Shown here piece after piece: positions 1 to 64,000 of a stretch of 64,000 bases of DNA. Source of the DNA: Schumannella luteola (GTDB lineage: Bacteria > Actinomycetota > Actinomycetes > Actinomycetales > Microbacteriaceae); contig NZ_JACBZY010000001.1 of the NCBI RefSeq assembly GCF_013408685.1, positions 3,038,001-3,102,000 on the forward strand, written 5' to 3'. The translations under genes were made by a program, and so were the position numbers. The notes beneath the pieces are model-generated. The model worked only from the letters and a program-made list of their open reading frames with translations, ran no database searches and was not told the DNA's origin. The number at the start of each line of letters is the position of its first letter. Within the stretch, counting starts at the first letter, position 1.

Positions 1-8
1 GGGCGGAT

Positions 9-32
9 CGGCATCGGCATCGGCATCGGCAT
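9..32. repeat. four tandem CGGCAT hexamers at window edge
   Basis: The hexamer CGGCAT is repeated four times without change. On the plus strand one frame reads an Ile-Gly alternation that stops at TGA 40-42, so this could be the 3' end of a gene entering from the left. On the minus strand it would read Asp-Ala repeats. Too little sequence is present to decide whether it is coding. Confidence 0.6.
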
Positions 33-55
33 CGAACGGTGAGGACAGGAGCCGC

Positions 56-3000
56 TCAGACGACGCAGTTCGGCCCGAGCAGGCTCTTCAGCTCGCCGTA
101 GAGGTCGGCGGTCACCGACACCGGGAACGGCACCTCGAACATCCGCGCAAGATCGCCGCGCACCAGACGCAGCCGCACCTCGTTGTCGCCGGCGTGCCGG
201 ATCAGCACGTCGTTGAGCCGGGTGACGACCTCGGTCGTCGCGCGGTGCTCCTGCATCGAGATCACGAGCGGACCCGAGCCGAGCGAGGCGCCGAGATCGG
301 GCGTGAACATGCTCTGCGCGTGCAGGCTCTTGCCGTCGTCGCGCATGCTCACGCGACCGCGGATCACGACGACCGAGTCGCTCGTGAGCGCCGGCGAGAA
401 CTCCTGGTACGTCTTGCCCAGGAACATGATGCTGATCTCGCCGCCGAAGTCCTCGAGCTCGACGATGCCGTAGGGGTTGCCCGAGTTGCGTGCGATGCGA
501 TGCTGCACGCCCGTGAGCAGACCTGCGACGGTGACGATCTCGCCGTCGCCGATCGACTCGCTCGCGAGCAGATCGGCGATGCCCATCTGCGCGTGCTTGG
601 CGAGCGGGATCTCGAGGCCGGCGAGGGGGTGATCGCTGACGTACAGGCCGAGCATGTCGCGCTCGAAGGCGAGCTTGTCGCGCTTCGACCACTCCGGGCG
701 CTCGGGAACGTGGTCGACCGCATCCGGCTCGTCCCACAGGCTGTCGAAGTCGAATCCGACCTGGCCGTTCGCCTCGTTGCGCTTCACCGCGACCGAGGCC
801 TCGACGGCCTCCTCGTGGATCTCGACCAGCGAGCGCCGCGTCGCACCAAGCGAGTCGAAGGCGCCCGCCTTGATGAGCGACTCGACCGTGCGCTTGTTGG
901 TGGCCTGCAGCGGCACCTTGCGCAGGTAGTCGTGGAAGGAGGTGAAGCGCCCCTTCTCCTCGCGCGCCTGGCGCACGTGCTCGACCACGTTCGAACCTAC
1001 GTTGCGCACCGCGCCGAGGCCGAAGCGGATGTCCTCGCCGACGGCCGAGAAGAAGTTGATCGACTCGTTGACGTCGGGCGCGAGCACCGTGATGCCCATG
1101 CGCCGGCATTCGTTGAGGTAGAGCGCGAGCTTGTCGCGGGCATCGCCGACGCTCGTCAGCAGCGCCGCCATGTACTCGGCCGGATAGTGCGCCTTGAGGT
1201 AGGCGGTCCAGTAGCTGAGCACGCCGTAGGCGGCCGAGTGCGCCTTGTTGAAGGCGTAGTCGGAGAACGGCAGCAGGATCTCCCACAACGTCGCGACCGC
1301 GGCATCCGAGAAGCCGTTGTCGTTCATGCCCTTGCGGAAGCCCTCGTACTGCTTGTCGAGCTCGGACTTCTTCTTCTTGCCCATCGCGCGACGCAGGATG
1401 TCGGCCTGACCGAGCGAGAACCCGGCGACCTTCTGCGCGATCGCCATGACCTGCTCCTGGTAGATGATCAGGCCGTAGCTGGTCTCGAGGGTCTCCTTGA
1501 GCGGCTCGGCCAGCTCGGGGTGGATCGGCGTGATCTCCTGCTGGCCGTTCTTGCGCAGGGCGTAGTTGATGTGCGAGTTCGCACCCATCGGGCCCGGGCG
1601 GTACAGCGCGATGAGGGCCGAGATGTCTTCGAAGTTGTCGGGCTTCATCATGCGCATGAGCGAGCGCATGGGGCCGCCGTCGAGCTGGAACACGCCGAGC
1701 GAATCGCCGCGGGCCAGCAGGTCGTAGGCGTCGCGGTCGTCGAAGTCGAGGTCTTCGAGCACCGGGCGGAAGCCGCGGTTGGTCTCGATGTTGTCGAGGG
1801 CGTCGTCGATGATCGTGAGGTTGCGCAGCCCCAGGAAGTCCATCTTGATCAGACCGAGCGACTCCGCGGCGGGATAGTCGAACTGGGTGACGATCTGGCC
1901 GTCCTGCTCCCGCTTCATGATCGGGATGATGTCGATCAGCGGATCGGACGACATGATCACGCCGGCCGCGTGCACGCCCCACTGGCGCTTCAGCCCCTCG
2001 AGGCCGAGCGCCGTCTCGAAGACCTTCTTCGCATCCGGGTCGCTGTCGATGACGGCGCGGAAGTCGGCCGCCTCCTTGTAGCGCTCGTGCTTAGGGTCGA
2101 TGATGCCGGCGAGCGGGATGTCCTTCGCCATGATCGGCGCCGGCATCGCCTTGGTGAGCTTCTCGCCCATGCCGAAGGGGAAGCCGAGCACGCGGCTCGA
2201 GTCCTTGAGCGCCTGCTTGCTCTTGATCGTGCCGTAGGTGACGATCTGGGCGACGCGCTCCGAGCCGTACTTCTCGGTGACGTAGCGGATGACCTCACCA
2301 CGCCGACGCTCGTCGAAGTCGACGTCGAAGTCGGGCATCGAGACGCGGTCGGGGTTGAGGAAGCGCTCGAAGATCAGACCGTGCCGCAGCGGGTCGAGAT
2401 CGGTGATCTTCATGGCGTAGGCGGCCATCGAGCCGGCACCGGAGCCACGGCCCGGTCCGACGCGGATGCCGTTGTCCTTCGACCAGTTGATGAAGTCGGC
2501 GACGACGAGGAAGTAGCCGGGGAAGCCCATCTGCGTGATGACGCCGACCTCGTAGTCGGCCTGCTTGCGAACCTCGTCGGGGATGCCACCCGGGTAGCGG
2601 TAGTCGAGGCCCTTCTCGACCTCCTTGACGAACCAGCTCTCCTCGCTCTCGCCCTCCGGCACGGGGTAGCGCGGCATGTAGTTGGCCGAGGTGTTGAATT
2701 CGACCTTGCAGCGCTCGGCGATCGCGAGCGTGTTGTCGCAGGCCTCGGGCAGGTCGCGGAAGAGCTGGCGCATCTGCTCGGGCGTCTTGAGGTAGAACTC
2801 GTCGGCGTCGAACTTGAAGCGGTTCGGGTCGTCGAGGGTCGAGCCCGACTGCACGCAGAGCAGCGCCGCGTGCGAGGTCGCGTCGTGCGCGTGCGTGTAG
2901 TGCAGATCGTTGGTCGCGACCATCGGGATGCCGAGATCCTTGGCGAGACGGATCAGGTCGTTCATGATCCGCTTCTCGATGCCGAGACCGTGGTCCATGA

Positions 3001-3568
3001 TCTCGGCGTAGAAGTTCTCCTTGCCGAAGATGTCGCGGAACTCGGCAGCGGCCTTGACCGCCTCGTCGTACTGGCCGAGCCGCAGGCGGGTCTGCACCTC
3101 GCCCGACGGGCATCCCGTCGTGGCGATGATGCCCTCGTGGTAGGTCTCGAGCAGCTCGCGGTCCATGCGCGGCTTGAAGTAGTAGCCCTCGAGTGACGCC
3201 TTCGACGAGAGGCGGAAGAGGTTGTGCATGCCGGTCGTGTTCTCGGCCAGCAGCGTCATGTGCGTGTACGCGCCCGAGCCGGAGACATCGTCCCCGCCGC
3301 CGTCGCCCCAGCGCACGCGGGTCTTGTCGCTGCGGTGGGTGCGCGGGGTGAGGTAGGCCTCGGTGCCGATGATCGGGTTGACCCCCGCGGCGGTCGCCTG
3401 CTTCCAGAAGTCGAAGGCGCCGAAGGTGTTGCCGTGGTCGGTGACCGCGACCGCGGGCATCCCCTGCTCGGCGACCGCGCTCACCAGGTCGCCGATGCGG
3501 GCCGCGCCGTCGAGCATCGAGTACTCGCTGTGCACGTGCAGGTGGACGAAGGAATCGCTCGAGGCCAC
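56..3568 (-). CDS. dnaE: DNA polymerase III alpha subunit (DnaE1 type)
   Basis: This is the replicative C-family DNA polymerase, the catalytic subunit of the replisome. The 1170 residues match the usual DnaE1 length. An N-terminal PHP domain begins with HLHVHSEYS (about residues 9-17) and keeps its metal-binding histidines. In actinobacterial DnaE1 this domain acts as the proofreading exonuclease. The polymerase core carries the PDFDVDF motif (about residues 409-415) with two catalytic aspartates, and an OB-fold region lies near the C-terminus. The start is GTG with GGAAG about 8 nt upstream. The gene lies 86 nt downstream of the rluD-type gene on the same strand, a common actinobacterial order (lspA-rluD-dnaE). 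Nothing appears truncated. Confidence 0.98.
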   Translation of the reverse strand: MASSDSFVHLHVHSEYSMLDGAARIGDLVSAVAEQGMPAVAVTDHGNTFGAFDFWKQATAAGVNPIIGTEAYLTPRTHRSDKTRVRWGDGGGDDVSGSGAYTHMTLLAENTTGMHNLFRLSSKASLEGYYFKPRMDRELLETYHEGIIATTGCPSGEVQTRLRLGQYDEAVKAAAEFRDIFGKENFYAEIMDHGLGIEKRIMNDLIRLAKDLGIPMVATNDLHYTHAHDATSHAALLCVQSGSTLDDPNRFKFDADEFYLKTPEQMRQLFRDLPEACDNTLAIAERCKVEFNTSANYMPRYPVPEGESEESWFVKEVEKGLDYRYPGGIPDEVRKQADYEVGVITQMGFPGYFLVVADFINWSKDNGIRVGPGRGSGAGSMAAYAMKITDLDPLRHGLIFERFLNPDRVSMPDFDVDFDERRRGEVIRYVTEKYGSERVAQIVTYGTIKSKQALKDSSRVLGFPFGMGEKLTKAMPAPIMAKDIPLAGIIDPKHERYKEAADFRAVIDSDPDAKKVFETALGLEGLKRQWGVHAAGVIMSSDPLIDIIPIMKREQDGQIVTQFDYPAAESLGLIKMDFLGLRNLTIIDDALDNIETNRGFRPVLEDLDFDDRDAYDLLARGDSLGVFQLDGGPMRSLMRMMKPDNFEDISALIALYRPGPMGANSHINYALRKNGQQEITPIHPELAEPLKETLETSYGLIIYQEQVMAIAQKVAGFSLGQADILRRAMGKKKKSELDKQYEGFRKGMNDNGFSDAAVATLWEILLPFSDYAFNKAHSAAYGVLSYWTAYLKAHYPAEYMAALLTSVGDARDKLALYLNECRRMGITVLAPDVNESINFFSAVGEDIRFGLGAVRNVGSNVVEHVRQAREEKGRFTSFHDYLRKVPLQATNKRTVESLIKAGAFDSLGATRRSLVEIHEEAVEASVAVKRNEANGQVGFDFDSLWDEPDAVDHVPERPEWSKRDKLAFERDMLGLYVSDHPLAGLEIPLAKHAQMGIADLLASESIGDGEIVTVAGLLTGVQHRIARNSGNPYGIVELEDFGGEISIMFLGKTYQEFSPALTSDSVVVIRGRVSMRDDGKSLHAQSMFTPDLGASLGSGPLVISMQEHRATTEVVTRLNDVLIRHAGDNEVRLRLVRGDLARMFEVPFPVSVTADLYGELKSLLGPNCVV

Positions 3569-3654
3569 GGGCTCGCTTCCGTCAGAGATGGTGGTGATGC
3601 GCGGGCCCGCCGCGTCGTCAGCGGGCTCTGCGTAGTCAGAGGATAGGCGCGACC

Positions 3655-4578
3655 TCAGTCAGCGCGCAGGGTCTCCAGCGCGTGTTCCAGATCGGCCGGG
3701 TAGGCGCTCTCGAAGAGCACGTACTCGCCGGTCGCGGGGTGCACGAAGCCGAGCTTCATGGCGTGCAGCCACTGGCGCTCGAGCCCGAGTCGCGCCGAGA
3801 GCGTCGGGTCGGCCCCGTAGAGCGTGTCGCCGACGCAGGGGTGCCGCTGGGCGGCCATGTGCACGCGGATCTGGTGCGTGCGCCCGGTCTCGAGGTGGAT
3901 CTCGAGCAGGGTCGCCCGGCGCATGGCCTCGAGCGTCGCGTAGTGCGTGACGCTCGGCTTGCCCTCGGCGGTCACCGCGAACTTCCACGAGGAGCCGGGG
4001 TGACGGCCGATGGGCGCGTCGATCGTGCCGGTGAAGGGGTCGGGATGGCCCTGCACGACCGCGTGGTAGATCTTGTCGACCGTGCGGTCGTGGAAGGCGC
4101 GCTTGAGACCGGAGTAGGCGTGCTCGCTCTTGGCGACGACCATCAGCCCGCTCGTGCCGACGTCGAGCCGGTGCACGATGCCGGCGCGCTCGGCGGCGCC
4201 GGAGGTCGCGATGCGGAAGCCCGCGCCGGCGAGGGCGCCGAGCACGGTCGGGCCATCCCAGCCGCTGGCCGGATGCGCGGCGACGCCGACCGGCTTGTCG
4301 ATCACGACCAGGTCGTCGTCGTCGTGGACGATCTCGAAGCCCGGCACGAGCTGCGGCACGATCGTCGGACCCGACTTCGGCGTCCAGCTCACCTCGAGCC
4401 AGCCGTCGGCGTGCAGGCGGTCGCTCTTGCCGAGCTCGCGGCCGTCGAGGGTCGCGCCTCCGGCTTCGAGCACCTCGACGGCGAAGCTGCGCGAGAAGCC
4501 GAGCAGACGCGCGAGGGCGGCGTCGGCGCGCTCCCCCGCCAGGCCGTCGGGCACGGGCAGGCTGCGGGTCTCGCTCAC
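3655..4578 (-). CDS. rluD: RluA/RluD-family pseudouridine synthase
   Basis: Predicted 23S rRNA pseudouridine synthase, 307 residues. An S4 RNA-binding domain occupies about residues 15-70, followed by the catalytic domain with the [10 protein letters not shown] motif, whose Asp139 is the expected catalytic residue. The RTHQIRVHM signature of the family follows. Its start codon overlaps the lspA stop by 4 nt (ATGA), so it is translationally coupled to lspA. The rluD label follows family and gene order. The exact rRNA position modified cannot be read from sequence alone. Confidence 0.93.
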
Positions 4579-5183
4579 GAGCGGGTCGTCTCGTCGTCGG
4601 AGGCGGCCGAGGCCTCGGAGGCGGCAGCGGAGTCCGCCCGCGGCTCAGGCGCCCGCCGCGAGCCGTCGAGCCCGACGCCGCGCAGCACGAGGATCACGAA
4701 CAGCGCCATGCCGACCGTGATGCCGACATCGGCCACGTTGAAGATCGCCGGGAAGCCCCAGACCTGGATGAAATCGACCACGTGGCCGCGGGCGAACCCG
4801 GGCTCGCGGAACAGCCGATCCGTCAGGTTGCCGAGCGCGCCGGCGAGCACGAGTCCGAAGACGACCGCCCAGAGCAGGGAACGGATGCGGCGCGAGTACC
4901 AGACGACGAACCCCACGACGGCGACGGCCGCGATCGAGAAGATCCACGTCATCCCGGTCGCCAGCGAGAAGGCGGCGCCCGGGTTGCGCACGAAGTGCAG
5001 CTGGACGAGGTCGCCCAGCAGGGGCTGGATCGAGCCCTCGACCAGGTTCTGGACGATGAGGGCCTTGGTCAGCTGGTCGACGCCGTAGACGATGCCGGCG
5101 ACGACGACGATGAGCGCGATCGCCGCGACGCCGCGCCCCCGTGGGGGACGCGGCGTCGCGCGATCGTCACTCTCCGCGGGCAA
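4575..5183 (-). CDS. lspA: lipoprotein signal peptidase II
   Basis: Membrane aspartyl protease that cleaves the signal peptide of diacylglyceryl-modified prolipoproteins. The 202 residues contain four hydrophobic segments (about 20-38, 76-95, 103-120, 147-173). The two catalytic aspartates are visible as Asp137 in VVDF and Asp152 in FNVAD, with the conserved GNLTDR between segments. A C-terminal tail of about 25 residues, Ala/Ser/Asp-rich, is longer than usual. The ATG chosen overlaps the divIVA end by 17 nt. The first 20 residues are Pro/Arg-rich and lie over a strong RNA hairpin, so a slightly later start is possible. Confidence 0.96.
5124..5160 (-). other. strong hairpin at divIVA-lspA junction
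   Basis: Two perfectly complementary 12-nt arms (5124-5135 and 5149-5160) flank a C5/G5 stretch. The structure lies just after the divIVA stop codon and inside the first codons of lspA. It has no following T-run, so it is more likely an mRNA processing, attenuation or translational-control element than a full terminator. Confidence 0.55.
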
Positions 5184-6018
5184 AGCCGCTGCGCTCGGCG
5201 CTCTCGGTCACCGGGGCGGCGACGAACGAGGGCACCGCGGCCGGCGTGGCGCCGGCGGCGTCGCTCGACTCGGGCGCGAGCGAGCCCGCGTTCTCGAGCT
5301 CGCTCAGCTGGCCCTGGATGTAGCTCTTCAGCTGGGCGCGGTACTCCGACTCGAAGCCGCGCAGCTGGTCGATCTCGCTCTGGATGCCGGCGCGCTCGGT
5401 TTCGAGCTCGGCCTTCTGCGTCTCGAGCTGGCCGAGGGTCTGGCGCTTCTTCTCGTCGGCGTCGGCGAGCGTCTGACGCTTGGTCTCCTCGCCCTCGGCC
5501 ACGAGCTGGCGCTGCTGCTCCTGCGCGTCGGAGACGACGCGGGCGGCCGTGGCGTGGCCCTCGGCGATGAGCGCGTCGCGCTTCTCGACGCCCTCGCGCA
5601 CGTGGTCGTCGTGCAGGCGGCGGGCGAGCTGCAGCAGGTTGTTCGTCGACGTGGTGTCGGAGACGTGGTCGGGCTCGGGCACGGCGACCGGCGTGGGCGC
5701 GAAGGTCGTCGCCTCGGCCGCGGCGGGAGCGGCGGCGACCGGCTCGGGCGTCGGCTCCGGCTCGGGAGCGGCGACCGGCTCGGGCTCGGCGGGAGCCGCG
5801 GCGACCGGAGCGGCGCTGCCGCCGCTGCGCTGCAGCTCGTTGATGCGCGCCTCGCCGGCGACGAGGCGCTGACGCAGCTCCTCGTTCTCCTGGTTCAGGC
5901 GACGCAGCTCGACGACGACCTCGTCGAGGAAGTCGTCGACCTCGTCCTGGTCATAGCCCTCGCGGAACTTGGTCGGGTTGAATCGCTTGTTGACAACGTC
6001 TTCCGGTGACAGCGCCAT
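5167..6018 (-). CDS. divIVA: DivIVA/Wag31 polar-growth scaffold
   Basis: Coiled-coil protein that marks cell poles and septa and recruits wall-synthesis machinery in actinobacteria. The first 20 residues (MALSPEDVVNKRFNPTKFRE) are the diagnostic DivIVA N-terminal membrane-binding motif. Coiled coil follows (about 30-65 and 130-250), split by a Pro/Glu/Ala-rich insert at about 70-115 as seen in Wag31 relatives. The length is 283 residues. The start is supported by GAGGT 7 nt upstream. It is separated from sepF by 245 nt containing a perfect hairpin, so it probably has its own promoter. Wag31 is a known Ser/Thr kinase substrate, and a PASTA kinase is encoded about 21 kb away. Confidence 0.96.
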   Translation of the reverse strand: MALSPEDVVNKRFNPTKFREGYDQDEVDDFLDEVVVELRRLNQENEELRQRLVAGEARINELQRSGGSAAPVAAAPAEPEPVAAPEPEPTPEPVAAAPAAAEATTFAPTPVAVPEPDHVSDTTSTNNLLQLARRLHDDHVREGVEKRDALIAEGHATAARVVSDAQEQQRQLVAEGEETKRQTLADADEKKRQTLGQLETQKAELETERAGIQSEIDQLRGFESEYRAQLKSYIQGQLSELENAGSLAPESSDAAGATPAAVPSFVAAPVTESAERSGFARGE

Positions 6019-6189
6019 GGCGATACCTCACACTCTCTCAAGGCCTGCGGAACGGCGCGATCTGAGCCAGGCATGCCGGTCGGGTATCGCGCGCTGACGA
6101 CAACCCTACCGCGCGCGATCCTGACGACGACCTCCGTGCCGGGCCTGTCGCGACGCACGCGGTCACGCCCCGGGCGAGGCACGCATGAC

Positions 6190-6224
6190 GATGCCCCCGC
6201 ATCCGTCAGGGATGCGGGGGCATC
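6190..6224 (-). terminator. 15-bp perfect hairpin between sepF and divIVA
   Basis: Arms 6190-6204 and 6210-6224 are exact complements around the 5-nt loop GTCAG. No T-tract follows on the minus strand. In this GC-rich genome such a stem may still terminate or attenuate transcription from sepF into divIVA. The rest of the 245-nt gap (6019-6263) shows no open frame resembling the YggT membrane protein usually found here. Confidence 0.6.
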
Positions 6225-6263
6225 GCGCGCCTCGCGGCGCCGGGGGTTCGGGGAGCCGGAGGC

Positions 6264-6722
6264 TCAGTGCGCGAAGAAGCCGGCCTCGACGTCGGTCTCC
6301 GACTCGCTCTGCTCGCCACTGACCGCGACGTGCTGCGGCGAGAGCAGGAAGACCTTGCTCGTGACGCGCTCGATCGTGCCCTGCAGGCCCTGGGAGAGGC
6401 CGCTCGCGAAGTCGATGAGGCGGCGGGCGTCGCCGTCGCTCATCTGGCTCAGGTTGATGATGACCGGGATGCCCTCGCGGAAGCTCTCGGCGATGACGCG
6501 GGCGTCCTTGTACTGGCGGGGGTGAACCGTGAGGATCTCGTTCATGTCGCTCGGCGCTGCCGCACGCGCGGGGGTCGGGCGACGCAGCGGCGTCACGGGG
6601 GCACGGGTCGGCGCGGCAGCGGCGGGGGCCGGCGCGACAGGCTGCTGGGGGGCCTCAGGCTCGTCGTACTCCTCGTCGGCCAGACCGAGATAGACCATGG
6701 TCTTGCGCAGCGGGTTCGCCAT
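6264..6722 (-). CDS. sepF: SepF cell-division protein
   Basis: Cytoplasmic FtsZ partner that tethers the Z-ring to the membrane in bacteria lacking FtsA. The 152 residues begin with a short amphipathic segment ([15 protein letters not shown]), the membrane anchor, followed by an Ala/Pro-rich linker (about 25-55). The globular DUF552 domain (about 58-140) includes the [18 protein letters not shown] and [12 protein letters not shown] regions. GGAGG just upstream supports the ATG. It sits in the ftsZ-yggS-sepF order expected for actinobacteria. Confidence 0.96.
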
Positions 6723-6755
6723 TTCGTCCTCCGGGGATCGTGGTTCGTGTCGAGA

Positions 6756-7463
6756 TTAACCGCGGGGAGGGCGATTCCCCGTGATTGCGGTCCCGATGCG
6801 AAGGTGTGTCGCGCCCTCGAGGATCGCCTCGGCGTAGTCGCCCGACATGCCGGCCGAGATCGCGGTCGCGCTCGGCGCGAGCTCGCGCAGCCCCTCCGAC
6901 ACCGCCCGCAGTCGGGCGAAGGCGGGCCGCGGCTCGGCGCCGAGCGGGGCGACCGCCATGACGCCGACGAGGTCCAGTCCGGGAGTGCCGAGGATGCGCT
7001 CGGCCAGCGACGCGACCCGGCTCGGCGCGGCTCCCCCGCGTCCGGCCTCCCCGGCCTCGGCGGCGGCGTCGGTCTCCGGGTCGAGGTCGACCTGCAGGAA
7101 CACCTCGACCGGCGGGGCGTCGGCGGCGGAGCGACCCAGCGCATCCACCACCGAGTCGCGGTCGAGCGAGTGCAGCACCTGCGCGTACTCGCGCACCTGC
7201 CGGGCCTTCTTGCTCTGCAGCTGGCCGATGAAGTGCCAGCGCAGGTCGAGATCGGCCAGCTCGTCGGCCTTGGGCCCGGCCTCCTGGTGCCGGCTCTCGC
7301 CCACGTCGCGCACGCCCAGCTCGGCGAGCTCGCGCACGAGCGACGCCGGGTGGAACTTCGTGACGACGATGCGGGTGAGCTCGCCGGGGTCGCGCCCGGC
7401 CGCGCGCGCCGCCTCGGCGATGCGGGCGTCGGTCGCGGCCAGGCGGTCGGCGAGCTCGCTCAC
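6756..7463 (-). CDS. yggS: YggS/PLPBP pyridoxal-phosphate homeostasis protein
   Basis: PLP-binding single-domain TIM-barrel protein of the YggS/PROSC family, thought to buffer pyridoxal phosphate and affect amino-acid pools. The 235 residues include the PLP lysine Lys36 in VVTKFHP, the GESRHQEAGPK segment, and WHFIGQLQSKKAR. The start is GTG, only 3 nt after the ftsZ stop, so the two genes are co-translated. In many actinobacteria a pgeF-type gene lies between ftsZ and yggS. It is absent here. Confidence 0.93.
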   Translation of the reverse strand: MSELADRLAATDARIAEAARAAGRDPGELTRIVVTKFHPASLVRELAELGVRDVGESRHQEAGPKADELADLDLRWHFIGQLQSKKARQVREYAQVLHSLDRDSVVDALGRSAADAPPVEVFLQVDLDPETDAAAEAGEAGRGGAAPSRVASLAERILGTPGLDLVGVMAVAPLGAEPRPAFARLRAVSEGLRELAPSATAISAGMSGDYAEAILEGATHLRIGTAITGNRPPRG

Positions 7464-7466
7464 GGC

Positions 7467-8648
7467 TTACTTGAGGAAGTCGGGGACGTCGATCTCGTCG
7501 TCGTCATCGAAGTCGCGGTCGGCGGCCGGGGCGACGGCGGGCTGCTCGCTCTCGCGGGCGGCCCAGTTGTTCGTCGAGGCCGAGTCGGGCGACGGCGCCG
7601 GGGCGGCGGCCAGACGCTCGGCGGTGCTCGCGGCAGCCGGCGGCGTCGCGCCGGGCAGCGCGGCAGCGGCCTCGTCGCGGTCGAAGGCGCGGGGCGCCGG
7701 CTCGCCGCCGTCGAAGCCGGCGGCGATGACGGTGACGCGCACCTCGTCGCCGAGGGTGTCGTCGATGACGGCGCCGAAGATGATGTTCGCCTCGGGGTGC
7801 ACGGCCTCCTGCACGAGACGGGCCGCGTCGTTGATCTCGAAGATGCCGAGGTTCGATCCGCCCTGGATCGACAGCAGCACGCCGTGGGCGCCGTCGATCG
7901 AGGCCTCGAGCAGCGGGCTCGCGACGGCGAGCTCGGCGGCCTTGATGGCGCGGTCGGCGCCGCGGCTCGCACCGATGCCCATGAGGGCGGAGCCGGCCCC
8001 CTGCATGACGCTCTTGACGTCGGCGAAGTCGAGGTTGATGAGACCCGGGGTGGTGATGAGATCCGTGATGCCCTGCACACCGGCGAGCAGCACCTGGTCG
8101 GCGGTGCTGAAGGCCTCGAGCATCGAGATGCCGCGGTCGCTGATCTCGAGCAGGCGGTCGTTGGGCACGACGATGAGGGTGTCGACCTCGTCCTTCAGGG
8201 TCGCGACGCCCTGCTCCGCCTGGGCCTGGCGACGCTTGCCCTCGAAGCCGAAGGGCTTGGTCACGACGCCGATCGTCAGGGCGCCGATCGACTTGGCGAT
8301 GCGGGCCACGACGGGCGCGCCGCCGGTGCCGGTGCCGCCGCCCTCACCCGCGGTCACGAAGACCATGTCGGCGCCGGCCAGCGCCTCCTCGATCTCCTCG
8401 GCGTGGTCCTCCGCCGCGCGGCGGCCGACCTCGGGGTCGGCGCCGGCGCCGAGTCCGCGGGTCAGCTCGCGGCCGACGTCGAGTTTGACGTCGGCGTCGC
8501 TCATGAGCAGCGCCTGCGCGTCGGTGTTGATCGCGATGAACTCGACTCCGCGGAGTCCGAGCTCGATCATGCGGTTGACGGCGTTGACGCCGCCACCGCC
8601 GATGCCGACGACCTTGATCACGGCGAGGTAGTTCTGGTTTGAAGTCAC
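7467..8648 (-). CDS. ftsZ: cell-division GTPase FtsZ
   Basis: Tubulin-like GTPase that polymerises into the division ring. The 393 residues contain the nucleotide-binding [13 protein letters not shown] start, the GGGTGTGG signature (residues 103-110) and the T7 catalytic loop around NLDFADV. A linker of about 60 residues leads to the conserved C-terminal peptide ending DVPDFLK, the docking site for SepF and FtsW. The start is GTG with GAAGGGG 8 nt upstream. A 297-nt gap separates it from ftsQ and probably carries its own promoters. Confidence 0.98.
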
Positions 8649-8945
8649 GGCCGGCCCCTTCGAGGATCAACCTTAAACCTCTACTTGAAGCTTAAGATTT
8701 CCTCATCTGTCGAATCTCAGTGATCACGGTAGGGCGCGATCCCGAGCACGACCTCGACCCGCGGGGCGTGTCGCGCGAAGTCGTGCCGGCGAGCCGCTCA
8801 GATGGTCGAGACCGCGAGATCCCCTCGCTTCTCGGGCGTTCGAGAGCACACTGATGCGGCGGCCCCGACCGCACATCGCGGACCGGCGAACGGACAGCTG
8901 GGACGACGGCACCGACACGGATCGAGGGCTCGTCGGCGGGGTCGG
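8649..8945 (-). promoter_or_regulatory. ftsZ upstream region with AT-rich CTTRA-type block
   Basis: The ftsQ-ftsZ gap has no convincing open frame. A low-GC block at 8670-8700 contains three related hexamers, CTTAAA (8672), CTTGAA (8684) and CTTAAG (8691), just upstream of the ftsZ ribosome-binding site. A possible -10 TACCGT lies on the minus strand at 8726-8731. The block looks like a regulator site. Its partner, perhaps the FtsR-type MerR protein encoded at 42287-42988, is a guess. Confidence 0.4.
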
Positions 8946-10214
8946 TCAGCCGGCGCGGAAGACGGCGCTGCCCGGAGCCGAGACATCGTAGATGCCGGGC
9001 GCTCCCCCGTTGACGCCGAGCAGCGCCTGCAGCACCTGGGCCTTGCGTGCCGAATCGTCGGAGCCGCCCCAGACGACCTTCTGCGTGCCGCCGATCAGCG
9101 TCAGCGTGACGTCGTCGCGGGTGCGCGCCGTGATCGAGTCGACCTGTGCGCGCTGCGCCTCGGGCATCGCGAGCAGCACATCCGCCATCGACCGGAACGC
9201 CGAGCTCTTCGCGTCGTCGGAGGCGGCGAGCTGGATGAGCGGAACCCCCTGCGGGCGTGCGTCGCTCTTCTCCACCGTGACACCCGCCGGGTCGACGAGC
9301 TCGAAGCCGTCGGCGGTCTGCAGCACCCCGACCGGCACGCGCTCGACGATGTGGATCTGCAGCGTGTGCGGCGGCACGATCGTGGTCGAGTAGCTGCGGA
9401 TGAGCGAGAACCCGCTCAGCTGCTTCTCGATGCGCGCGGTGTCGAGCAGGGCGAGCGGCGTGTCCATCTGACCGTCGACCGCATCCCTCAGCTGGGCGGC
9501 GTCGAGGCGCGAGGTGCCGTCGACGGTGATCGTCTTGAGCGCGAGCAGAGGCGAGAAGACGGCGGCCACGACGATCGCGATCATGGCGAGCACGACCGAG
9601 CTCGCCGAGATGAGCACGATGCGACGATGGCGGGCGCGCCGGGTGAAGCGGCGGATCTCGCGCTTCTCCTCGCGACGGCGGGCACGGGCCGCGGCACGCA
9701 CCTCGGCCTTGGCGTCGCGCTCGCGCTCGGCGACGCGTGCGGCCTCGCGATCGGGTTCCGGGCGCGGCGGACGGGGCGCGCGGGCGGCCCGCGTCGGCTT
9801 CGCGGCGGGCTCCGACGCGGCCGCGCGCGCGGTCGCATCGCCGCCGCGATCGGGGCGGCGCGGTGCGGCGCCGGTCGACGCCGCGGCGCCGGATGGCGAC
9901 GCCGGAGCCGCCGGTCGTCGCGCGGCGGCGGAGTCGGATGCGGCACGGGGTGCCGATGCGGCACGGGATGCCGATGCGGCACGGGGTGCCGATGCGGCGG
10001 ACGACGATCCCCGTGTCGACGCCGGACCGTCAGGCGAGGAGGCCGGCGAGGCGGGCGGGCGCGACGACGCCGAGCGAGCGTCCGGTGCCGGCTTCTCCGC
10101 TGCGCCATCGCGGCGCGACGGCGAGAGCCGGAAGCGCGGCGGCCGCGGTTCACGGGCCACGCGCTCGCTCTGCTCCGCGCCGGTCGGGCGATCGAAGCCC
10201 TCGGGCCGCTTCAC
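8946..10214 (-). CDS. ftsQ: FtsQ/DivIB divisome protein
   Basis: Bitopic membrane protein of the FtsQLB divisome subcomplex. The 422 residues comprise a very long disordered N-terminal region (about 1-200, rich in Ala, Arg, Pro, Ser) and one transmembrane helix (about 208-232, IVLISASSVVLAMIAIVVAA). A periplasmic POTRA domain (about 236-305) and the FtsQ/DivIB beta domain follow. The N-terminal tail contains an 18-bp tandem repeat and is much longer than in E. coli. The start is GTG with a -10 hexamer TACCCT exactly 6 nt upstream, suggesting a leaderless transcript separate from murC. Confidence 0.92.
   Translation of the reverse strand: MKRPEGFDRPTGAEQSERVAREPRPPRFRLSPSRRDGAAEKPAPDARSASSRPPASPASSPDGPASTRGSSSAASAPRAASASRAASAPRAASDSAAARRPAAPASPSGAAASTGAAPRRPDRGGDATARAAASEPAAKPTRAARAPRPPRPEPDREAARVAERERDAKAEVRAAARARRREEKREIRRFTRRARHRRIVLISASSVVLAMIAIVVAAVFSPLLALKTITVDGTSRLDAAQLRDAVDGQMDTPLALLDTARIEKQLSGFSLIRSYSTTIVPPHTLQIHIVERVPVGVLQTADGFELVDPAGVTVEKSDARPQGVPLIQLAASDDAKSSAFRSMADVLLAMPEAQRAQVDSITARTRDDVTLTLIGGTQKVVWGGSDDSARKAQVLQALLGVNGGAPGIYDVSAPGSAVFRAG
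9937..9990 (-). repeat. 18-bp tandem repeat inside ftsQ
   Basis: Three near-identical 18-bp units (9937, 9955, 9973; one G/A difference) plus a partial fourth encode repeated ASAPRA/ASASRA hexapeptides in the disordered cytoplasmic tail of FtsQ. The period is a multiple of three, so copy-number change would stay in frame. Confidence 0.85.
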
Positions 10215-10220
10215 CTGCTC

Positions 10221-10226
10221 AGGGTA
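10221..10226 (-). promoter_or_regulatory. predicted leaderless -10 for ftsQ
   Basis: TACCCT on the minus strand ends 6 nt before the ftsQ GTG. The 119-nt murC-ftsQ gap holds no gene. Confidence 0.5.
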
Positions 10227-10333
10227 GCCACGATCATCCGCCCGCCCGTGTCAGCGACACGGCGGCCCCGGCGAGTCGCGGGTCGTCTCCCGGGATGCAC
10301 GGCCGACGGACGCGTCGGCGAGGTCCCGCCCCG

Positions 10334-11731
10334 TCAGCGACGCGACTCGAGCGCCTCGAGCAGCTGCGGCACGAGCTGGTAGACGGTGCCGCAGGAGAGC
10401 GTCATGACGAGGTCGCCGTCGCGCGCGACCGACGCGAGGTGCTCAGCGGCCTGCGCCCAGTCCTCGATCAGCACGACCTTGCTCTTGTCCTCGAAGCCGT
10501 CGACCACGAGCTGGCCGCTCACCCCGGGGATCGGGTTCTCGCGCGCGCCGTCGACCGCGAGCACGATCGTGTAGTCGGCGCCGGCCTCGTAGGCCTTCGC
10601 GAACTCGCCCGAGAACATCTGCGTGCGCGAGAAGAGGTGCGGCTGGTGGATCGCGATGACCCGGCCCTCGCCGACGACCGAGCGCGCGCTCGCCACCGCG
10701 GCCGCGGCCTCGGCCGGCTCGTGCGCGTAGTCGTCGAACACCGACACTCCGCGCACCTCGCCCTTGAACTCGAAGCGGCGCTTGGTGCCGCCGAAGGCCG
10801 TGAGCGCGGCGATCGCGGCCTCGATCGGCTGGCCGAGTTCGACGACCGTGGCCACGGCGACGGCGGCGTTGAGGGCGTTGTGACGGCCGGCGATCTCGAG
10901 GCGCGCGGGGTAGGAGCTTCCGCCCGCGACGATCGAGAAGGTGACCTGCTCCCCCGCGACGATGTCGACGACGCGGTAGTCGGCGTCGGCTCTCTCGCCG
11001 ACCCGCACGATGCGCGGGCCGTCGACGACGCTGTCGAGCACCGCATCCAGGTCGTCGCCGTCGCCCGCGACGATGAACTCGCGCGCCTGGGCGGCGAAGG
11101 TGCGGAAGGCGTCGAGGTAGCCCTCGCGCGAGCCGTAGTGGTCGAGGTGCACCGGGTCGACGTTCGTGATGACCGCCGCGGCGGTGTCGTAGAGCAGGAA
11201 GGAGCCGTCGGACTCGTCGGCCTCGAGCACGAACAGCTCGCCGTCGCCGCTGGCCGAGCTGGTCTTCAGCGACTGGATGATGGCGCCGTTGACGAAGCTC
11301 GGGCGCTGCTCCAGCTGATCGAGCAGGGTCACGATCATGCCCGTCGTGGTGCTCTTGCCGTGCGCACCCGCGACCGAGACGACGCGGCGGGAGCGCGAGA
11401 GCCAGTGCAGCGCCTGCGAGCGGTGCAGCTGCACGAGGCCCTTCTGCTGCGCCAGCACGTACTCGGGGTTCTCGGGCCAGATGGCGCTCGTGAACACGAT
11501 CGTGTCGGCGTCGCCGAGGTTCGCGGCGTCGTGCCCGACGTGGATGCGGGCGCCGCGCTCGCGCAGCCGCTCGAGATACGGCGTCTCGTCGCGGTCGGAG
11601 CCGCTGACCTCGACGCCGGCGTCGAGCATCATGTGCGCGATGCCGCTCATGCCCGATCCGCCGATGCCGATGAAGTGCACGCGGCCCAGGTTCTCGGGGA
11701 CGTCGATGGTCAGATCGGGCTTGACGGGCAT
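10334..11731 (-). CDS. murC: UDP-N-acetylmuramate--L-alanine ligase
   Basis: ATP-dependent cytosolic ligase adding the first amino acid of the peptidoglycan stem to UDP-MurNAc. The 465 residues are typical. The UDP-binding GIGGSGMSGIAHMM motif is at about 22-35 and the ATP P-loop GAHGKSTTT at 122-130. Later come the HxxxRTQ-type and DDYAHEPAE segments of the Mur-ligase central and C-terminal domains. The start ATG lies 9 nt after the murG stop and has no good Shine-Dalgarno. Instead TAGCCT overlapping the murG stop suggests an internal leaderless promoter. Confidence 0.97.
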   Translation of the reverse strand: MPVKPDLTIDVPENLGRVHFIGIGGSGMSGIAHMMLDAGVEVSGSDRDETPYLERLRERGARIHVGHDAANLGDADTIVFTSAIWPENPEYVLAQQKGLVQLHRSQALHWLSRSRRVVSVAGAHGKSTTTGMIVTLLDQLEQRPSFVNGAIIQSLKTSSASGDGELFVLEADESDGSFLLYDTAAAVITNVDPVHLDHYGSREGYLDAFRTFAAQAREFIVAGDGDDLDAVLDSVVDGPRIVRVGERADADYRVVDIVAGEQVTFSIVAGGSSYPARLEIAGRHNALNAAVAVATVVELGQPIEAAIAALTAFGGTKRRFEFKGEVRGVSVFDDYAHEPAEAAAAVASARSVVGEGRVIAIHQPHLFSRTQMFSGEFAKAYEAGADYTIVLAVDGARENPIPGVSGQLVVDGFEDKSKVVLIEDWAQAAEHLASVARDGDLVMTLSCGTVYQLVPQLLEALESRR

Positions 11732-11737
11732 TCGCCC

Positions 11738-11743
11738 AGGCTA
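11738..11743 (-). promoter_or_regulatory. predicted leaderless -10 for murC overlapping murG stop
   Basis: TAGCCT on the minus strand begins with the TAG stop codon of murG (11741-11743) and ends 6 nt before the murC ATG. Confidence 0.45.
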
Positions 11744-12919
11744 CTCGGCGGAGGCGTCGGCTTCCGGCTTCGGCGCGGGCTGCGCGGGCGAGCCGGGCGC
11801 GGCCGAGCCGGGCGCGGCCGAGCCGGGCGCGGCCGTGGCGGTCGAGCGCGACTCCCGCGCCTCGATCAACAGGTCGACCATGCGGTCGGCGCCGTCGCGC
11901 ACGCCCTGCGCCGCGGCCCGGGCCGCCATCTCGGCGACGCGCGCGCGGTCGTCGAGCAGCGGCAGCAGCGCGCGGTCGACCCACTGCGGGGTGAACTCCG
12001 CGTCGGCGACCAGCACCGCTCCCCCGGCGCCGACCAGGTCGCGCGCGTTGAGCGCCTGCTCGCCGTTGCCGACCGCGTAGGGCACGAGCACGCTCGGGAT
12101 GCCGAGGGCGCCGAGCTCGGCGAGGGTGCTGCCGCCGGCGCGCGACACGGCGAAGTCGGCGCTCGCCAGCGCGAGCTCCATGCGGTCGCAGTACTCGAGG
12201 ATGCGGTAGCCGGCGAGGCCCGGGTCGGCGACCGTCGCGGTCGTGCCGGTGATGTGCAGCACCTGCCAGCCGGTGCCGAGGATCGCCGCGATCGAGGTGG
12301 ACACCGTCTCGTTGATGCGGCGGGCGCCGAGCGAGCCGCCGGTGACGAGCAGCGTGGGACGGCGCGGGTCGAGTCCCCAGAGCGCCTGCGCCTCGGCGCG
12401 GGCGGCCGGCACGTCGACCTGCTCGACCTCGCGGCGCAGCGGCAGCCCGACGACGCGGGCGTGAGCGAGACGGGTCGACGGGAACAGCACGCCGACGAAT
12501 CGCGTCAGGCGAGCGCCGAGACGGTTCGCCATCCCGGGCTTGGCGTTGGCCTCGTGGATGACCAGCGGGGCCTTCTCGGCGCGCGCGGCGAGATACGCCG
12601 GGGCGGCCGCGTAGCCGCCGACGCCGAAGACGACATCCACGTGGCGATCGCGGATGATGCCGCGCACCTGATCGATCGTGGCCTTCAGCGCGCCGGGGAA
12701 GCGCAGCGCCGCCGCGTTCGGGCGGCGCGGGAACGGCAGCTTCGGGATCGTCACGAGCTCGTAGCCGCGCTCGGGCACGAGGCGCGCCTCCAGACCCTCC
12801 GCCGTGCCCAGCACGAGGATCTCGGCGTCGGGCTCGCGCTCGCGCAGCCGGTCGGCGGTCGCGAGCAGGGGGTTGACGTGGCCGGCGGTGCCGCCGCCGG
12901 CGAAGAGGTAGACGCTCAC
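11741..12919 (-). CDS. murG: MurG N-acetylglucosaminyltransferase
   Basis: Converts lipid I to lipid II by transferring GlcNAc from UDP-GlcNAc at the inner face of the membrane. The 392 residues start at GTG 12919, overlapping the ftsW stop by 4 nt (GTGA). An upstream extension of the open frame merely shadows ftsW. The glycine-rich GGGTAGHVNP motif is at about 7-16, HEANAKPGMANRL follows, and the donor site GGSLGARRIN plus SRAGGSTLAEL are intact. An unusual C-terminal tail of about 35 residues carries repeated AAPGS units from a 15-bp DNA repeat. Confidence 0.97.
   Translation of the reverse strand: MSVYLFAGGGTAGHVNPLLATADRLREREPDAEILVLGTAEGLEARLVPERGYELVTIPKLPFPRRPNAAALRFPGALKATIDQVRGIIRDRHVDVVFGVGGYAAAPAYLAARAEKAPLVIHEANAKPGMANRLGARLTRFVGVLFPSTRLAHARVVGLPLRREVEQVDVPAARAEAQALWGLDPRRPTLLVTGGSLGARRINETVSTSIAAILGTGWQVLHITGTTATVADPGLAGYRILEYCDRMELALASADFAVSRAGGSTLAELGALGIPSVLVPYAVGNGEQALNARDLVGAGGAVLVADAEFTPQWVDRALLPLLDDRARVAEMAARAAAQGVRDGADRMVDLLIEARESRSTATAAPGSAAPGSAAPGSPAQPAPKPEADASAE
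11790..11834 (-). repeat. three perfect 15-bp repeats at 3' end of murG
   Basis: The unit GAGCCGGGCGCGGCC occurs at 11790, 11805 and 11820 and encodes Ala-Ala-Pro-Gly-Ser repeats in the non-conserved MurG tail. Confidence 0.9.
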
Positions 12920-14259
12920 CGCAGCGAGTCTGCCGCATCCACGAGACCCGGCTCGCGCCGCACCGGCCTCGTGCGCGCGAAGGACAGCACCACGCCGACG
13001 GCCGCGAGGTTCGTCACGAGCGCGGAACCGCCCGAGGAGACGAAGGGCAGCGGCACGCCCAGCACCGGCAGCAGACCGAGCACCACGGCGATGTTGACGA
13101 GCGCCTGGCCGACGATCCACACCATCGCGGCGCCGACGGCGACACGCGGGAACAGCTCGGTCTGCATGCGCATGACGCGGATGAAGCAGATCGCCAGACC
13201 CGCGAAGACGAGCAGCAGCAGCACGGCGCCGACGAGCCCGAGCTCCTCGCCGATCACGGCGAAGATGAAGTCGTTGTCGGCCGCCGGCAGCCACGACCAC
13301 TTCGCGGTCGAGTTGCCGAGCCCCTTGCCGAAGAGACCGCCGCCCGCGAGCGCCCACCAGCCGTGGATCGACTGCCAGCAGCTCAGCTCGTAGTCGGCCG
13401 GGTTCGAGCAGCCGTTGAGCCACGCGGTGATGCGGTCGGAGCGCGAGGTGTTGCCCTTCGCGACGAGGACCGCCATGATCGCCAGCGCCGCGGACGACAG
13501 CAGCAGGTAGCGCAGCTTGACGCCGGCGAAGAACAGGGCGCCGAGCACGATGCCGACCATGATCATCACGGTGCCGAGGTCTTTGCCGAGCAGCACCAGG
13601 CCGATCGAGATCGCGGCGACCGGCGCGACCGGCAGGGCGACGTGCTTCCACTGCCCCAGCAGGCCCTGGTCTGCCTTGCGCGCGAGCACGACCGCGAGCC
13701 AGACGACGAGCGCGAGCTTCACGAACTCCGACGGCTGGAAGGTGAAGCCGCCGATCTTGATCCAGTTGTTGTTGAACTCGCCCTCGGTGCCGATGCCGGG
13801 CGCGAACACGAGCAGCTGCATCACGACGCCGGCGCCGACCGCCCACCAGGCCCAGCGCCGGTACACGGCGGGCGACAGGCGCGAGAGCATCAGCATGAGC
13901 GGCACGCCGATCGCGGCGAAGAGCGCCTGGCGGGCGAAGCGGGCGAAGAAGTCGTCGGTGTTCGAGAACGACTCCACCGACGACGACGACAGCACCATCA
14001 CGAGGCCGAAGATGACCAGGAACAGCGTCGTGCCGAGCAGCACGAAGTACTCGGGCGTCTCGGCGGCGAAGATCCGCCGCACGACGACACGGGCGCGACG
14101 ACCCGAGTGCGTCGGGCCACCGGCGACAGCGCCGACTCCGGCGTTCGTCGTCCCCGCCTCGCTCGGCGCCGAGGATCGACTGGATGCCGGACGCGTGCGT
14201 CCGGCCCGCCCGTCAGGCGTTCGGCCCCCCGGTCGGGTCGGCTCCCGCATCGTGGTCAC
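12916..14259 (-). CDS. ftsW: FtsW septal peptidoglycan glycosyltransferase (SEDS)
   Basis: SEDS-family lipid II polymerase that works with the class B PBP FtsI at the septum. The 447 residues include a disordered N-terminal region of about 60 residues, about ten transmembrane helices, the large extracytoplasmic loop (CSNPADYELSCWQ, with two cysteines) and the FtsW signature PLPFVSSGGSA near the end. The 5' end overlaps the murD 3' end by 47 nt. A second Met three codons in is an alternative start. It is coupled to murG by GTGA. Confidence 0.96.
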   Translation of the reverse strand: MTTMREPTRPGGRTPDGRAGRTRPASSRSSAPSEAGTTNAGVGAVAGGPTHSGRRARVVVRRIFAAETPEYFVLLGTTLFLVIFGLVMVLSSSSVESFSNTDDFFARFARQALFAAIGVPLMLMLSRLSPAVYRRWAWWAVGAGVVMQLLVFAPGIGTEGEFNNNWIKIGGFTFQPSEFVKLALVVWLAVVLARKADQGLLGQWKHVALPVAPVAAISIGLVLLGKDLGTVMIMVGIVLGALFFAGVKLRYLLLSSAALAIMAVLVAKGNTSRSDRITAWLNGCSNPADYELSCWQSIHGWWALAGGGLFGKGLGNSTAKWSWLPAADNDFIFAVIGEELGLVGAVLLLLVFAGLAICFIRVMRMQTELFPRVAVGAAMVWIVGQALVNIAVVLGLLPVLGVPLPFVSSGGSALVTNLAAVGVVLSFARTRPVRREPGLVDAADSLR

Positions 14260-15742
14260 GGTCGCCTCCCTCGAGCTGACTGCGCGCCGCCTCCGCGAAG
14301 CGTCGCCCGCGGTCGGCGTAGTCGGTGAACTGGTCCATCGATGCCGCCGACGGCGCCAGCAGCACGACGTCGCCGTCCTGTGCCAGAGCCGCCGCCGCGC
14401 GGACCGCGGCGGGCATCACGGAGTCAGTCTGCGGCTCGTCGACCTCGACCAGCCGCACGCCGGGCGCGTGTCGCGCGAACGCGTCCACGACCGCCGCGCG
14501 GTCGACGCCGATCACGACCGCGCCGCGCAGCCGCGCGGCGTGCTTCTCGACCAGCGGGGCGATGTCGATGCCCTTGAGCAGCCCGCCGACGACCCAGACG
14601 ACCGAGCCGAAGGAGCTCAGCGACGAGTTCGCGGCGTGCGCGTTGGTGGCCTTCGAGTCGTCGATCCAGATCACGCCGCCGGCCTCGTGCACGCGCTCGG
14701 TGCGGTGCGGCGAGAGACGGAAGGCGCGGATGCCCTCGCGCACCTGCGCGGGCGTCGCGCCGGCGGCGCGGGCGAGCGCCGCGGCGGCGAGCACGTTCTG
14801 CGCCATGTGCGGCGACGCGAGACCCGATTCGCGCAGGTCGTCGAGGGTCGCGATCTCGAGTGCGCTCGTGCGGCGCTCCTCGAGGAACGCGCGGTCGACC
14901 AGCACGCCCTCGACGATGCCGAGGTCGGAGGGGCCGGGGATGCCGAGGCCGAATCCGATCGCGCGCGCGCCGTCCTGCACCTCCGCGTCCTCGACCATCT
15001 CGCGGGTCGCGAGGTCGGTGACGTTGTACACGCAGGCGAGCTTCGTGCGCGTGTAGACCTTCGCCTTCGCGTCGCGGTAGGCCTGAGCCGAGCCGTGCCA
15101 GATCAGGTGGTCGTCGGCGAGGTTCAGGCAGACGCTCGCGAGGGGGGCGATCTCGCCGCCCTCGTTGCGGTCGAACCAGTGCAGCTGGTGACTGGAGAGC
15201 TCGACGACGAGCACATCGAAGCCCTCGGGGTCGCGCACCGCATCCAGCACCGGGATGCCGATGTTGCCCGCCGGCGCGGCCTTGAGACCCGCGGCGACCA
15301 GCATCGTCGCCGTCAGCTCGGTCGTCGTCGTCTTGCCGTTGGTGCCGGTGATCGCGATCCACTCGGCCGCGCGCACCTTGTCGCGCACCCGCCAGGCGAG
15401 CTCGATGTCGCCCCAGATCGGGATGCCGTGGCGCTCAGCCCAGGCGAGCAGCGGATGCACGGGCGGGTACCCGGGCGACACGACGATCAGCTCGGGGTCG
15501 AAGTCCTCGAGGGCGGTCGGCACGGCGCGGTCATCCGGTGCGGGGATGAAGCGCACGCCGATCACATCGAGCAGCTGCAGGTGCTCATCCGAGCCGTGCG
15601 CGGCCGCGACGACGACCTCCGAGCCGAGCTCGGCGAGCGTGTCGGCGACCGAGAAGCCGGTGACGCCGAGCCCGAGCACCGCGACGCGGAGCCCCGTCCA
15701 GTCGGAGTTCCAGCTGGTGAGCTCCGCGAGGTCGCGGGTCAT
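14213..15742 (-). CDS. murD: UDP-N-acetylmuramoyl-L-alanine--D-glutamate ligase
   Basis: Adds D-glutamate to UDP-MurNAc-L-Ala. The ATG at 15742 overlaps the mraY stop by 4 nt, giving 509 residues. Upstream frame is mraY shadow. The N-terminal Rossmann motif GLGVTGFS, the ATP site [11 protein letters not shown], the central SSHQLHWF and NLADDHL segments, and C-terminal [10 protein letters not shown] are all present. The last 20 residues are Asp/Gly-rich and overlap the ftsW start region. Confidence 0.97.
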
Positions 15743-16839
15743 CGACTGACCCACTCCAGGTAGAACAGGCCGACGCCGGCCGCCACGAAGAGTCCGGCGA
15801 TGATCCAGAAGCGCACGACGACCGTGACCTCCGCCCATCCCTTCAGCTCGAAGTGATGGTGCAGCGGCGACATCAGGAAGATGCGTTTGCCCTTGGTGAT
15901 CTTGAAGTAGGCGCGTTGCACGACGACCGAGCCGGTCACGATGACGAACAGACCGCCGAGCAGCACGAGCAGCATCTCGGTGCGGGTCAGGATCGCGAGA
16001 CCGGCGATCGCGCCGCCGAGGCCGAGCGAGCCGGTGTCGCCCATGAAGATCTGCGCGGGCGAGGTGTTCCACCAGAGGAAGCCGATGAGGCTGCCGACGA
16101 TCGCCGCCGCCACGACCGCGAGGTCGAGCGGATCGCGCACCTCGTAGCACTTGTAGAGCACGGTGTCGTCGACGTTCGGGTTGAAGCACCACTGGTTGAA
16201 CTGCCAGAAGCCGATCAGCAGGTAGCCCGAGATGGTGAGGATCGCGGCGCCGGTCGCGAGGCCGTCGAGGCCGTCGGCGACGTTGACGCCGTTCGAGGCG
16301 CTGACGACGATCACGTTCGTCCAGATGACGAAGGCGATGACCGCGCCGACGGTGCCGAAGATCGCGAGGTCGAGCCAGTCGATGTCGCGGATGAACGACA
16401 GCTGGGTCGAGGCGGCGGTCAGGCCGTGCTCGTCCTTGACGACGACGAGGGCGAGCACCGCGAAGATGATGCCGACGATCACCTGACCGGCGATCTTCGC
16501 CCAGCCGCCGAGGCCGAGGCTGCGCTGCTTGCGCGTCTTGAGGAAGTCGTCGACGAAGCCGACGAGTCCGAGGCCGAACATGAGCAGCAGCACCATGAGC
16601 CCGACGAAGGTCATCGGCTCGCGCGCCACCAGGTGCCCGACGAGGTAGCCGAGTCCGGAGCCGAGGATGAAGACGATGCCGCCCATCGTGGGCGTGCCCT
16701 TCTTCGTGTGGTGGCTCTGAGGTCCGTCGTCGCGGATGAACTGGCCCCAGCCGACCTTGCGGAAGAGGCGGATGAAGAGCGGGGTGCCGAACAGCGTGAA
16801 CAGCATGCCGAACCCGCCGGCGACGAGCAGCGCGATCAT
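15739..16839 (-). CDS. mraY: phospho-MurNAc-pentapeptide transferase MraY
   Basis: Integral membrane enzyme making lipid I from undecaprenyl phosphate and UDP-MurNAc-pentapeptide. The 366 residues hold about ten transmembrane helices. The family motifs are present: [12 protein letters not shown] near the N-terminus, [12 protein letters not shown] with catalytic aspartates, [12 protein letters not shown], and the cytoplasmic [11 protein letters not shown]. The start overlaps the murF stop by 4 nt and the stop overlaps murD by 4 nt. Confidence 0.98.
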
Positions 16840-18266
16840 GCGGAGACCTCCTCGACGCCGCCGAGACGATCGCCCAGGAAGCGCAGTCCTGCCGACTTCG
16901 ACGACTTCACGAGCACGACATCACCCGACCGGAGCAGTCCACGAAGCACATCGTAGGCGGCGTCGGCATCGTCGACGAGGATCGACTCCCCGTCCCACGA
17001 GCCCTCGAGCCCGGCGGCGTTGTGGATGTGGCGGGCGCTCTGGCCGACGACCACCAGCTGGCGGATGTCGAGCCTCACGGCGAGACGCCCGATGCGGTCG
17101 TGCTCCTCGTCGGCGTACTCCCCCAGCTCCGCCATCTCGCCGAGCACGGCGATCGAGCGGCGCCCCTCGGCGGCGGCGAGCTGCGCGAGGGTCTTGAGCG
17201 CGGCGGCCGTGGAGTCGGGGCTCGCGTTGTAGGCGTCGTTGATGACGGTCACGCCGTCGCCCGGCTCGAGCAGCTCCATGCGCCAGCGCTCGGCGCGCGG
17301 CACCTGCTCGATCGCGGCGATGGCCGCGGCCCGGGGCACGCCGAGCTCGCGCGCGACCGTCAGCGCGGCGAGGGCGTTGTAGACGTGGTGCTCGCCGAGG
17401 ATGCGCAGGATCACCGGGGTGCGCTCGTCGTCGGCGACGTAGGTGAAGGCGGTGCCGCTCGGACGCAGCTCGACGTCCTCGGCGCGCACCTCGGCGCCGC
17501 CGAGGCCGAAGGTGATGACGCGCGCGGCGGTCACCTCGCGCATCGCGATCACGCGGGGGTCGTCGGCGTTGAGCACGGCGGCCGCGGTGGCGGGCAGCTC
17601 GGTGACGATCTCCGACTTAGCGCGCTGGGTCTGCTCGATGCCGCCGAACTCGCCCGCGTGCGCGAGGCCCACCTTGAGCACGACCGACACGTCGGGCGTG
17701 ACGATGCCCACCAGCCGGGCGATCTCGCCGACGCCGGCCGCGCCCATCTCGACGATGAGGAACTCGCTGTCGTCGTCGACGCGCAGCATCGACACCGGGG
17801 CGCCGACGTGGTTGTTGAACGAGCCGGGCGGGGCCACGGTCGGTCCCTGCGCGCTCAGCACGGCGCGCAGCAGGTTCTTGGTGGTGGTCTTGCCGTTCGA
17901 GCCGGTGATGCCGACGACCTTGAGCCGGCCGTGCGCGCGCACCCGGGCCACGACCTCGCGGGCGAGGTCGGCGAGGGCGAGCACGCCGTTCGCGACGACG
18001 ATCTGCGGCGTGCCGAGCTCGAGCTCGCGCTCGGTCACGATCAGCGCGGCTCCGGCATCCACGGCGCCCGCCGCGAAGCGGTGGCCGTCGGTGACCTCGC
18101 CGGGCAGGGCGAAGAAGATCGACCCGGCGCCGACGAGACGCGAATCCGTCTCGACCTGGCCCCCGACGGTCGTGTCGGCATCCAGACCGCGCGCGGCGGC
18201 GTCGGCCGGCAGCACGAGGCGTCCGCCGAGGATCCGCTCGATCTCGGCCAGCGTCAGCCGGATCAC
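16836..18266 (-). CDS. murF: UDP-MurNAc-tripeptide--D-Ala-D-Ala ligase
   Basis: Final cytosolic ligase that adds D-Ala-D-Ala to the UDP-MurNAc-tripeptide. The 476 residues contain the ATP site [13 protein letters not shown] (about 119-131), the [11 protein letters not shown] substrate region and [10 protein letters not shown] in the C-terminal domain. It overlaps murE upstream and mraY downstream by 4 nt each. Its substrate carries whatever diamino acid MurE adds, so it should tolerate the atypical residue predicted there. Confidence 0.97.
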
Positions 18267-19810
18267 TCCCAGCCCGCCTCACGCAGGGCCGCGCGGGCCT
18301 CGTCGCGCGCCGAGTACTCGGTGCGCACGCCGCGGATGTCGCGGTAGTCCTGGTGGCCGGGGCCGGCCCAGAGGATCGAGTCGCCCTCCTTGGCCAGGTT
18401 CACGGCCGCGCGGATGGCCGCCTCCGGCGGGCTCACCTCGAGCGTCTGCTCCGGCTGGTGCTCGGCCAGGGCCGCGCCCTCGAGCAGGGTGGCCCGGATC
18501 GAGGTCGGGTCCTCGAAGCGCGGGTGGTGGTCGGTGATGACGAGGATGTCGCTGCCCTCGGCCGCGACGCGCCCCATCTCGTGACGCTTCGTGGCATCCC
18601 GGTCGCCGTCGGCGCCGAAGACCATGATCGTGCGGCCGGTCGTGAACTTGCGCACGGCGGCGAGGGTGTTCTCGAAGGCGTCGGGGCTGTGGCCGAAGTC
18701 GACGTACACGCTCGGGCCGCGGTCGCCCGAGACGCGCTCGGTGCGACCGGGCAGGTAGGCGCGGATGCCGCCGTCGGCGTCGAGCGCCTGGCCGATCGCC
18801 TCCAGCTCGAAGCCCGCCTCGACGAGCATGACGATCGCGAGCCCGGCGTTGGCGGCCATGTGCCAGCCGATCAGCGGAACCGAGGTCTCGAGCGTGCGGC
18901 CCTCGGGGCCGGTCAGCCGGAAGCCGGTGCGCTCGGCGCTCTCCTCGGTGATCTCGACGCGCCACTCGGCCTCGACCTCAGGCAGGGCCGAGATCGTCGT
19001 CACCGGGATGCGCGACTCCTCGACGACGCGGGCGCCCCAGGCGGTGTCGAGCGACACGACGCCGCGCTTGGCGCGGTCGGGGTCGAACAGCGGGAGCTTC
19101 GCGCGGAAGTACTCCTCCATGTCGGCGTAGTCGTCGAGGTGGTCGTGGCTGAGGTTCGTGAACGCGACGACGTCGAAGACGATGCCGTCGACGCGGTTCC
19201 AGGTGAGGGCCTGCGCGCTCACCTCGAGGGCGACGGCACGCACGCCGGCCTCGCGCATCCGCGCCAGCAGGGCGTGCATCTCGCTCGCCTCGGGCGTGGT
19301 CAGGCGGCTGACGACCGTGAGGTCGCCGATGTGCCGCTCGGAGGTCGAGCTGAGCCCGGTCATGAGGCCGAGCTGCTTGAGGATGCCCTCGAGGATGTAC
19401 GAGGTCGAGGTCTTGCCGTTCGTGCCGGTCGTGCCGAAGATCAGCGGCGAGTCCTCGCGGGTGCGGTACACCCAGTTCGACAGCTCGCCGAGGGCCTCGC
19501 GCGGGTTCTCGACGACGATCGTCGGCAGGCCGGCGTCGGCCGAGAGCTCGGCGCCCGCGGCGTCGGTCACGATCGCGACAGCGCCGGCCGCGGCCGCGTC
19601 CGCCGCGTAGCTCGCCCCGTGGGCCTTCGCACCGCGCAGACCCACGTAGAGGTCGCCGGGGCGGACTTCCGTCGAGTTGAGCGTGATCCCGGTGACCTCG
19701 ACGCCGTCGGCCGAGCCGCGCAGGTCGAGGTCGAACTCGTCGACGAGCCGCGAGAGCGGCCGCGAGGCGGGGTGCTCAGGACGGAGAACCGGAGGGATCC
19801 GAGAACTCAC
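18263..19810 (-). CDS. murE: MurE peptide ligase with atypical diamino-acid motif
   Basis: Adds the third-position amino acid to UDP-MurNAc-L-Ala-D-Glu. The 515 residues include GTTGTNGKTST (ATP site), LTTPEA, ALEVSAQAL, FTNLSHDHLDDY and the C-terminal GPGHQDYRD. At residues 427-431 the amino-acid recognition motif reads DHHPR. meso-DAP enzymes typically have DNPR and lysine enzymes DNPA-like forms. This fits a B-type actinobacterial wall (diaminobutyrate, ornithine or another residue), but which one cannot be read here. The start is GTG with AAGGAAG about 10 nt upstream. Confidence 0.96.
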   Translation of the reverse strand: MSSRIPPVLRPEHPASRPLSRLVDEFDLDLRGSADGVEVTGITLNSTEVRPGDLYVGLRGAKAHGASYAADAAAAGAVAIVTDAAGAELSADAGLPTIVVENPREALGELSNWVYRTREDSPLIFGTTGTNGKTSTSYILEGILKQLGLMTGLSSTSERHIGDLTVVSRLTTPEASEMHALLARMREAGVRAVALEVSAQALTWNRVDGIVFDVVAFTNLSHDHLDDYADMEEYFRAKLPLFDPDRAKRGVVSLDTAWGARVVEESRIPVTTISALPEVEAEWRVEITEESAERTGFRLTGPEGRTLETSVPLIGWHMAANAGLAIVMLVEAGFELEAIGQALDADGGIRAYLPGRTERVSGDRGPSVYVDFGHSPDAFENTLAAVRKFTTGRTIMVFGADGDRDATKRHEMGRVAAEGSDILVITDHHPRFEDPTSIRATLLEGAALAEHQPEQTLEVSPPEAAIRAAVNLAKEGDSILWAGPGHQDYRDIRGVRTEYSARDEARAALREAGWE

Positions 19811-19853
19811 GCTGGCTGACTTCCTTCCGATGGGGCGCCGCCGGGGTGCCCGC

Positions 19854-21659
19854 TCACCACTCGGTCGGAGTGTCGGGCGTCGCCGTGGTGGACGGCTGGA
19901 CCCGGTAGGTCTTGATGACCTGCTTCATGATCGCAGCGAAAGCGGGGGCCGCTGCGGCCGAAGTCTTGATCTTAGTCGGCAGGCCGAGGGTCACGATAAC
20001 CGCGTAGTTCGGGTCGTCGACCTTGAGCAGACCCGCGACCGAGACGATGCGGTCGCTGCCGTACTTGCCGTCGGCGCCGCCGACCTGGGCGGTTCCCGTC
20101 TTCGCCGCGATGCGGTAGCCGGGGATCGAGATCGTGCTCTTCAGCGGCCCCTTGGATGCGACGGTCTCCATCGCGAGCAGCGTCTGCTGGGCGGCGTAGT
20201 CGCTCACGACGCGCGTGGAGGTCGGGGTCGGGACCTCGGTCACGGTGCCGTCGCTGTGCTGGCATCCCTCGACCAGGCTGAGCGGCACGGTCACGCCGTT
20301 GTTGCCGAGGGTCTGGTAGAGGCTCGCCATCTGCGCCGAGGTGACGCTGATGGCCTGACCGAACTGCTGCGCCTTGTTCGAGATCGGGTCGAGGCCGACC
20401 GGATTCTGCACCGTGCCCGACTCCTCGCCGAGGAATCCGACGCCGGTCTTCGTGCCGAAGCCGAACTTCTTGAGGTACTCGGTGCGCTTGGGCAGCGAGA
20501 GCTTCTCGCTGATCATCGAGACGCCGACGTTCGACGACTGCTCGATGATGCCGGCGACCGTCCAGTGCATGTCGCCGTGGGCGAAGACGTCGCCGATCTT
20601 CGATCCGGCGGGGAGCCCGTTCGTGTACCAGCCGGGCACCGTGTACTTGTCGGTGATCTGCAGCACGCCCGCGTCGATGAGCGAGGCGACCGTGGCCGGC
20701 TTCATGATCGAGCCCGGCTCGTAGGGCGCGGTGAAGAAGCGCGAGCCGCTCGACTCGGCCGGAACCGAGTTGAGATCGTTCGGGTCGATGCTCGGGTAGT
20801 CGGCCGCGACCACGAGCTTGCCGGTGCGCACGTCGACGACCGCCGCGGTCGCCCACTGGGCGCCCATCGCCTGCGCCTGCGCGGCGATGGTCTGCTGGGC
20901 GAAGTACTGCAGGTCGGAGTCGATCGTCAGCTTCAGCGTGCCGCCGTCGACGGCCTGCTTCGTGGTCACGGTGCTGCCCGGCATCCGCACGCCGTCGCGG
21001 CTCACCTCGTAAGTCTGGGTGCCGTCGGTGCCGGTGAGGCAGGTGTCGTACGACTTCTCCAGGCCGGCGAGGGCGCCGTCGGTTCCGAGGAAGCCGACGA
21101 GGTTGCCCGCGACGGCGCCGTTCGGGTAGGTGCGGGCGGGATGCGGCTGGTCCCACACCCACGGGATGCCGAGCGCCTTGACCTTGTTGAACACGTCGAG
21201 CTTCACGCCCTTGACGAGGTAGGCGAAGTTCGAGGTCGGATCCTTGCTCAGGTCCTCGTACAGCTTGTTCGTGTCGGAGCCGGTGATCTCGGCGATCTCG
21301 CCGAGCGCATCCATGACCGACACGTGCTCCTTGGTGACCGTGCCGTCCTTGGCCTTCTTGCTGCGCACGAAGCCGTCGACGACGACGTCCTTCGGCGAGG
21401 CGGTGATGTCCCAGCGCTCGACGCTGTCGGCCAGCACGACGCCGTTCGCGTCGACGATCGAGCCGCGCGTGCCCCAGACCTTCGTGACGGCGGTCTGCTT
21501 GCTCGCGGAGGCCTTGTTCAGCTCGGCGGCGCGCACGACCTGGAAGTCGAACAGCCGCACTCCGAAGACCGCGACGATCGCGAAGACGACGATCATCGCG
21601 ACGGCATGACGGCGACGCGTGCTGCGGCTGTGCTGACTGCGGCTGTGGTGGCTGCGCAC
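19854..21659 (-). CDS. ftsI: FtsI/PBP3 septal transpeptidase
   Basis: Class B penicillin-binding protein that crosslinks septal peptidoglycan with FtsW. The 601 residues have a short cytoplasmic Arg/His/Ser-rich tail, one transmembrane helix (about 18-40), a dimerisation domain starting at GTRGSIVDANG, and the transpeptidase domain. Catalytic Ser317 and Lys320 are seen in PGSIMKP, then SSN in EQSSNVG, and KTG in AAKTGTAQ. The start is GTG with GGGAG about 5 nt upstream. It lies 31 nt after ftsL. Confidence 0.96.
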   Translation of the reverse strand: MRSHHSRSQHSRSTRRRHAVAMIVVFAIVAVFGVRLFDFQVVRAAELNKASASKQTAVTKVWGTRGSIVDANGVVLADSVERWDITASPKDVVVDGFVRSKKAKDGTVTKEHVSVMDALGEIAEITGSDTNKLYEDLSKDPTSNFAYLVKGVKLDVFNKVKALGIPWVWDQPHPARTYPNGAVAGNLVGFLGTDGALAGLEKSYDTCLTGTDGTQTYEVSRDGVRMPGSTVTTKQAVDGGTLKLTIDSDLQYFAQQTIAAQAQAMGAQWATAAVVDVRTGKLVVAADYPSIDPNDLNSVPAESSGSRFFTAPYEPGSIMKPATVASLIDAGVLQITDKYTVPGWYTNGLPAGSKIGDVFAHGDMHWTVAGIIEQSSNVGVSMISEKLSLPKRTEYLKKFGFGTKTGVGFLGEESGTVQNPVGLDPISNKAQQFGQAISVTSAQMASLYQTLGNNGVTVPLSLVEGCQHSDGTVTEVPTPTSTRVVSDYAAQQTLLAMETVASKGPLKSTISIPGYRIAAKTGTAQVGGADGKYGSDRIVSVAGLLKVDDPNYAVIVTLGLPTKIKTSAAAAPAFAAIMKQVIKTYRVQPSTTATPDTPTEW

Positions 21660-21690
21660 GCTGCTCCCTGGTTGCGAGTCGGTCTGGTGG

Positions 21691-22359
21691 TCAGCGGGTG
21701 GTCGGAGCGGGGATGACGTTCTCCGCTCCGGACGCTACGTCGCCCGATCCGGTGCCGGCGCCCGACGCGCCGGAGGTGGGATCTGCCCCGGTCGTGGTGC
21801 CGCCGTCGAAGCCCTGCGTCGGGTCTTCGGTGTGCTGTCCGGCGGCCGCGGCGTCGGCCGCGGCGCGGGCGGCGGCGATCGCGGCGGGGTCGACCGCCTT
21901 CGAGCCGGTGAGCAGCGAGTTGCCGATGAGGTTCCCGCCGCCGGTGATGCTGCCGCCGTCGGGCGTCGCGGTTCCGCTGACCCGGCCGTTCGCGACGTCG
22001 AGGAACACCGGGTTGCCGCTCGCGACCATGCCGAGCGCCTCGGCGTTCTGCGTCAGGTTCTGCGTGGAGCCGAGCACCTCGAGCTTCTCGTTCAGCGCCT
22101 TGCGCTCCTGCCCGAGCTGCTTCTGCTTCGTCTGCAGCGACGAGATCTCGTAGGCGCCGTCGGCCGTCACGATGCTCATCAGCAGCTGCGCGATGAGGAT
22201 GACGCCGATGCCGGCGATGACCGCGAGGGCGTAGACGACCCGCGGGCGGGCGCGCTTCTGCGCCCGCGACGCGGCGATCTCGAGGTGCGGACGCTGCTCG
22301 CGCTGCTCCTCGCGGGAGCGCTCGCGCGGTCGAGCGACCGCTGCTGCCAGGTTGCTCAT
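21691..22359 (-). CDS. ftsL: FtsL-like divisome protein
   Basis: Small bitopic division protein. The ATG at 22359 overlaps the rsmH stop by 4 nt and gives 222 residues. The upstream frame is an rsmH shadow. Residues 1-40 are basic and cytoplasmic, a transmembrane helix spans about 41-63, and a short heptad-rich coiled coil follows (about 72-100). The C-terminal region (about 120-222), rich in Ala, Gly, Thr and Ser, is low-complexity and longer than in model FtsL. Identification rests on position between rsmH and ftsI plus topology. Confidence 0.88.
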
Positions 22360-23315
22360 GCCGACTCCGTGATCCGCTCTGCTGCGCGCAGCCGCACGGA
22401 CGCGGCTCGCGGGTTGATGTCCTTCTCGTCGTCGCTCGCCAGCTCGGCGCCGCGCACCAGCAGTCGGAACTGCGGGCGGTGCTCGGGCAGCTCCACCGGC
22501 AGGCCGCGCGGGGCGGTCGAGGTGGTGCGGGCGGTGAACTCGCGCTTGACGATGCGGTCCTCGAGCGAGTGGTAGGCGAGCACGACCATGCGCCCACCCG
22601 GCTCGAGGGCGTCGAGTCCCGCGGGGATGGCCTGCTCGACGCCGTCGAGCTCGCCGTTGACCTCGATGCGCAGCGCCTGGAAGACCCGCTTGGCCGGGTG
22701 ACCGCTGCGCTCGCGCTGCACCGCCGCGGGGGTGGCGTCGATCAGCAGCTGCACGAGCTCGGCCGAGGTCGTCAGCGGCGATTCCTGGCGTCGCTCGACG
22801 ATGCGGCGCGCATAGCGTGACGCGAGCTTCTCCTCGCCGTACTGCTGGAAGATGCGGCGCAGTGCGCCCTCGTCGTACTCGGCGAGCACCTTCGCGGCCG
22901 TGAGCTCGGCGGTGGAGTCCATGCGCATGTCGAGCGGCGCATCCTGCGAGTAGGCGAAGCCGCGCTCGGCGCGGTCGAGCTGCATGGACGAGACGCCGAG
23001 GTCGAAGAGGAAGCCGGAGACCTTCTCGATGCCGAGCGAGTCGAGGGCATCGCGCAGGTGGTGGTACTCGGTGTGCACGAGGTCGAGGCGGTCGGAGAAG
23101 CGCGCGAGGCGCTCGCCGGCGAGACGCTGCGCCTCGGTGTCGCGGTCGAGGCCGACGAGGTGCAGCTTCGGGAAGCGCTCGAGGAAGGCCTCGGCGTGAC
23201 CGCCGAGGCCGAGGGTCGCGTCGACGAGCACCGCGCCGTCGTGGTCGAGGGCGGGGGCGAGCAGCTCGATGCAGCGCTCGAGCAGGACGGGGATGTGGAT
23301 CTGGTCGTGTGCCAT
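22356..23315 (-). CDS. rsmH: 16S rRNA m4C1402 methyltransferase RsmH
   Basis: AdoMet-dependent methyltransferase of the MraW family acting on 16S rRNA in the small ribosomal subunit. The 319 residues begin [13 protein letters not shown] and contain the SAM-binding [14 protein letters not shown] (about 33-46), [11 protein letters not shown] and the C-terminal [11 protein letters not shown]. It is the second gene of the dcw operon, about 100 nt after mraZ. The spacer contains a modest CTGCCCC/GGGGCAG hairpin (23363-23386). It is coupled to ftsL by ATGA. Confidence 0.97.
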
Positions 23316-23418
23316 GAGATCTCGGGCTGTGATCCTCGGGCCTGATCCCCATCCGCTGCCGCCTGCCCCCGGGGAAGTTGGGGCAGGGAGCGCGGCTGAG
23401 GGTCGGGCCCGAGGAGCA

Positions 23419-23850
23419 TCAGAAGAGCCCGGGGATCACCTCCTCGTCGGCGTCGGCGAACGCGGCCTCGGTGGCGGCGGTGTAGTCGTTCCAGGCGCTG
23501 GTGCTCCAGATCTCGGCGCGGCTTCCTGCACCGATGACGGTGAGGTCGCGGTCGAGGCCGGCGTACTCGCGCAGCAGTGGCGGGATCGTGATGCGGCGCT
23601 GCTTGTCGGGGATCTCCTGGCTCGCGCCGGAGAGGAAGAGGCGCAGGAAGTCGCGGGTGCGCTTGCTGCCGGTGGAGGCCTGACGCATCTGCTCGTGCAC
23701 GTTCTCGAACTCGCGCTGGCTGTACATGAAGACCGCGCGCTCCTGGCCGCGCGTCAGCACGACGCCGCCGGAGAACTCATCCCAGAACTTGGCGGGCAGG
23801 ATGATGCGCCCTTTGTCGTCGAGCTTGGGTGCGAACGTGCCGAGCAGCAT
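23419..23850 (-). CDS. mraZ: MraZ transcriptional regulator of the dcw operon
   Basis: AbrB-like DNA-binding protein that forms ring oligomers and regulates its own operon. The 143 residues carry two MraZ repeats: the first begins [19 protein letters not shown] and the second contains [20 protein letters not shown]. Both keep the DxKGR/DKQRR DNA-contact pattern. AGGGGG upstream supports the ATG. Three exactly spaced operator repeats lie 36-60 nt upstream, so autoregulation is expected. Confidence 0.97.
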
Positions 23851-23885
23851 GTCGTCCCCCTCTCGCGCCGGCCTGCTCCTAGTTC

Positions 23886-23910
23886 CTCCACTTTACTCCA
23901 CGAACCTCCA
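23886..23910 (-). promoter_or_regulatory. MraZ operator: three TGGAG repeats at 10-bp spacing
   Basis: On the minus strand TGGAG occurs at 23906-23910, 23896-23900 and 23886-23890, each separated by exactly 5 nt. This matches the known MraZ box architecture (TGGGN repeats with 5-nt spacers in E. coli, TGGAG-like in GC-rich Gram-positives). It lies just upstream of mraZ. A second, weaker pair TGGTG-N5-TGGAG lies on the plus strand at 23985-23999. Confidence 0.85.
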
Positions 23911-24115
23911 CGAACAAGCGAGAATCGCGCTTCGACACTCCCCTATTCGCGGTTCAAGCCCGTCTTTTCAGGGTTAGCACGCAGTGGTGGGATGTGGAGG
24001 AGTTTTCGCGGTCACAGCCGATTCCGAGCCGCGCCGGCGGCGCGCAGGGCGCCCGAGAGCGCCGACTCCGCTCGCGGCGATGCCCGTCGTCCCCGGAATC
24101 CCGGGCCGGGCGCAC

Positions 24116-24145
24116 AAAAAAGAGGCCGACCCGAAGGTCGGCCTC
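24116..24145 (-). terminator. intrinsic terminator of the DUF3040 gene
   Basis: Arms 24122-24131 and 24136-24145 pair perfectly around a 4-nt loop, followed on the minus strand by six T residues. It insulates the DUF3040 gene from mraZ. The span 23911-24115 between operator and terminator holds no gene and should contain the mraZ promoter. Confidence 0.92.
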
Positions 24146-24175
24146 GTGAGGTGGGAGTGAAGTGGAGGAGCCGGG

Positions 24176-24538
24176 CTACGCGTCCCGGTCGCCGTCGCGG
24201 CGGTGCTCGAAGCGCTCGCCGAGATCGTGCAGCAGTCCGCTGTCGCGGACCGGCTTGGGCGCCGACTGGCGCAGGAAGCGCTTCGGCGGAGAGATGGCGA
24301 ACAGCGCCCCGCCGAACATGAAGACGAAGCCGGCCGCGCCGATGATCGGCTGACGCGTCGCGACGCCGACGATGAGGAGCCCGATGCCGACGACGGCCGC
24401 GATCACGCCGAGGGCGATGATGGCGACGCCCGGTCGCGAGCGCCCCGTGCCGACCGTCGCCACGAAGTCGGCGTCGTTCTGGTAGAGGTTGCGCTCCATC
24501 TCGTCGAGGAGTCGCTGCTCCTGCTCGGACAGTGGCAT
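24176..24538 (-). CDS. DUF3040 membrane protein
   Basis: Small protein of 120 residues. The actinobacterial DUF3040 signature PLSEQEQRLLDEMERNLY opens the protein, which fixes the ATG at 24538 with GAAAGG upstream. An open-frame extension of nine residues is less likely. Two adjacent hydrophobic helices (about 38-58 and 63-82) follow, with a charged C-terminal tail. It corresponds in position to Rv2169c of M. tuberculosis, upstream of mraZ. The function is unknown. It ends in a strong terminator, so it is a single-gene unit. Confidence 0.88.
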   Translation of the reverse strand: MPLSEQEQRLLDEMERNLYQNDADFVATVGTGRSRPGVAIIALGVIAAVVGIGLLIVGVATRQPIIGAAGFVFMFGGALFAISPPKRFLRQSAPKPVRDSGLLHDLGERFEHRRDGDRDA

Positions 24539-24595
24539 CTCGGTCGCCTTTCGTCGGGCCCACAACCGGCTCGCCGGCGTGCGTGTCGGAGCCTC

Positions 24596-24623
24596 ATTCT
24601 AAGCTCGCCGCCCCCGGTAGGCT
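24596..24623. promoter_or_regulatory. overlapping divergent promoters (DUF3040 gene / polyprenyl synthase)
   Basis: TAGAAT reads on the minus strand at 24596-24601, with about 50 nt of leader to the DUF3040 start. TAGGCT reads on the plus strand at 24618-24623, 6 nt before the GTG at 24630. The two -10 elements are 16 bp apart and face away from each other, so each -35 position falls on the other's -10. Confidence 0.5.
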
Positions 24624-24629
24624 AGGCGA

Positions 24630-25748
24630 GTGGCTGGGAGTTTGCGCTTTGTCGATCTGGTGCAGAACCGGCTCGACGATCTGCTCGCCGATCGGGGCTC
24701 GGCGCTCACGCGCATCTCCCCCGATCTCGACGATCTGACGAGGGTCGCCCGCGACCTGCTCGGCGGCGGGAAGCGCTTCCGCGCGCTGTTCTGCTACTGG
24801 GGATGGCAGGCCGTCGCCGGCCGCGAGCGGGAGGCCGACCTGCTGCCCGACGCGGACGACTCGCTCGATCTCGCCCCGATCACCGCCGCGGCCTCCGCCC
24901 TCGAGATCTTCCACGCCGCCGCGCTCGTGCACGACGACATCATGGACAACTCCGACCTCCGTCGCGGCCGCCCCTCCACCCACCGGCGACTCGAGGCCGT
25001 GCACCGCGAGCGCGGGCTGCGCGGCGACGCCGAGCGCTACGGGATGTCGGGCGCGCTGCTGCTCGGCGATCTGCTGCTCGGCTGGAGCGATGAGCTGCTC
25101 GACGACGGACTGCGTGACGTGCCCCTCGAGCACGCCAGGGCGACGCGCGACGAGTTCGCTGTCATGCGCACGGAGGTCACGGCCGGGCAGTACCTCGACA
25201 TCCTCGAGGAGTCGTCGTGGCATCTGCACGGCGACGACGAGCAGCTGCGCCGCGCGCAGCGCGTCGTGCTCTACAAGTCGGCGAAGTACAGCGTCGAGGC
25301 CCCGCTCGTGATCGGCGCCTCGATCGCCGGCGCCGACGCCGATCAGATCGGCGCGCTGCGCGGCTTCGGCGTGCCGCTCGGCATCGCGTTCCAGCTGCGT
25401 GACGACCTGCTCGGCGTCTTCGGCGACCCGGAGGTCACCGGCAAGCCCTCGGGCGACGACCTGCGCGAGGGCAAGCGCACCGTGCTGATCGCGCTCGCGC
25501 GCGAATCGCTCTCCGGCTCGGCGCGCAACCTGCTCGACGAGCTGCTGGGCGATCCGGAGCTCGATGACGAGCAGATCCGGATGCTGCAGTCGACGATCCG
25601 GGCGAGCGGCGCGGTCGATCAGCTCGAGGGCGTCATCCGCCGCGAGGTCGAGCGGGCGACCTCGGCGCTCGATGCCGCCCCGCTGACGCGCTCGGCACGG
25701 GCCGAGCTGCTGCGCCTCGCCGACGCGGTGACGCGCCGCGAGGCCTGA
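24630..25748 (+). CDS. trans-polyprenyl diphosphate synthase (GGPP type)
   Basis: Isoprenyl diphosphate synthase condensing IPP with allylic diphosphates to give geranylgeranyl or longer chains. The 372 residues have the first Asp-rich motif DDIMD at 102-106, GRPSTHRR just after, and the second Asp-rich motif DDLLGVFGD with GKPSGDDLREGKRT. It corresponds in position to idsA2 (Rv2173). Product chain length cannot be fixed by eye. The start is GTG with TAGGCT 6 nt upstream and no Shine-Dalgarno, so a leaderless mRNA is likely. It converges on the next gene with only 10 nt between. Confidence 0.94.
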   Translation: MAGSLRFVDLVQNRLDDLLADRGSALTRISPDLDDLTRVARDLLGGGKRFRALFCYWGWQAVAGREREADLLPDADDSLDLAPITAAASALEIFHAAALVHDDIMDNSDLRRGRPSTHRRLEAVHRERGLRGDAERYGMSGALLLGDLLLGWSDELLDDGLRDVPLEHARATRDEFAVMRTEVTAGQYLDILEESSWHLHGDDEQLRRAQRVVLYKSAKYSVEAPLVIGASIAGADADQIGALRGFGVPLGIAFQLRDDLLGVFGDPEVTGKPSGDDLREGKRTVLIALARESLSGSARNLLDELLGDPELDDEQIRMLQSTIRASGAVDQLEGVIRREVERATSALDAAPLTRSARAELLRLADAVTRREA

Positions 25749-25758
25749 GCGACTCGAT

Positions 25759-26097
25759 TCAGGCGAGCGCCTGAGCGACCCGGCGCACCTCGGCCTTGCG
25801 GCCCGCGAGCAGCGCGTCGATCGGTGCGACGCCGAGGCTGTCCTCCGTCGCGAGCAGCCAGTCGATCGCCTCGTCGTCATCGAAGCCGATGTCGGCCAGC
25901 AGCGTCGCGGTGCCGCGCAGCTCGCTCAGCGGCTCGCCGTCGCGCACGAACACGGCGGGCACCCGCAGCACGCCGTCGCGACGCGTGCCGAGCAGCACGC
26001 GCTCCTCGATCAGGCGGCGCACCCGCCCCTGCGGGATGCCGAGGATCTCGACGAGATCGGGAACGGTCAGCCAGGCGGTCGCAGAGGTGTCGCTCAC
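25759..26097 (-). CDS. Rv2175c-like winged-helix DNA-binding protein
   Basis: Small protein of 112 residues using GTG 26097. The open frame extends upstream, but that part is Cys/Ser-rich and lacks family similarity. The N-terminal HTH (WLTVPDLVEILGIPQGRVRRLIEERVLLGTRRDG) and the C-terminal DDEAIDWLLATEDSLGVAPIDALLAGRKAEVRR match the Rv2175c family. In M. tuberculosis Rv2175c binds DNA and is a substrate of the adjacent kinase PknL. Here a Ser/Thr kinase lies 1.6 kb away with one LysM gene between. The N-terminal Ser/Thr residues are candidate phosphosites. Confidence 0.85.
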   Translation of the reverse strand: MSDTSATAWLTVPDLVEILGIPQGRVRRLIEERVLLGTRRDGVLRVPAVFVRDGEPLSELRGTATLLADIGFDDDEAIDWLLATEDSLGVAPIDALLAGRKAEVRRVAQALA

Positions 26098-26152
26098 CGC
26101 ACCACTCTCGCACCTCGCGCGCGCGTCGAGGAATCCGCGCGGCACGACGCTC

Positions 26153-26216
26153 GAGTCACATGAGTCACATCCATCACACCCGCCACTCTGATTGACTCTG
26201 TGTGACATCTGTGTCA
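26153..26216 (+). promoter_or_regulatory. 9-bp direct repeats and dyad upstream of the LysM gene
   Basis: Units GAGTCACAT (26153), GAGTCACAT (26162) and CCATCACAC (26171) form a 9-bp direct repeat resembling MtrA sites (GTCACA-type). Further on, TGACA-TCTG-TGTCA (26203-26216) is a perfect dyad, with TTGACT at 26192-26197 as a possible -35. The whole lies in the 191-nt gap between two divergent genes. Confidence 0.45.
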
Positions 26217-26288
26217 GCGTGAACCGATGCGCTCTCAGCGCGGATGAAGGCAGAGCCACCGCCCTCGGGGGTGGGAACGGGGTGACTG

Positions 26289-27593
26289 ATGACCGGAGAC
26301 AACGAAGCGCGCACAGCGACCGGATCGCTGCTCGCCGCGCTGAAGGCGACCGCCGCCCGTCGCGCCGCGTCGACCGACACCGGCGCCTGGACCCGCGCGA
26401 GCCGCGTCACCGTGCCCCTCGTCGTGGCCGGCGCCCTCACCGTGTCGATGAACCTGACCGCGCCGATCCCGGCCGCGCACGCAGCGCCGAAGAAGGCCGT
26501 CAAGCCGCCGAAGAACGCGATCACCCCCGCGCCCGCCGCCGTCAAGGCCCCGGCGCTCCCCTCGGTGGCTCCCGCCTCGGCCCCCGCCAGCTACAAGGTC
26601 GCCGCGGGCGACACGGTCTCGTCGATCGCCCAGCGCTTCGGCGTCAGCACGGCGGGACTGCTCGCCGCGAACGGTCTCGGCTGGAAGTCGCTCATCTTCC
26701 CCGGGCAGGTGCTCAAGATCGGCGGGGCGACCCCGAGCACGGCGACCACGGCACCCGCCGCGGCGGCGCCCGCCGCGGGCCGCTACACGATCAAGGCCGG
26801 CGACACGGTCGGGGCGATCGCCGCCCGCTTCGGCACCACGACGCAGTCGGTGCTCAGCGCCAACGGCCTCAGCTGGACGAGCATCATCTACCCCGGCCAG
26901 ACCCTCGCGATCCCGGGCGGCATCAGCGCCGTGCCGGCCTCGAACGTCACGCCCGCGCCGTCGACCGGCTCGAGCACGCCCGCCGTGCCCGCTCCCGCGA
27001 CCAAGAGCTACACGATCAGGACCGGCGACACGGTCTCGTCGATCGCCGCGGCCAACGGGATCTCGGTGCAGGCGCTCATGGACGCCAACGGCCTCACCGG
27101 GTCCGCGGTCATCTTCGCCGGACGCACCCTGACCATCCCCGCGGTCACCTCGCCCGCGGTCGCGCAGGACGGCACGACCGTCACCCCGCTCAGCGCCGAG
27201 ATGGCCGCGAACGCCCGCGTGATCATCCGCGTCGGCCGTGAGCTCGGCGTCTCCGACCGCGGCATCATCATCGCCCTCGCCGCCGCCATGCAGGAGTCGA
27301 GCCTGCGCAACATCGCCTACGGCGACCGGGACTCGGTCGGCCTCTTCCAGCAGCGCCCGAGCCAGAACTGGGGCGCCAAGGAGAAGCTGCTCGACACGAC
27401 CTACGCCGCCCGTCTGTTCTACGGCGGCCCGAAGAACCCGAACGCCGGCATCACGCGCGGCCTGCTCGAGATCGCGGGCTGGCAGAGCATGACCCTCACG
27501 CAGGCCGCCCAGGCGGTGCAGATCTCGGCCTACCCGAACGCCTACGCGCGCTGGGAGAAGAGCGCGACGGCCTGGCTCAAGCAGCTCGGCTGA
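26289..27593 (+). CDS. secreted 3xLysM cell-wall protein with lysozyme-like C-terminal domain
   Basis: Exported wall protein of 434 residues. After a cytoplasmic N-terminal stretch a hydrophobic signal segment (about 41-66) ends at AHA-AP. Three LysM domains follow: YKVAAGDTVSSIAQRFGV, YTIKAGDTVGAIAARFGT and YTIRTGDTVSSIAAANGI, each ending in a hydrophobic PGQ/AGR motif and separated by Pro/Thr linkers. The C-terminal domain (about 300-434) contains AAAMQESSL and DRDSVGLFQQRPSQNWG, a pattern seen in actinobacterial transglycosylase-like proteins, with Glu in QESSL as a possible catalytic residue. It probably binds and remodels peptidoglycan. The upstream repeats suggest MtrA control. Confidence 0.88.
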   Translation: MTGDNEARTATGSLLAALKATAARRAASTDTGAWTRASRVTVPLVVAGALTVSMNLTAPIPAAHAAPKKAVKPPKNAITPAPAAVKAPALPSVAPASAPASYKVAAGDTVSSIAQRFGVSTAGLLAANGLGWKSLIFPGQVLKIGGATPSTATTAPAAAAPAAGRYTIKAGDTVGAIAARFGTTTQSVLSANGLSWTSIIYPGQTLAIPGGISAVPASNVTPAPSTGSSTPAVPAPATKSYTIRTGDTVSSIAAANGISVQALMDANGLTGSAVIFAGRTLTIPAVTSPAVAQDGTTVTPLSAEMAANARVIIRVGRELGVSDRGIIIALAAAMQESSLRNIAYGDRDSVGLFQQRPSQNWGAKEKLLDTTYAARLFYGGPKNPNAGITRGLLEIAGWQSMTLTQAAQAVQISAYPNAYARWEKSATAWLKQLG

Positions 27594-27642
27594 ACCGGAT
27601 GGGCGCCCCGCGTTGCACGAGAGCGTTCAGGATGCCCCCGCC

Positions 27643-27648
27643 TACACT
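27643..27648 (+). promoter_or_regulatory. predicted leaderless -10 for the PASTA kinase
   Basis: TACACT ends 6 nt before GTG 27655. No Shine-Dalgarno is present. The start signal argues against the upstream in-frame TTG at 27613. Confidence 0.55.
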
Positions 27649-27654
27649 CGGGGT

Positions 27655-29652
<1,998 letters not shown>

Positions 29653-29690
29653 GTCGGGCCGCGCGGCCTGACGCGCAGCCCGCAGACAGC

Positions 29691-29729
29691 AGAAGGGGCT
29701 CGGATCCACGGCGGATCCGAGCCCCTTCT
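29691..29729. terminator. bidirectional terminator between kinase and aroG
   Basis: A perfect 17-bp stem (29691-29707 with 29713-29729) and 5-nt loop sit between two convergent stop codons. Short T-containing runs flank both sides. Confidence 0.85.
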
Positions 29730-29751
29730 CGGGTGCGGCGCGAGTCGTGCG

Positions 29752-31140
29752 TCAGGCCTGGGGCGGCGACGGGAACGCCGCCAGCTCCTCGGCCACCAGG
29801 AACGACAGCTCGAGCGACTGCATGTGGTTCAGGCGCGGGTCGCACAGCGACTCGTAGCGGGTCGCCAGCGTGGCCTCGTCGATGTGCTCCGAGCCGCCGA
29901 GGCACTCGGTCACGTCATCGCCGGTGAGCTCGACGTGGATGCCGCCGGGAACCGTCTTCGCGGCGCGGTGCGCCTCGAAGAAGCCGCGCACCTCGTCGAC
30001 CACGTCGTCGAAACGGCGGGTCTTGTAGCCGTTCGGCGTCGTGATGCCGTTGCCGTGCATCGGGTCGGTGATCCACAGCGGCTGCAGCTCGAGCGACTTC
30101 GAGGCCTCGAGCAGGCCGGGCAGCGCGTCGCGGATCTTGCCGGCGCCCATGCGCGTGATGAAGGTCAAGCGGCCGGGCTCGCGGTTGGGGTCGAGCTTGT
30201 CGGCCAGCTGCTCCATCACCTCGGGCGTCGTCGACGGCCCGAGCTTCACGCCGATGGGGTTGCGGATGCGCGAGAAGTAGTCGACGTGCGCGCCGTCGAG
30301 CTCGCGGGTGCGCTCGCCGATCCAGAGGAAGTGCGCGCTCGTGTTGACGGGCGTGCCGTTGCGCGAGTCGATGCGCGTCATCGGGCGCTCGTAGTCCATG
30401 AGCAGGCCCTCGTGGCCCGTGTAGAACTCGACGCGCTTCAGCTCGTCGAAGTCGGCGCCCGCGGCCTCCATGAAGCGGATGGCGCGGTCGATCTCCTTGG
30501 CGAGGCCCTCGTAGCGCTGGTTGGCGGGGTTCTGGGCGAAGCCGCGGTTCCAGCTGTGCACCTCGCGCAGGTCGGCGAAGCCGCCCTGCGTGAAGGCGCG
30601 GATGAGGTTCAGCGTCGAGGCGGCCATGTGGTATCCCTGCACGAGACGCGAGGGGTCGGCCGTGCGCGAGGCGAGGTCGAAGGGGTAGCCGTTGACGATA
30701 TCGCCGCGGTAGGCCGGCAGCGTGACGTCGCCGCGGGTCTCGTTGTCGCTCGAGCGCGGCTTCGCGAACTGTCCCGCCATGCGGCCCATCTTCACGACCG
30801 GCACCGAGGCGCCGTAGGTGAGCACGACGGCCATCTGCAGCAGCGTCTTCACGCGGTTGCGGATCTGGTCGGCGGTGGCGCCGGCGAAGGTCTCGGCGCA
30901 GTCGCCGCCCTGCAGCACGAAGGCCTCACCGCGCGCCGCGCGCGCCAGGCGGTCGCGCAGCTGGTCGATCTCGCCGGCGAACACCAGCGGCGGCAGGCTC
31001 GCGATCTCGGCGGAGGCGGCGGCGACGGCCTCGGCATCCGGCCACGCCGGCTGCTGCTTGATCGGCAGCTGACGCCAATAGTCCAGACCCTCGATCACCT
31101 GCGGATCAGCGAGCACGACGGGTTCGGACGTTTCGACCAA
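29752..31140 (-). CDS. aroG: class II DAHP synthase
   Basis: 3-deoxy-D-arabino-heptulosonate 7-phosphate synthase, the first step of the shikimate pathway, combining PEP and erythrose 4-phosphate. Class II (plant-like) signatures include QGGDCAETF, VVKMGRMAGQFAKPRS, EFYTGHEGLLMDYE and WITDPMHGNG. I chose TTG 31140 because AAGGAAA lies at ideal spacing, giving 462 residues, the length of the M. tuberculosis enzyme. An in-frame GTG at 31182 is the alternative. A -10 TAGGCT lies at 31192-31197. The gene converges with the PASTA kinase. Confidence 0.95.
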   Translation of the reverse strand: MVETSEPVVLADPQVIEGLDYWRQLPIKQQPAWPDAEAVAAASAEIASLPPLVFAGEIDQLRDRLARAARGEAFVLQGGDCAETFAGATADQIRNRVKTLLQMAVVLTYGASVPVVKMGRMAGQFAKPRSSDNETRGDVTLPAYRGDIVNGYPFDLASRTADPSRLVQGYHMAASTLNLIRAFTQGGFADLREVHSWNRGFAQNPANQRYEGLAKEIDRAIRFMEAAGADFDELKRVEFYTGHEGLLMDYERPMTRIDSRNGTPVNTSAHFLWIGERTRELDGAHVDYFSRIRNPIGVKLGPSTTPEVMEQLADKLDPNREPGRLTFITRMGAGKIRDALPGLLEASKSLELQPLWITDPMHGNGITTPNGYKTRRFDDVVDEVRGFFEAHRAAKTVPGGIHVELTGDDVTECLGGSEHIDEATLATRYESLCDPRLNHMQSLELSFLVAEELAAFPSPPQA

Positions 31141-31191
31141 GGGAGTTTCCTTGCAGAGCGGGTGGGATTCGGGCGGATGCACCGGCCTCCG

Positions 31192-31197
31192 AGCCTA
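31192..31197 (-). promoter_or_regulatory. predicted -10 for aroG
   Basis: TAGGCT on the minus strand predicts transcription from about 31185. The remainder of the 147-nt gap to plsC shows nothing else notable. Confidence 0.4.
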
Positions 31198-31287
31198 TCC
31201 GCTCGCACTCCCCCACGCTGACGCCGGGAGGGAGCGCTCGTCGACGCCGCGGCGCCGATCCGGCACACCCCGGCGAAGCCCCTCAGC

Positions 31288-32064
31288 TCAGCTCGCTGCG
31301 GCCTTCTTCGCGGCGGCACGCGCCTCGGCGGCCTTGCGCGCGGCGGAGACGCCCGAGGCGCTCGCGCCCTTCTTCTTCGACGGGCGCTTCGAGCGCTCCT
31401 CCTTGACCGAGGAGGCGTACACATCCACGTACTCCTGGCCGCTGATGCGCGACAGCTCGTACATGATCTCGTCGGTGATCGAGCGCAGCACGAAGCGGTC
31501 GCCCTCGAGCCCCTCGAAGCGCGAGAAGTCGAGCGGCTCGCCGAACACGACGCCGATGCGGCGCACCTTGGGGATGATGCGGCCCGAGGGCATGGCCTTC
31601 TCGGTGTCGATCATGGCGACCGGGATGACCGGCACGTGCCCCTCGAGGATCATGCGCGCCACGCCCGTGCGGCCGCGGTAGAGCTTGCCGTCGGGGCTGC
31701 GGGTGCCCTCGGGGTAGATGCCGAGCTGGCCGCCGTTCGCGAGCACCTCGAGGCCGGTGTTGAGCGACGCCTCCGAGGCCTTGCCGCCGGAGCGGTCGAT
31801 CGGCAGCTGGCCGATGCCGAGGAAGAACTGCTTGATGAACCAGCCCTTGATGCCGCGGCCGGTGAAGTAGTCGCTCTTCGCGAGGAAGCGGATCTGCCGG
31901 TCGACGACGATCGGCAGGAAGATCGAGTCGGCGAACGAGAGGTGGTTGCTCGCGAAGATCACGGCGCCGGTCTTGGGCACGTTGTCGAGTCCGCGCGTCC
32001 ACGGGCGGAACACCGTGTACATGAAGGGACCGACGACGAGGTTCTTCAGAAACCAGTAGAACAA
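31288..32064 (-). CDS. plsC: 1-acyl-glycerol-3-phosphate acyltransferase (PlsC family)
   Basis: Membrane-associated acyltransferase of phospholipid synthesis, 258 residues from TTG 32064, which has GGGAGGA 6 nt upstream. The catalytic NHLSFADSIF box (NHx4D) and the substrate-binding YPEGTRSPDGKLYRGRTGVARM are intact, and GVVFGEPLDF follows. The C-terminus is a Lys/Ala/Ser-rich basic tail of about 40 residues. It is 83 nt downstream of the ROK kinase on the same strand, and matches the Rv2182c position in the conserved block. Confidence 0.92.
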   Translation of the reverse strand: MFYWFLKNLVVGPFMYTVFRPWTRGLDNVPKTGAVIFASNHLSFADSIFLPIVVDRQIRFLAKSDYFTGRGIKGWFIKQFFLGIGQLPIDRSGGKASEASLNTGLEVLANGGQLGIYPEGTRSPDGKLYRGRTGVARMILEGHVPVIPVAMIDTEKAMPSGRIIPKVRRIGVVFGEPLDFSRFEGLEGDRFVLRSITDEIMYELSRISGQEYVDVYASSVKEERSKRPSKKKGASASGVSAARKAAEARAAAKKAAAS

Positions 32065-32147
32065 GAGGCGTCCTCCCGGGTCGATGCGCCGGAGGGAGTC
32101 TACCGGGCAGTCGAGGATCTCCCGGTCAGCGCCGCCGGGCGGGCCGG

Positions 32148-33110
32148 CTACTGAGCGTCGGCGTGCAGGCGGGCCAGGTCGGCGGCGCCGACGACGCCCG
32201 CGTCGTTCACGAGCTCGGCCACGAGGAACTGCGGCTCGGGGTGGTAGCCGCGGGCCGGCAGGTGCGCCAGGTACGCCTCGCGCACCGGGTCGAGCAGCAG
32301 GTCGCCGGCGACCGCCACTCCCCCGCCGAAGACGAAGATCTGCGGGTCGAGCACGGCGCCGAGCGAGGCGCAGGCCTGGCCGAGCCAGCCGCCGAGCTCG
32401 CGCAGCGCCGCCAGGGCGCCGGGATCGTGCGCGGCGATGAGCCCGCCGACGAGGCCGCCGTCGAGCTTGCCGCCCGCCGCCTCGGCCTCCGCCCGCGCAT
32501 CCGCCAGCGGTCGACCGATGCCGCCGGCGTCGGCGATCTCGTTCGCCATGCGCAGCAGGGCGCGGCCCGAGCCGTACTGCTCGATGCAGCCGCGGGCGCC
32601 GCAGCCGCAGGGCAGACCGCCGGGCACCACGCGCAGGTGGCCGATCTCGCCGCCGGTGCCGAAGCCGCCGCGCAGCAGGCGGTCGCCGACGACGACCGCA
32701 CCGCCGACGCCGGTGCCGATCGTCAGCATCGTCATGTCGCTGTAGATGCGGCCGGCGCCGAAGCGGAACTCCGCCCAGCCGGCCGCGTTCGCGTCGTTGT
32801 CGACCGTGATGTCGAGACCCGGCAGGCGCTCCTCGATCCGCGCACGCAGCGGCTCGTTGCGCCAGGCGATGTTCGGGGCGTAGTAGACGGTCGACTGCGC
32901 CGCGTCGATGAAGCCGGCCGCGGCGACGCCGGCGCCCGAGACCTCGTGACGGGAGGCCAGATCGGCGATCATCTCGACCACCACATCCACCATCGCGTCC
33001 GGGTCGTCGGCGGGGCTGGGGCGCCGCAGCTCCTCGACGATCTCGCCGAGTTCGGTCACCACCGCCCCGGCGATCTTGGTTCCGCCGATGTCGATCCCGA
33101 TCGCGTGCAC
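32148..33110 (-). CDS. glk: ROK-family glucokinase
   Basis: Sugar kinase of the ROK family, probably ATP-glucokinase. The ATP-binding DIGGTKIAGAVV lies at residues 7-18, GIGVGG-type and DNDANAAGWAE segments follow, and the ROK zinc motif CGCGARGCIE is complete. 320 residues from GTG 33110, preceded 8 nt upstream by TAGACT, a leaderless arrangement. An in-frame GTG two codons earlier would sit almost in the -10. Streptomyces GlkA occupies the same neighbourhood and takes part in carbon catabolite control. Whether that applies here is inference. Confidence 0.92.
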   Translation of the reverse strand: MHAIGIDIGGTKIAGAVVTELGEIVEELRRPSPADDPDAMVDVVVEMIADLASRHEVSGAGVAAAGFIDAAQSTVYYAPNIAWRNEPLRARIEERLPGLDITVDNDANAAGWAEFRFGAGRIYSDMTMLTIGTGVGGAVVVGDRLLRGGFGTGGEIGHLRVVPGGLPCGCGARGCIEQYGSGRALLRMANEIADAGGIGRPLADARAEAEAAGGKLDGGLVGGLIAAHDPGALAALRELGGWLGQACASLGAVLDPQIFVFGGGVAVAGDLLLDPVREAYLAHLPARGYHPEPQFLVAELVNDAGVVGAADLARLHADAQ

Positions 33111-33118
33111 GAGCACCG

Positions 33119-33169
33119 AGTCTAGGACCGGTGAGGCTCCAGGATGCTCCCCAGCCCCGCAGGTAGCAT
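33119..33169. promoter_or_regulatory. divergent promoters for glk and fadD
   Basis: TAGACT (33119-33124, minus) serves glk. TAGCAT (33164-33169, plus) lies about 38 nt before the fadD start, leaving a leader with a clear ribosome-binding site. Confidence 0.5.
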
Positions 33170-33206
33170 GAGGTCACTTTTCCCGAACGGTGTCGAAGGA
33201 GATGTC

Positions 33207-35033
33207 GTGAACGAGACGATCGTGCCCCCTCTGGTCGAAGCAGACCCCGAGCTCAACACCACGGATCTGCTGCTGCACCGCCTGCGCGAGACGCCGGACA
33301 GCGTGCTGTTCGCCGTGCCGACCGCCGACGGCGGCTGGAGCGATATCACGACGCGCGAGTTCCACGCCCAGGTCGTCGCCCTCGCGAAGGGCCTCATCGG
33401 GGCCGGCATCCAGCCCGGCGAGAAGATCGGCTTCATCTGCACGACGAAGTACGAGTGGACGCTGATCGACTTCGCGACCTGGTTCGCCGGCGCGGTGCTC
33501 GTGCCGATCTACGAGACCAGCTCGCCCGCGCAGATCCGCTTCGCCCTCGCCGACTCCGGCGCGACGGCGATCATCGTCGAGACGGCCGAGCACTTCACCC
33601 GCTTCGACGAGGTGCAGGCCGAGCTGCCCGACATCACCCGCGTCTGGCAGCTCGGGCTCGGCGCCCTCGACAAGCTGCGCGCCGGCGGCACCGCCGTGAC
33701 CGACGAGCAGCTGGAGGAGCGCCGCTCGGCCGCCCGCGGCGACGACCTCGCGACGCTCATCTACACCTCGGGCTCGACGGGCACCCCGAAGGGCTGCGTG
33801 CTCACGCATTCGAACTTCGTCGAGCTCAGCCGCAACTCGGCGCTCGGACTCGCCGACGTCGCCAAGGTGGGCGCGTCCACCCTGCTGTTCATCACGACCG
33901 CGCACGTCTTCGCCCGCTTCATCTCGGTGCTCAGCGTCTACGCGGGTGTGAAGGTCGGCCACCAGGCCGACACCAAGCAGCTGCTGCCCTCGCTCGGCAG
34001 CTTCAAGCCGAGCTTCCTGCTCGCCGTGCCGCGCGTGTTCGAGAAGGTCTACAACTCGGCCGAGCAGAAGGCCGAGGCCGGCGGCAAGGGCAAGATCTTC
34101 CGGGCGGCGGCGGAGACGGCAGTTCAGCACTCGCGGGCCCTCGACGCCGGCCGCGTGCCGCTCGGGCTCAAGATCAAGTTCGCCCTCTACGACAAGCTCG
34201 TCTACGGCAAGCTCAAGGCCGCCATGGGCGGCAACGTGCGGTTTGCGATCTCGGGATCGGCGCCGCTCGGCGTGCGCCTCGGCCACTTCTTCCGCAGCCT
34301 CGACGTGCGCATCCTCGAGGGCTACGGACTCACCGAGACCACCGCCCCGGCGAGCGTCAACCTGCCCGACAAGTTCAAGATCGGCACCGTCGGCCCCGCG
34401 CTGCCGGGCGTCGGCATCCGCATCGCGGCCGACGGCGAGATCCAGATCAAGGGCGTCGACGTCTTCAAGGAGTACTGGAACAACCCGGAGGCGACGGCCG
34501 CGGCCTTCGACGATGGCTGGTTCAAGACCGGCGACATCGGCACGCTCGACGACGACGGCTACCTCACGATCACCGGTCGCACCAAGGAGATCATCGTCAC
34601 CGCCGGCGGCAAGAACGTCGCCCCGGCCGCCCTCGAGGACCCGATCCGCGCCAACCCGCTCGTGGGCCAGGTCGTCGTCGTCGGCGACCAGCGCCCCTTC
34701 ATCTCCGCCCTCGTCACGCTCGACTCGGAGATGCTGCCGGTCTGGCTCAACAACGCGGGCGAGGCGGCCGACATGCCGCTCACCGAGGCGGCGACCAACC
34801 CGAAGGTGATCGCCGAGATCCAGAAGGCGGTGGATGCGGCGAACACCCGCGTCTCGCGCGCCGAGTCGATCCGCAAGTTCGTGATCCTGCCGACCGAGTT
34901 CACCGAGGCGAGCGGGCATCTGACGCCGAAGCTGAGCATCAAGCGCCAGGTCATCCTCAAGGACTTCCAGCGCGAGATCGCCGACCTGTACTCCACGACG
35001 ACGGAGACGCGCGGGGTGTCGCTCGCGCACTGA
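33207..35033 (+). CDS. long-chain fatty-acid--CoA/AMP ligase (FadD15-like)
   Basis: Adenylate-forming enzyme activating fatty acids. The 608 residues start at GTG 33207, where AAGGAGA precedes by 6 nt; upstream in-frame codons are rejected. The AMP-binding P-loop YTSGSTGTPKG, the GYGLTETTAP motif, the DDGWFKTGDIG aspartate and ITGRTKEIIVTAGGKNVAP hinge are all visible. The domain order fits the acyl-CoA synthetase group that includes FadD15, which sits in the same syntenic block in mycobacteria. It ends in a strong terminator shared with def. Confidence 0.94.
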   Translation: MNETIVPPLVEADPELNTTDLLLHRLRETPDSVLFAVPTADGGWSDITTREFHAQVVALAKGLIGAGIQPGEKIGFICTTKYEWTLIDFATWFAGAVLVPIYETSSPAQIRFALADSGATAIIVETAEHFTRFDEVQAELPDITRVWQLGLGALDKLRAGGTAVTDEQLEERRSAARGDDLATLIYTSGSTGTPKGCVLTHSNFVELSRNSALGLADVAKVGASTLLFITTAHVFARFISVLSVYAGVKVGHQADTKQLLPSLGSFKPSFLLAVPRVFEKVYNSAEQKAEAGGKGKIFRAAAETAVQHSRALDAGRVPLGLKIKFALYDKLVYGKLKAAMGGNVRFAISGSAPLGVRLGHFFRSLDVRILEGYGLTETTAPASVNLPDKFKIGTVGPALPGVGIRIAADGEIQIKGVDVFKEYWNNPEATAAAFDDGWFKTGDIGTLDDDGYLTITGRTKEIIVTAGGKNVAPAALEDPIRANPLVGQVVVVGDQRPFISALVTLDSEMLPVWLNNAGEAADMPLTEAATNPKVIAEIQKAVDAANTRVSRAESIRKFVILPTEFTEASGHLTPKLSIKRQVILKDFQREIADLYSTTTETRGVSLAH

Positions 35034-35067
35034 GCGCGGCGCATCCGTCGCTCCGTCGACGAACGCG

Positions 35068-35101
35068 AAGGGCGCCCCGGCCGATCAGCCGGGGCGCCCT
35101 T
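35068..35101. terminator. bidirectional terminator between fadD and def
   Basis: A perfect 14-bp stem (35068-35081 with 35088-35101) and 6-nt loop lie between convergent genes. Confidence 0.85.
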
Positions 35102-35125
35102 CCGCGTCGTGCGTGCGGGATCGGA

Positions 35126-35623
35126 TCAGGCCGCCCGGAACCAGTCGGCCTGACGCACCTCGCGCATCGCCTCGCGCTTCACCTCGGGGTCGAGCCCCTC
35201 GATGTAGAGCTTGCCGTCGAGGTGGTCGGTCTCGTGCTGCAGGGCCTGCGCCATGACGCCGTCGCCCTCGATCACGACCTCGTCGCCGGCCAGGTCGATG
35301 CCGGTCACCCGCGCGTGCGGGTAGCGACGCCGCGGGAAGTAGAAGCCGGGCACCGACAGGCAGCCCTCATCGACGATCTCGGGCTCGCCCCAGACCTCGA
35401 GCACGGGGTTCAGCACGTAGCCGATGTCACCGTCGACGTTCCAGCTGAAGGCGCGCAGGCCGACGCCGATCTGCGGCGCGGCGAGGCCGGCACGGCCGGG
35501 GATCTGCACCGTCTCGATCAGGTCGTCGACGAGCTGCTCGTTGCCGGGTGCGCCGACGCGCACCGGGTCGGAGACGGAGCGGAGCACGGGGTCGCCGAAG
35601 AGGCGGATCTGTCGTTCGGTCAT
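35126..35623 (-). CDS. def: peptide deformylase
   Basis: Metalloenzyme removing the N-formyl group from nascent proteins. The 165 residues contain all three deformylase motifs: GLAAPQIG (46-53), EGCLSVP with metal ligand Cys88, and QHETDHLDG with His130, Glu131 and His134. The start overlaps the stop of the MinD-like gene by 4 nt, so the two form an operon. Confidence 0.97.
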   Translation of the reverse strand: MTERQIRLFGDPVLRSVSDPVRVGAPGNEQLVDDLIETVQIPGRAGLAAPQIGVGLRAFSWNVDGDIGYVLNPVLEVWGEPEIVDEGCLSVPGFYFPRRRYPHARVTGIDLAGDEVVIEGDGVMAQALQHETDHLDGKLYIEGLDPEVKREAMREVRQADWFRAA

Positions 35624-37095
35624 CTCTCTCGCTGGGTCGGGAGGCCGTCCACGACCAGCGCCGCCAGGTGGCGGGCCGATTCGCGGGTGAAGGGCTTGAG
35701 GTCACGGAAGCGCACGACCGAGCCGGCCGCGAGCTCGGGGTCGTAGGGGATGCGCACGATCTCGCGCACGCGCGAGCGGAAGTGCGCCTCGATCTCCTCG
35801 AGCTTGACCAGGTTCGTCGCCTGGGTGCCCGTGTTGAGCGCGACGATCGCGTTGCGCACGAGGGCGCCGTAGCCGTTCGCCTCGAGCCAGGTGAGGGTCT
35901 CGCTGGCGAGGCGCGCCTCATCCACGCTGCCGCCGGAGACGATCACGACCGAGTCGGCGCGCTGCAGGGTAGCCCGCATGACGGAGTGCACGATGCCGGT
36001 GCCGCAGTCGGTCAGCGCGATCGAGTAGTAGCGCGCCACGAGGTCGGCGACGACGTTGTAGTCGTCTTCGTCGAAGGCCTCGGAGAGCATGGGATCGGTG
36101 TCGCTGGCGAGCACATCGAGGCGGGTCTCGTCGCGCGAGACGTGGCTTGAGAGCTGGCCGTAGTCGGTGATCGAGGGAGCGTGGTTGACGAGGTCACGCA
36201 CGGTCGAGCGGGTGCGCTTCGGCACGCGCTCGGAGAGCGTGCCGCGGTCGGGGTTCGCGTCGATCGCGATCACGCGGTCGTCGCGCACATCGGCGAGGGC
36301 CATGCCGAGCAGGGTCGTCACGGTCGTCTTGCCGACGCCGCCCTTGCGGGTCATGACCGGCACGAAGCGGGTGCCGCCCTCGAAGGCGCGGGCGATGCGG
36401 GCCTCGAGCGCCTTGCGCTCGCGCACCTTCGCCGAGTCGCCGACGTTGACCAGATGGAAGGTCACCTCGAAGAGCAGACGCTGCCAGAAGCCCTCGGGAC
36501 GGATGCGACGCGAGCCCTTCGGGTCGAGCAGCCGCTCGGCCGTGAGCATGGAGGCCGGCTCGGGCGCCCGCGAGGGCTCGCCGCGCAAGCGCTCGCGTCG
36601 GGTTCCGGAGTAGCTCGCCTCGGGCAGCGGCACGACGTCCGGCTGCACCTCGGGCTCCTCGACGACGCGCGGGGTGACGATCTCGACCGAGGTCGTGCCG
36701 AGCTGCACCGGAGCGGCGCTCGCGCGCGACGCGGACACGATCGCACCGTCGGCGGTCTCGACCACCGTGGGCGCGGGGTCCGCCGCGAGCGACGACGTCA
36801 CGGCGGAACGCGGAGCGGGGGCTGTCGACGACGGCGTCGCGCCGGTCGCGAGCGGGCTCGCTGCGTCGGCCGACGACTCGGCGATCGGATCGACCGGAAC
36901 GGTCAGACTCGCCGGCAGGTGCAGGGTGAGGTCGCGATCCTCGATGAGGTCGCCGACGTACTCGATCTCGTCGGACGACCCGGATGCCGTCGACGGACGT
37001 GCGCCCGCCGACGCGGCGCGCGCCGCGTCATCCGCGGCGTCGCCGCCGGGCGCGGCCCCGGCACCGGGGTCGCGCGGGGAACGATCTGCGCTCAT
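35620..37095 (-). CDS. MinD/ParA-like ATPase with long disordered N-terminus
   Basis: P-loop ATPase of the SIMIBI class, 491 residues. The first 230 or so residues are Ala/Pro/Ser-rich and look disordered. A deviant Walker A KGGVGKTTVTT lies at about 250-260, with IAIDANPDRGTL after it, and a switch-like SIALTDCGTG. The layout resembles EspI-like MinD ATPases known from actinobacteria. No type VII secretion gene is visible here, so its job (positioning, secretion or regulation) is open. GAGGAGG supports the ATG, with a -10 TACACT at 37125-37130. It precedes def in an operon. Confidence 0.8.
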   Translation of the reverse strand: MSADRSPRDPGAGAAPGGDAADDAARAASAGARPSTASGSSDEIEYVGDLIEDRDLTLHLPASLTVPVDPIAESSADAASPLATGATPSSTAPAPRSAVTSSLAADPAPTVVETADGAIVSASRASAAPVQLGTTSVEIVTPRVVEEPEVQPDVVPLPEASYSGTRRERLRGEPSRAPEPASMLTAERLLDPKGSRRIRPEGFWQRLLFEVTFHLVNVGDSAKVRERKALEARIARAFEGGTRFVPVMTRKGGVGKTTVTTLLGMALADVRDDRVIAIDANPDRGTLSERVPKRTRSTVRDLVNHAPSITDYGQLSSHVSRDETRLDVLASDTDPMLSEAFDEDDYNVVADLVARYYSIALTDCGTGIVHSVMRATLQRADSVVIVSGGSVDEARLASETLTWLEANGYGALVRNAIVALNTGTQATNLVKLEEIEAHFRSRVREIVRIPYDPELAAGSVVRFRDLKPFTRESARHLAALVVDGLPTQRER

Positions 37096-37124
37096 GGAAC
37101 GCCTCCTCTCCCTGCGCGGACCCC

Positions 37125-37130
37125 AGTGTA
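37125..37130 (-). promoter_or_regulatory. predicted -10 for MinD-like/def operon
   Basis: TACACT on the minus strand lies about 30 nt before the start, between the pyc stop and the MinD-like gene. Confidence 0.45.
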
Positions 37131-37140
37131 GGGCGCGGGA

Positions 37141-40100
37141 TCAGCCCTCGACGACGACGAGCAGATCGCCGGCGTCGACCTGCTGGGTCTTCGGGATGGC
37201 CAGACGACGCACCGTGCCGCCCACGGGCGTGGTGATCGCGGCCTCCATCTTCATGGCCTCGATCGTCGCCACGGCCTGGCCGGGCTCGACCGAGTCGCCC
37301 TCGGCGACCTTGAGCGTCACGACGCCCGAGAACGGCGCCGGCACCTGACCGGGCTTCGAGCTGTCGGCCTTCTCGGCCGTGACCGTCTCGACCTTGATGC
37401 CGCGGTCGCGCACGTAGACGGGACGCAGCTGGCCGTTGAGCGTGGTCATGACCGTGCGCATGCCCTTGTCGTCGGCCTCGCCGATGGCCTCGAGACCGAT
37501 CAGCAGCCGCACGCCCTGCTCGATCTCGACGACGTGCTCGACACCCGGCTTGAGGCCGTAGAGGTAGTCGATCGTGTCGATGACCGAGAGGTCGTCGAAG
37601 AGCTCGCGCAGCTGGTCGAACTGCCGCGTCGGGGCCGGGAAGAGCAGGTGATTGAGGCGCGCGCGGCGCCCGGCCGACGCGCCGTTCAGCACCTCGAGGT
37701 CGTCGCCCTCGAGCGGGGTGACGCCGATCTTGACCTCGCGGCCCGCCAGCACCTTCGAGCGCAGCGGCTCGGGCCATCCGCCCGGCAGGTCGCCGAGCTC
37801 GCCGGCCATGAAGCCGATGACCGAGTCGGGGATGTCGTACTTCGACGGGTTCTCGGCGAAGTCCTTCGGGTCGGCGTCGGCCGCGACGAGCGCGAGCGCG
37901 AGGTCGCCGACGACCTTCGACGAGGGCGTGACCTTCGGCGGACGGCCGAGCATCTCGCTCGCCGCCGCGTAGTAGTCCTCGATCTTCTCGAAGTGCTCGG
38001 CCAGACCCAGCGCGATCGCCTGCTGGCGCAGGTTCGAGAGCTGGCCGCCGGGGATCTCGTGCTTGTACACGCGGCCGGTCGGGCCGGGCAGACCCGACTC
38101 GAAGGGCTTGTAGGCGCTGCGCACGGCCTCCCAGTACGGCTCGAGGTCGCTGACGGCCTGGAGCGAGATGCCGGTGTCGCGGTCGGTGTGCGCGGTCGCG
38201 GCGACCAGCGCCGAGAGCGAGGGCTGGCTCGTCGTGCCCGACATCGGCGCGCTGGCCGCGTCGACCGCGTCGGCGCCGGCGTTGCTCGCCGCGAGCAGCG
38301 TCGCGAGCTGCCCGCCGGCCGTGTCGTGCGTGTGCAGGTGCACGGGCAGGTCGAACTCGCTGCGCAGCGCGCTGACGAGCTTCTCGGCGGCGCCGGCACG
38401 CAGCAGGCCCGCCATGTCCTTGATCGCGAGGATGTGGGCGCCGGCGTCCACGATCCGCTCGGCGAGCTTCAGGTAGTAGTCGAGCGTGTAGAGGTCCTCG
38501 GCAGGATCGAGCAGATCGCCCGTGTAGCAGAGTGCGACCTCGGCGACCGTGGTGCCCGTCGCGAGCACCGCATCGATCGCCGGACGCATCTGGTCGACGT
38601 CGTTGAGGGCGTCGAAGATGCGGAAGATGTCGATGCCGCTCGCGGCGGCCTCCTGCACGAAGGCGTCGGTCACCTCGGTCGGGTACGGCGTGTAGCCGAC
38701 CGTGTTGCGGCCGCGCAGCAGCATCTGGATGGCGACGTTCGGCAGGGCCGAGCGCAGCGCATCCAGTCGCTCCCACGGGTCTTCGCCGAGGAAGCGCAGC
38801 GCGACGTCGTAGGTCGCCCCGCCCCAGGCCTCGACCGACAGCAGCTGCGGCGTCGTGCGGGCGACGTAGGGCAGCACCTGCACGAGGTCCTGCGTGCGCA
38901 CGCGGGTCGCGAGAAGCGACTGGTGCGCGTCACGGAAGGTCGTGTCGGTCACCGCGAGCGCCTTCTGCTCGCGCAGGGCCTTCGCGAAGCCCTGCGGTCC
39001 GAGCTCGAGCAGACGCTGACGGGATCCGGCCGGCGGCGCGGTCGTGAGGTCGAGCTTCGGCAGCTTCTCGGCAGGGGCGATGAGGTGCGCGCCCTCGCCG
39101 TTGGGCTGGTTGACGGTCACGTCGGCGAGCCAGTTGAGCACCTTGGTGCCGCGGTCGCGCGAGGGGCGGCCGGCGAGCAGCTCGGGGCGCTCCTCGATGA
39201 ACAGCGTGCTGAGGTCGCCCTTCGCGAACGCCGGGTCGTCGAGCACGCCCTGCACGAAGGGGATGTTGGTGGAGACGCCGCGGATGCGGAACTCGGCGAG
39301 TCCGCGCTTCGAGCGGGCGACGGCAGCGGAGAAGTCGCGGCCGCGGGCCGTCATCTTCGCCAGCATCGAGTCGAAGTGCGGGCTGATCTGCGCACCCGTC
39401 TGCACGGTGCCGCCGTCGAGGCGGATGCCGGCGCCGCCGGGCGAGCGGTAGTTCGTGATCTTGCCGGTGTCGGGGCGGAAGCCCGCAGCCGGGTCCTCGG
39501 TGGTGATGCGGGTCTGGATCGCGGCGCCGTGCAGCTGCACGGTCTCCTGCGACAGGCCGAGCTCGGCGAGGGACTCCCCCGCCGCGATGCGCATCTGCGA
39601 CTGCACGAGGTCGACGTCGGTGACCTCCTCGGTCACCGTGTGCTCGACCTGGATGCGCGGGTTCATCTCGATGAAGACGTGCTGGCCGGCGCGCTCGCCG
39701 ACCGTGTCGAGCAGGAACTCGACGGTTCCGGCGTTGACGTAGCCGATCGACTCGGCGAAGGCGACGGCGTCACGGTAGAGCGCGTCGCGGATCGACTGGT
39801 CGAGGTTCGGCGCGGGCGCGATCTCGACGACCTTCTGATTGCGGCGCTGGATCGAGCAGTCGCGCTCGAAGAGGTGCATCGTATTGCCGTGGCCGTCGGC
39901 CAGGATCTGCACCTCGATGTGGCGCGGGCGCAGCACGGCCTGCTCGAGGAACATCGTCGGGTCGCCGAAGGCGCTGTCGGCCTCGCGCATGGCGGCCTCG
40001 AGGGCCTCGCGCAGATCCTCGCGACGCTCGACGCGGCGCATCCCGCGCCCGCCGCCGCCGGCGACCGCCTTCGCGAACACCGGGAAGCCGATGCGGTCGG

Positions 40101-40542
40101 CCTCGCTGAGCAGCAGCTCGATGTCGGTCGTCGCCGGGCTCGAGTCGAGCACCGGCACGCCGGCCTCGATCGCGTGCTGCTTGGCGGTGACCTTGTTGCC
40201 GGCCATCTCGAGCACGCGGCTCGGCGGGCCGATGAAGGTGATTCCCGCATCCGCCGCCGCCTGGGCGAGGTCGGGGTTCTCGGAGAGGAAGCCGTAGCCC
40301 GGGTAGATCGCGTCGGCGCCGGAGAGCTTCGCGACGCGGATGATCTCGCTCACATCGAGGTAGGCGCGAACCGGGTGGCCCTTCTCGCCGATGAGGTACG
40401 ACTCGTCGGCCTTCAGGCGGTGGGCGGAGTTGCGGTCCTCCCACGGATACACGGCGACGGTCTTCGCTCCGAGCTCGTATGCCGCGCGGAATGCGCGGAT
40501 CGCGATCTCGCCGCGGTTGGCGACCAGGATTTTGTTGAACAT
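37141..40542 (-). CDS. pyc: pyruvate carboxylase
   Basis: Biotin-dependent anaplerotic enzyme converting pyruvate to oxaloacetate. The 1133 residues match the single-chain form. Domain order: biotin carboxylase (from MFNKILVANRGEIAIRAFRA, with GGGGRGMR in the ATP-grasp region), carboxyltransferase (from about 540, DTTFRDAHQSLLATRVRT), allosteric linker, and C-terminal biotinyl domain with EAMKMEA, Lys1098 being the biotin site. I start at the second Met, where GGAGAGGA lies just upstream. An in-frame Met 15 codons earlier lacks such a signal. It diverges from a ParA-like gene. Confidence 0.97.
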   Translation of the reverse strand: MFNKILVANRGEIAIRAFRAAYELGAKTVAVYPWEDRNSAHRLKADESYLIGEKGHPVRAYLDVSEIIRVAKLSGADAIYPGYGFLSENPDLAQAAADAGITFIGPPSRVLEMAGNKVTAKQHAIEAGVPVLDSSPATTDIELLLSEADRIGFPVFAKAVAGGGGRGMRRVERREDLREALEAAMREADSAFGDPTMFLEQAVLRPRHIEVQILADGHGNTMHLFERDCSIQRRNQKVVEIAPAPNLDQSIRDALYRDAVAFAESIGYVNAGTVEFLLDTVGERAGQHVFIEMNPRIQVEHTVTEEVTDVDLVQSQMRIAAGESLAELGLSQETVQLHGAAIQTRITTEDPAAGFRPDTGKITNYRSPGGAGIRLDGGTVQTGAQISPHFDSMLAKMTARGRDFSAAVARSKRGLAEFRIRGVSTNIPFVQGVLDDPAFAKGDLSTLFIEERPELLAGRPSRDRGTKVLNWLADVTVNQPNGEGAHLIAPAEKLPKLDLTTAPPAGSRQRLLELGPQGFAKALREQKALAVTDTTFRDAHQSLLATRVRTQDLVQVLPYVARTTPQLLSVEAWGGATYDVALRFLGEDPWERLDALRSALPNVAIQMLLRGRNTVGYTPYPTEVTDAFVQEAAASGIDIFRIFDALNDVDQMRPAIDAVLATGTTVAEVALCYTGDLLDPAEDLYTLDYYLKLAERIVDAGAHILAIKDMAGLLRAGAAEKLVSALRSEFDLPVHLHTHDTAGGQLATLLAASNAGADAVDAASAPMSGTTSQPSLSALVAATAHTDRDTGISLQAVSDLEPYWEAVRSAYKPFESGLPGPTGRVYKHEIPGGQLSNLRQQAIALGLAEHFEKIEDYYAAASEMLGRPPKVTPSSKVVGDLALALVAADADPKDFAENPSKYDIPDSVIGFMAGELGDLPGGWPEPLRSKVLAGREVKIGVTPLEGDDLEVLNGASAGRRARLNHLLFPAPTRQFDQLRELFDDLSVIDTIDYLYGLKPGVEHVVEIEQGVRLLIGLEAIGEADDKGMRTVMTTLNGQLRPVYVRDRGIKVETVTAEKADSSKPGQVPAPFSGVVTLKVAEGDSVEPGQAVATIEAMKMEAAITTPVGGTVRRLAIPKTQQVDAGDLLVVVEG

Positions 40543-40642
40543 TCGATCCTCTCCGATGCCTGGGTCCACCTTATTCAGTGCGCGCACCGCAGAAGACCAC
40601 GCGCGGACGTTATGGTTTTGTGTTCTTTCAGATCCAGACCGA

Positions 40643-40648
40643 TAAGTT
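40643..40648 (+). promoter_or_regulatory. predicted leaderless -10 for the ParA-like gene
   Basis: TAAGTT ends 7 nt before GTG 40656, with TTGTGT (40618-40623) as a possible -35. The pyc-parA gap is locally AT-rich. Confidence 0.5.
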
Positions 40649-40655
40649 GGTTCTC

Positions 40656-41456
40656 GTGCACGTACTCAGCGTCAGCTCCCTGAAGGGGGGCGTCGGAAAG
40701 ACCACGGTGACGCTCGGTCTCGCCTCCGCCGCCTTCGCGAAGGGCGTCTCGACGCTGGTGGTCGACCTCGACCCGCAGTCGGACGTCTCGACGGGCATGG
40801 ATGTGGCGGTCGCCGGGCATCTCAACGTGGCCGACGTCCTCGCCTCGCCGAAAGAGAAGATCGTCCGCTCCGCCATCTCGCCCTCGGGCTGGACGCGCGG
40901 TCGCCAGGGCACGATCGACGTGCTGATCGGATCGCCCTCGGCGATCAACTTCGACGGCCCGCACCCGTCGATCCGCGACATCTGGAAGCTCGAGGAGGCG
41001 CTCGCGCACGTCGAGAGCGAATACGACCTCGTGCTCATCGACTGCGCGCCGTCGCTCAACGCGCTGACGCGCACTGCCTGGGCCGCCTCCGACCGCGTCG
41101 CGGTCGTCACCGAGCCCGGCCTGTTCTCGGTCGCCGCCGCCGACCGCGCCCTCCGCGCGATCGAGGAGATCCGTCGCGGACTCTCCCCCCGCCTCCAGCC
41201 GCTCGGCATCGTCGTGAACCGCGCTCGCGTGCAGTCGCTCGAGCACCAGTTCCGCATCAAGGAGCTGCGCGACATGTTCGGCCCGCTCGTGCTGAACCCG
41301 CAGCTGCCCGAGCGCACCTCGCTGCAGCAGGCGCAGGGCGCCGCGAAGCCGCTGCACGTGTGGCCCGGTGAGAGCGCTCAGGAGATGGCGCACCACTTCG
41401 ACGTGCTGCTCGACCGCGTCATGCGCACCGCGAAGCTGACGCAGGCTCCGGCGTAG
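40656..41456 (+). CDS. ParA/Soj-like ATPase without a ParB partner
   Basis: ParA-superfamily ATPase of 266 residues starting at GTG 40656. The deviant Walker A SLKGGVGKTT is at about 9-17, VVDLDPQSDVSTGMD follows, and Walker B-like YDLVLIDCAPSLN is intact. No ParB-type gene or parS-like repeat is adjacent, so it is probably an orphan ParA. It is flanked by pyc (divergent) and a MerR regulator (convergent, across a terminator). Orphan ParA proteins in actinobacteria are linked to polar growth or cargo positioning, but the role here is unknown. Confidence 0.88.
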   Translation: MHVLSVSSLKGGVGKTTVTLGLASAAFAKGVSTLVVDLDPQSDVSTGMDVAVAGHLNVADVLASPKEKIVRSAISPSGWTRGRQGTIDVLIGSPSAINFDGPHPSIRDIWKLEEALAHVESEYDLVLIDCAPSLNALTRTAWAASDRVAVVTEPGLFSVAAADRALRAIEEIRRGLSPRLQPLGIVVNRARVQSLEHQFRIKELRDMFGPLVLNPQLPERTSLQQAQGAAKPLHVWPGESAQEMAHHFDVLLDRVMRTAKLTQAPA

Positions 41457-41477
41457 CCGGGCAGCTCAGACAGACGA

Positions 41478-41510
41478 AGAGGCGGATGCTCGGCATCCGC
41501 CTCTTTCTTC
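41478..41510 (+). terminator. intrinsic terminator after the ParA-like gene
   Basis: A 12-bp stem (41478-41489 with 41493-41504) with a 3-nt loop is followed by a T-rich run. The remainder to 41588 is non-coding. Confidence 0.8.
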
Positions 41511-41588
41511 GTCCCCGGCCCGTGAGCTGGTCGCCGCGGTCGTGCTCGTTCGAGCGTGCCCTGGTCATCCAGGGCGGGGAGGGTGGCC

Positions 41589-42143
41589 TCAGGAGGCCTG
41601 GGCCTTGCGGCCACGGCGGGCCGCGAGCTCGTCCTGCGGGTCCTCGGCGGAGACCGAATCGAGCTCGACCAGGCTGGTCTCGACCTCGCGCAGCACCTTG
41701 CCGACCGCGATGCCGAAGACGCCCTGGCCCTGGCTGACGAGGTCGATGACCTCGTCGTCGGAGGTGCAGAGGTAGACGCTGGCCCCGTCGCTCATGAGCG
41801 TGGTCTGGGCGAGGTCGTTGACACCGGCCTCGCGGAGCTGGTTGACCGCCACGCGGATCTGCTGCAGCGAGATGCCGGTGTCGAGCAGGCGCTTGACGAG
41901 CTTGAGCACGAGGATGTCGCGGAAGCCGTAGAGGCGCTGCGAACCGGATCCGGCGGCGCCGCGCACGGTGGGCTCGACGAGCTGCGTGCGAGCCCAGTAG
42001 TCGAGCTGGCGGTAGGAGATGCCGGCGGCGCGGGCGGCGACGGCGCCGCGGTAGCCGGCGGCGTCATCGAGCTCGGGGAGCCCGTCGGTGAAGAGGAGGC
42101 CGAGGTCGTAGCGCGGACCCTCGTTCCGACTGGCTTCGCTCAT
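41589..42143 (-). CDS. MerR-family regulator (Rv1830-like)
   Basis: Transcriptional regulator of 184 residues. The MerR helix-turn-helix reads GYRGAVAARAAGISYRQLDYWARTQLVEPTVR, with an inserted GSGSQRLYGFRDILVLKLVKRLLDTGISLQQIR wing/dimerisation segment. The C-terminal half is a small alpha-beta domain typical of the Rv1830 group, next to GarA in mycobacteria. AGGAACGGGCG precedes the ATG. A perfect palindrome lies 24 nt upstream, so autoregulation is plausible. The DUF151 nuclease-like gene often found between the two MerR genes is missing. Confidence 0.88.
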   Translation of the reverse strand: MSEASRNEGPRYDLGLLFTDGLPELDDAAGYRGAVAARAAGISYRQLDYWARTQLVEPTVRGAAGSGSQRLYGFRDILVLKLVKRLLDTGISLQQIRVAVNQLREAGVNDLAQTTLMSDGASVYLCTSDDEVIDLVSQGQGVFGIAVGKVLREVETSLVELDSVSAEDPQDELAARRGRKAQAS

Positions 42144-42166
42144 CGCCCGTTCCTAACCCTCAAGTT

Positions 42167-42186
42167 GAACCTGAACGTTCAGGTTC
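42167..42186. promoter_or_regulatory. perfect 20-bp palindrome upstream of the MerR gene
   Basis: The half-site GAACCTGAAC is followed directly by its exact reverse complement. Its position just upstream of a MerR start is typical for a MerR-type operator. Confidence 0.65.
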
Positions 42187-42286
42187 GTCGTGCTCTCACG
42201 GTACCCACCCAGGAACGCTCGGGCAACGACATTCCGCTCGAGCGGGCGGCGTGTCGCGGAAAGTTCTCCCCGACACCCGCTGCGCG

Positions 42287-42988
42287 CTACTGCAGCCGCG
42301 ACAGCGCCGAGCGGATCAGGCTCGAGCGCACCACCTCGAGCTGCCCCGCGATCTCGCGCGCGAGCTCCGCCGCTTTGGCCCGGCTCGACGCGTCCTTGCG
42401 ACGCGCGACCGGGATCAGAGCACTCTCGATCAGCCCCAGCTCGCGCTCCGCCGCGGCGCGGAAACCGCGCAGGTGACGGGGCTCGATGCCCGAACGCTGC
42501 AGCTCGACGAGCGACTTCAGCACGGTGAGCGCATCCTCGCCGTAAGTGTCGGCGGCGACGATGAGCGAGGCGCTCACCGCATCCTGCAGCAGCAGCGTGG
42601 TCGCGCCCGCCTCGCGGATCAGCTCCTCGCGGCTCAGCCGGCGCTCGGCCGCCAGCATCGACGGCGCCGACACCGGCACGCCGCTCGGCAGCACGGGCTC
42701 GCGGCCCGCATCCATCTCCTCCAGGTAGCCCCGGATGACCTTGAGCGGCAGGTAGTGGTCGCGCTGCATCGACAGCACGAAACGCAGCCGATCGACGTCG
42801 GCCTGCGAGAACTTGCGGTAGCCCGAGGCCGTGCGCGCCGGCGAGACGAGCTGGCGCTCTTCGAGGAAGCGCAGCTTCGACGGGCTGAGATCGGGGAACT
42901 CGGGGCTGAGCCGCGCGAGCACCTGGCCGATGCTGAGTTGAGGCGAGCTCCCCGGCTGACGAGCCGGGGACGCGGAGGACGCGGGCAC
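42287..42988 (-). CDS. ftsR: FtsR/Rv1828-like MerR regulator
   Basis: MerR-type regulator of 233 residues. The HTH region (LSIGQVLARLSPEFPDLSPSKLRFLEERQLVSPARTASGYRKFSQADVDRL) closely resembles the Rv1828/FtsR family, and a helical C-terminal effector or dimer domain follows. FtsR of Corynebacterium activates ftsZ, which suggests a link with the division cluster in this window; that is inference. The GTG start overlaps the garA stop by 1 nt, so the two are co-translated. The symbol is by family and neighbourhood. Confidence 0.85.
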   Translation of the reverse strand: MPASSASPARQPGSSPQLSIGQVLARLSPEFPDLSPSKLRFLEERQLVSPARTASGYRKFSQADVDRLRFVLSMQRDHYLPLKVIRGYLEEMDAGREPVLPSGVPVSAPSMLAAERRLSREELIREAGATTLLLQDAVSASLIVAADTYGEDALTVLKSLVELQRSGIEPRHLRGFRAAAERELGLIESALIPVARRKDASSRAKAAELAREIAGQLEVVRSSLIRSALSRLQ

Positions 42989-43476
42989 TAGCGCGACGCC
43001 GCCGCGAGGTCGAGACGCGACGCGTAGAAGGTGAGGCGGAACTTGCCCACCTGCACCTCGGCGCCGTCGGTGAGCAGAGCCTGCTCGATGCGCACGCTGT
43101 CGAAGTAGGTGCCGTTCATCGACCCGAGGTCGCGCACCTGGAAGGAGGTGCCGACCCGCAGGAACTCGGCGTGACGACGCGAGACGGTCACGTCATCGAG
43201 GAAGATGTCCGACTCGGGGTGGCGGCCGACCGTGGTCACGTCGCCGTCGAGCAGGAACCGGGCGCCGACGTTCGGGCCGCGACGCACCACGAGGAGGGCG
43301 GAGCCCGAGGGGAGCGCCTGGATGGCCTCCTGCTCGTCGAGCGAGATGCCCTTCTCGAGAGCGGCCAGCTGGGCCCTGAAGTCCTCGGCGAAGTGGGCGG
43401 TGGTGTCCGCGCGGGCTGCCGAAGAGCTCTCGCCCGCGTTCTCCTGGGGCTGAGCTCCCTGCTGTCCGTCGACCAT
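42988..43476 (-). CDS. garA: GarA/OdhI FHA-domain metabolic regulator
   Basis: Phospho-switch protein that binds and inhibits 2-oxoglutarate dehydrogenase and controls glutamate metabolism. The 162 residues have an N-terminal phospho-acceptor region with adjacent Thr25-Thr26 in ADTTAHF, aligned with the ETTSVF motif of GarA/OdhI. The FHA domain (about 60-140) includes VGRHPESDIFL, VSRRHAEF and GSMNGTYFD, the phosphothreonine-binding residues. GGGAGG supports the ATG. Kinases of the PknB/PknG type phosphorylate family members, and a PASTA kinase is encoded here. Confidence 0.92.
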   Translation of the reverse strand: MVDGQQGAQPQENAGESSSAARADTTAHFAEDFRAQLAALEKGISLDEQEAIQALPSGSALLVVRRGPNVGARFLLDGDVTTVGRHPESDIFLDDVTVSRRHAEFLRVGTSFQVRDLGSMNGTYFDSVRIEQALLTDGAEVQVGKFRLTFYASRLDLAAASR

Positions 43477-43491
43477 CGCGACCTCCCTCTT

Positions 43492-44094
43492 CTAGCGATC
43501 CAGCCTATCCGACGACGCCGGTGACGCCACCCGCGATCCCCGCACCAGAACGAGGGCCTGGCGCAGGTAGAGCAGACCTGCCCACCAGTACAGGAACGCG
43601 CCCCAGATCGCCGCGGCCCAGCCCACCGCCGAGGTGACGCCGGCCGCCTCGGGGAAGGCCGCGCCGAGCATGAGCACCGGGAAGGCGAACAGCAGGCAGA
43701 AGGTGCCCATCTTGCCGAGGTGATGCACCGGCAGCGGGCCGTGGCCGACGTTCGCCAGGGCGATGCCGATGCCGATCAGCAGCACATCGCGCCCGACGAC
43801 GATCGCGAGGAACCACAGCGGCACGATGCCGGCGATCGCGATGCCCACGAGAGTCGACAGGATGAACAGGCGATCGGCGAGCGGATCGAGCAGCTGACCG
43901 AGGCGCGTGACCTGGCCGAAGCGGCGCGCGATGTAGCCGTCGGCGAAGTCGGTGAGGCTCGACACCGCGATGGTCACGACCGCCCAGGCGTACTCGCCTG
44001 CGATGACCAGCACCAGGAAGACCGGGATCAGGAGCAGGCGGAGGAAGCTCAGGATGTTCGGGATCGTCACGATCCGCGTGCTCACGCTCGTCAC
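43492..44094 (-). CDS. pgsA: CDP-alcohol phosphatidyltransferase (PgsA type)
   Basis: Integral membrane phospholipid synthase, likely phosphatidylglycerol-phosphate synthase. The CDP-alcohol motif DGx2ARx8Gx3Dx3D is complete in DGYIARRFGQVTRLGQLLDPLAD. Helices follow to the C-terminus. Start choice: GTG 44094 (200 residues), with GTG 44085 as a close alternative. The long open frame further upstream is shadow of the neighbouring glycosyltransferase. The -10 TAGACT (44114-44119) overlaps the stop codon of that glycosyltransferase. It is 15 nt before garA, matching the mycobacterial pgsA2-garA neighbourhood. Confidence 0.9.
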   Translation of the reverse strand: MTSVSTRIVTIPNILSFLRLLLIPVFLVLVIAGEYAWAVVTIAVSSLTDFADGYIARRFGQVTRLGQLLDPLADRLFILSTLVGIAIAGIVPLWFLAIVVGRDVLLIGIGIALANVGHGPLPVHHLGKMGTFCLLFAFPVLMLGAAFPEAAGVTSAVGWAAAIWGAFLYWWAGLLYLRQALVLVRGSRVASPASSDRLDR

Positions 44095-44113
44095 CTGGCC
44101 CCCTGTCGCACTG

Positions 44114-44119
44114 AGTCTA
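44114..44119 (-). promoter_or_regulatory. predicted -10 for pgsA-garA-ftsR operon
   Basis: TAGACT on the minus strand lies at the end of the upstream glycosyltransferase gene and separates the core operon from the accessory locus. Confidence 0.45.
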
Positions 44120-45049
44120 GTCATCCGTCCCGCCGCGTCCGGCCTCCGCGCGAGCGCTGCGGCGGGCGGCTCGGGCAGCCCGCACACGCTGGGCGAGCAG
44201 CCGGCGCAGCCACGCCGACCGCATCCGGTCGAGTCGTGTCGCGGCGCGCACGATGTCGGTCGAGAAGCCGCCCACCTCGGCGTCGAAGGCGGCGTCGTCG
44301 ACGGCCGGGTCGATCGCGAGGGCCGTGAGCCGGCGCGCCGGCCGGCCGAGCTCGCGCTGCGCCACCGCGGCAAACGCGGCCGCCGTCGCGGCATCGCGCC
44401 ACGACGATCGCCGCCAGTCGGTCGACGCGGTGATCTGGCTCGGGTGCATCCGATAGGCGAGCACGGGGGCGGCGTCTCGGGCGAGCCGACGCCCGGCGGC
44501 CGCGGCACGCAGCCAGAGCTCGTAGTCCTCGGCCGGCACCGCGGCGTAGCCGCCCAGGTCGTCGAGCACGGCCCGCGTCGCGAGCAGGGTCGGATGCGAC
44601 ACCGGGTTGGTCAGCAGCAGGTGCAGCCCGAAGGCCTCGGGGGTGATCGTGAGCGGAGCGGGGGGACGCACGCGGCGCGGCCGCTCGGAGAACTCGACGA
44701 CGGTCGAGAACAGCAGTTCGGCACGGTGCCGGCGCAGGGCGCGCAGCTGCCGGGCGAAGCGGCCCGGCAGCACCAGGTCGTCGGCGTCCATGCGAGCCAC
44801 GTAGTCGCTGTCCGCCAGTTCGAGCAGATGGTTCAGACCCCGCGCGACGCCGAAGGAGGTCTCGGCGCGCACGAGCCGGATGCGCGCATCCGCGATGCCG
44901 TCGACGATCGACGCCGTGCCATCGGCGCTCGCATCGTCGAGCACGAGCAGCTCGGAGTCACGAGGCATCGCCCGCAGCGTCGAGCGCACCGCCGCACCGA
45001 CCGTGCGGGCGCCGTCGCGCACCGGAAGGAGCACGCTCAGCCGCGGCAC
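44117..45049 (-). CDS. GT2 glycosyltransferase
   Basis: Family 2 glycosyltransferase of 310 residues with a GT-A fold: LSVLLPVRDGA at the N-terminus, LVLDDASADGT, and the metal-binding DxD-type ARMDADDLVLPGR (about 100). The acceptor half includes GGYAAVPAEDYELWLRAAAAG, the ED base region. The C-terminus is Arg/Ala-rich with no transmembrane helix, so it is probably cytoplasmic or peripheral. It should add a sugar to the lipid-linked repeat unit of the surface polysaccharide. Donor and linkage cannot be predicted. Confidence 0.88.
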   Translation of the reverse strand: MPRLSVLLPVRDGARTVGAAVRSTLRAMPRDSELLVLDDASADGTASIVDGIADARIRLVRAETSFGVARGLNHLLELADSDYVARMDADDLVLPGRFARQLRALRRHRAELLFSTVVEFSERPRRVRPPAPLTITPEAFGLHLLLTNPVSHPTLLATRAVLDDLGGYAAVPAEDYELWLRAAAAGRRLARDAAPVLAYRMHPSQITASTDWRRSSWRDAATAAAFAAVAQRELGRPARRLTALAIDPAVDDAAFDAEVGGFSTDIVRAATRLDRMRSAWLRRLLAQRVRAARAARRSARAEAGRGGTDD

Positions 45050-45083
45050 GGCGGGATCCCTCCCCCGAGTCGCGCGACGACGC

Positions 45084-46055
45084 TCACAGCCCGCGCCCGC
45101 GCCGGTTCACCGCGCGCACGAGCGCGCCGGCCGGCAGCAGCCGCAGCGCGATGAGCATCGCCGCCCAGGCGCGCAGCTGACGTCGATCGTGCCGGATCGC
45201 GCGCCGAGCCCAGGCCCGCGCCTCCGGCCGCTCCCCCAGCGCCGCGTGCGCGAAGGCGATCTGCCCCTCCACCCGAGCCGAGCCGCGCGGATCGCGGGCG
45301 AACTCCGGATGCTTGCGCAGCAGGTAGGTGAGTCCGGCGGCGATGCCCTCCCACTTCTCGGAGAAGAAGGACGCCCGGTTCCAGCGCACGAGCACGAGCG
45401 GCTCCGGCACGCTGCGCACGTGACCCACGCGGGCGGCACGCAGCAGCAGGTCGTAGTCCTCGCCGTAGGCCGCCGGCAGCTGCTCGTCGACCGGGCCGAC
45501 GCGGCCGGCCACATCGTCGCGACCGACCAGATCCTCGCGCCGCAGCAGGAAGCTCGAGGGATGGATCTCGGTGATGCGCGAGCGCAGGAAGTCGTCGAAG
45601 TCGGCGCGCTGCGGCGGCACCCGGTCGATCTCGCTCTCGGCGGTGCGGATGCGGATGCCCGTCGCCAGCACGACCGCGCTCGGGTCGTCGCCCCAGGCGG
45701 CCAGCTGCCGGGCGAGCCGCGTCGGCATCCACTCGTCGTCGTCGTCGCAGAAGGCGATCAGCTCGTGGCGGGCCGCGGCGACGCCCGTGTTGCGTCCGCC
45801 GGCGAGCCCCGGGGTGCGCGCGTTCGCGATCGTGCAGACAGTGCGGCCCACCGGCACCTCGACGTCGCCGAGCTCGTCGATCTCGGTCTGGTCGAAGACG
45901 ACGATCACCTCCACCGCGCCGTCGTGCTGCTGCGCGAGCGCGGCGCGCACCGCGGAGCGCAGCAGCTCGGGTCGACCTCGCGTGGCGATCACGACGCTCA
46001 CTCCCGACCGGGCTCCCGGCGCCGTCACGGCGGCGCCCGTCTCGGAATCCGTCAT
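45084..46055 (-). CDS. GT2 glycosyltransferase
   Basis: Second family 2 glycosyltransferase, 323 residues from ATG 46055, which overlaps the Wzy-like stop by 4 nt. The GT-A core shows VSVVIATRGRPELLRSAV, then ARTPGLAGGRNTGVAAARHELIAFCDDDDEWMP with a DDDD metal site, and GEDYDLLLRAARVG. The upstream frame is a Wzy shadow. The C-terminal part has repeated Ala/Arg and resembles a short TPR-like helical tail. It probably acts with the neighbouring GT2 on the same oligosaccharide. Confidence 0.88.
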   Translation of the reverse strand: MTDSETGAAVTAPGARSGVSVVIATRGRPELLRSAVRAALAQQHDGAVEVIVVFDQTEIDELGDVEVPVGRTVCTIANARTPGLAGGRNTGVAAARHELIAFCDDDDEWMPTRLARQLAAWGDDPSAVVLATGIRIRTAESEIDRVPPQRADFDDFLRSRITEIHPSSFLLRREDLVGRDDVAGRVGPVDEQLPAAYGEDYDLLLRAARVGHVRSVPEPLVLVRWNRASFFSEKWEGIAAGLTYLLRKHPEFARDPRGSARVEGQIAFAHAALGERPEARAWARRAIRHDRRQLRAWAAMLIALRLLPAGALVRAVNRRGRGL

Positions 46056-47383
46056 GTCGACTCCCGTCTGATCAGCAGCGCGCCCACGATCATCCCGATG
46101 GCGAGACCCGGCACGAGCACGCCGTAGTAGAAGACCTCGACCAGCAGCACCAGCAGGATCGCGTGGCCGGCGATGCCGATCGCGCCGCGCGCGTGCCGGG
46201 TGCGCCAGACGAGGAAGACCAGCCACGCCAGGAAGAGCGCGGCGGCGGGCAGACCGTGCGAGAACATGACATTCCAGATCTGACCCTGGGTGCCGACCGA
46301 GGGCGCCCCGTCGGTCTCCGAGGGGCGCGGGGCGCCGTAGCCGAACACCGGGGACTCGAGGGTGCGCTCGACCGTCTCGAGGTAGAGGTTCGCGCGGTCG
46401 ACGGTCGTGCTGCTCGTGTCCAGCCGCTCGGTCAGACGCTCCTGCACGGGCAGCACCAGAACGGCGGCGCCGACCAGCACGGCCAGACCGGCGAGACCCG
46501 CGAGCAGCCGGCCGTCGCGCCGCAGCGCCGCGCGCACCGCGATGTAGAGCGCCGCCACGCCGAGACCGAGGAACATGCCGCGGTTGAGGGTGAGGAACGC
46601 CGGCACGAGCGAGAGCGGGATCAGCACGAGCACCAGCCAGAAGCGCCGGGTGCCCCGCACCGACACGAGGTAGGCGATCGCGACCGGCGTCAGCATCGAG
46701 TAGACGTTGCCCCAGCCGTTCGTATAGAGGAAGGGCGCGCTCGGGCGCGGATCGAGCTGCAGCGCCGACGTCGGATCCCACTGCGTCACCCGGCGGATGA
46801 CCATCTCGCGCACCAGCTCGTTCGACTGCAGGGAGTCGGGGATGATCGCCGCGAGCGGGGTCGTGATCGAGAGCAGGGGAACGAGCACACCGAGCCAGCC
46901 CCCGATCACCGTGATGCCCCAGAACGCCGTCAGCACGCCGGCGACGTAGCGGCGGCCGAAGCTCGCCCGGGCGTTGTAGACGTAGAGGAAGACGACCGTG
47001 ACGGCCAGATAGAGGAGCGCGCGGTAGACGAAGCCGATCAGCCGGCCGCCGGAGTCGATGCCGATCACCGAGGCCGCCATCCACACCAGGAAGACCAGCC
47101 ACAGCCCGAAGCCGCGCGGCACCTCTACGCGCCCGCGACGCAGCAGCAGCGCCGCCATGACGACGGCGGCGAGCGGGAACACCAGGTCGCCGATGCCCAG
47201 AACCCACCACAGCGGGTAGCCGACGAAGATCGCGGCGAAGGGCCAGCGCGGCAGATCCGGACGCATCCCCCGGCGCAGCGCGCGGGCATATGCCGAATCC
47301 GGCATGAGTGCGCGCACGGCTTCGCGCGCACTCCGTCGGGGTGCGGAGACGCGGTCGTGCTGCAGCGCTCGGGGGGACGCCAT
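46052..47383 (-). CDS. O-antigen ligase/polymerase (Wzy/WaaL-like) membrane protein
   Basis: Multi-pass membrane protein of 443 residues from ATG 47383 (an in-frame Met 12 codons earlier is possible). About 11 hydrophobic helices and a large extracytoplasmic loop (about residues 300-370) with VDRANLYLETVERTLESPVFGYGAPRP fit the O-antigen ligase family fold. It likely polymerises or transfers undecaprenyl-linked repeat units at the outer face. It diverges from the Wzz-like gene, sharing a 152-nt promoter region. Confidence 0.85.
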   Translation of the reverse strand: MASPRALQHDRVSAPRRSAREAVRALMPDSAYARALRRGMRPDLPRWPFAAIFVGYPLWWVLGIGDLVFPLAAVVMAALLLRRGRVEVPRGFGLWLVFLVWMAASVIGIDSGGRLIGFVYRALLYLAVTVVFLYVYNARASFGRRYVAGVLTAFWGITVIGGWLGVLVPLLSITTPLAAIIPDSLQSNELVREMVIRRVTQWDPTSALQLDPRPSAPFLYTNGWGNVYSMLTPVAIAYLVSVRGTRRFWLVLVLIPLSLVPAFLTLNRGMFLGLGVAALYIAVRAALRRDGRLLAGLAGLAVLVGAAVLVLPVQERLTERLDTSSTTVDRANLYLETVERTLESPVFGYGAPRPSETDGAPSVGTQGQIWNVMFSHGLPAAALFLAWLVFLVWRTRHARGAIGIAGHAILLVLLVEVFYYGVLVPGLAIGMIVGALLIRREST

Positions 47384-47535
47384 GCGGCTAAGAATCCCTC
47401 GCATCTGCTTCTGCCGCAAGCCTCGGCGGGTCTATGCTGTCGCCACCTCACGTGCTCCCGTCGCCCAGCGGGACGCGATCCGGCTCCACCCCGATTCCCC
47501 CGTCGGCACCCGCCCCGGCCGTGATGGAGGACCCC
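47384..47535. promoter_or_regulatory. divergent promoter region of the polysaccharide locus
   Basis: On the plus strand TATGCT (47433-47438) predicts a start near 47445 and a leader of about 90 nt to the Wzz-like gene. On the minus strand GATTCT lies 7 nt before the Wzy-like ATG. No further gene is seen. Confidence 0.45.
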
Positions 47536-49395
47536 GTGCCCGTCTCCCCTGCCCCCGCCCGACCCGGCCTCGCGCCGACCCCGCACCCGACCGCCTCAGC
47601 GCGCGTCGAGCCGGTCGAACCACCGCCGCCCCTGCTCGGCGACTACCTGCGCGCGGCCTTGCGCCGCTGGCGCCTCGTCGTCGCGGTGGCCCTCGCCGGG
47701 CTGCTGCTCTCCGGCGCCGGGCTGCTCGTGCTCGGCTCGCAGGAGACCGCGCGCACCGACCTCAACCTCAACGTCATCTCGACCGATCCGTTCAACGCGC
47801 AGCGCTCGGCCGCGGGTCTGCTCGACGGGCCGACCGAGGTGCAGATCGCGCGCTCCTACGCCGTCGCCGACGCCGCCTCGAAGCGGCTCGGGGGCGTTCC
47901 GCCGGAGGAGCTGCGCGACGGCCTGACCGCCGAGCTGGTCGCGCAGGCCACCGTCATGCGCATCAGCTACACGGCATCCGACGAGACCACGGCCCGCGAA
48001 CGCGCCGACGCGATCGCCGCCGCCTACCTGGACTACCGCGGCGACCAGGCGGTCGAGCGTCGTCGCGCGGTCGTCGACCAGGTCGATGCACGCCTCGACG
48101 AGCTGCGCGACTCGCTCACCGATGTGGATGCGCGCGCCGCCGCGGCCGAGCCAGGAAGCAGCGCCGCGAACCAGGCGCAGAGCGACCGGCAGCTCATCAC
48201 GATCGAGGTCGACAGCCTGCTCAGTCAGCGCAACTCGCTGCAGCTGATCGACGCCTCCGGCGGATCGGTGCTGAGCTCCGCCTCGAGCAACCCGATCGCC
48301 TCCGCCCCGAACCGCCCGCTCGTGCTCGCGAGCGGACTGCTCGCCGGTCTCGTGATCGGGTTGACCGCCGCCGTGGTCGCCAACCTGCTCGATCGACGGG
48401 TGCGCAGCGCCGACGATGTCGAGCGCTTCACCGGCGCCCCGGTGCTGACCCAGCTGCCCGGCCGGATCGGCAGCCTGCCCGCCGGTCCCGGCGACGCCGA
48501 ACTGCTGCGCACCGTGCGCGAACGGCTGCTCGCGCGTCTCGGCGGCACGACCGGGGCGATCGCCATCGTCGACGACGGCCCCGCCGAGCTCGCGGGCGAG
48601 GTCGCCATCCACCTCGCCGTCGCGATCGGGCAGAGCGGAGCGCCCGTGCGGCTGCTGCTGCCCGGGATCGACGAGACCACGCTCGAACGGCTGCGCTCCG
48701 CGCTCGGCCTGCGGCTGCTGAGCCGAGGCGACGAGATCAGCGTCTGGTCGCCGCAGGAGCTCGGCGAGCTGCGGCTGATCGTCGTCGAGCACCGCGGCGG
48801 GCTCGCCGATCCGGATGCGCTGCTGACCCGGGCGGTCGTCGCCGACATCGCCCGTCACCGCGACGCCGAGCTCGTGCTGCTCGCCCTGCCGTCCGCCGCG
48901 CCGCAGGCCAGTCGACTCGCCGCGGCGCGGCTCACCGGAGCCGTGCTCGGCGTCGCCGCGCTCGGCAGCACCTCCCGCGCCGTTCTCGCCCGCGACGCGG
49001 AGGGCTTCGAGAGCCTGGGCACCGAGCTGCTCGGCTCGGTGCTGATCTCGGGCCGGCGCCGACTCGAGCCCGCGTCGGCCGACGAGCCGCCGGCGCCCGA
49101 GGAGCCGCGCATCGTGCGTCGTACCGAGCCGCCGCGCGCCAAGTCGCCCTCGCGGCCGGCGTCGCGGCGACGCGGCGCAGCGGCGGACAGCGCCGCGGCG
49201 AGTGACGTCGCCGCGGACGGACCGGCTTCGACCACGGCGGATCCCGCCGCCGAGCTGCCGGACAGCGCGACGCGCGCGAGCCGCGGCGGCGCGGTCGGCC
49301 GCTCCGCACCGGACGTCGACGACGATTCCGAGACGCCGGACTCATCGACGTCGACAGGGTCGAACCGCGTCCGCGACGCCGTCCTCCCCGCGTGA
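47536..49395 (+). CDS. Wzz-like chain-length protein with degenerate BY-kinase domain
   Basis: 619 residues from GTG 47536 (GGAGG 5 nt upstream; ATG 47524 also possible). A Pro-rich N-terminus leads to a first transmembrane helix (about 48-70), an extracytoplasmic helical region (about 75-245), and a second helix (about 260-285). This is the Wzz/Wzc layout. The cytoplasmic part (about 310-520) aligns in shape with bacterial tyrosine-kinase/ParA folds. Where a Walker A should be, it reads AIAIVDDGPAELAGEVA, lacking GKS/T. Instead of a Tyr cluster the tail (about 520-619) is Ser/Pro/Asp-rich. It may regulate chain length without kinase activity. Confidence 0.82.
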   Translation: MPVSPAPARPGLAPTPHPTASARVEPVEPPPPLLGDYLRAALRRWRLVVAVALAGLLLSGAGLLVLGSQETARTDLNLNVISTDPFNAQRSAAGLLDGPTEVQIARSYAVADAASKRLGGVPPEELRDGLTAELVAQATVMRISYTASDETTARERADAIAAAYLDYRGDQAVERRRAVVDQVDARLDELRDSLTDVDARAAAAEPGSSAANQAQSDRQLITIEVDSLLSQRNSLQLIDASGGSVLSSASSNPIASAPNRPLVLASGLLAGLVIGLTAAVVANLLDRRVRSADDVERFTGAPVLTQLPGRIGSLPAGPGDAELLRTVRERLLARLGGTTGAIAIVDDGPAELAGEVAIHLAVAIGQSGAPVRLLLPGIDETTLERLRSALGLRLLSRGDEISVWSPQELGELRLIVVEHRGGLADPDALLTRAVVADIARHRDAELVLLALPSAAPQASRLAAARLTGAVLGVAALGSTSRAVLARDAEGFESLGTELLGSVLISGRRRLEPASADEPPAPEEPRIVRRTEPPRAKSPSRPASRRRGAAADSAAASDVAADGPASTTADPAAELPDSATRASRGGAVGRSAPDVDDDSETPDSSTSTGSNRVRDAVLPA

Positions 49396-50165
49396 GCGCG
49401 TCGACCGTCCCGCGCCGGCGCCGGATCGTCGGCGTCCCCGTCGACGCCGTGACCGAGCAGCAGCTGCTCGACCGGATCGACGACTGGCTGCGCGACGGCG
49501 GTGTGCATGTCGCCGTCGGCGTGAACGCGCACGTGTGCAACCTCGCGGCTCGGGATGGCGCTCTGCGCGCACGACTCGAGGCGGCTGACCTCTGCTATGC
49601 CGACGGGCAGTCGGTCGTCGCGGCCGCGCGACTGCTGGGGCATCCCGTGCCGGAGCGTCTCGCCACGACCGACGTGGTGCATCCGCTCGCCGCGCGCGCC
49701 GCGGCCGCCGGGGTGCGCGTGTTCCTGTTCGGCGGGCGTCCCGGCGTCGCGGCGCAGGCCGCCGGGCGGCTGCGTCGCGAGAACCCCGGTCTCGAGGTGG
49801 CCGAGCAGCACGGCTATCTGCCGCCCGAGCACACCTCGGAGCTGCTCGAGCGGATCGCGGCGTTCCGCCCCGGCATCCTGCTCGTCGGCCTCGGCGATCC
49901 CGCCCAGCAGGACTGGATCGCCGCGAACCGTCACGCGCTGACCGCGCCGGCCGTGCTCAGCTGCGGCGGCCTGTTCGACTGGCTCGCGGGCTCGCACCGG
50001 CGCGCCCCGGCGTGGATGATCCGGGCCGGCCTCGAATGGCTCTGGCGCCTGCTCATCGAGCCGCGCCGACTCGCCCGGCGCTACGTTCTCGGCAACCCCG
50101 CGTTCGTGCTGCGACTCGCTCGGCAGCTGCTGCGAGAACGCGGTCGGGGGCGAGGCGCCCCGTGA
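49392..50165 (+). CDS. WecG/TagA/CpsF-family glycosyltransferase
   Basis: GT26-family transferase of 257 residues, acting on lipid-linked glycan at the inner membrane face. Family marks: NAHVCNLAARD, the conserved YADGQSVV with the catalytic Asp, GGRPGVA, and the C-terminal SCGGLFDWLAGSHRRAPAWM...LEWLWRLLIEPRRLARRY. Members add ManNAc(A) or similar sugars to undecaprenyl-PP-GlcNAc (enterobacterial common antigen, teichoic-acid linkage units). It starts 4 nt inside the preceding gene (GTGA) and overlaps the flippase by 4 nt. Confidence 0.92.
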   Translation: MSASTVPRRRRIVGVPVDAVTEQQLLDRIDDWLRDGGVHVAVGVNAHVCNLAARDGALRARLEAADLCYADGQSVVAAARLLGHPVPERLATTDVVHPLAARAAAAGVRVFLFGGRPGVAAQAAGRLRRENPGLEVAEQHGYLPPEHTSELLERIAAFRPGILLVGLGDPAQQDWIAANRHALTAPAVLSCGGLFDWLAGSHRRAPAWMIRAGLEWLWRLLIEPRRLARRYVLGNPAFVLRLARQLLRERGRGRGAP

Positions 50166-51694
50166 CCGCGCCGGCGACCGCCGCGGCCGACGACAGCGCC
50201 GCCGATCGGCGGCGGCTGGCGCGAGGCGGCGGACTGAGCTTCCTCGGCTCGGCGCTCAGCGCCCTGCTCGGCTTCGCCGCGACGGTCGTGATCACGCGCT
50301 CGCTCGGCGACGCCGGCGCCGGGCAGGTGCTGCAGCTCATCGCCGTGATCACGATCGCGCTGAGCTTCGGCCGGCTCGGCATGGACTCGGTCGGCGTCTG
50401 GCTGCTGCCGCGGCTCGGCGAGGCGCCGCAGCGCATCCGCCCCGCCGTGACGCTGCAGCTCGGCGTCGCGCTGCTCGGCGGGGGCGCGGCCGCGCTCGTC
50501 GTCGCGCTCGCACTGCCGCAGCTCGCGACGGGGATCGACCCGGACCTGCTGAGGTCGGCCGCCGCGGTGCTGCCCGCCGGCTGCGTGATGCTCGTCGCGC
50601 TCGCGGCGCTGCGCGGGCTCGGCGGCCTGCGCGGATACGTGCTCATCGGCAGCGTCGTGCTGCCGTCCACGCGCGTGCTCGCGCTGCTGGCCGCCGCGCT
50701 GCTGGTCGCGACCCCGCTCGCCCTCGGGCTGGCCTGGGCCCTGCCGCTCATCCCGCTCGCCGTCATCGCGGTCGTGGTTCTGCTGCGCCGCGTGCGCGCG
50801 TCGGCGCCGCCGCCCGGTTCCGGGGCCGGTCGCCCGCGTCGCGCATCCTGGATCCCCGATCGCGGGCTCACCCGCCAGAGCCTCGGCTATGCGCTGCCGC
50901 GCACCCTCTCGGCCGTGCTCGAGCAGGGCCTGCTCTGGCTCGACGTGATCATCGTGGGCGCCCTCGCCGGGTCGGCGGCCGCGGGCGACTACGGCGCCGC
51001 CAGCCGGCTGATCGCCGCCGGGCTCATCATCGACACCGCGCTGCGTGTCGTCGTCGCGCCCCGCTTCAGCGCGCTGCTGCACGCCGGACGCCGCAGTGAG
51101 ACCGAGGCGCTCTACCGCACCGCCGCCTCCTGGCTCGTGCTCTTCAGCGCCCCGATCTACCTGCTGCTCGCCGTCTTCGCGCCGCTCGTGCTGACCTGGT
51201 TCGGCGAGGGCTTCGGCGACGGCGCGACGGCGCTGATGATCCTCTGCGCCGGGGCGATCGTGACGTTCCTCGCCGGCAACGTGCACTCGCTGCTGCTCAT
51301 GAGCGGCCGCAGCGGGTGGGCCGCCGCGAACAAGGCGATCGTGCTCGCGCTCAACGTGACCGCGAACCTGCTGCTCGTGCCCGTCTTCGGCATCACCGGG
51401 GCCGCCGCCGCGTGGGCCGGCGCGATGCTGCTCGATGCGGTGCTCGCCGGCGTGCAGGTGCGGCTGCTGCTCGGCATCCGCCCCGCGCTCGGCCACGTGC
51501 TCGGCGCGCTGCTGGTGCCGCTGGTGCTCGTCGGCGCACCCGCGCTGCTGCTGCGCTGGGCGCTCGGAGCCACGCTGCCGGCGCTGCTGCTGAGCATCGG
51601 CGTCGGCGGTGCCGCGCTGCTCGTGTGGGCCCGGCTCGACGGCCGCCGGCACCACCTCGACGAGCTGACGGCGGCGTTCCGACGTCGGAGCTGA
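50162..51694 (+). CDS. polysaccharide flippase (Wzx/MviN-MATE superfamily)
   Basis: Integral membrane protein of 510 residues with about 14 hydrophobic segments. The start GTG overlaps the WecG stop by 4 nt; further upstream frame is WecG shadow. The N-terminal GGGLSFLGSALSALLGFAATVVITRSLGDAGAG is typical of Wzx-type flippases (polysaccharide biosynthesis protein family). It should move the undecaprenyl-PP-linked repeat unit across the membrane, feeding the Wzy-like protein on the opposite strand. Confidence 0.92.
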   Translation: MTAPATAAADDSAADRRRLARGGGLSFLGSALSALLGFAATVVITRSLGDAGAGQVLQLIAVITIALSFGRLGMDSVGVWLLPRLGEAPQRIRPAVTLQLGVALLGGGAAALVVALALPQLATGIDPDLLRSAAAVLPAGCVMLVALAALRGLGGLRGYVLIGSVVLPSTRVLALLAAALLVATPLALGLAWALPLIPLAVIAVVVLLRRVRASAPPPGSGAGRPRRASWIPDRGLTRQSLGYALPRTLSAVLEQGLLWLDVIIVGALAGSAAAGDYGAASRLIAAGLIIDTALRVVVAPRFSALLHAGRRSETEALYRTAASWLVLFSAPIYLLLAVFAPLVLTWFGEGFGDGATALMILCAGAIVTFLAGNVHSLLLMSGRSGWAAANKAIVLALNVTANLLLVPVFGITGAAAAWAGAMLLDAVLAGVQVRLLLGIRPALGHVLGALLVPLVLVGAPALLLRWALGATLPALLLSIGVGGAALLVWARLDGRRHHLDELTAAFRRRS

Positions 51695-51962
51695 CCGCGC
51701 ACCGGGATCGCGCGGCAGCGGCCTCGGCGAAGCCCGCTGACGCGCCCTCTCCGGGCTCCCCCTGACCGGCTCGATGCGGTCTGTTGCCGAGCGGATCTCG
51801 CGTGCTAGCATCCGGCCACCCCCACAACCACGGGTGCCGACGAGCTCCACGTCGCCCCGTCGCACACTGCATCTCCCCGAACCGCAGGAAGCCTCCCCCG
51901 ACATCCCGCTCTTCCGTCGCCCCGCCCTGGCGACGGCGCCTGTCGTCGAGGCATGGAGCACC
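51695..51962 (+). promoter_or_regulatory. internal promoter and long leader in the polysaccharide locus
   Basis: TTGCCG (51784-51789), 16 nt, then TAGCAT (51806-51811) gives a good housekeeping-type promoter. About 145 nt of untranslated leader follow, including an 8-bp hairpin (51914-51936) just before the GGAG ribosome-binding site. No small open frame in the leader looks convincing. Confidence 0.55.
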
Positions 51963-52637
51963 ATGTCCGAAGACCCGACGCCGCCGGTCGACCCCGAACC
52001 GGCTCCCGCGCCCGCCGTGCCGCGAGCACCGCGCCGCCGCGTCCGCACGATCGTGCTCTCGATCGTGACCGGAGCCGCCGCTCTCGCGCTCGCCGTGGCC
52101 GGCATCGCCGCCCTGGCTCCCGCCGGCGGCCCCACCAGCTCGTCGACCAGCCGCGCCGGCGCGGGCCCGTCCGGCCCCGCCTCCCCCTCGGCATCGCCCT
52201 CCCCCGGGGCGAGCGCCGGCGCGGCCACCTCCCCCGATCCGGCCGCCGTGCTCGGCGGGCTGCTCGCGGCGGGCGCCGAGGCCTCGAGCGACCCGAGCAC
52301 CGGCACCGCCCGCGTCGACGACGTCGCGACCGGAGCGCTGCTGGCCGAGATCGCCAACGACCAGCAGGAGCTCGCCGCCTTCGGCTGGACGCGCACCGGC
52401 ACGCCGAAGATCGTGTCCGCCTCGGTGCTCAGCACCGACCCGGCCGCGACCCCGGCGCAGATGGTCGTGCGCGCCTGCATCGACAGCAGCGGCGTGACGA
52501 CCTACGACTCCGAGGGCGCCCCGCTGCCCAGCGACCCCACGGTCGTGCCCCGCTCGCTGAGCGACTTCACCCTGATCGACGCGAGCGGCCGCTGGCTGGT
52601 CGCCGACCGCTCCTACCCCGACGACCCCCAGTGCTAG
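51963..52637 (+). CDS. membrane-anchored protein of unknown function
   Basis: 224 residues. The ATG is preceded by GGAG; the in-frame upstream extension lacks a signal. A Pro-rich cytoplasmic N-terminus with RAPRRRVR leads to one transmembrane helix (about 32-56) and then a Ser/Pro/Ala linker (about 60-95). The extracytoplasmic domain (about 98-224) has two cysteines, in VVRACIDSS and at the last residue, which could pair. The shape resembles NTF2-like domains of other actinobacterial exported proteins, but that is inference. It sits 11 nt before the large secreted mosaic protein and is probably co-expressed with it. Confidence 0.75.
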   Translation: MSEDPTPPVDPEPAPAPAVPRAPRRRVRTIVLSIVTGAAALALAVAGIAALAPAGGPTSSSTSRAGAGPSGPASPSASPSPGASAGAATSPDPAAVLGGLLAAGAEASSDPSTGTARVDDVATGALLAEIANDQQELAAFGWTRTGTPKIVSASVLSTDPAATPAQMVVRACIDSSGVTTYDSEGAPLPSDPTVVPRSLSDFTLIDASGRWLVADRSYPDDPQC

Positions 52638-52648
52638 GCGGACCCGAC

Positions 52649-55600
52649 ATGTCGCACACCCCCACCCCCGCTCGCCGTCACCTGCGCCGCGCGCTCATCG
52701 CCCTGATGGGCGGCGCCCTGGCTGCCGGCGCTCTCGCACCGCTGCCCGCCCTGGCCGAGGCGCCGCTGCCGAACCCGGACGGCAAGAGCGAGCTGACCGC
52801 CGCCGCCTCCTGCTGGGAGATCAAGCAGCGCGATCCCTCGTCCGCGAGCGGCGTCTACTGGCTCTGGACTCCCCAGCTCGGAGCGGCGGATCGCTTCTAC
52901 TGCGATCAGACGACCGACGGCGGCGGATGGGTGCTCATCGCTCGCGGACGCGAGAACTTCTCCACCACCGACGAGGGCCGCGGCACCGCCGATCAGGTGC
53001 GCGATCCGATCACCGGGCAGGCCGCGTTCGACGCGCGCCAGCTGCCGTCGCGCACGGTCGAGGCGCTGCTCGGCGGGCAGAAGGTCAGCGAGCTCACGGA
53101 CGGCGTGCGACTGCGGCGAGCGCTGGACGTCGCCGGGTCGAACTTCCAGGAGGTGCGGTTCACCTTCAGCTCGCCGCGCGACGACTGGTCGTGGATGTTC
53201 AACAACCAGCAGCGGGTGAAGACCTGGAAGGTCGGCAACGCGAGCGGCACGGGCGGCAACACGAGCGGTTTCGGCTCGGGCGGCGGTCAGAACCGGGTCG
53301 ACACCTCGACCGGCTCGACGCAGGGCTGGAGCGACGGCTTCGGCTATGGCGCCGACACGAAGGGCAGCAACGCCGCGTCGAGCTGGATGTGGTCGAAGGA
53401 CGCGAACAGCGGCTACGCCCGCGGCTTCACCCAGGTGTTCCTGCGGCCGAAGACGACCAGCTCGACCCTGTTCACCGCGATCCCCGACGCCGGCTCGCCC
53501 GCCTCCACCGTCACGGCCGTGGCCTCGAGCTTCGCGCTGCCGACCAACTGGGGCATCGCGGGCAAGGGCGCCGGCCCGTCGTCGATCGAGGGCAGCGTGC
53601 AGGGCGGCGCCTTCACCGAGGCCAACGGCGTCGTCTACGTCGGCGGCAACTTCACGACGGTGCAGAAGACCGCCGCGGGCGGCAGCGCTGTCGCGCAGCC
53701 GTACCTCGCCGCCTTCGACCGGGCGACCGGCGAGCTCAAGACCGCGTTCCGCCCGGTGTTCAACAACCAGGTGAAGGCGCTCGCGGCCCTGCCGGACGGC
53801 CGTATCGCCGTCGGCGGCTACTTCACCCAGGTCAACGGCCAGCCGAAGGCCGGACTGGTCGTGCTCGACCCGACGACCGGCGCGACCTCGAACGACTGGA
53901 CCGGCCGCATCATCGACCGCACCAACAACAACGCCTTCGTGCGTTCGCTCGACGTCCAGGACGGCTGGCTCTACGTCGGCGGCATCTTCACGCACTCGAC
54001 CGGCGGCAGCACCTCGACCGAGTGGTACACGAAGGGCGCCGCGCGACTCTCCGTCGCGAACGGCACTCCGGACGGCAGCTGGAACCCCGAGCTGAACGGG
54101 CGGGTCATGTCGCTCGACGCCTCGGCGCGCGGTGACCGGGTCTACCTGGCCGGCTTCTTCACCGCGTCGAAGGGCACCGCCACCGACTCCGCCGCCGCGC
54201 TCACCACGAGCGGCGCCGCGGTCGTGCCGTGGTCGACGGTCTTCTCCGACACCAAGCACTACCAGCAGGCCGTGAAGGAGGTCGGCGACACCGTCTGGCT
54301 CGGCGGCTCCGAGCACTCCTTCTTCAGCTACGGCCGAGCCGACCTGAAGCTGATCTCCTCCACCGTCGGCAATGCCGGCGGCGACTTCCAGGCGGCCGCC
54401 ACGGACGGCAAGGTCATCTACGGCAGCTGCCACTGCTTCCAGACGCAGTACATGGGCAGCAAGACCTGGCCGAACATCGGCCAGAGCTGGTACAAGGCCG
54501 AGAAGATCAACTCGGTCGGCGCCTGGGATGCGGCCACGGGCCGCTACCTCGACGCCTTCAACCCGAGCGTCAACCAGGCGGAGGGCGCCGGCGGCTGGGC
54601 GCTGTTCGTCGACTCGACCGGCACGCTGTGGGCGGGCGGCGACTACACCTACTCGGAGACGGCGCCGACGAAGCGGCAGTGGTCGGGCGGCTTCGTGCGC
54701 TTCCCGCTGCGCGACAGCACGGCCCCGACGACGCCGACGAGCCTCTCGGTGACCTCGGCCGGCAGTCAGGTCGCGCTGAGCTGGGGCGGATCGGCCGACG
54801 CCTCGGGCGCGGTGACCTACCAGGTGCTGCGCAACGACCGCGTCGTGGCCACCACCACGACGAACACGATCACGCTGCCCGACGCCCCCGCCGCGACGAA
54901 GTACTTCGTGCGCGCCGCCGACGCTGCCGGCAACATCTCGGCCAGCACACCGGCCGCGAGGATCGGGTCGACGCCGCCACCGGTCGACCCGGTGGGCAAT
55001 CCCAACCTGATCACCGCCGGATCCACCTGGTCGTACAAGTACGACGGCGAAGCGGCTCCCGCCGGCTGGAACACCGCGGGCTTCGACGCGGCCGGCTGGT
55101 CGAGCGGCGCCGCGCCGCTCGGCTGGGGCACCTCGGCGATCGCGACGACCGTGACCTCGACGGTCACCCCGAAGCCGCTCACGGCCTACTACCGCAAGGC
55201 GGTCGACATCAGCACCGCCGGTCTCGGGTCGGTGACGCTGACGACCCGCGCGGATGACGGGATCGTGGTCTACGTCAACGGCACCGAGGTGGCTCGCAAG
55301 AACATCGACGCGGGCGCGGTGACGGTCGGCACCTACGCGAACGCCGCGCCGTCGACGGCGGCCGCGGTCGCCGCACCGGTGACGGTGACCGTGCCGGCGA
55401 GCGCCTTCGTCAACGGCCGCAACGTGATCTCCGCGGAGGTGCACGCGAACTACCGCTCGACGCCGAACACGAGCTTCGAGCTCACCGCCACGGCGAGCAC
55501 CGGCGGCACGACGCCGGTCGACGTGCCCGACCCCGAGGATCCGGTCGACCCGGGCGCCCCGACCGACCCGGGCGCCGGCGGAGCGCTCCCGGCCGGCACG

Positions 55601-56104
55601 ACGCTGCTCGCCCCCGGATCGAGCTGGTCGTACAGCTACCCCGTGGACGCCCCGGCCGCCGACTGGCGCACCGCGGCCTTCGACGCAGGGAGCTGGGCGA
55701 CCGGAGCCGCCCCGGTCGGCTGGGGCAGCGCATCCATCGCCACGACCGTGACGGCGACCGCGACGCCGAAGCCGAGCTCGCTGTACTTCCGGGGAGGCTT
55801 CGACCTCGCGGCGGGAGCATCCGTGCCGAACGGGCTCACGGTGACCACCCGCGCCGACGACGGCATCATCGTGTTCCTCAACGGCACCGAGATCGGGCGC
55901 TCGAACCTCATCCCCGGCACGATCGGCCACAACACCTACGCGAACAGCGCTCCGTCGACCGCCGCGGCCGTCGCGAGCCCGGTCGTGTTCGACGTGCCGG
56001 CGAACCTGGTGGTGAGCGGACGCAACACGATCGCCGTGCAGGTGGTGTCGAACTACCGCTCGTCGCCGAGCGTGAGCTTCGACCTGGGAGTGGTCGTGAA
56101 GTGA
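52649..56104 (+). CDS. large secreted mosaic protein: fibrinogen-like, beta-propeller, FN3, two jelly-roll domains
   Basis: 1151 residues from ATG 52649. Sec signal: basic n-region, hydrophobic core and ALA-EA at about 35-38. Domain order: fibrinogen-like region (about 52-268) with SCWEIKQR and YCDQTTDGGGWVLIARG; a beta-propeller (about 312-685) with repeated VGGNFTTV, VGGYFTQVNG, VGGIFTHS, LAGFFTAS and WAGGDYTYS blades; a fibronectin type III domain (about 690-770); and two related domains (about 785-950 and 984-1151), each with WxxGxAPxGWG and TRADDGI...NGTE. No LPXTG or transmembrane anchor is seen. It is likely a surface or matrix adhesin, or a glycan-binding protein. The stop overlaps the next GTG. 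Confidence 0.88.
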   Translation: MSHTPTPARRHLRRALIALMGGALAAGALAPLPALAEAPLPNPDGKSELTAAASCWEIKQRDPSSASGVYWLWTPQLGAADRFYCDQTTDGGGWVLIARGRENFSTTDEGRGTADQVRDPITGQAAFDARQLPSRTVEALLGGQKVSELTDGVRLRRALDVAGSNFQEVRFTFSSPRDDWSWMFNNQQRVKTWKVGNASGTGGNTSGFGSGGGQNRVDTSTGSTQGWSDGFGYGADTKGSNAASSWMWSKDANSGYARGFTQVFLRPKTTSSTLFTAIPDAGSPASTVTAVASSFALPTNWGIAGKGAGPSSIEGSVQGGAFTEANGVVYVGGNFTTVQKTAAGGSAVAQPYLAAFDRATGELKTAFRPVFNNQVKALAALPDGRIAVGGYFTQVNGQPKAGLVVLDPTTGATSNDWTGRIIDRTNNNAFVRSLDVQDGWLYVGGIFTHSTGGSTSTEWYTKGAARLSVANGTPDGSWNPELNGRVMSLDASARGDRVYLAGFFTASKGTATDSAAALTTSGAAVVPWSTVFSDTKHYQQAVKEVGDTVWLGGSEHSFFSYGRADLKLISSTVGNAGGDFQAAATDGKVIYGSCHCFQTQYMGSKTWPNIGQSWYKAEKINSVGAWDAATGRYLDAFNPSVNQAEGAGGWALFVDSTGTLWAGGDYTYSETAPTKRQWSGGFVRFPLRDSTAPTTPTSLSVTSAGSQVALSWGGSADASGAVTYQVLRNDRVVATTTTNTITLPDAPAATKYFVRAADAAGNISASTPAARIGSTPPPVDPVGNPNLITAGSTWSYKYDGEAAPAGWNTAGFDAAGWSSGAAPLGWGTSAIATTVTSTVTPKPLTAYYRKAVDISTAGLGSVTLTTRADDGIVVYVNGTEVARKNIDAGAVTVGTYANAAPSTAAAVAAPVTVTVPASAFVNGRNVISAEVHANYRSTPNTSFELTATASTGGTTPVDVPDPEDPVDPGAPTDPGAGGALPAGTTLLAPGSSWSYSYPVDAPAADWRTAAFDAGSWATGAAPVGWGSASIATTVTATATPKPSSLYFRGGFDLAAGASVPNGLTVTTRADDGIIVFLNGTEIGRSNLIPGTIGHNTYANSAPSTAAAVASPVVFDVPANLVVSGRNTIAVQVVSNYRSSPSVSFDLGVVVK
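55003..56101 (+). repeat. tandem duplication of jelly-roll-like domain
   Basis: About 55003-55497 and 55594-56101 encode two copies with matching landmarks: GSTWSYKYDG/GSSWSYSYPV, SGAAPLGWGTSAIATTV/TGAAPVGWGSASIATTV, TLTTRADDGIVVYVNGTEVAR/TVTTRADDGIIVFLNGTEIGR, and the closing NYRSTP/NYRSSP. A Pro/Asp-rich linker separates them. Confidence 0.85.
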
Positions 56105-56859
56105 CGGCGCCCATCACGATCGTGCCGGGCCCGACGCCGGTCCCGGCACGCAGCCTCGGCGAGGCGCTCGCCGCCCTCGACTCGGCGCAGAAACCCGGAG
56201 GCGGCGTGCCCGCCTACACCCGATGGGTCAACCGCCGGGCGGCTCGGCTCGTCGCCGCCCTCGGCTACGTGATCGGGGCGAGCGCGGATGCGGTGACGGT
56301 CGCCTCGGCGGTGCTCTCCGCCGCCGGGCTCGCCGTGCTGATCCTCGCGCCCATCACCCTCTGGAGCGGACTCGTCGCCGCGCTGCTGCTCGCCCTGGGC
56401 TACGTGTTCGACTCGGCCGACGGTCAGCTCGCGCGGCTCTCCCGCACCGGCGGGCCGGCCGGCGAATGGCTCGACCACGTCGTGGATGCGATCCGCACCC
56501 CCGCGATCCACCTGGCCGTGCTCGTCGCGCTCTGGCGGCACGGCGACGTCGGCGCCGGCTGGCTCTGGCTGCCGATCGCCTACACGGTGCTCGCCGTCGG
56601 CCAGTTCATGAGCCAGATCCTCGCCGAGCAGCTCGCCCGCGGACTCGGTTCGGATGCCGGCATCCCGCGCGGCGGCGGCGCGCTGCGCTCGCTCGCGCTG
56701 CTGCCCACCGACATGGGCGCGCTCTGCTGGGTCTTCGCGCTCTGGGCGTGGACGCCCGCGTTCCTGATCGGATACGGGCTGCTCTTCGCCGTGAACCTGG
56801 TGCATGCGGTCGCCTCGATGGCCCGCAAGCACCGGCGCCTGCGGGCCCTGTCGAGCTGA
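56101..56859 (+). CDS. CDP-alcohol phosphotransferase of the polysaccharide locus
   Basis: Membrane enzyme of 252 residues with about six hydrophobic helices. The CDP-alcohol phosphotransferase motif is complete: DGQLARLSRTGGPAGEWLDHVVD fits DGx2ARx8Gx3Dx3D. It differs from the PgsA-type protein at 43492 and has a cytosolic N-terminus of about 50 residues. The GTG overlaps the stop of the secreted mosaic gene by 4 nt, placing it in the polysaccharide operon. It may make a specialised phospholipid, or transfer a phospho-alcohol such as phosphoglycerol to the glycan. The substrate is unknown. Confidence 0.85.
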   Translation: MTAPITIVPGPTPVPARSLGEALAALDSAQKPGGGVPAYTRWVNRRAARLVAALGYVIGASADAVTVASAVLSAAGLAVLILAPITLWSGLVAALLLALGYVFDSADGQLARLSRTGGPAGEWLDHVVDAIRTPAIHLAVLVALWRHGDVGAGWLWLPIAYTVLAVGQFMSQILAEQLARGLGSDAGIPRGGGALRSLALLPTDMGALCWVFALWAWTPAFLIGYGLLFAVNLVHAVASMARKHRRLRALSS

Positions 56860-57000
56860 CGGCGTCGCGGGGCGGCGGGTCGCGCGGGCGCGGTGCCGCG
56901 ACACGCCGGGGCCCGGAGCCGGTCGACGCGGATCGCGGGCGACGCGCCGACATCGTGTGTCATCCGCGGCGCGCTCCGGCGGCTCGCGCCACAGCGCGCG

Positions 57001-57006
57001 TAGGGT
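57001..57006 (+). promoter_or_regulatory. predicted leaderless -10 for the LRV-like gene
   Basis: TAGGGT ends 7 nt before ATG 57014. No Shine-Dalgarno is present. The 154-nt gap before the start holds no gene. Confidence 0.5.
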
Positions 57007-57013
57007 GACGGGC

Positions 57014-57484
57014 ATGTCGTGCATCCGCTTCAACACCCCGGCCCAGCGCGCCCAGCTCGCCCGGATGGCGCCGAGCATGAAGACCGCCGAGGAGATCGCG
57101 AACGAGCACCCCGCTCCCCCGGTCACCGAGAGCAAGATCCGTCGACTGCGCGTGCTCGCCGAGAGCCCGGTCGGCAAGATCCGCGAGAGCGTCGCCTCGA
57201 GCTATCACACCCCCGCCGACGTGATCGAGAAGCTCAAGCAGGACCCCGACGCGAGCGTGCGCGCTGTGCTCGCCCGCAACGAGACCACTCCGTGCGACGT
57301 GCTGCGCGACCTCGCCGACGACGAGTCGGCCACCGTGCGCGGCTGGGTCGCCGTGAACTACTTCGTGCCCGACGACGTCATGCAGAAGCTCGCCGACGAC
57401 GAGGACGACACCGTGCGGCGACTCGTCGCGTGGAAGGCCTCGCTGGCCGAGGAGGCCGCGCAGCTCGAGGGTCAGCCCGCCTGA
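57014..57484 (+). CDS. small HEAT/LRV-like repeat protein
   Basis: 156 residues from ATG 57014. After about 45 residues (Met/Ala-rich), four helical repeats of about 24-26 residues follow, starting near LRVLAESP, IEKLKQDP, LRDLADDE and MQKLADDE. Each has a V(R/K)..VA core and a closing P-x-D-V. This pattern matches leucine-rich-repeat-variant/HEAT-like solenoids used for protein binding. The cysteines are too few for the Fe-S cluster reported in some LRV proteins. It is cytoplasmic, with unknown partners. It converges with the Nudix gene. Confidence 0.78.
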   Translation: MSCIRFNTPAQRAQLARMAPSMKTAEEIANEHPAPPVTESKIRRLRVLAESPVGKIRESVASSYHTPADVIEKLKQDPDASVRAVLARNETTPCDVLRDLADDESATVRGWVAVNYFVPDDVMQKLADDEDDTVRRLVAWKASLAEEAAQLEGQPA

Positions 57485-57499
57485 TCCGCCGGGTCGCGA

Positions 57500-57979
57500 T
57501 CAACTCAGTCGCGACCGCAGCTCCGGCCAGCTCGCGGCGAAGGAGGGGTGCAGCGGCAGCGCATCCACCTCGCCGATCGCGACCCAGTCCAGGCGCGTGC
57601 TCTCGGCGTCGCCGAGGATCGGCTCGAAGCGCTCGGTGACCTCGCCGAGCACGGTCGTGTACGACCAGTAGCCGAGGTCGAAGACGAGCTCGCCAGAGAC
57701 GACGACCCGCTCGGGCGGCACACCCGCCTCTTCGTCGGCCTCACGCAGCGCCGCCTGCTCGGCGGTCTCGCCGGCCTTGCGGGCGCCGCCCGGGATGCCC
57801 CAGGTGCCGCCGAAGTGACTCCACTCCGCCCGCAGCTGCAGCAGCACGGCATCCGCGCTGCGCACGAGCAGACCGGCCGCGCCGAAGGAGCCCCAGAAGC
57901 GTCCCTGCGGTCCCTCGACCCAGACGTCCTCGGGGCCGCGCGGTCGCCGCGCCGAGGAATCGTGGGTCGCGCGCGTCAT
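57500..57979 (-). CDS. Nudix hydrolase
   Basis: Nucleoside-diphosphate-linked hydrolase of 159 residues. The Nudix box Gx5Ex7REUxEExGU is complete in GARKAGETAEQAALREADEEAGV. The upstream GGTWGIPGG and downstream VFDLGYWSYTTVLGEV fit the MutT/8-oxo-dGTPase-like group, though the substrate is not predictable. Minus-strand TAGGCT lies 6 nt before the ATG with no Shine-Dalgarno. Confidence 0.92.
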   Translation of the reverse strand: MTRATHDSSARRPRGPEDVWVEGPQGRFWGSFGAAGLLVRSADAVLLQLRAEWSHFGGTWGIPGGARKAGETAEQAALREADEEAGVPPERVVVSGELVFDLGYWSYTTVLGEVTERFEPILGDAESTRLDWVAIGEVDALPLHPSFAASWPELRSRLS

Positions 57980-57985
57980 GGCGTC

Positions 57986-57991
57986 AGCCTA
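57986..57991 (-). promoter_or_regulatory. predicted leaderless -10 for the Nudix gene
   Basis: TAGGCT on the minus strand ends 6 nt before ATG 57979. Confidence 0.55.
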
Positions 57992-58064
57992 GGGGTCGCG
58001 GGCGAGAGCCGCCGGGTCGTGTGACGGCACGCGTCATACCGGCGGATCGACACGCCGCGCACCC

Positions 58065-58093
58065 GTGACGACGTCGGAGGGTGCACCTACCGT
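58065..58093 (+). promoter_or_regulatory. predicted leaderless promoter of the M4 peptidase operon
   Basis: GTGACG (58065-58070), 17 nt, then TACCGT (58088-58093), which ends 6 nt before the ATG at 58100. Confidence 0.55.
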
Positions 58094-58099
58094 GAGGGC

Positions 58100-59188
58100 A
58101 TGGTCACCGGAATCGTCCCCCCGTTCCTGCTCAGCCGCATCGCCGAAGCCGAGAGCGAGCGCCTCGCGGTCGCCCCGCGCGCCGCCCGTCGCACCCTCGC
58201 GCTCACCGACACCTCGGGCCGCCGCCGCGCGGCCATCACCTTCAGCGTCGACGGCGACGACCTCGTCGCCGAGCTGACCGATCAGCCGAATCGCACGATC
58301 GCGGATGCGAAGGGCTCGGAAGAGCTGCCGGGCACGGTCGTGCGCAAGGAGGGTGACGAGGCGAGCGGCGACACCGCCGTCGACGAGGCCTACGACGGTC
58401 TCGGCGCGACCTTCGACCTGTTCTCGCAGGTGTTCCGCCGCAACTCGATCGACGGCGCGGGCCTGCCGCTCGACGCGAGCGTGCACTACGGCGAGAACTA
58501 CGACAACGCCTTCTGGAACGGCGAGCGGATGGTGTTCGGCGACGGCGACGGCGAGGTCTTCGGGCGCTTCACCGCCTCGGTCTCGGTGATCGGCCACGAG
58601 CTGACGCACGGCGTGACCGAGGCGACGCTGGGTCTGGAGTACCAGGGGCAGGCGGGCGCGCTCAATGAGTCGATCTCCGACGTCTTCGGCGCGCTCGTCG
58701 AGCAGCACGGCAAGGGCCAGACCGCCGCCGAGGCGAGCTGGCTGATCGGCGAGGGCCTGTTCACGCCCGAGGTGGAGGGAGCGGCGCTGCGGTCGATGAA
58801 GGCCCCCGGAACCGCCTACGACGACGACGTGCTCGGCACGGATCCGCAGCCCGGCCACATGGACGACTACGTCGACACGCAGGAGGACAACGGCGGGGTG
58901 CACATCAACTCCGGCATCCCGAACCGCGCGTTCTATCTCGTGGCCGAGAAGCTCGGCGGGCACGCCTGGGAGCGCGCGGGCCAGATCTGGTTCGACACGC
59001 TCGCCGCGAAGGGCGCCCGCGACCGGGTGCCGAAGGATGCCGACTTCGCCCGCTTCGCCGCGGCCACGGTGAGCGCGGCGACGGCGAGGTACGGTGAGTC
59101 ATCGCCCGAGGTCGACGCGGTGCGCGCCGGCTGGGCGGGAGTGGGAGTGACGACCGATGACGCAGGCGGGAAGCCCGCGGGGCTCTGA
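58100..59188 (+). CDS. protealysin-like M4 metallopeptidase, no signal peptide
   Basis: Thermolysin-family zinc protease of 362 residues. A short propeptide begins with GIVPPFLLSRIAEAE, matching the PPxxL-type propeptide of protealysin-like proteases. The catalytic domain follows from about residue 75. The HExxH motif is His166, Glu167, His170 in GHELTHGVTE, and the third zinc ligand is Glu190 in NESISD. The C-terminal His region HINSGIPNRAFY is conserved. No Sec signal is present, as is usual in this subgroup. It overlaps an emfourin-like inhibitor by 32 nt, so it is probably held inactive in the cytosol. Confidence 0.93.
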   Translation: MVTGIVPPFLLSRIAEAESERLAVAPRAARRTLALTDTSGRRRAAITFSVDGDDLVAELTDQPNRTIADAKGSEELPGTVVRKEGDEASGDTAVDEAYDGLGATFDLFSQVFRRNSIDGAGLPLDASVHYGENYDNAFWNGERMVFGDGDGEVFGRFTASVSVIGHELTHGVTEATLGLEYQGQAGALNESISDVFGALVEQHGKGQTAAEASWLIGEGLFTPEVEGAALRSMKAPGTAYDDDVLGTDPQPGHMDDYVDTQEDNGGVHINSGIPNRAFYLVAEKLGGHAWERAGQIWFDTLAAKGARDRVPKDADFARFAAATVSAATARYGESSPEVDAVRAGWAGVGVTTDDAGGKPAGL

Positions 59189-59660
59189 GCCCGGCGCCGA
59201 CGTGAGCACGGGCGCCGGTGTCGACCGCGGCACGTCGCCCGGCGACGACGCTCTCACGGTGAGCGTGACCCGCAGCGGCGGGGTGGCCGGCATCCGGCGG
59301 GAGTGGCGCATCGACGTCGACGGCGACGGTCGGGCCGACTGGATCCTGCTGCTCGACGCCTGCCCGTGGTCGAGCGCCGACGTCGGCGGGGCTCCGGATG
59401 CGGCGCCGGGTGCGGGGTCGACTGCCGCCGGTGCGTCCGCGCCGCGCGGAGCCGACCGGATGACGTGGACGATCGCCGCCGACGGCCCCGAGCAGCCGCG
59501 GCGAGCCGAGCTGCCCGAACCCGAGCTGACCGGCCCCTGGCGCGAGCTCGTCGACCGCGTGCAGCGGGACGGGCAGCCGGTGTCGGCGCGCGTGCGCGCG
59601 CTGCCCGGCGAGGATCGCCCGATCAAGCACCGCCCCGTCGAGCCGCGGGACGGCGCGTGA
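59157..59660 (+). CDS. emfourin-like protealysin inhibitor
   Basis: 167 residues. The core motif TVSVTRSGGVAGIRREWRID (about 34-53) matches emfourin (M4in), a cytoplasmic inhibitor encoded beside protealysin-like proteases. The C-terminal part WRELVDRVQRDG fits the family. An Ala/Gly-rich insert (about 84-110) and an extended N-terminus are unusual. The start lies inside the protease gene (32-nt overlap), so translation is coupled and stoichiometry may be controlled. The stop overlaps the S4 gene by 4 nt. Confidence 0.85.
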   Translation: MTQAGSPRGSEPGADVSTGAGVDRGTSPGDDALTVSVTRSGGVAGIRREWRIDVDGDGRADWILLLDACPWSSADVGGAPDAAPGAGSTAAGASAPRGADRMTWTIAADGPEQPRRAELPEPELTGPWRELVDRVQRDGQPVSARVRALPGEDRPIKHRPVEPRDGA

Positions 59661-60028
59661 GCGCGGGCGTGCGCATCGACGCGTGGATCTGCGCCGTGCG
59701 GCTCGTGAAGACGCGCTCGGCGGCGAGCACCGCGTGCAAGGCGGGCCATGTGCGCGTGAACGGCGAGCGGGCGAAGCCGTCGCAGAGCGTGATCGTCGGC
59801 GACCACGTGCGGGTGCTGACGCCCGGCGGCGAGAAGCTCGTCACGGTCGAGAAGCTCATCGTCAAGCGGGTCGGCGCGCCGCAGGCCGCCGAGTGCTACA
59901 CGGATCAGACGCCGCCCCCACCGCCGAAGGAGGAGCGCGCCGTGATCGGGATCCGCGAGCGCGGCGCCGGTCGCCCGACGAAGCGCGACCGCCGCGAGCT
60001 CGACCGCCTGCAGGGACGGCGCGAGTGA
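59657..60028 (+). CDS. S4-domain RNA-binding protein (Hsp15-like)
   Basis: 123 residues from GTG 59657, overlapping the inhibitor by 4 nt. The S4 motif VRIDAWICAVRLVKTRSAASTACKAGHVRVNGERAKPSQSVIVGDHVRV occupies the first half, followed by a basic, Pro-rich C-terminus ending DRLQGRRE. The layout matches Hsp15/YrfH-like proteins that bind stalled 50S subunits with attached nascent chains. The symbol is not assigned because orthology is unproven. Confidence 0.9.
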   Translation: MSAGVRIDAWICAVRLVKTRSAASTACKAGHVRVNGERAKPSQSVIVGDHVRVLTPGGEKLVTVEKLIVKRVGAPQAAECYTDQTPPPPPKEERAVIGIRERGAGRPTKRDRRELDRLQGRRE

Positions 60029-60786
60029 CGAGTTCCGGCGCGTCGAGCTCCGGCGCGTCGAGCTCCGGGGCATCGGCAGCCGACGCGGCCGTGCCGAGCA
60101 TCCGGGATGGCTGGTCGGCCGAGCAGATCCGGGCGGCGGAGCGCCCGCTGCTCGATGCCGGCGTGCCGCTCATGCGTCAGGCGGCGTCGGCGCTCGCGGC
60201 GGTCGTGCGCGACGAGCTGTCGGAGCCGGGCGGACGCGTCGTGCTGCTCGCGGGGTCGGGGAACAACGGCGGTGACGGTCTCTTCGCGGCGGCCGAGCTG
60301 TGTCGCGACGGCGTCCCCGTGACGATCGTGCCCACCGGCTCGCGGCTGCACGAGGCCGGCCTCACCGCCGCGGTCGAGGCCGGCGCCGAGCTCGACCGGG
60401 CGGCGGCCGCGCATCCGGCCCGCTTCGTCGACTCTCTCGGGCCGGCTGCCCTGATCGTGGATGCGATGGTCGGCATCGGCGCCTCGGAGCCCGGCCTGCG
60501 CGGGGCCGCGCACGCCCTCGCGACGGCGCTGCTGCCGCGCGTGACGGAGCGCGATGCGCAGCGCCTGCGCGTCGTGGCCGTCGACGTGCCGAGCGGGATC
60601 GGCGTCGACGACGGCACGGCGCCGGACGACGGCGTGCTGCTGCCGGCGACCGTGACGGTCACCTTCGGCGCGATGAAGGCCGGACTGCTGCGGTCGCCCG
60701 CCGCTGCCCTGGCCGGGAGCGTGCGCCTGGTCGACCTCGGGCTCAGCCCGCACCTGAGCGGCGACCCGCTCGTGCGGGCGCGCTGA
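60025..60786 (+). CDS. nnrE: NAD(P)H-hydrate epimerase (YjeF N-terminal domain)
   Basis: Repairs damaged NAD(P)HX by epimerisation. The 253 residues contain the SAM/NADPHX-binding GSGNNGGDGLFAA and VDVPSGIGVDDG motifs. Only the epimerase half is present; the ADP-dependent dehydratase half is not fused and is not in the window. The start GTG overlaps the S4 gene by 4 nt, and the first 18 codons are a 15-bp Ser-Gly-Ala-Ser repeat. It ends a protease-inhibitor-S4-epimerase operon and converges with glutathione peroxidase. Confidence 0.9.
   Translation: MTSSGASSSGASSSGASAADAAVPSIRDGWSAEQIRAAERPLLDAGVPLMRQAASALAAVVRDELSEPGGRVVLLAGSGNNGGDGLFAAAELCRDGVPVTIVPTGSRLHEAGLTAAVEAGAELDRAAAAHPARFVDSLGPAALIVDAMVGIGASEPGLRGAAHALATALLPRVTERDAQRLRVVAVDVPSGIGVDDGTAPDDGVLLPATVTVTFGAMKAGLLRSPAAALAGSVRLVDLGLSPHLSGDPLVRAR
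60031..60075 (+). repeat. three 15-bp repeats at 5' end of nnrE
   Basis: Units at 60031, 60046 and 60061 (minor differences) encode SSGAS repeats in the N-terminal tail of the epimerase. Confidence 0.85.
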
Positions 60787-60843
60787 CGACGCACGCCCGT
60801 CTCGGCGACAGCGCGAGAGCGGGTCGGTCGAGCGCGCGGACGC

Positions 60844-61332
60844 TCAGGCGCCCAGCGACTCCTCGATGACCGCGATGACCTCGGGGGCGTCCGGCTGCGT
60901 GGTCGGGCGGAAGCGGTGCACGGTGTCGTCGGGCGTGATGACGAACTTCTCGAAGTTCCACTTGACCTTGCCGGCCTTGCCCGCCTCGTCTTCGGTCTTC
61001 TTCAGCTCGGCGTAGAGCGGGTGGGCCGAGCGGCCGTTGACCTTGACCTTGTCGAAGAGCGGGAAGGTGACGCCGTACGTCGTGGAGCAGAACTCCTTGA
61101 TCTCCTCGGTCGAGCCGGGCTCCTGTCCGAGGAACTGGTTGCAGGGGAAGCCGAGCACGGTGAAACCGCGGTCTTCGTACTTCTTCTGCAGCTCTTCGAG
61201 CTTCTCGTACTGCGGGGTGAGGCCGCAGCGCGAGGCGACGTTGACGACCAGCACGGTCTTGCCGGCGTAGTCGGCGAGGGTGGCGGTCTCGCCGTCGATC
61301 GTCTGGAGGGGGATGTCGCGCAGCTCGCTCAT
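60844..61332 (-). CDS. glutathione peroxidase-family thiol peroxidase
   Basis: 162 residues with the GPx fold. The peroxidatic Cys36 is in NVASRCGLTPQY, FPCNQFLGQEPG carries the resolving-type Cys and the catalytic Gln, and VKWNFEKFV has the conserved Trp and Asn. Cysteine instead of selenocysteine and the actinobacterial context suggest a thioredoxin- or mycothiol-linked reductant rather than glutathione. Minus-strand TAGTCT lies 6 nt before the ATG. Confidence 0.95.
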   Translation of the reverse strand: MSELRDIPLQTIDGETATLADYAGKTVLVVNVASRCGLTPQYEKLEELQKKYEDRGFTVLGFPCNQFLGQEPGSTEEIKEFCSTTYGVTFPLFDKVKVNGRSAHPLYAELKKTEDEAGKAGKVKWNFEKFVITPDDTVHRFRPTTQPDAPEVIAVIEESLGA

Positions 61333-61338
61333 GTCCGC

Positions 61339-61344
61339 AGACTA
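61339..61344 (-). promoter_or_regulatory. predicted leaderless -10 for glutathione peroxidase
   Basis: TAGTCT on the minus strand ends 6 nt before ATG 61332. On the other side of the 116-nt divergent gap, CAGGAT (61437-61442) ends 6 nt before the GH15 ATG, a weaker match. Confidence 0.5.
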
Positions 61345-61448
61345 ACCCCGCGCGCGCCCGGTGCGCTGGGCGTGCGCCGGCCGGATGTCTGCTGAGCGCC
61401 CGGGCGCGCATCCCGCACCGCCGACGGCACTCGCGCCAGGATGGCGGA

Positions 61449-63317
61449 ATGCCCCTGCCCATCGAGGAGTACGCGCTCATCGGCGACGGTCGCACGGCCG
61501 CCCTGGTGGGCTCCGACGGCGGTATCGACTGGCTCTGCCTGCCCCGGTTCGACTCGGCGTCGGTGTTCGGCGCCCTGCTCGGCGACGACGACCACGGGCG
61601 GTGGATGCTCGCGCCGGCCGACGCGCGCGGCCGCCGCGCCGACGCGCGCGGCCGCCGCGCCGACGCGCGCGCCTACGTCGACGACACGGTCGTGCTCGCG
61701 ACCCGCTGGGTGACCGACGAGGGCGAGATCGAGGTGCTCGACTTCCTGCCGAGCACGGAGGTGCGGGCCGACACGGGTGCGGGCACGGGAGCCGACACGG
61801 CCGAGCACCACACCCGCATCGACGTGGTGCGGCGGGTGCGCGGCATCCGCGGCACGGTGCGGGTGCGCCAGGAGCTGCGGATCCGATTCGACTACGCGGC
61901 CGCCCTGCCCTGGATGCGCCAGCTCGGCACCGACGCCGAGCCCGCGCTGAGTGCGACGGCCGGGCCGGATGCGCTCGTCATCCGCGGACCGCGTTTCGAG
62001 CCCGAAGACCACCGGCACGCCGCGGAGTTCGACGTGAGCGCCGGCGAGACGGTCGACACGGTGCTGAGCTGGCACCCGGCGCATCGCACTCCTCCGCCGC
62101 CGCTCGACGTCGATGCGGCGCTCGCGGGCACGCTCGCCGAGTGGCGCGACTGGATCGCCGACGCCGAGACGGGCGGGGTGCACGACGACGCCGTGCGCCG
62201 CTCGCTGCTGCTGCTGCGCGCCCTCACGCACCGCGACACCGGCGGCATCGTCGCGGCCTCGACCACGAGCCTGCCCGAGCAGCCCGGCGGTGCGCGCAAC
62301 TGGGACTACCGCTTCGTCTGGCTGCGCGACGCGGCGCTGACGCTGCAGGCGCTCGTCGCCCGCGGCTTCCGCGCCGAGGCGCACCACTGGCGTGACTGGC
62401 TGCTGCGCGCCGTCGCCGGAGACCCGGGCGACCTGCAGATCATGTACGGGCTGGCGGGCGAGCGGCGGCTGCCCGAGTGGGAGGTGCCGACCCTGCCCGG
62501 CTACGACGGCGCATCCCCGGTGCGCGTCGGCAACGCGGCCAGCGAGCAGTTCCAGGCGGATGTGGTGGGCGAGGTCATCCTCGCGCTCGAGCAGACGCGG
62601 CGGGCCGGGGTCACAGAGGACCGCTTCTCGTGGTCGCTGCAGCAGGCGCTGCTCGGCTGGGTCGAGCAGCACCTCGACGAGCCCGACAACGGCGTCTGGG
62701 AGATCCGCGGCGAGCCGCAGTTCTTCGTGCACTCGCGCGTGCTGCTCTGGGCGGCCTTCGACGCGGCCGTGCGGGCGGTGAACGAGGGCGGACTCGAGGG
62801 CCCGGTCGAGCGCTGGGAGGAGCACCGCGATGCGCTGCGCGCCGAGATCGAGCAGAAGGGCGTCGACCCGGCGACCGGCGCCTTCCGTCAGCACTACGCG
62901 ACGAGCGAGGTGGATGCGGCGCTGCTCGTCCTGCCCCAGGTCGGCTTCGTCGCAGCCGACGATCCGCGCATGCGCGCGACGGTCGAGCTGATCGAGAAGC
63001 AGCTCATGCCCGACGGTCTCGTGCTGCGCTACCGCACGACCTCGGGCGTCGACGGTCTCGCGGGTGACGAGAGCCCGTTCCTGGCGTGCTCGTTCTGGCT
63101 CGTGCAGGTCTACGCCGGGCAGGGTCGCCTCGACGAGGCGGAGGCTCTGCTCGACCGGCTGGTCGGGCTCGCGAACGACGTCGGGATGCTGTCGGAGGAG
63201 GTCGACGCGACGACCGGCGCGCACCGCGGCAACACACCGCAGGCGTTCTCGCACCTGAGCCTGGTGCGCGCGGCCGGCGCGGTCGCCGCGGCGCGGGCGG
63301 CGCGAGCGGGACGCTAG
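61449..63317 (+). CDS. GH15-family glucan hydrolase (trehalase/glucoamylase-like)
   Basis: 622 residues. The N-terminal beta-sandwich begins PIEEYALIGDGRTAALVGSDGGIDWLCLPRFDS, diagnostic of actinobacterial GH15. The (alpha/alpha)6 barrel contains NWDYRFVWLRDAALTLQAL and the acid region PDNGVWEIRGEPQFFVHSRV with the likely general-acid Glu. LACSFWLVQVYAGQGRLDEAEALLDRL closes the barrel. Mycobacterial relatives act as trehalases. Whether trehalose or malto-oligosaccharides are the substrate is undecided. A 21-bp repeat adds ADARGRR units near residue 58. The stop overlaps the convergent aldehyde dehydrogenase stop by 2 nt. Confidence 0.93.
   Translation: MPLPIEEYALIGDGRTAALVGSDGGIDWLCLPRFDSASVFGALLGDDDHGRWMLAPADARGRRADARGRRADARAYVDDTVVLATRWVTDEGEIEVLDFLPSTEVRADTGAGTGADTAEHHTRIDVVRRVRGIRGTVRVRQELRIRFDYAAALPWMRQLGTDAEPALSATAGPDALVIRGPRFEPEDHRHAAEFDVSAGETVDTVLSWHPAHRTPPPPLDVDAALAGTLAEWRDWIADAETGGVHDDAVRRSLLLLRALTHRDTGGIVAASTTSLPEQPGGARNWDYRFVWLRDAALTLQALVARGFRAEAHHWRDWLLRAVAGDPGDLQIMYGLAGERRLPEWEVPTLPGYDGASPVRVGNAASEQFQADVVGEVILALEQTRRAGVTEDRFSWSLQQALLGWVEQHLDEPDNGVWEIRGEPQFFVHSRVLLWAAFDAAVRAVNEGGLEGPVERWEEHRDALRAEIEQKGVDPATGAFRQHYATSEVDAALLVLPQVGFVAADDPRMRATVELIEKQLMPDGLVLRYRTTSGVDGLAGDESPFLACSFWLVQVYAGQGRLDEAEALLDRLVGLANDVGMLSEEVDATTGAHRGNTPQAFSHLSLVRAAGAVAAARAARAGR
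61621..61671 (+). repeat. 21-bp tandem repeat in GH15 gene
   Basis: Two perfect 21-bp units (61621, 61642) plus a 9-bp partial encode repeated ADARGRR heptapeptides in the N-terminal domain. The unit length keeps frame. Confidence 0.9.
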
Positions 63318-64000
63318 GCCCGGAACGCCGCCGCGAACACGGCCGCCATCCGGCGGGCCGAGGGCGCGATCCAGTACTCCACGAGACGGCGCCCGGTGAC
63401 GGCGGCGCTGCGCGCGCTGACGAACCACGGCGGGGTCGGGAAGAGCGACGTCTCGCCGCCGGCGACCGAGCGCGGGAACGGCCGGAAGGGTCCGCGCAGC
63501 ACGGTCTTCTCGGCGCCGTCGATGAGCAGCGCGTTGTGCACCTGGCCGATCCCGCTGCCGACGTCGGCGAGATGGTTGCCGGGATAGGCGCCCCAGGGCG
63601 CCGCCGCGGTCTGGAAGGCGACGCCCGTCCAGGCGTTGATCGCGACCGTGCCGTAGTGCAGTCGGGCGACCGCCTCGTCGAAGCCGCGCCCCAGCATCCG
63701 CTCGGTCGCCGGGTCGACGAGCACGTTGATGCCGAGGGTTCCGGCGACGCGCCGCGTGACGTGGTCGACTGCCGCATCGAGGAAGGATGCGGCATCGCCG
63801 GGCAGGTCGATCACGCCGAGGACGGGCGCGAAGTACTCGGTCGTCTCGACGGGCGCGCCGACGCCGGCCGCGCCGAGCTCGAGCAGCACCCGGGTGCCGT
63901 CGGGCCCGCAGCGCAGCGCGGTCGTATGCGCGCCGACCGCGGCCTGGGCTCGATCCGCGGCGCCGGGATACCAGTCGGGTCGGGCCGGAGCCCGGTCGAT
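63314..64000 (-). CDS. aldehyde dehydrogenase family protein (partial)
   Basis: Open to the window's right edge; the N-terminal part lies outside. The visible 228 residues cover the C-terminal region: YFAPVLGVIDLPG, GTLGINVLVDPATE, GTVAINAWTGVAFQTAAAPWGAYPGNH and SGIGQVHNALLIDGAEKTVLRGPFRPFP. These match the NAD(P)-binding/oligomerisation end of aldehyde dehydrogenases. The catalytic Cys should lie upstream and is not seen. The protein continues without stop through 63890-64000. Confidence 0.82.
   Translation of the reverse strand: MDRAPARPDWYPGAADRAQAAVGAHTTALRCGPDGTRVLLELGAAGVGAPVETTEYFAPVLGVIDLPGDAASFLDAAVDHVTRRVAGTLGINVLVDPATERMLGRGFDEAVARLHYGTVAINAWTGVAFQTAAAPWGAYPGNHLADVGSGIGQVHNALLIDGAEKTVLRGPFRPFPRSVAGGETSLFPTPPWFVSARSAAVTGRRLVEYWIAPSARRMAAVFAAAFRA

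What the first reader, a model, noticed from the sequence alone, without database searches (positions are those of the whole stretch)
44117..56859. Wzx/Wzy-type polysaccharide locus ending in a giant mosaic adhesin and a CDP-alcohol phosphotransferase
Two GT2 enzymes and a Wzy/ligase-like protein diverge from a Wzz-like protein, WecG/TagA transferase, Wzx flippase, an anchored unknown, a 1151-residue secreted mosaic protein and a CDP-alcohol phosphotransferase. Every plus-strand junction except flippase/unknown is within 11 nt or overlaps by 4 nt. No priming phosphoglycosyltransferase is visible. Working model (inference): a lipid-linked glycan is assembled, exported, decorated with a phospho-alcohol or phospholipid, and bound by the fibrinogen-like/beta-propeller protein at the surface. 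I know of no named system with this exact gene set.
Basis: partly seen in the sequence, partly recalled or inferred. Interest (0 to 1): 0.7.

Follow-up and report, generated by a model that had tools for sequence, protein, structure and literature searches.

The report
Sugar-coat locus with phospho-alcohol tagging pair
This bacterial gene cluster probably builds and exports a surface sugar polymer together with a large secreted matrix-like protein, and a membrane enzyme resembling the last step of the human phosphatidylcholine pathway, whose likely partner enzyme lies elsewhere on the same chromosome, probably tags the polymer or a lipid with a phosphate-linked alcohol.

Summary
The locus belongs to a conserved actinobacterial module: anchored NTF2-like protein (Unk), secreted fibrinogen-like/beta-propeller/jelly-roll protein (mosaic), CDP-alcohol phosphotransferase (CAP), GT2, Wzy and Wzx. 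In 50 of 51 loci with a strong mosaic homologue the CAP directly follows the mosaic gene (one locus is in twice). Two parts missing from the window were found. The genome's only Bac_transf priming transferase lies 58 kb downstream, and its stop codon overlaps the start of an HxGH cytidylyltransferase (CTase) by one base. In relatives the CTase is often inside the CAP locus. It is present in 45 of 46 CAP genomes (of 150 in the family) and in 50 of 50 (of 394 in the class). The CAP has the full catalytic motif plus the Glu and His of human CEPT1 that AF2299 and PIP synthase lack. Best explanation: a Kennedy-type pair (CTase makes CDP-X, CAP transfers phospho-X) inside a Wzx/Wzy pathway, with the mosaic as secreted matrix adhesin. 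The CTase-CAP partnership is well supported; X (glycerol most likely), the acceptor (lipid-linked glycan or a lipid) and the adhesin's ligand are inferred. New variant of a known kind.

The parts
44117..45049 (-). GT2 glycosyltransferase a (310 aa); found in 9 of 51 mosaic loci
   Evidence: Pfam PF00535 77 bits
45084..46055 (-). GT2 glycosyltransferase b (323 aa); the conserved GT of the module, 46 of 51 mosaic loci
   Evidence: Pfam PF00535 71 bits
46052..47404 (-). Wzy_C / O-antigen-ligase-like polymerase (450 aa, about 10 TM by hydropathy); 50 of 51 mosaic loci
   Evidence: PF04932 37.4 bits, cut-off 31.7
47434..49395 (+). Wzz/polysaccharide co-polymerase-like protein (653 aa, two hydrophobic segments); 37 of 51 mosaic loci
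   Evidence: NCBIfam TIGR01006 39 bits (below its cut-off 296), TIGR03017 37 bits
49392..50165 (+). WecG/TagA/CpsF glycosyltransferase (257 aa); 17 of 51 mosaic loci
   Evidence: PF03808 193 bits; TIGR00696 146.8 bits, cut-off 69
50162..51694 (+). Wzx-type flippase (510 aa); 48 of 51 mosaic loci
   Evidence: PF01943 42 bits
51963..52637 (+). Unk: TM-anchored extracytoplasmic domain, NTF2-like / ARC6-IMS-like fold (224 aa), invariant Cys172 and Cys224; 44 of 51 mosaic loci
52649..56104 (+). Mosaic protein (1151 aa): signal peptide, fibrinogen-like domain (about 45-275), beta-propeller (about 287-692), Fn3-like segment (about 693-775), two jelly-roll repeats (about 780-955 and 976-1151, 54% identical), no sortase motif
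56101..56859 (+). CDP-alcohol phosphotransferase (CAP, 252 aa, about 6 TM) with intact motif and CEPT1-like GEWLDH
   Evidence: PF01066 31.5 bits, cut-off 22; alignment A3 of 36; PDB profile search

Best explanation
The locus is the surface-assembly part of a conserved actinobacterial Wzx/Wzy polysaccharide system with its own phospho-alcohol chemistry. A Bac_transf transferase (elsewhere in this genome) and/or WecG start the chain on a polyprenyl carrier, GT2 enzymes extend it, Wzx flips it, Wzy polymerises it and the Wzz-like protein sets length. In parallel an HxGH cytidylyltransferase (CTase), encoded next to the Bac_transf gene, makes CDP-X from CTP and X-phosphate, and the membrane CAP moves phospho-X from CDP-X onto a hydroxyl at the cytoplasmic face of the membrane, most likely on the lipid-linked glycan before it is flipped. 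The mosaic protein is exported by its signal peptide and acts as a secreted, sugar-binding matrix adhesin; the anchored NTF2-like protein next to it is probably its or the polymer's docking partner at the outer face of the membrane. Shown: gene content, conserved neighbourhood, CTase-CAP co-occurrence, intact CAP motif with CEPT1-type residues, predicted folds. Inferred: all catalytic steps, X (glycerol most likely), the acceptor, the ligand of the mosaic and the role of Unk.
For: Conserved module: of 51 loci with a strong mosaic homologue (E < 1e-70), the CAP lies within 600 nt downstream on the same strand in 50, Wzy is present in 50, Wzx 48, GT2b 46, Unk 44, Wzz 37; of 49 CAP loci without it, Wzy 2, Wzx 1, GT2b 2, Unk 0 (L065 and L085 are one locus). 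Full contiguous order Unk-mosaic-CAP-CTase-GT2-Wzy-Wzx in L178. CTase-CAP link: family, 150 genomes: both 45, CAP only 1, CTase only 2, neither 102; class, 394 genomes: both 50, CAP only 0, CTase only 6 at E < 1e-30, or 20 at the search threshold of 1e-15. Control: Bac_transf is in 111 of the same 150 genomes, including all 46 with a CAP and 65 without, so the CTase link is not merely the presence of such a polysaccharide pathway. Same-contig distance CAP-CTase: 40 of 43 genomes within 30 kb, 9 within 2 kb. In G044 (L066) the two genes overlap by 4 nt. In this genome the CTase start overlaps the Bac_transf stop (TGATG). CAP: D104xxD107GxxA111R112x8G121xxxD125xxxD129 plus E122 and H126 invariant in 36 of 36 aligned members; these align with CEPT1 Glu151 and His155 (numbering checked), for which the CEPT1 paper reports cytidine contact and a proposed general base (passages, PMC10156783), while AF2299 and PIP synthase have Ala and Gly/Ala there. 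No conserved Arg/Lys in CAP residues 130-252, unlike the acceptor Arg pair of PIP synthases (passages, PMC4634129). CTase nearest solved relatives: PCYT2, then TagD. Mosaic: propeller and carbohydrate-binding-like Pfam matches.
Against: No biochemistry and no expression data. Nothing ties the phospho-alcohol to the glycan rather than to a lipid: CEPT1, which shares the Glu and His, uses diacylglycerol. About six TM helices (hydropathy only) would argue against a fully lipidic acceptor by the rule stated in PMC4634129, but that rule was drawn from few enzymes. In this species the CTase is 59 kb from the CAP, and a TagF-like enzyme that could also use its product is present. The CTase is below every NCBIfam equivalog cut-off and has Tyr where TagD has the Arg of RTEGIST, so X is not settled. 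The window's own CAP has Asp at the position of CEPT1 Asn86, where 32 of 36 have Asn. Co-occurrence tests ignore shared ancestry, and the class-level E-value limit was chosen after seeing a gap between 1.2e-38 and 3.0e-22. The 100 loci were all selected by the CAP and are biased to close relatives.
Confidence: 0.5

Rival explanations
1. The CTase-CAP pair makes a polar lipid, for example phospho-X-diacylglycerol or a phospho-X glycolipid, that anchors or retains the polymer or mosaic protein at the membrane; the glycan itself is not modified. This is closest to the true Kennedy pathway.
For: The CAP shares GExxDHxxD with CHPT1/CEPT1, whose acceptor is diacylglycerol; the mosaic has no sortase motif or evident C-terminal anchor in the 30 homologues inspected, so some other means of retention would be useful.
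Against: About six TM helices rather than the extra three or four of enzymes with lipid acceptors (hydropathy; rule from passages of PMC4634129); constant company of glycan-assembly genes in the mosaic loci.
Confidence: 0.28
2. The Wzy_C protein is a PglL-type oligosaccharyltransferase and the locus is a protein O-glycosylation system whose substrate is the mosaic protein.
For: One Wzy_C protein, always with the mosaic gene in the sampled mosaic loci (50 of 51); Wzy_C covers polymerases, ligases and PglL-type enzymes (recalled); actinobacteria lack lipopolysaccharide (recalled).
Against: A Wzz-like chain-length protein in 37 of 51 mosaic loci points to polymerisation; the Wzy_C match is too weak to separate the classes (37 bits). 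Not otherwise tested.
Confidence: 0.12
3. The CTase is simply the CDP-glycerol source for a TagF-type teichoic acid pathway, and its company with the CAP is historical.
For: The genome has a 952-aa protein with two Glyphos_transf domains at 2.41 Mb, and of the five CTP_transf_like matches in the genome the other four look like NadD, CoaD, RibF and an NadR-like protein by eye.
Against: Absent from 103 of 150 family genomes and, with 2 exceptions, found only with the CAP there; often inside the CAP locus; the teichoic-type region has its own MobA-like nucleotidyltransferase. TagF was not searched in the other genomes.
Confidence: 0.06
4. The CAP is an ordinary CDP-diacylglycerol-dependent phospholipid synthase that happens to lie here.
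For: Pfam PF01066 covers mostly such enzymes (recalled); best NCBIfam matches are archaetidylinositol- and phosphatidylinositol-phosphate synthases.
Against: Far below those equivalog cut-offs (47.8 against 180, 35.3 against 170 bits); PIP-synthase Arg pair not conserved; three other CAPs in the genome; tight CTase partnership.
Confidence: 0.04

Closest known systems
Wzx/Wzy-dependent exopolysaccharide/capsule loci
   Same: Flippase, Wzy_C, Wzz-like, WecG and GT2 enzymes in two tight divergent gene sets; a Bac_transf priming enzyme in the genome.
   Different: A secreted propeller/fibrinogen-like protein, an anchored NTF2-like protein and a CAP are constant parts; the priming enzyme is 58 kb away; a CTase partners the CAP.
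Kennedy CDP-choline/ethanolamine pathway (PCYT2 + CEPT1/CHPT1)
   Same: HxGH cytidylyltransferase paired with a CAP; CAP with GExxDHxxD and the CEPT1 Glu151/His155 equivalents.
   Different: About six rather than ten TM helices; sits in polysaccharide loci; substrates unknown; no choline-kinase-family gene (PF01633) in this genome.
TagD/TarD + TagB/TagF teichoic-acid glycerol-phosphate transfer, and capsule relatives of it
   Same: CTase of the same superfamily with HxGH and GDDW.
   Different: The transferase is an integral-membrane CAP instead of a Glyphos_transf (PF04464) enzyme; CTase below the TagD equivalog cut-off (62 against 165 bits).
AF2299 and the archaeal inositol-phosphate CAPs
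   Same: AF2299 is the top PDB match of the CAP (5.2e-13); non-lipid CDP donors are known there (passages, PMC4634129).
   Different: AF2299 lacks the Glu and His of GExxDH; no polysaccharide context known to me.
Secreted biofilm matrix adhesins of other bacteria such as Bap1/RbmC of Vibrio cholerae (recalled)
   Same: Secreted propeller plus sugar-binding-like domains encoded with polysaccharide genes.
   Different: Different domain set; no homology tested; ligand unknown.

Membership tests
Wzx/Wzy-dependent polysaccharide system | Wzx flippase and Wzy polymerase encoded together | tested here: met
   PF01943 42 bits and PF04932 37 bits, both over cut-off; both in 48 or more of 51 mosaic loci
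Wzx/Wzy-dependent polysaccharide system | Priming phosphoglycosyltransferase | tested here: met
   None in the window; one PF02397 enzyme in the genome, 58 kb away, over the TIGR03025 EPS_sugtrans cut-off (402 against 296 bits). That it serves this locus is inferred.
Wzx/Wzy-dependent polysaccharide system | Wzz/PCP chain-length protein | tested here: inconclusive
   Matches the C-terminal PCP region of several models, all below cut-off; two hydrophobic segments
Wzx/Wzy-dependent polysaccharide system | A polymer lost on deletion of wzy or wzx | not testable with these tools
   needs genetics
Class I CDP-alcohol phosphotransferases | DxxDGxxARx(7-8)GxxxDxxxD motif in an integral membrane protein | tested here: met
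   Invariant in 36 of 36; PF01066 over cut-off; several hydrophobic segments
CEPT1/CHPT1 choline/ethanolamine phosphotransferases | Glu151 and His155 equivalents (GExxDHxxD) | tested here: met
   E122 and H126 in 36 of 36; roles from passages of PMC10156783
CEPT1/CHPT1 choline/ethanolamine phosphotransferases | Additional three or four C-terminal TM helices for a lipid acceptor | tested here: not met
   252 aa, about six TM by hydropathy only; rule from passages of PMC4634129. It is therefore not filed as a CEPT, only as working like one at the donor side.
PIP/PGP-type synthases (phosphorylated acceptor) | Conserved Arg pair in the acceptor pocket | tested here: not met
   No conserved Arg/Lys in residues 130-252 of 36 members; feature from passages of PMC4634129
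TagD/TarD glycerol-3-phosphate cytidylyltransferase | TIGR01518 equivalog cut-off 165.4 bits | tested here: not met
   62.4 bits (own CTase), 70.5 and 72.2 bits (two relatives)
TagD/TarD glycerol-3-phosphate cytidylyltransferase | HxGH and RTEGIST signatures | tested here: inconclusive
   HxGH invariant in 26 of 26; RTEGIST is replaced by PYTxxTSS(T/S)
Teichoic-acid pathway (TagF type) | Glyphos_transf (PF04464) enzyme in the locus | tested here: not met
   None of the window's locus proteins matches it; present elsewhere in the genome
ARC6-IMS / NTF2-like domain (Unk) | Fold | tested here: met
Fibrinogen-like YCDxxxxGGGW proteins (NF040941) | Model match over cut-off | tested here: met
   72.4 bits, cut-off 30

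The most novel reading that the evidence does not exclude
A previously undescribed branch of CDP-alcohol phosphotransferases that acts on glycans: a CEPT1-like membrane enzyme and its dedicated cytidylyltransferase decorate a lipid-linked repeat unit with a phospho-alcohol before export, across Actinomycetes from Schumannella and Microbacterium to Rothia and Pseudonocardiales, and the decorated polymer is the ligand of a co-encoded secreted propeller adhesin.
Probability: 0.35. Interest if true: 0.8.

Novelty: new variant of a known kind. Interest (0 to 1): 0.6.

Why it matters
If true, it extends the CDP-alcohol phosphotransferase family from lipids and small polyols to surface glycans, gives a gene marker (CAP + CTase) for predicting phosphodiester-bearing polysaccharides in many actinobacteria, including the oral commensal Rothia, and names a widespread, uncharacterised secreted matrix-protein family that is inherited with the polymer locus. 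It also shows how a pathway can look incomplete in a window because two genes moved together.

Tried and rejected

Literature: eight full-text searches in the open-licence PMC library found no paper on a CAP-CTase pair in actinobacterial polysaccharide loci or on this mosaic protein; two searches returned no paper at all. Passages only were seen of PMC12419801, PMC13390465, PMC12275187, PMC4634129 and PMC10156783; all other papers only as search listings. Subscription papers are not covered.

The list of Bac_transf places was truncated, so adjacency of Bac_transf and CTase (at least 10 of 47 genomes, counted by eye) is a minimum. My notebook says the Bac_transf/CTase overlap is 4 nt; the sequence shows one base (TGATG).
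Full report
What is there. The window lies at 3,038,001-3,102,000 of a 3.75-Mb single-contig genome. The closest named relatives of the CAP are Schumannella soli (88% identical) and another Schumannella (84%), so the host is a Schumannella-like member of the Microbacteriaceae. Base composition of the locus (0.72-0.76 GC) is not far from the rest of the window.

Neighbourhood test. I searched 150 genomes of the family with the CAP and with the mosaic protein. The CAP is found in 58 at E <= 1e-3 and in 46 at E < 1e-20; the mosaic in 38 at E <= 1e-3 and in 10, own genome included, at E < 1e-200. In all 10 the CAP lies next to the mosaic gene on the same strand. The reverse does not hold: 36 of the 46 CAP genomes have no strong mosaic match. 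I then collected 100 CAP loci: 20 chosen from these genomes and the best 80 of 306 relatives in named genomes. One locus is in twice (L065 = L085). By phmmer with the window's proteins, 51 loci have a strong mosaic homologue. In 50 of these the CAP is within 600 nt downstream on the same strand; the exception is L137 (Prauserella), where the mosaic is about 5 kb away on the other strand. Among the 51, Wzy is found in 50, Wzx in 48, GT2b in 46, Unk in 44, Wzz-like in 37, WecG in 17, GT2a in 9. Among the 49 CAP loci without it the counts are 2, 1, 2, 0, 8, 0 and 0. So Unk-mosaic-CAP-GT2b-Wzy-Wzx is a real module, found in Schumannella, Microbacterium, Cryobacterium, Kocuria, Glutamicibacter, Paeniglutamicibacter, Arthrobacter, Rothia (including R. 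mucilaginosa) and others; some Rothia loci carry two or three mosaic genes in a row (L104, L108, L117, L127). Counting any large propeller protein of 300 aa or more (E < 1e-5 to a profile of the mosaic's propeller), 72 of the 100 loci have one, 22 of them among the 49 non-mosaic loci.

The missing partner. Clustering the neighbours showed an HxGH cytidylyltransferase of about 150 aa in 48 of the 100 loci (33 of 51 mosaic, 15 of 49 others) and a Bac_transf priming transferase in 42. Neither is in the window. In the window's own genome there is one Bac_transf gene, at about 3,152,761-3,154,287, and its stop codon overlaps the start codon of a cytidylyltransferase of that family (TGATG; genome about 3,154,287-3,154,769; L171:9288-9770). 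They lie 58 and 59 kb downstream of the CAP. The sister genome G118 has the same pair 55 kb away, so the split looks like a rearrangement in this genus (inference). In L178 the CTase lies between CAP and GT2b in one contiguous set Unk-mosaic-CAP-CTase-GT2-Wzy-Wzx; in G044 CAP and CTase overlap by 4 nt.

Co-occurrence. Family, 150 genomes: CAP and CTase both in 45, CAP only in 1 (G124, a 290-contig assembly), CTase only in 2 (G129, G142), neither in 102; Fisher p = 1e-34, without correction for ancestry. Class, 394 genomes: CAP in 50; CTase in 70 at E <= 1e-15, of which 56 at E < 1e-30, a limit set after seeing the gap in the list; all 50 CAP genomes have a strong CTase, 6 have a strong CTase alone, 20 if the looser limit is used. 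Control: Bac_transf occurs in 111 of the 150 family genomes, with all 46 CAP genomes among them and 65 without CAP. Of 43 genomes with both genes on one contig, 9 have them within 2 kb, 21 within 10 kb and 40 within 30 kb; the window's species, its sister and G014 (451 kb) are the outliers.

Chemistry. All 36 aligned CAPs keep D-SA-D-G-Q-x-A-R-x8-G-E-W-L-D-H-x-x-D. Profile search of the PDB ranks AF2299 first (5e-13), then cholinephosphotransferase 1 (2.5e-8), PIP synthase (5e-7) and CEPT1 (1e-6). The Glu and His of GEWLDH are shared with CHPT1/CEPT1 and not with AF2299 (GAWLDG) or PIP synthase (GAVLDA). In CEPT1 these are Glu151, which contacts cytidine, and His155, a proposed general base (passages of PMC10156783; numbering checked). 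The family has no conserved Arg or Lys after residue 130, whereas PIP synthases need an Arg pair for their phosphorylated acceptor (passages of PMC4634129). It has about six hydrophobic segments; the same paper ties extra helices to lipid acceptors. The CTase's nearest solved relatives are PCYT2 (profile E 1.5e-30 over two domains) and TagD (4.8e-19). It keeps HxGH in 26 of 26 and GDDW in most members, but has PYTxxTSS where TagD has PRTEGIST; the Fom1 cytidylyltransferase has a similar PYTPGISST. It scores below all NCBIfam equivalog cut-offs. I therefore conclude a Kennedy-type pair with an unassigned alcohol. Glycerol is my first guess because its phosphate needs no dedicated kinase and no choline-kinase-family gene is in the genome; this is an inference.

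Complication. The genome also has a TagF-like protein with two Glyphos_transf domains at 2.41 Mb and a weaker match at 2.43 Mb, with what looks by eye like a prophage between them and a teichoic-acid-type ABC transporter beyond. A MobA-like nucleotidyltransferase sits beside that transporter, so this pathway may have its own CDP-alcohol supply. Other roles of the CTase are not excluded.

Verdict. I rate it a new variant of a known kind (Wzx/Wzy loci), with a bolder possibility of glycan-acting CDP-alcohol phosphotransferases.

Noticed in passing
window 43492-44124 (-): Cardiolipin-synthase-like CAP (ClsA model 215 bits, cut-off 240) directly downstream of the first GT2 gene, overlapping by 8 nt; one of four CAPs in the genome. 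Conserved there only in Schumannella among the loci seen.
   Followed up: partly
window 58100-59660 (+): Thermolysin-type M4 protease followed by, and slightly overlapping, an emfourin-domain protein, which looks like a protease-inhibitor pair.
   Followed up: no
window 57014-57484 (+): Small leucine-rich-repeat-variant protein just downstream of the CAP, followed by a NUDIX hydrolase on the other strand (57500-57979).
   Followed up: no
window 41589-43476 (-): FHA-domain protein and two MerR-type regulators in a row, next to a ParA-like ATPase (40578-41456) and pyruvate carboxylase (37141-40587).
   Followed up: no
L187 13785-20000 and L188 1-12228 (genome about 2.414-2.432 Mb): By eye a prophage (integrase-like, portal- and tail-like ORFs) sits between a TagF-like double-domain gene and the rest of what looks like a teichoic-acid locus.
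   Followed up: no
L104, L108, L117, L127 (Rothia): Two or three mosaic-type genes in tandem upstream of the CAP, suggesting expansion of the secreted protein in this host-associated genus.
   Followed up: no
L066, G044:C148:14789-18181: A second full-length mosaic homologue on another contig of G044; whether a CAP lies near it was not looked at.
   Followed up: no
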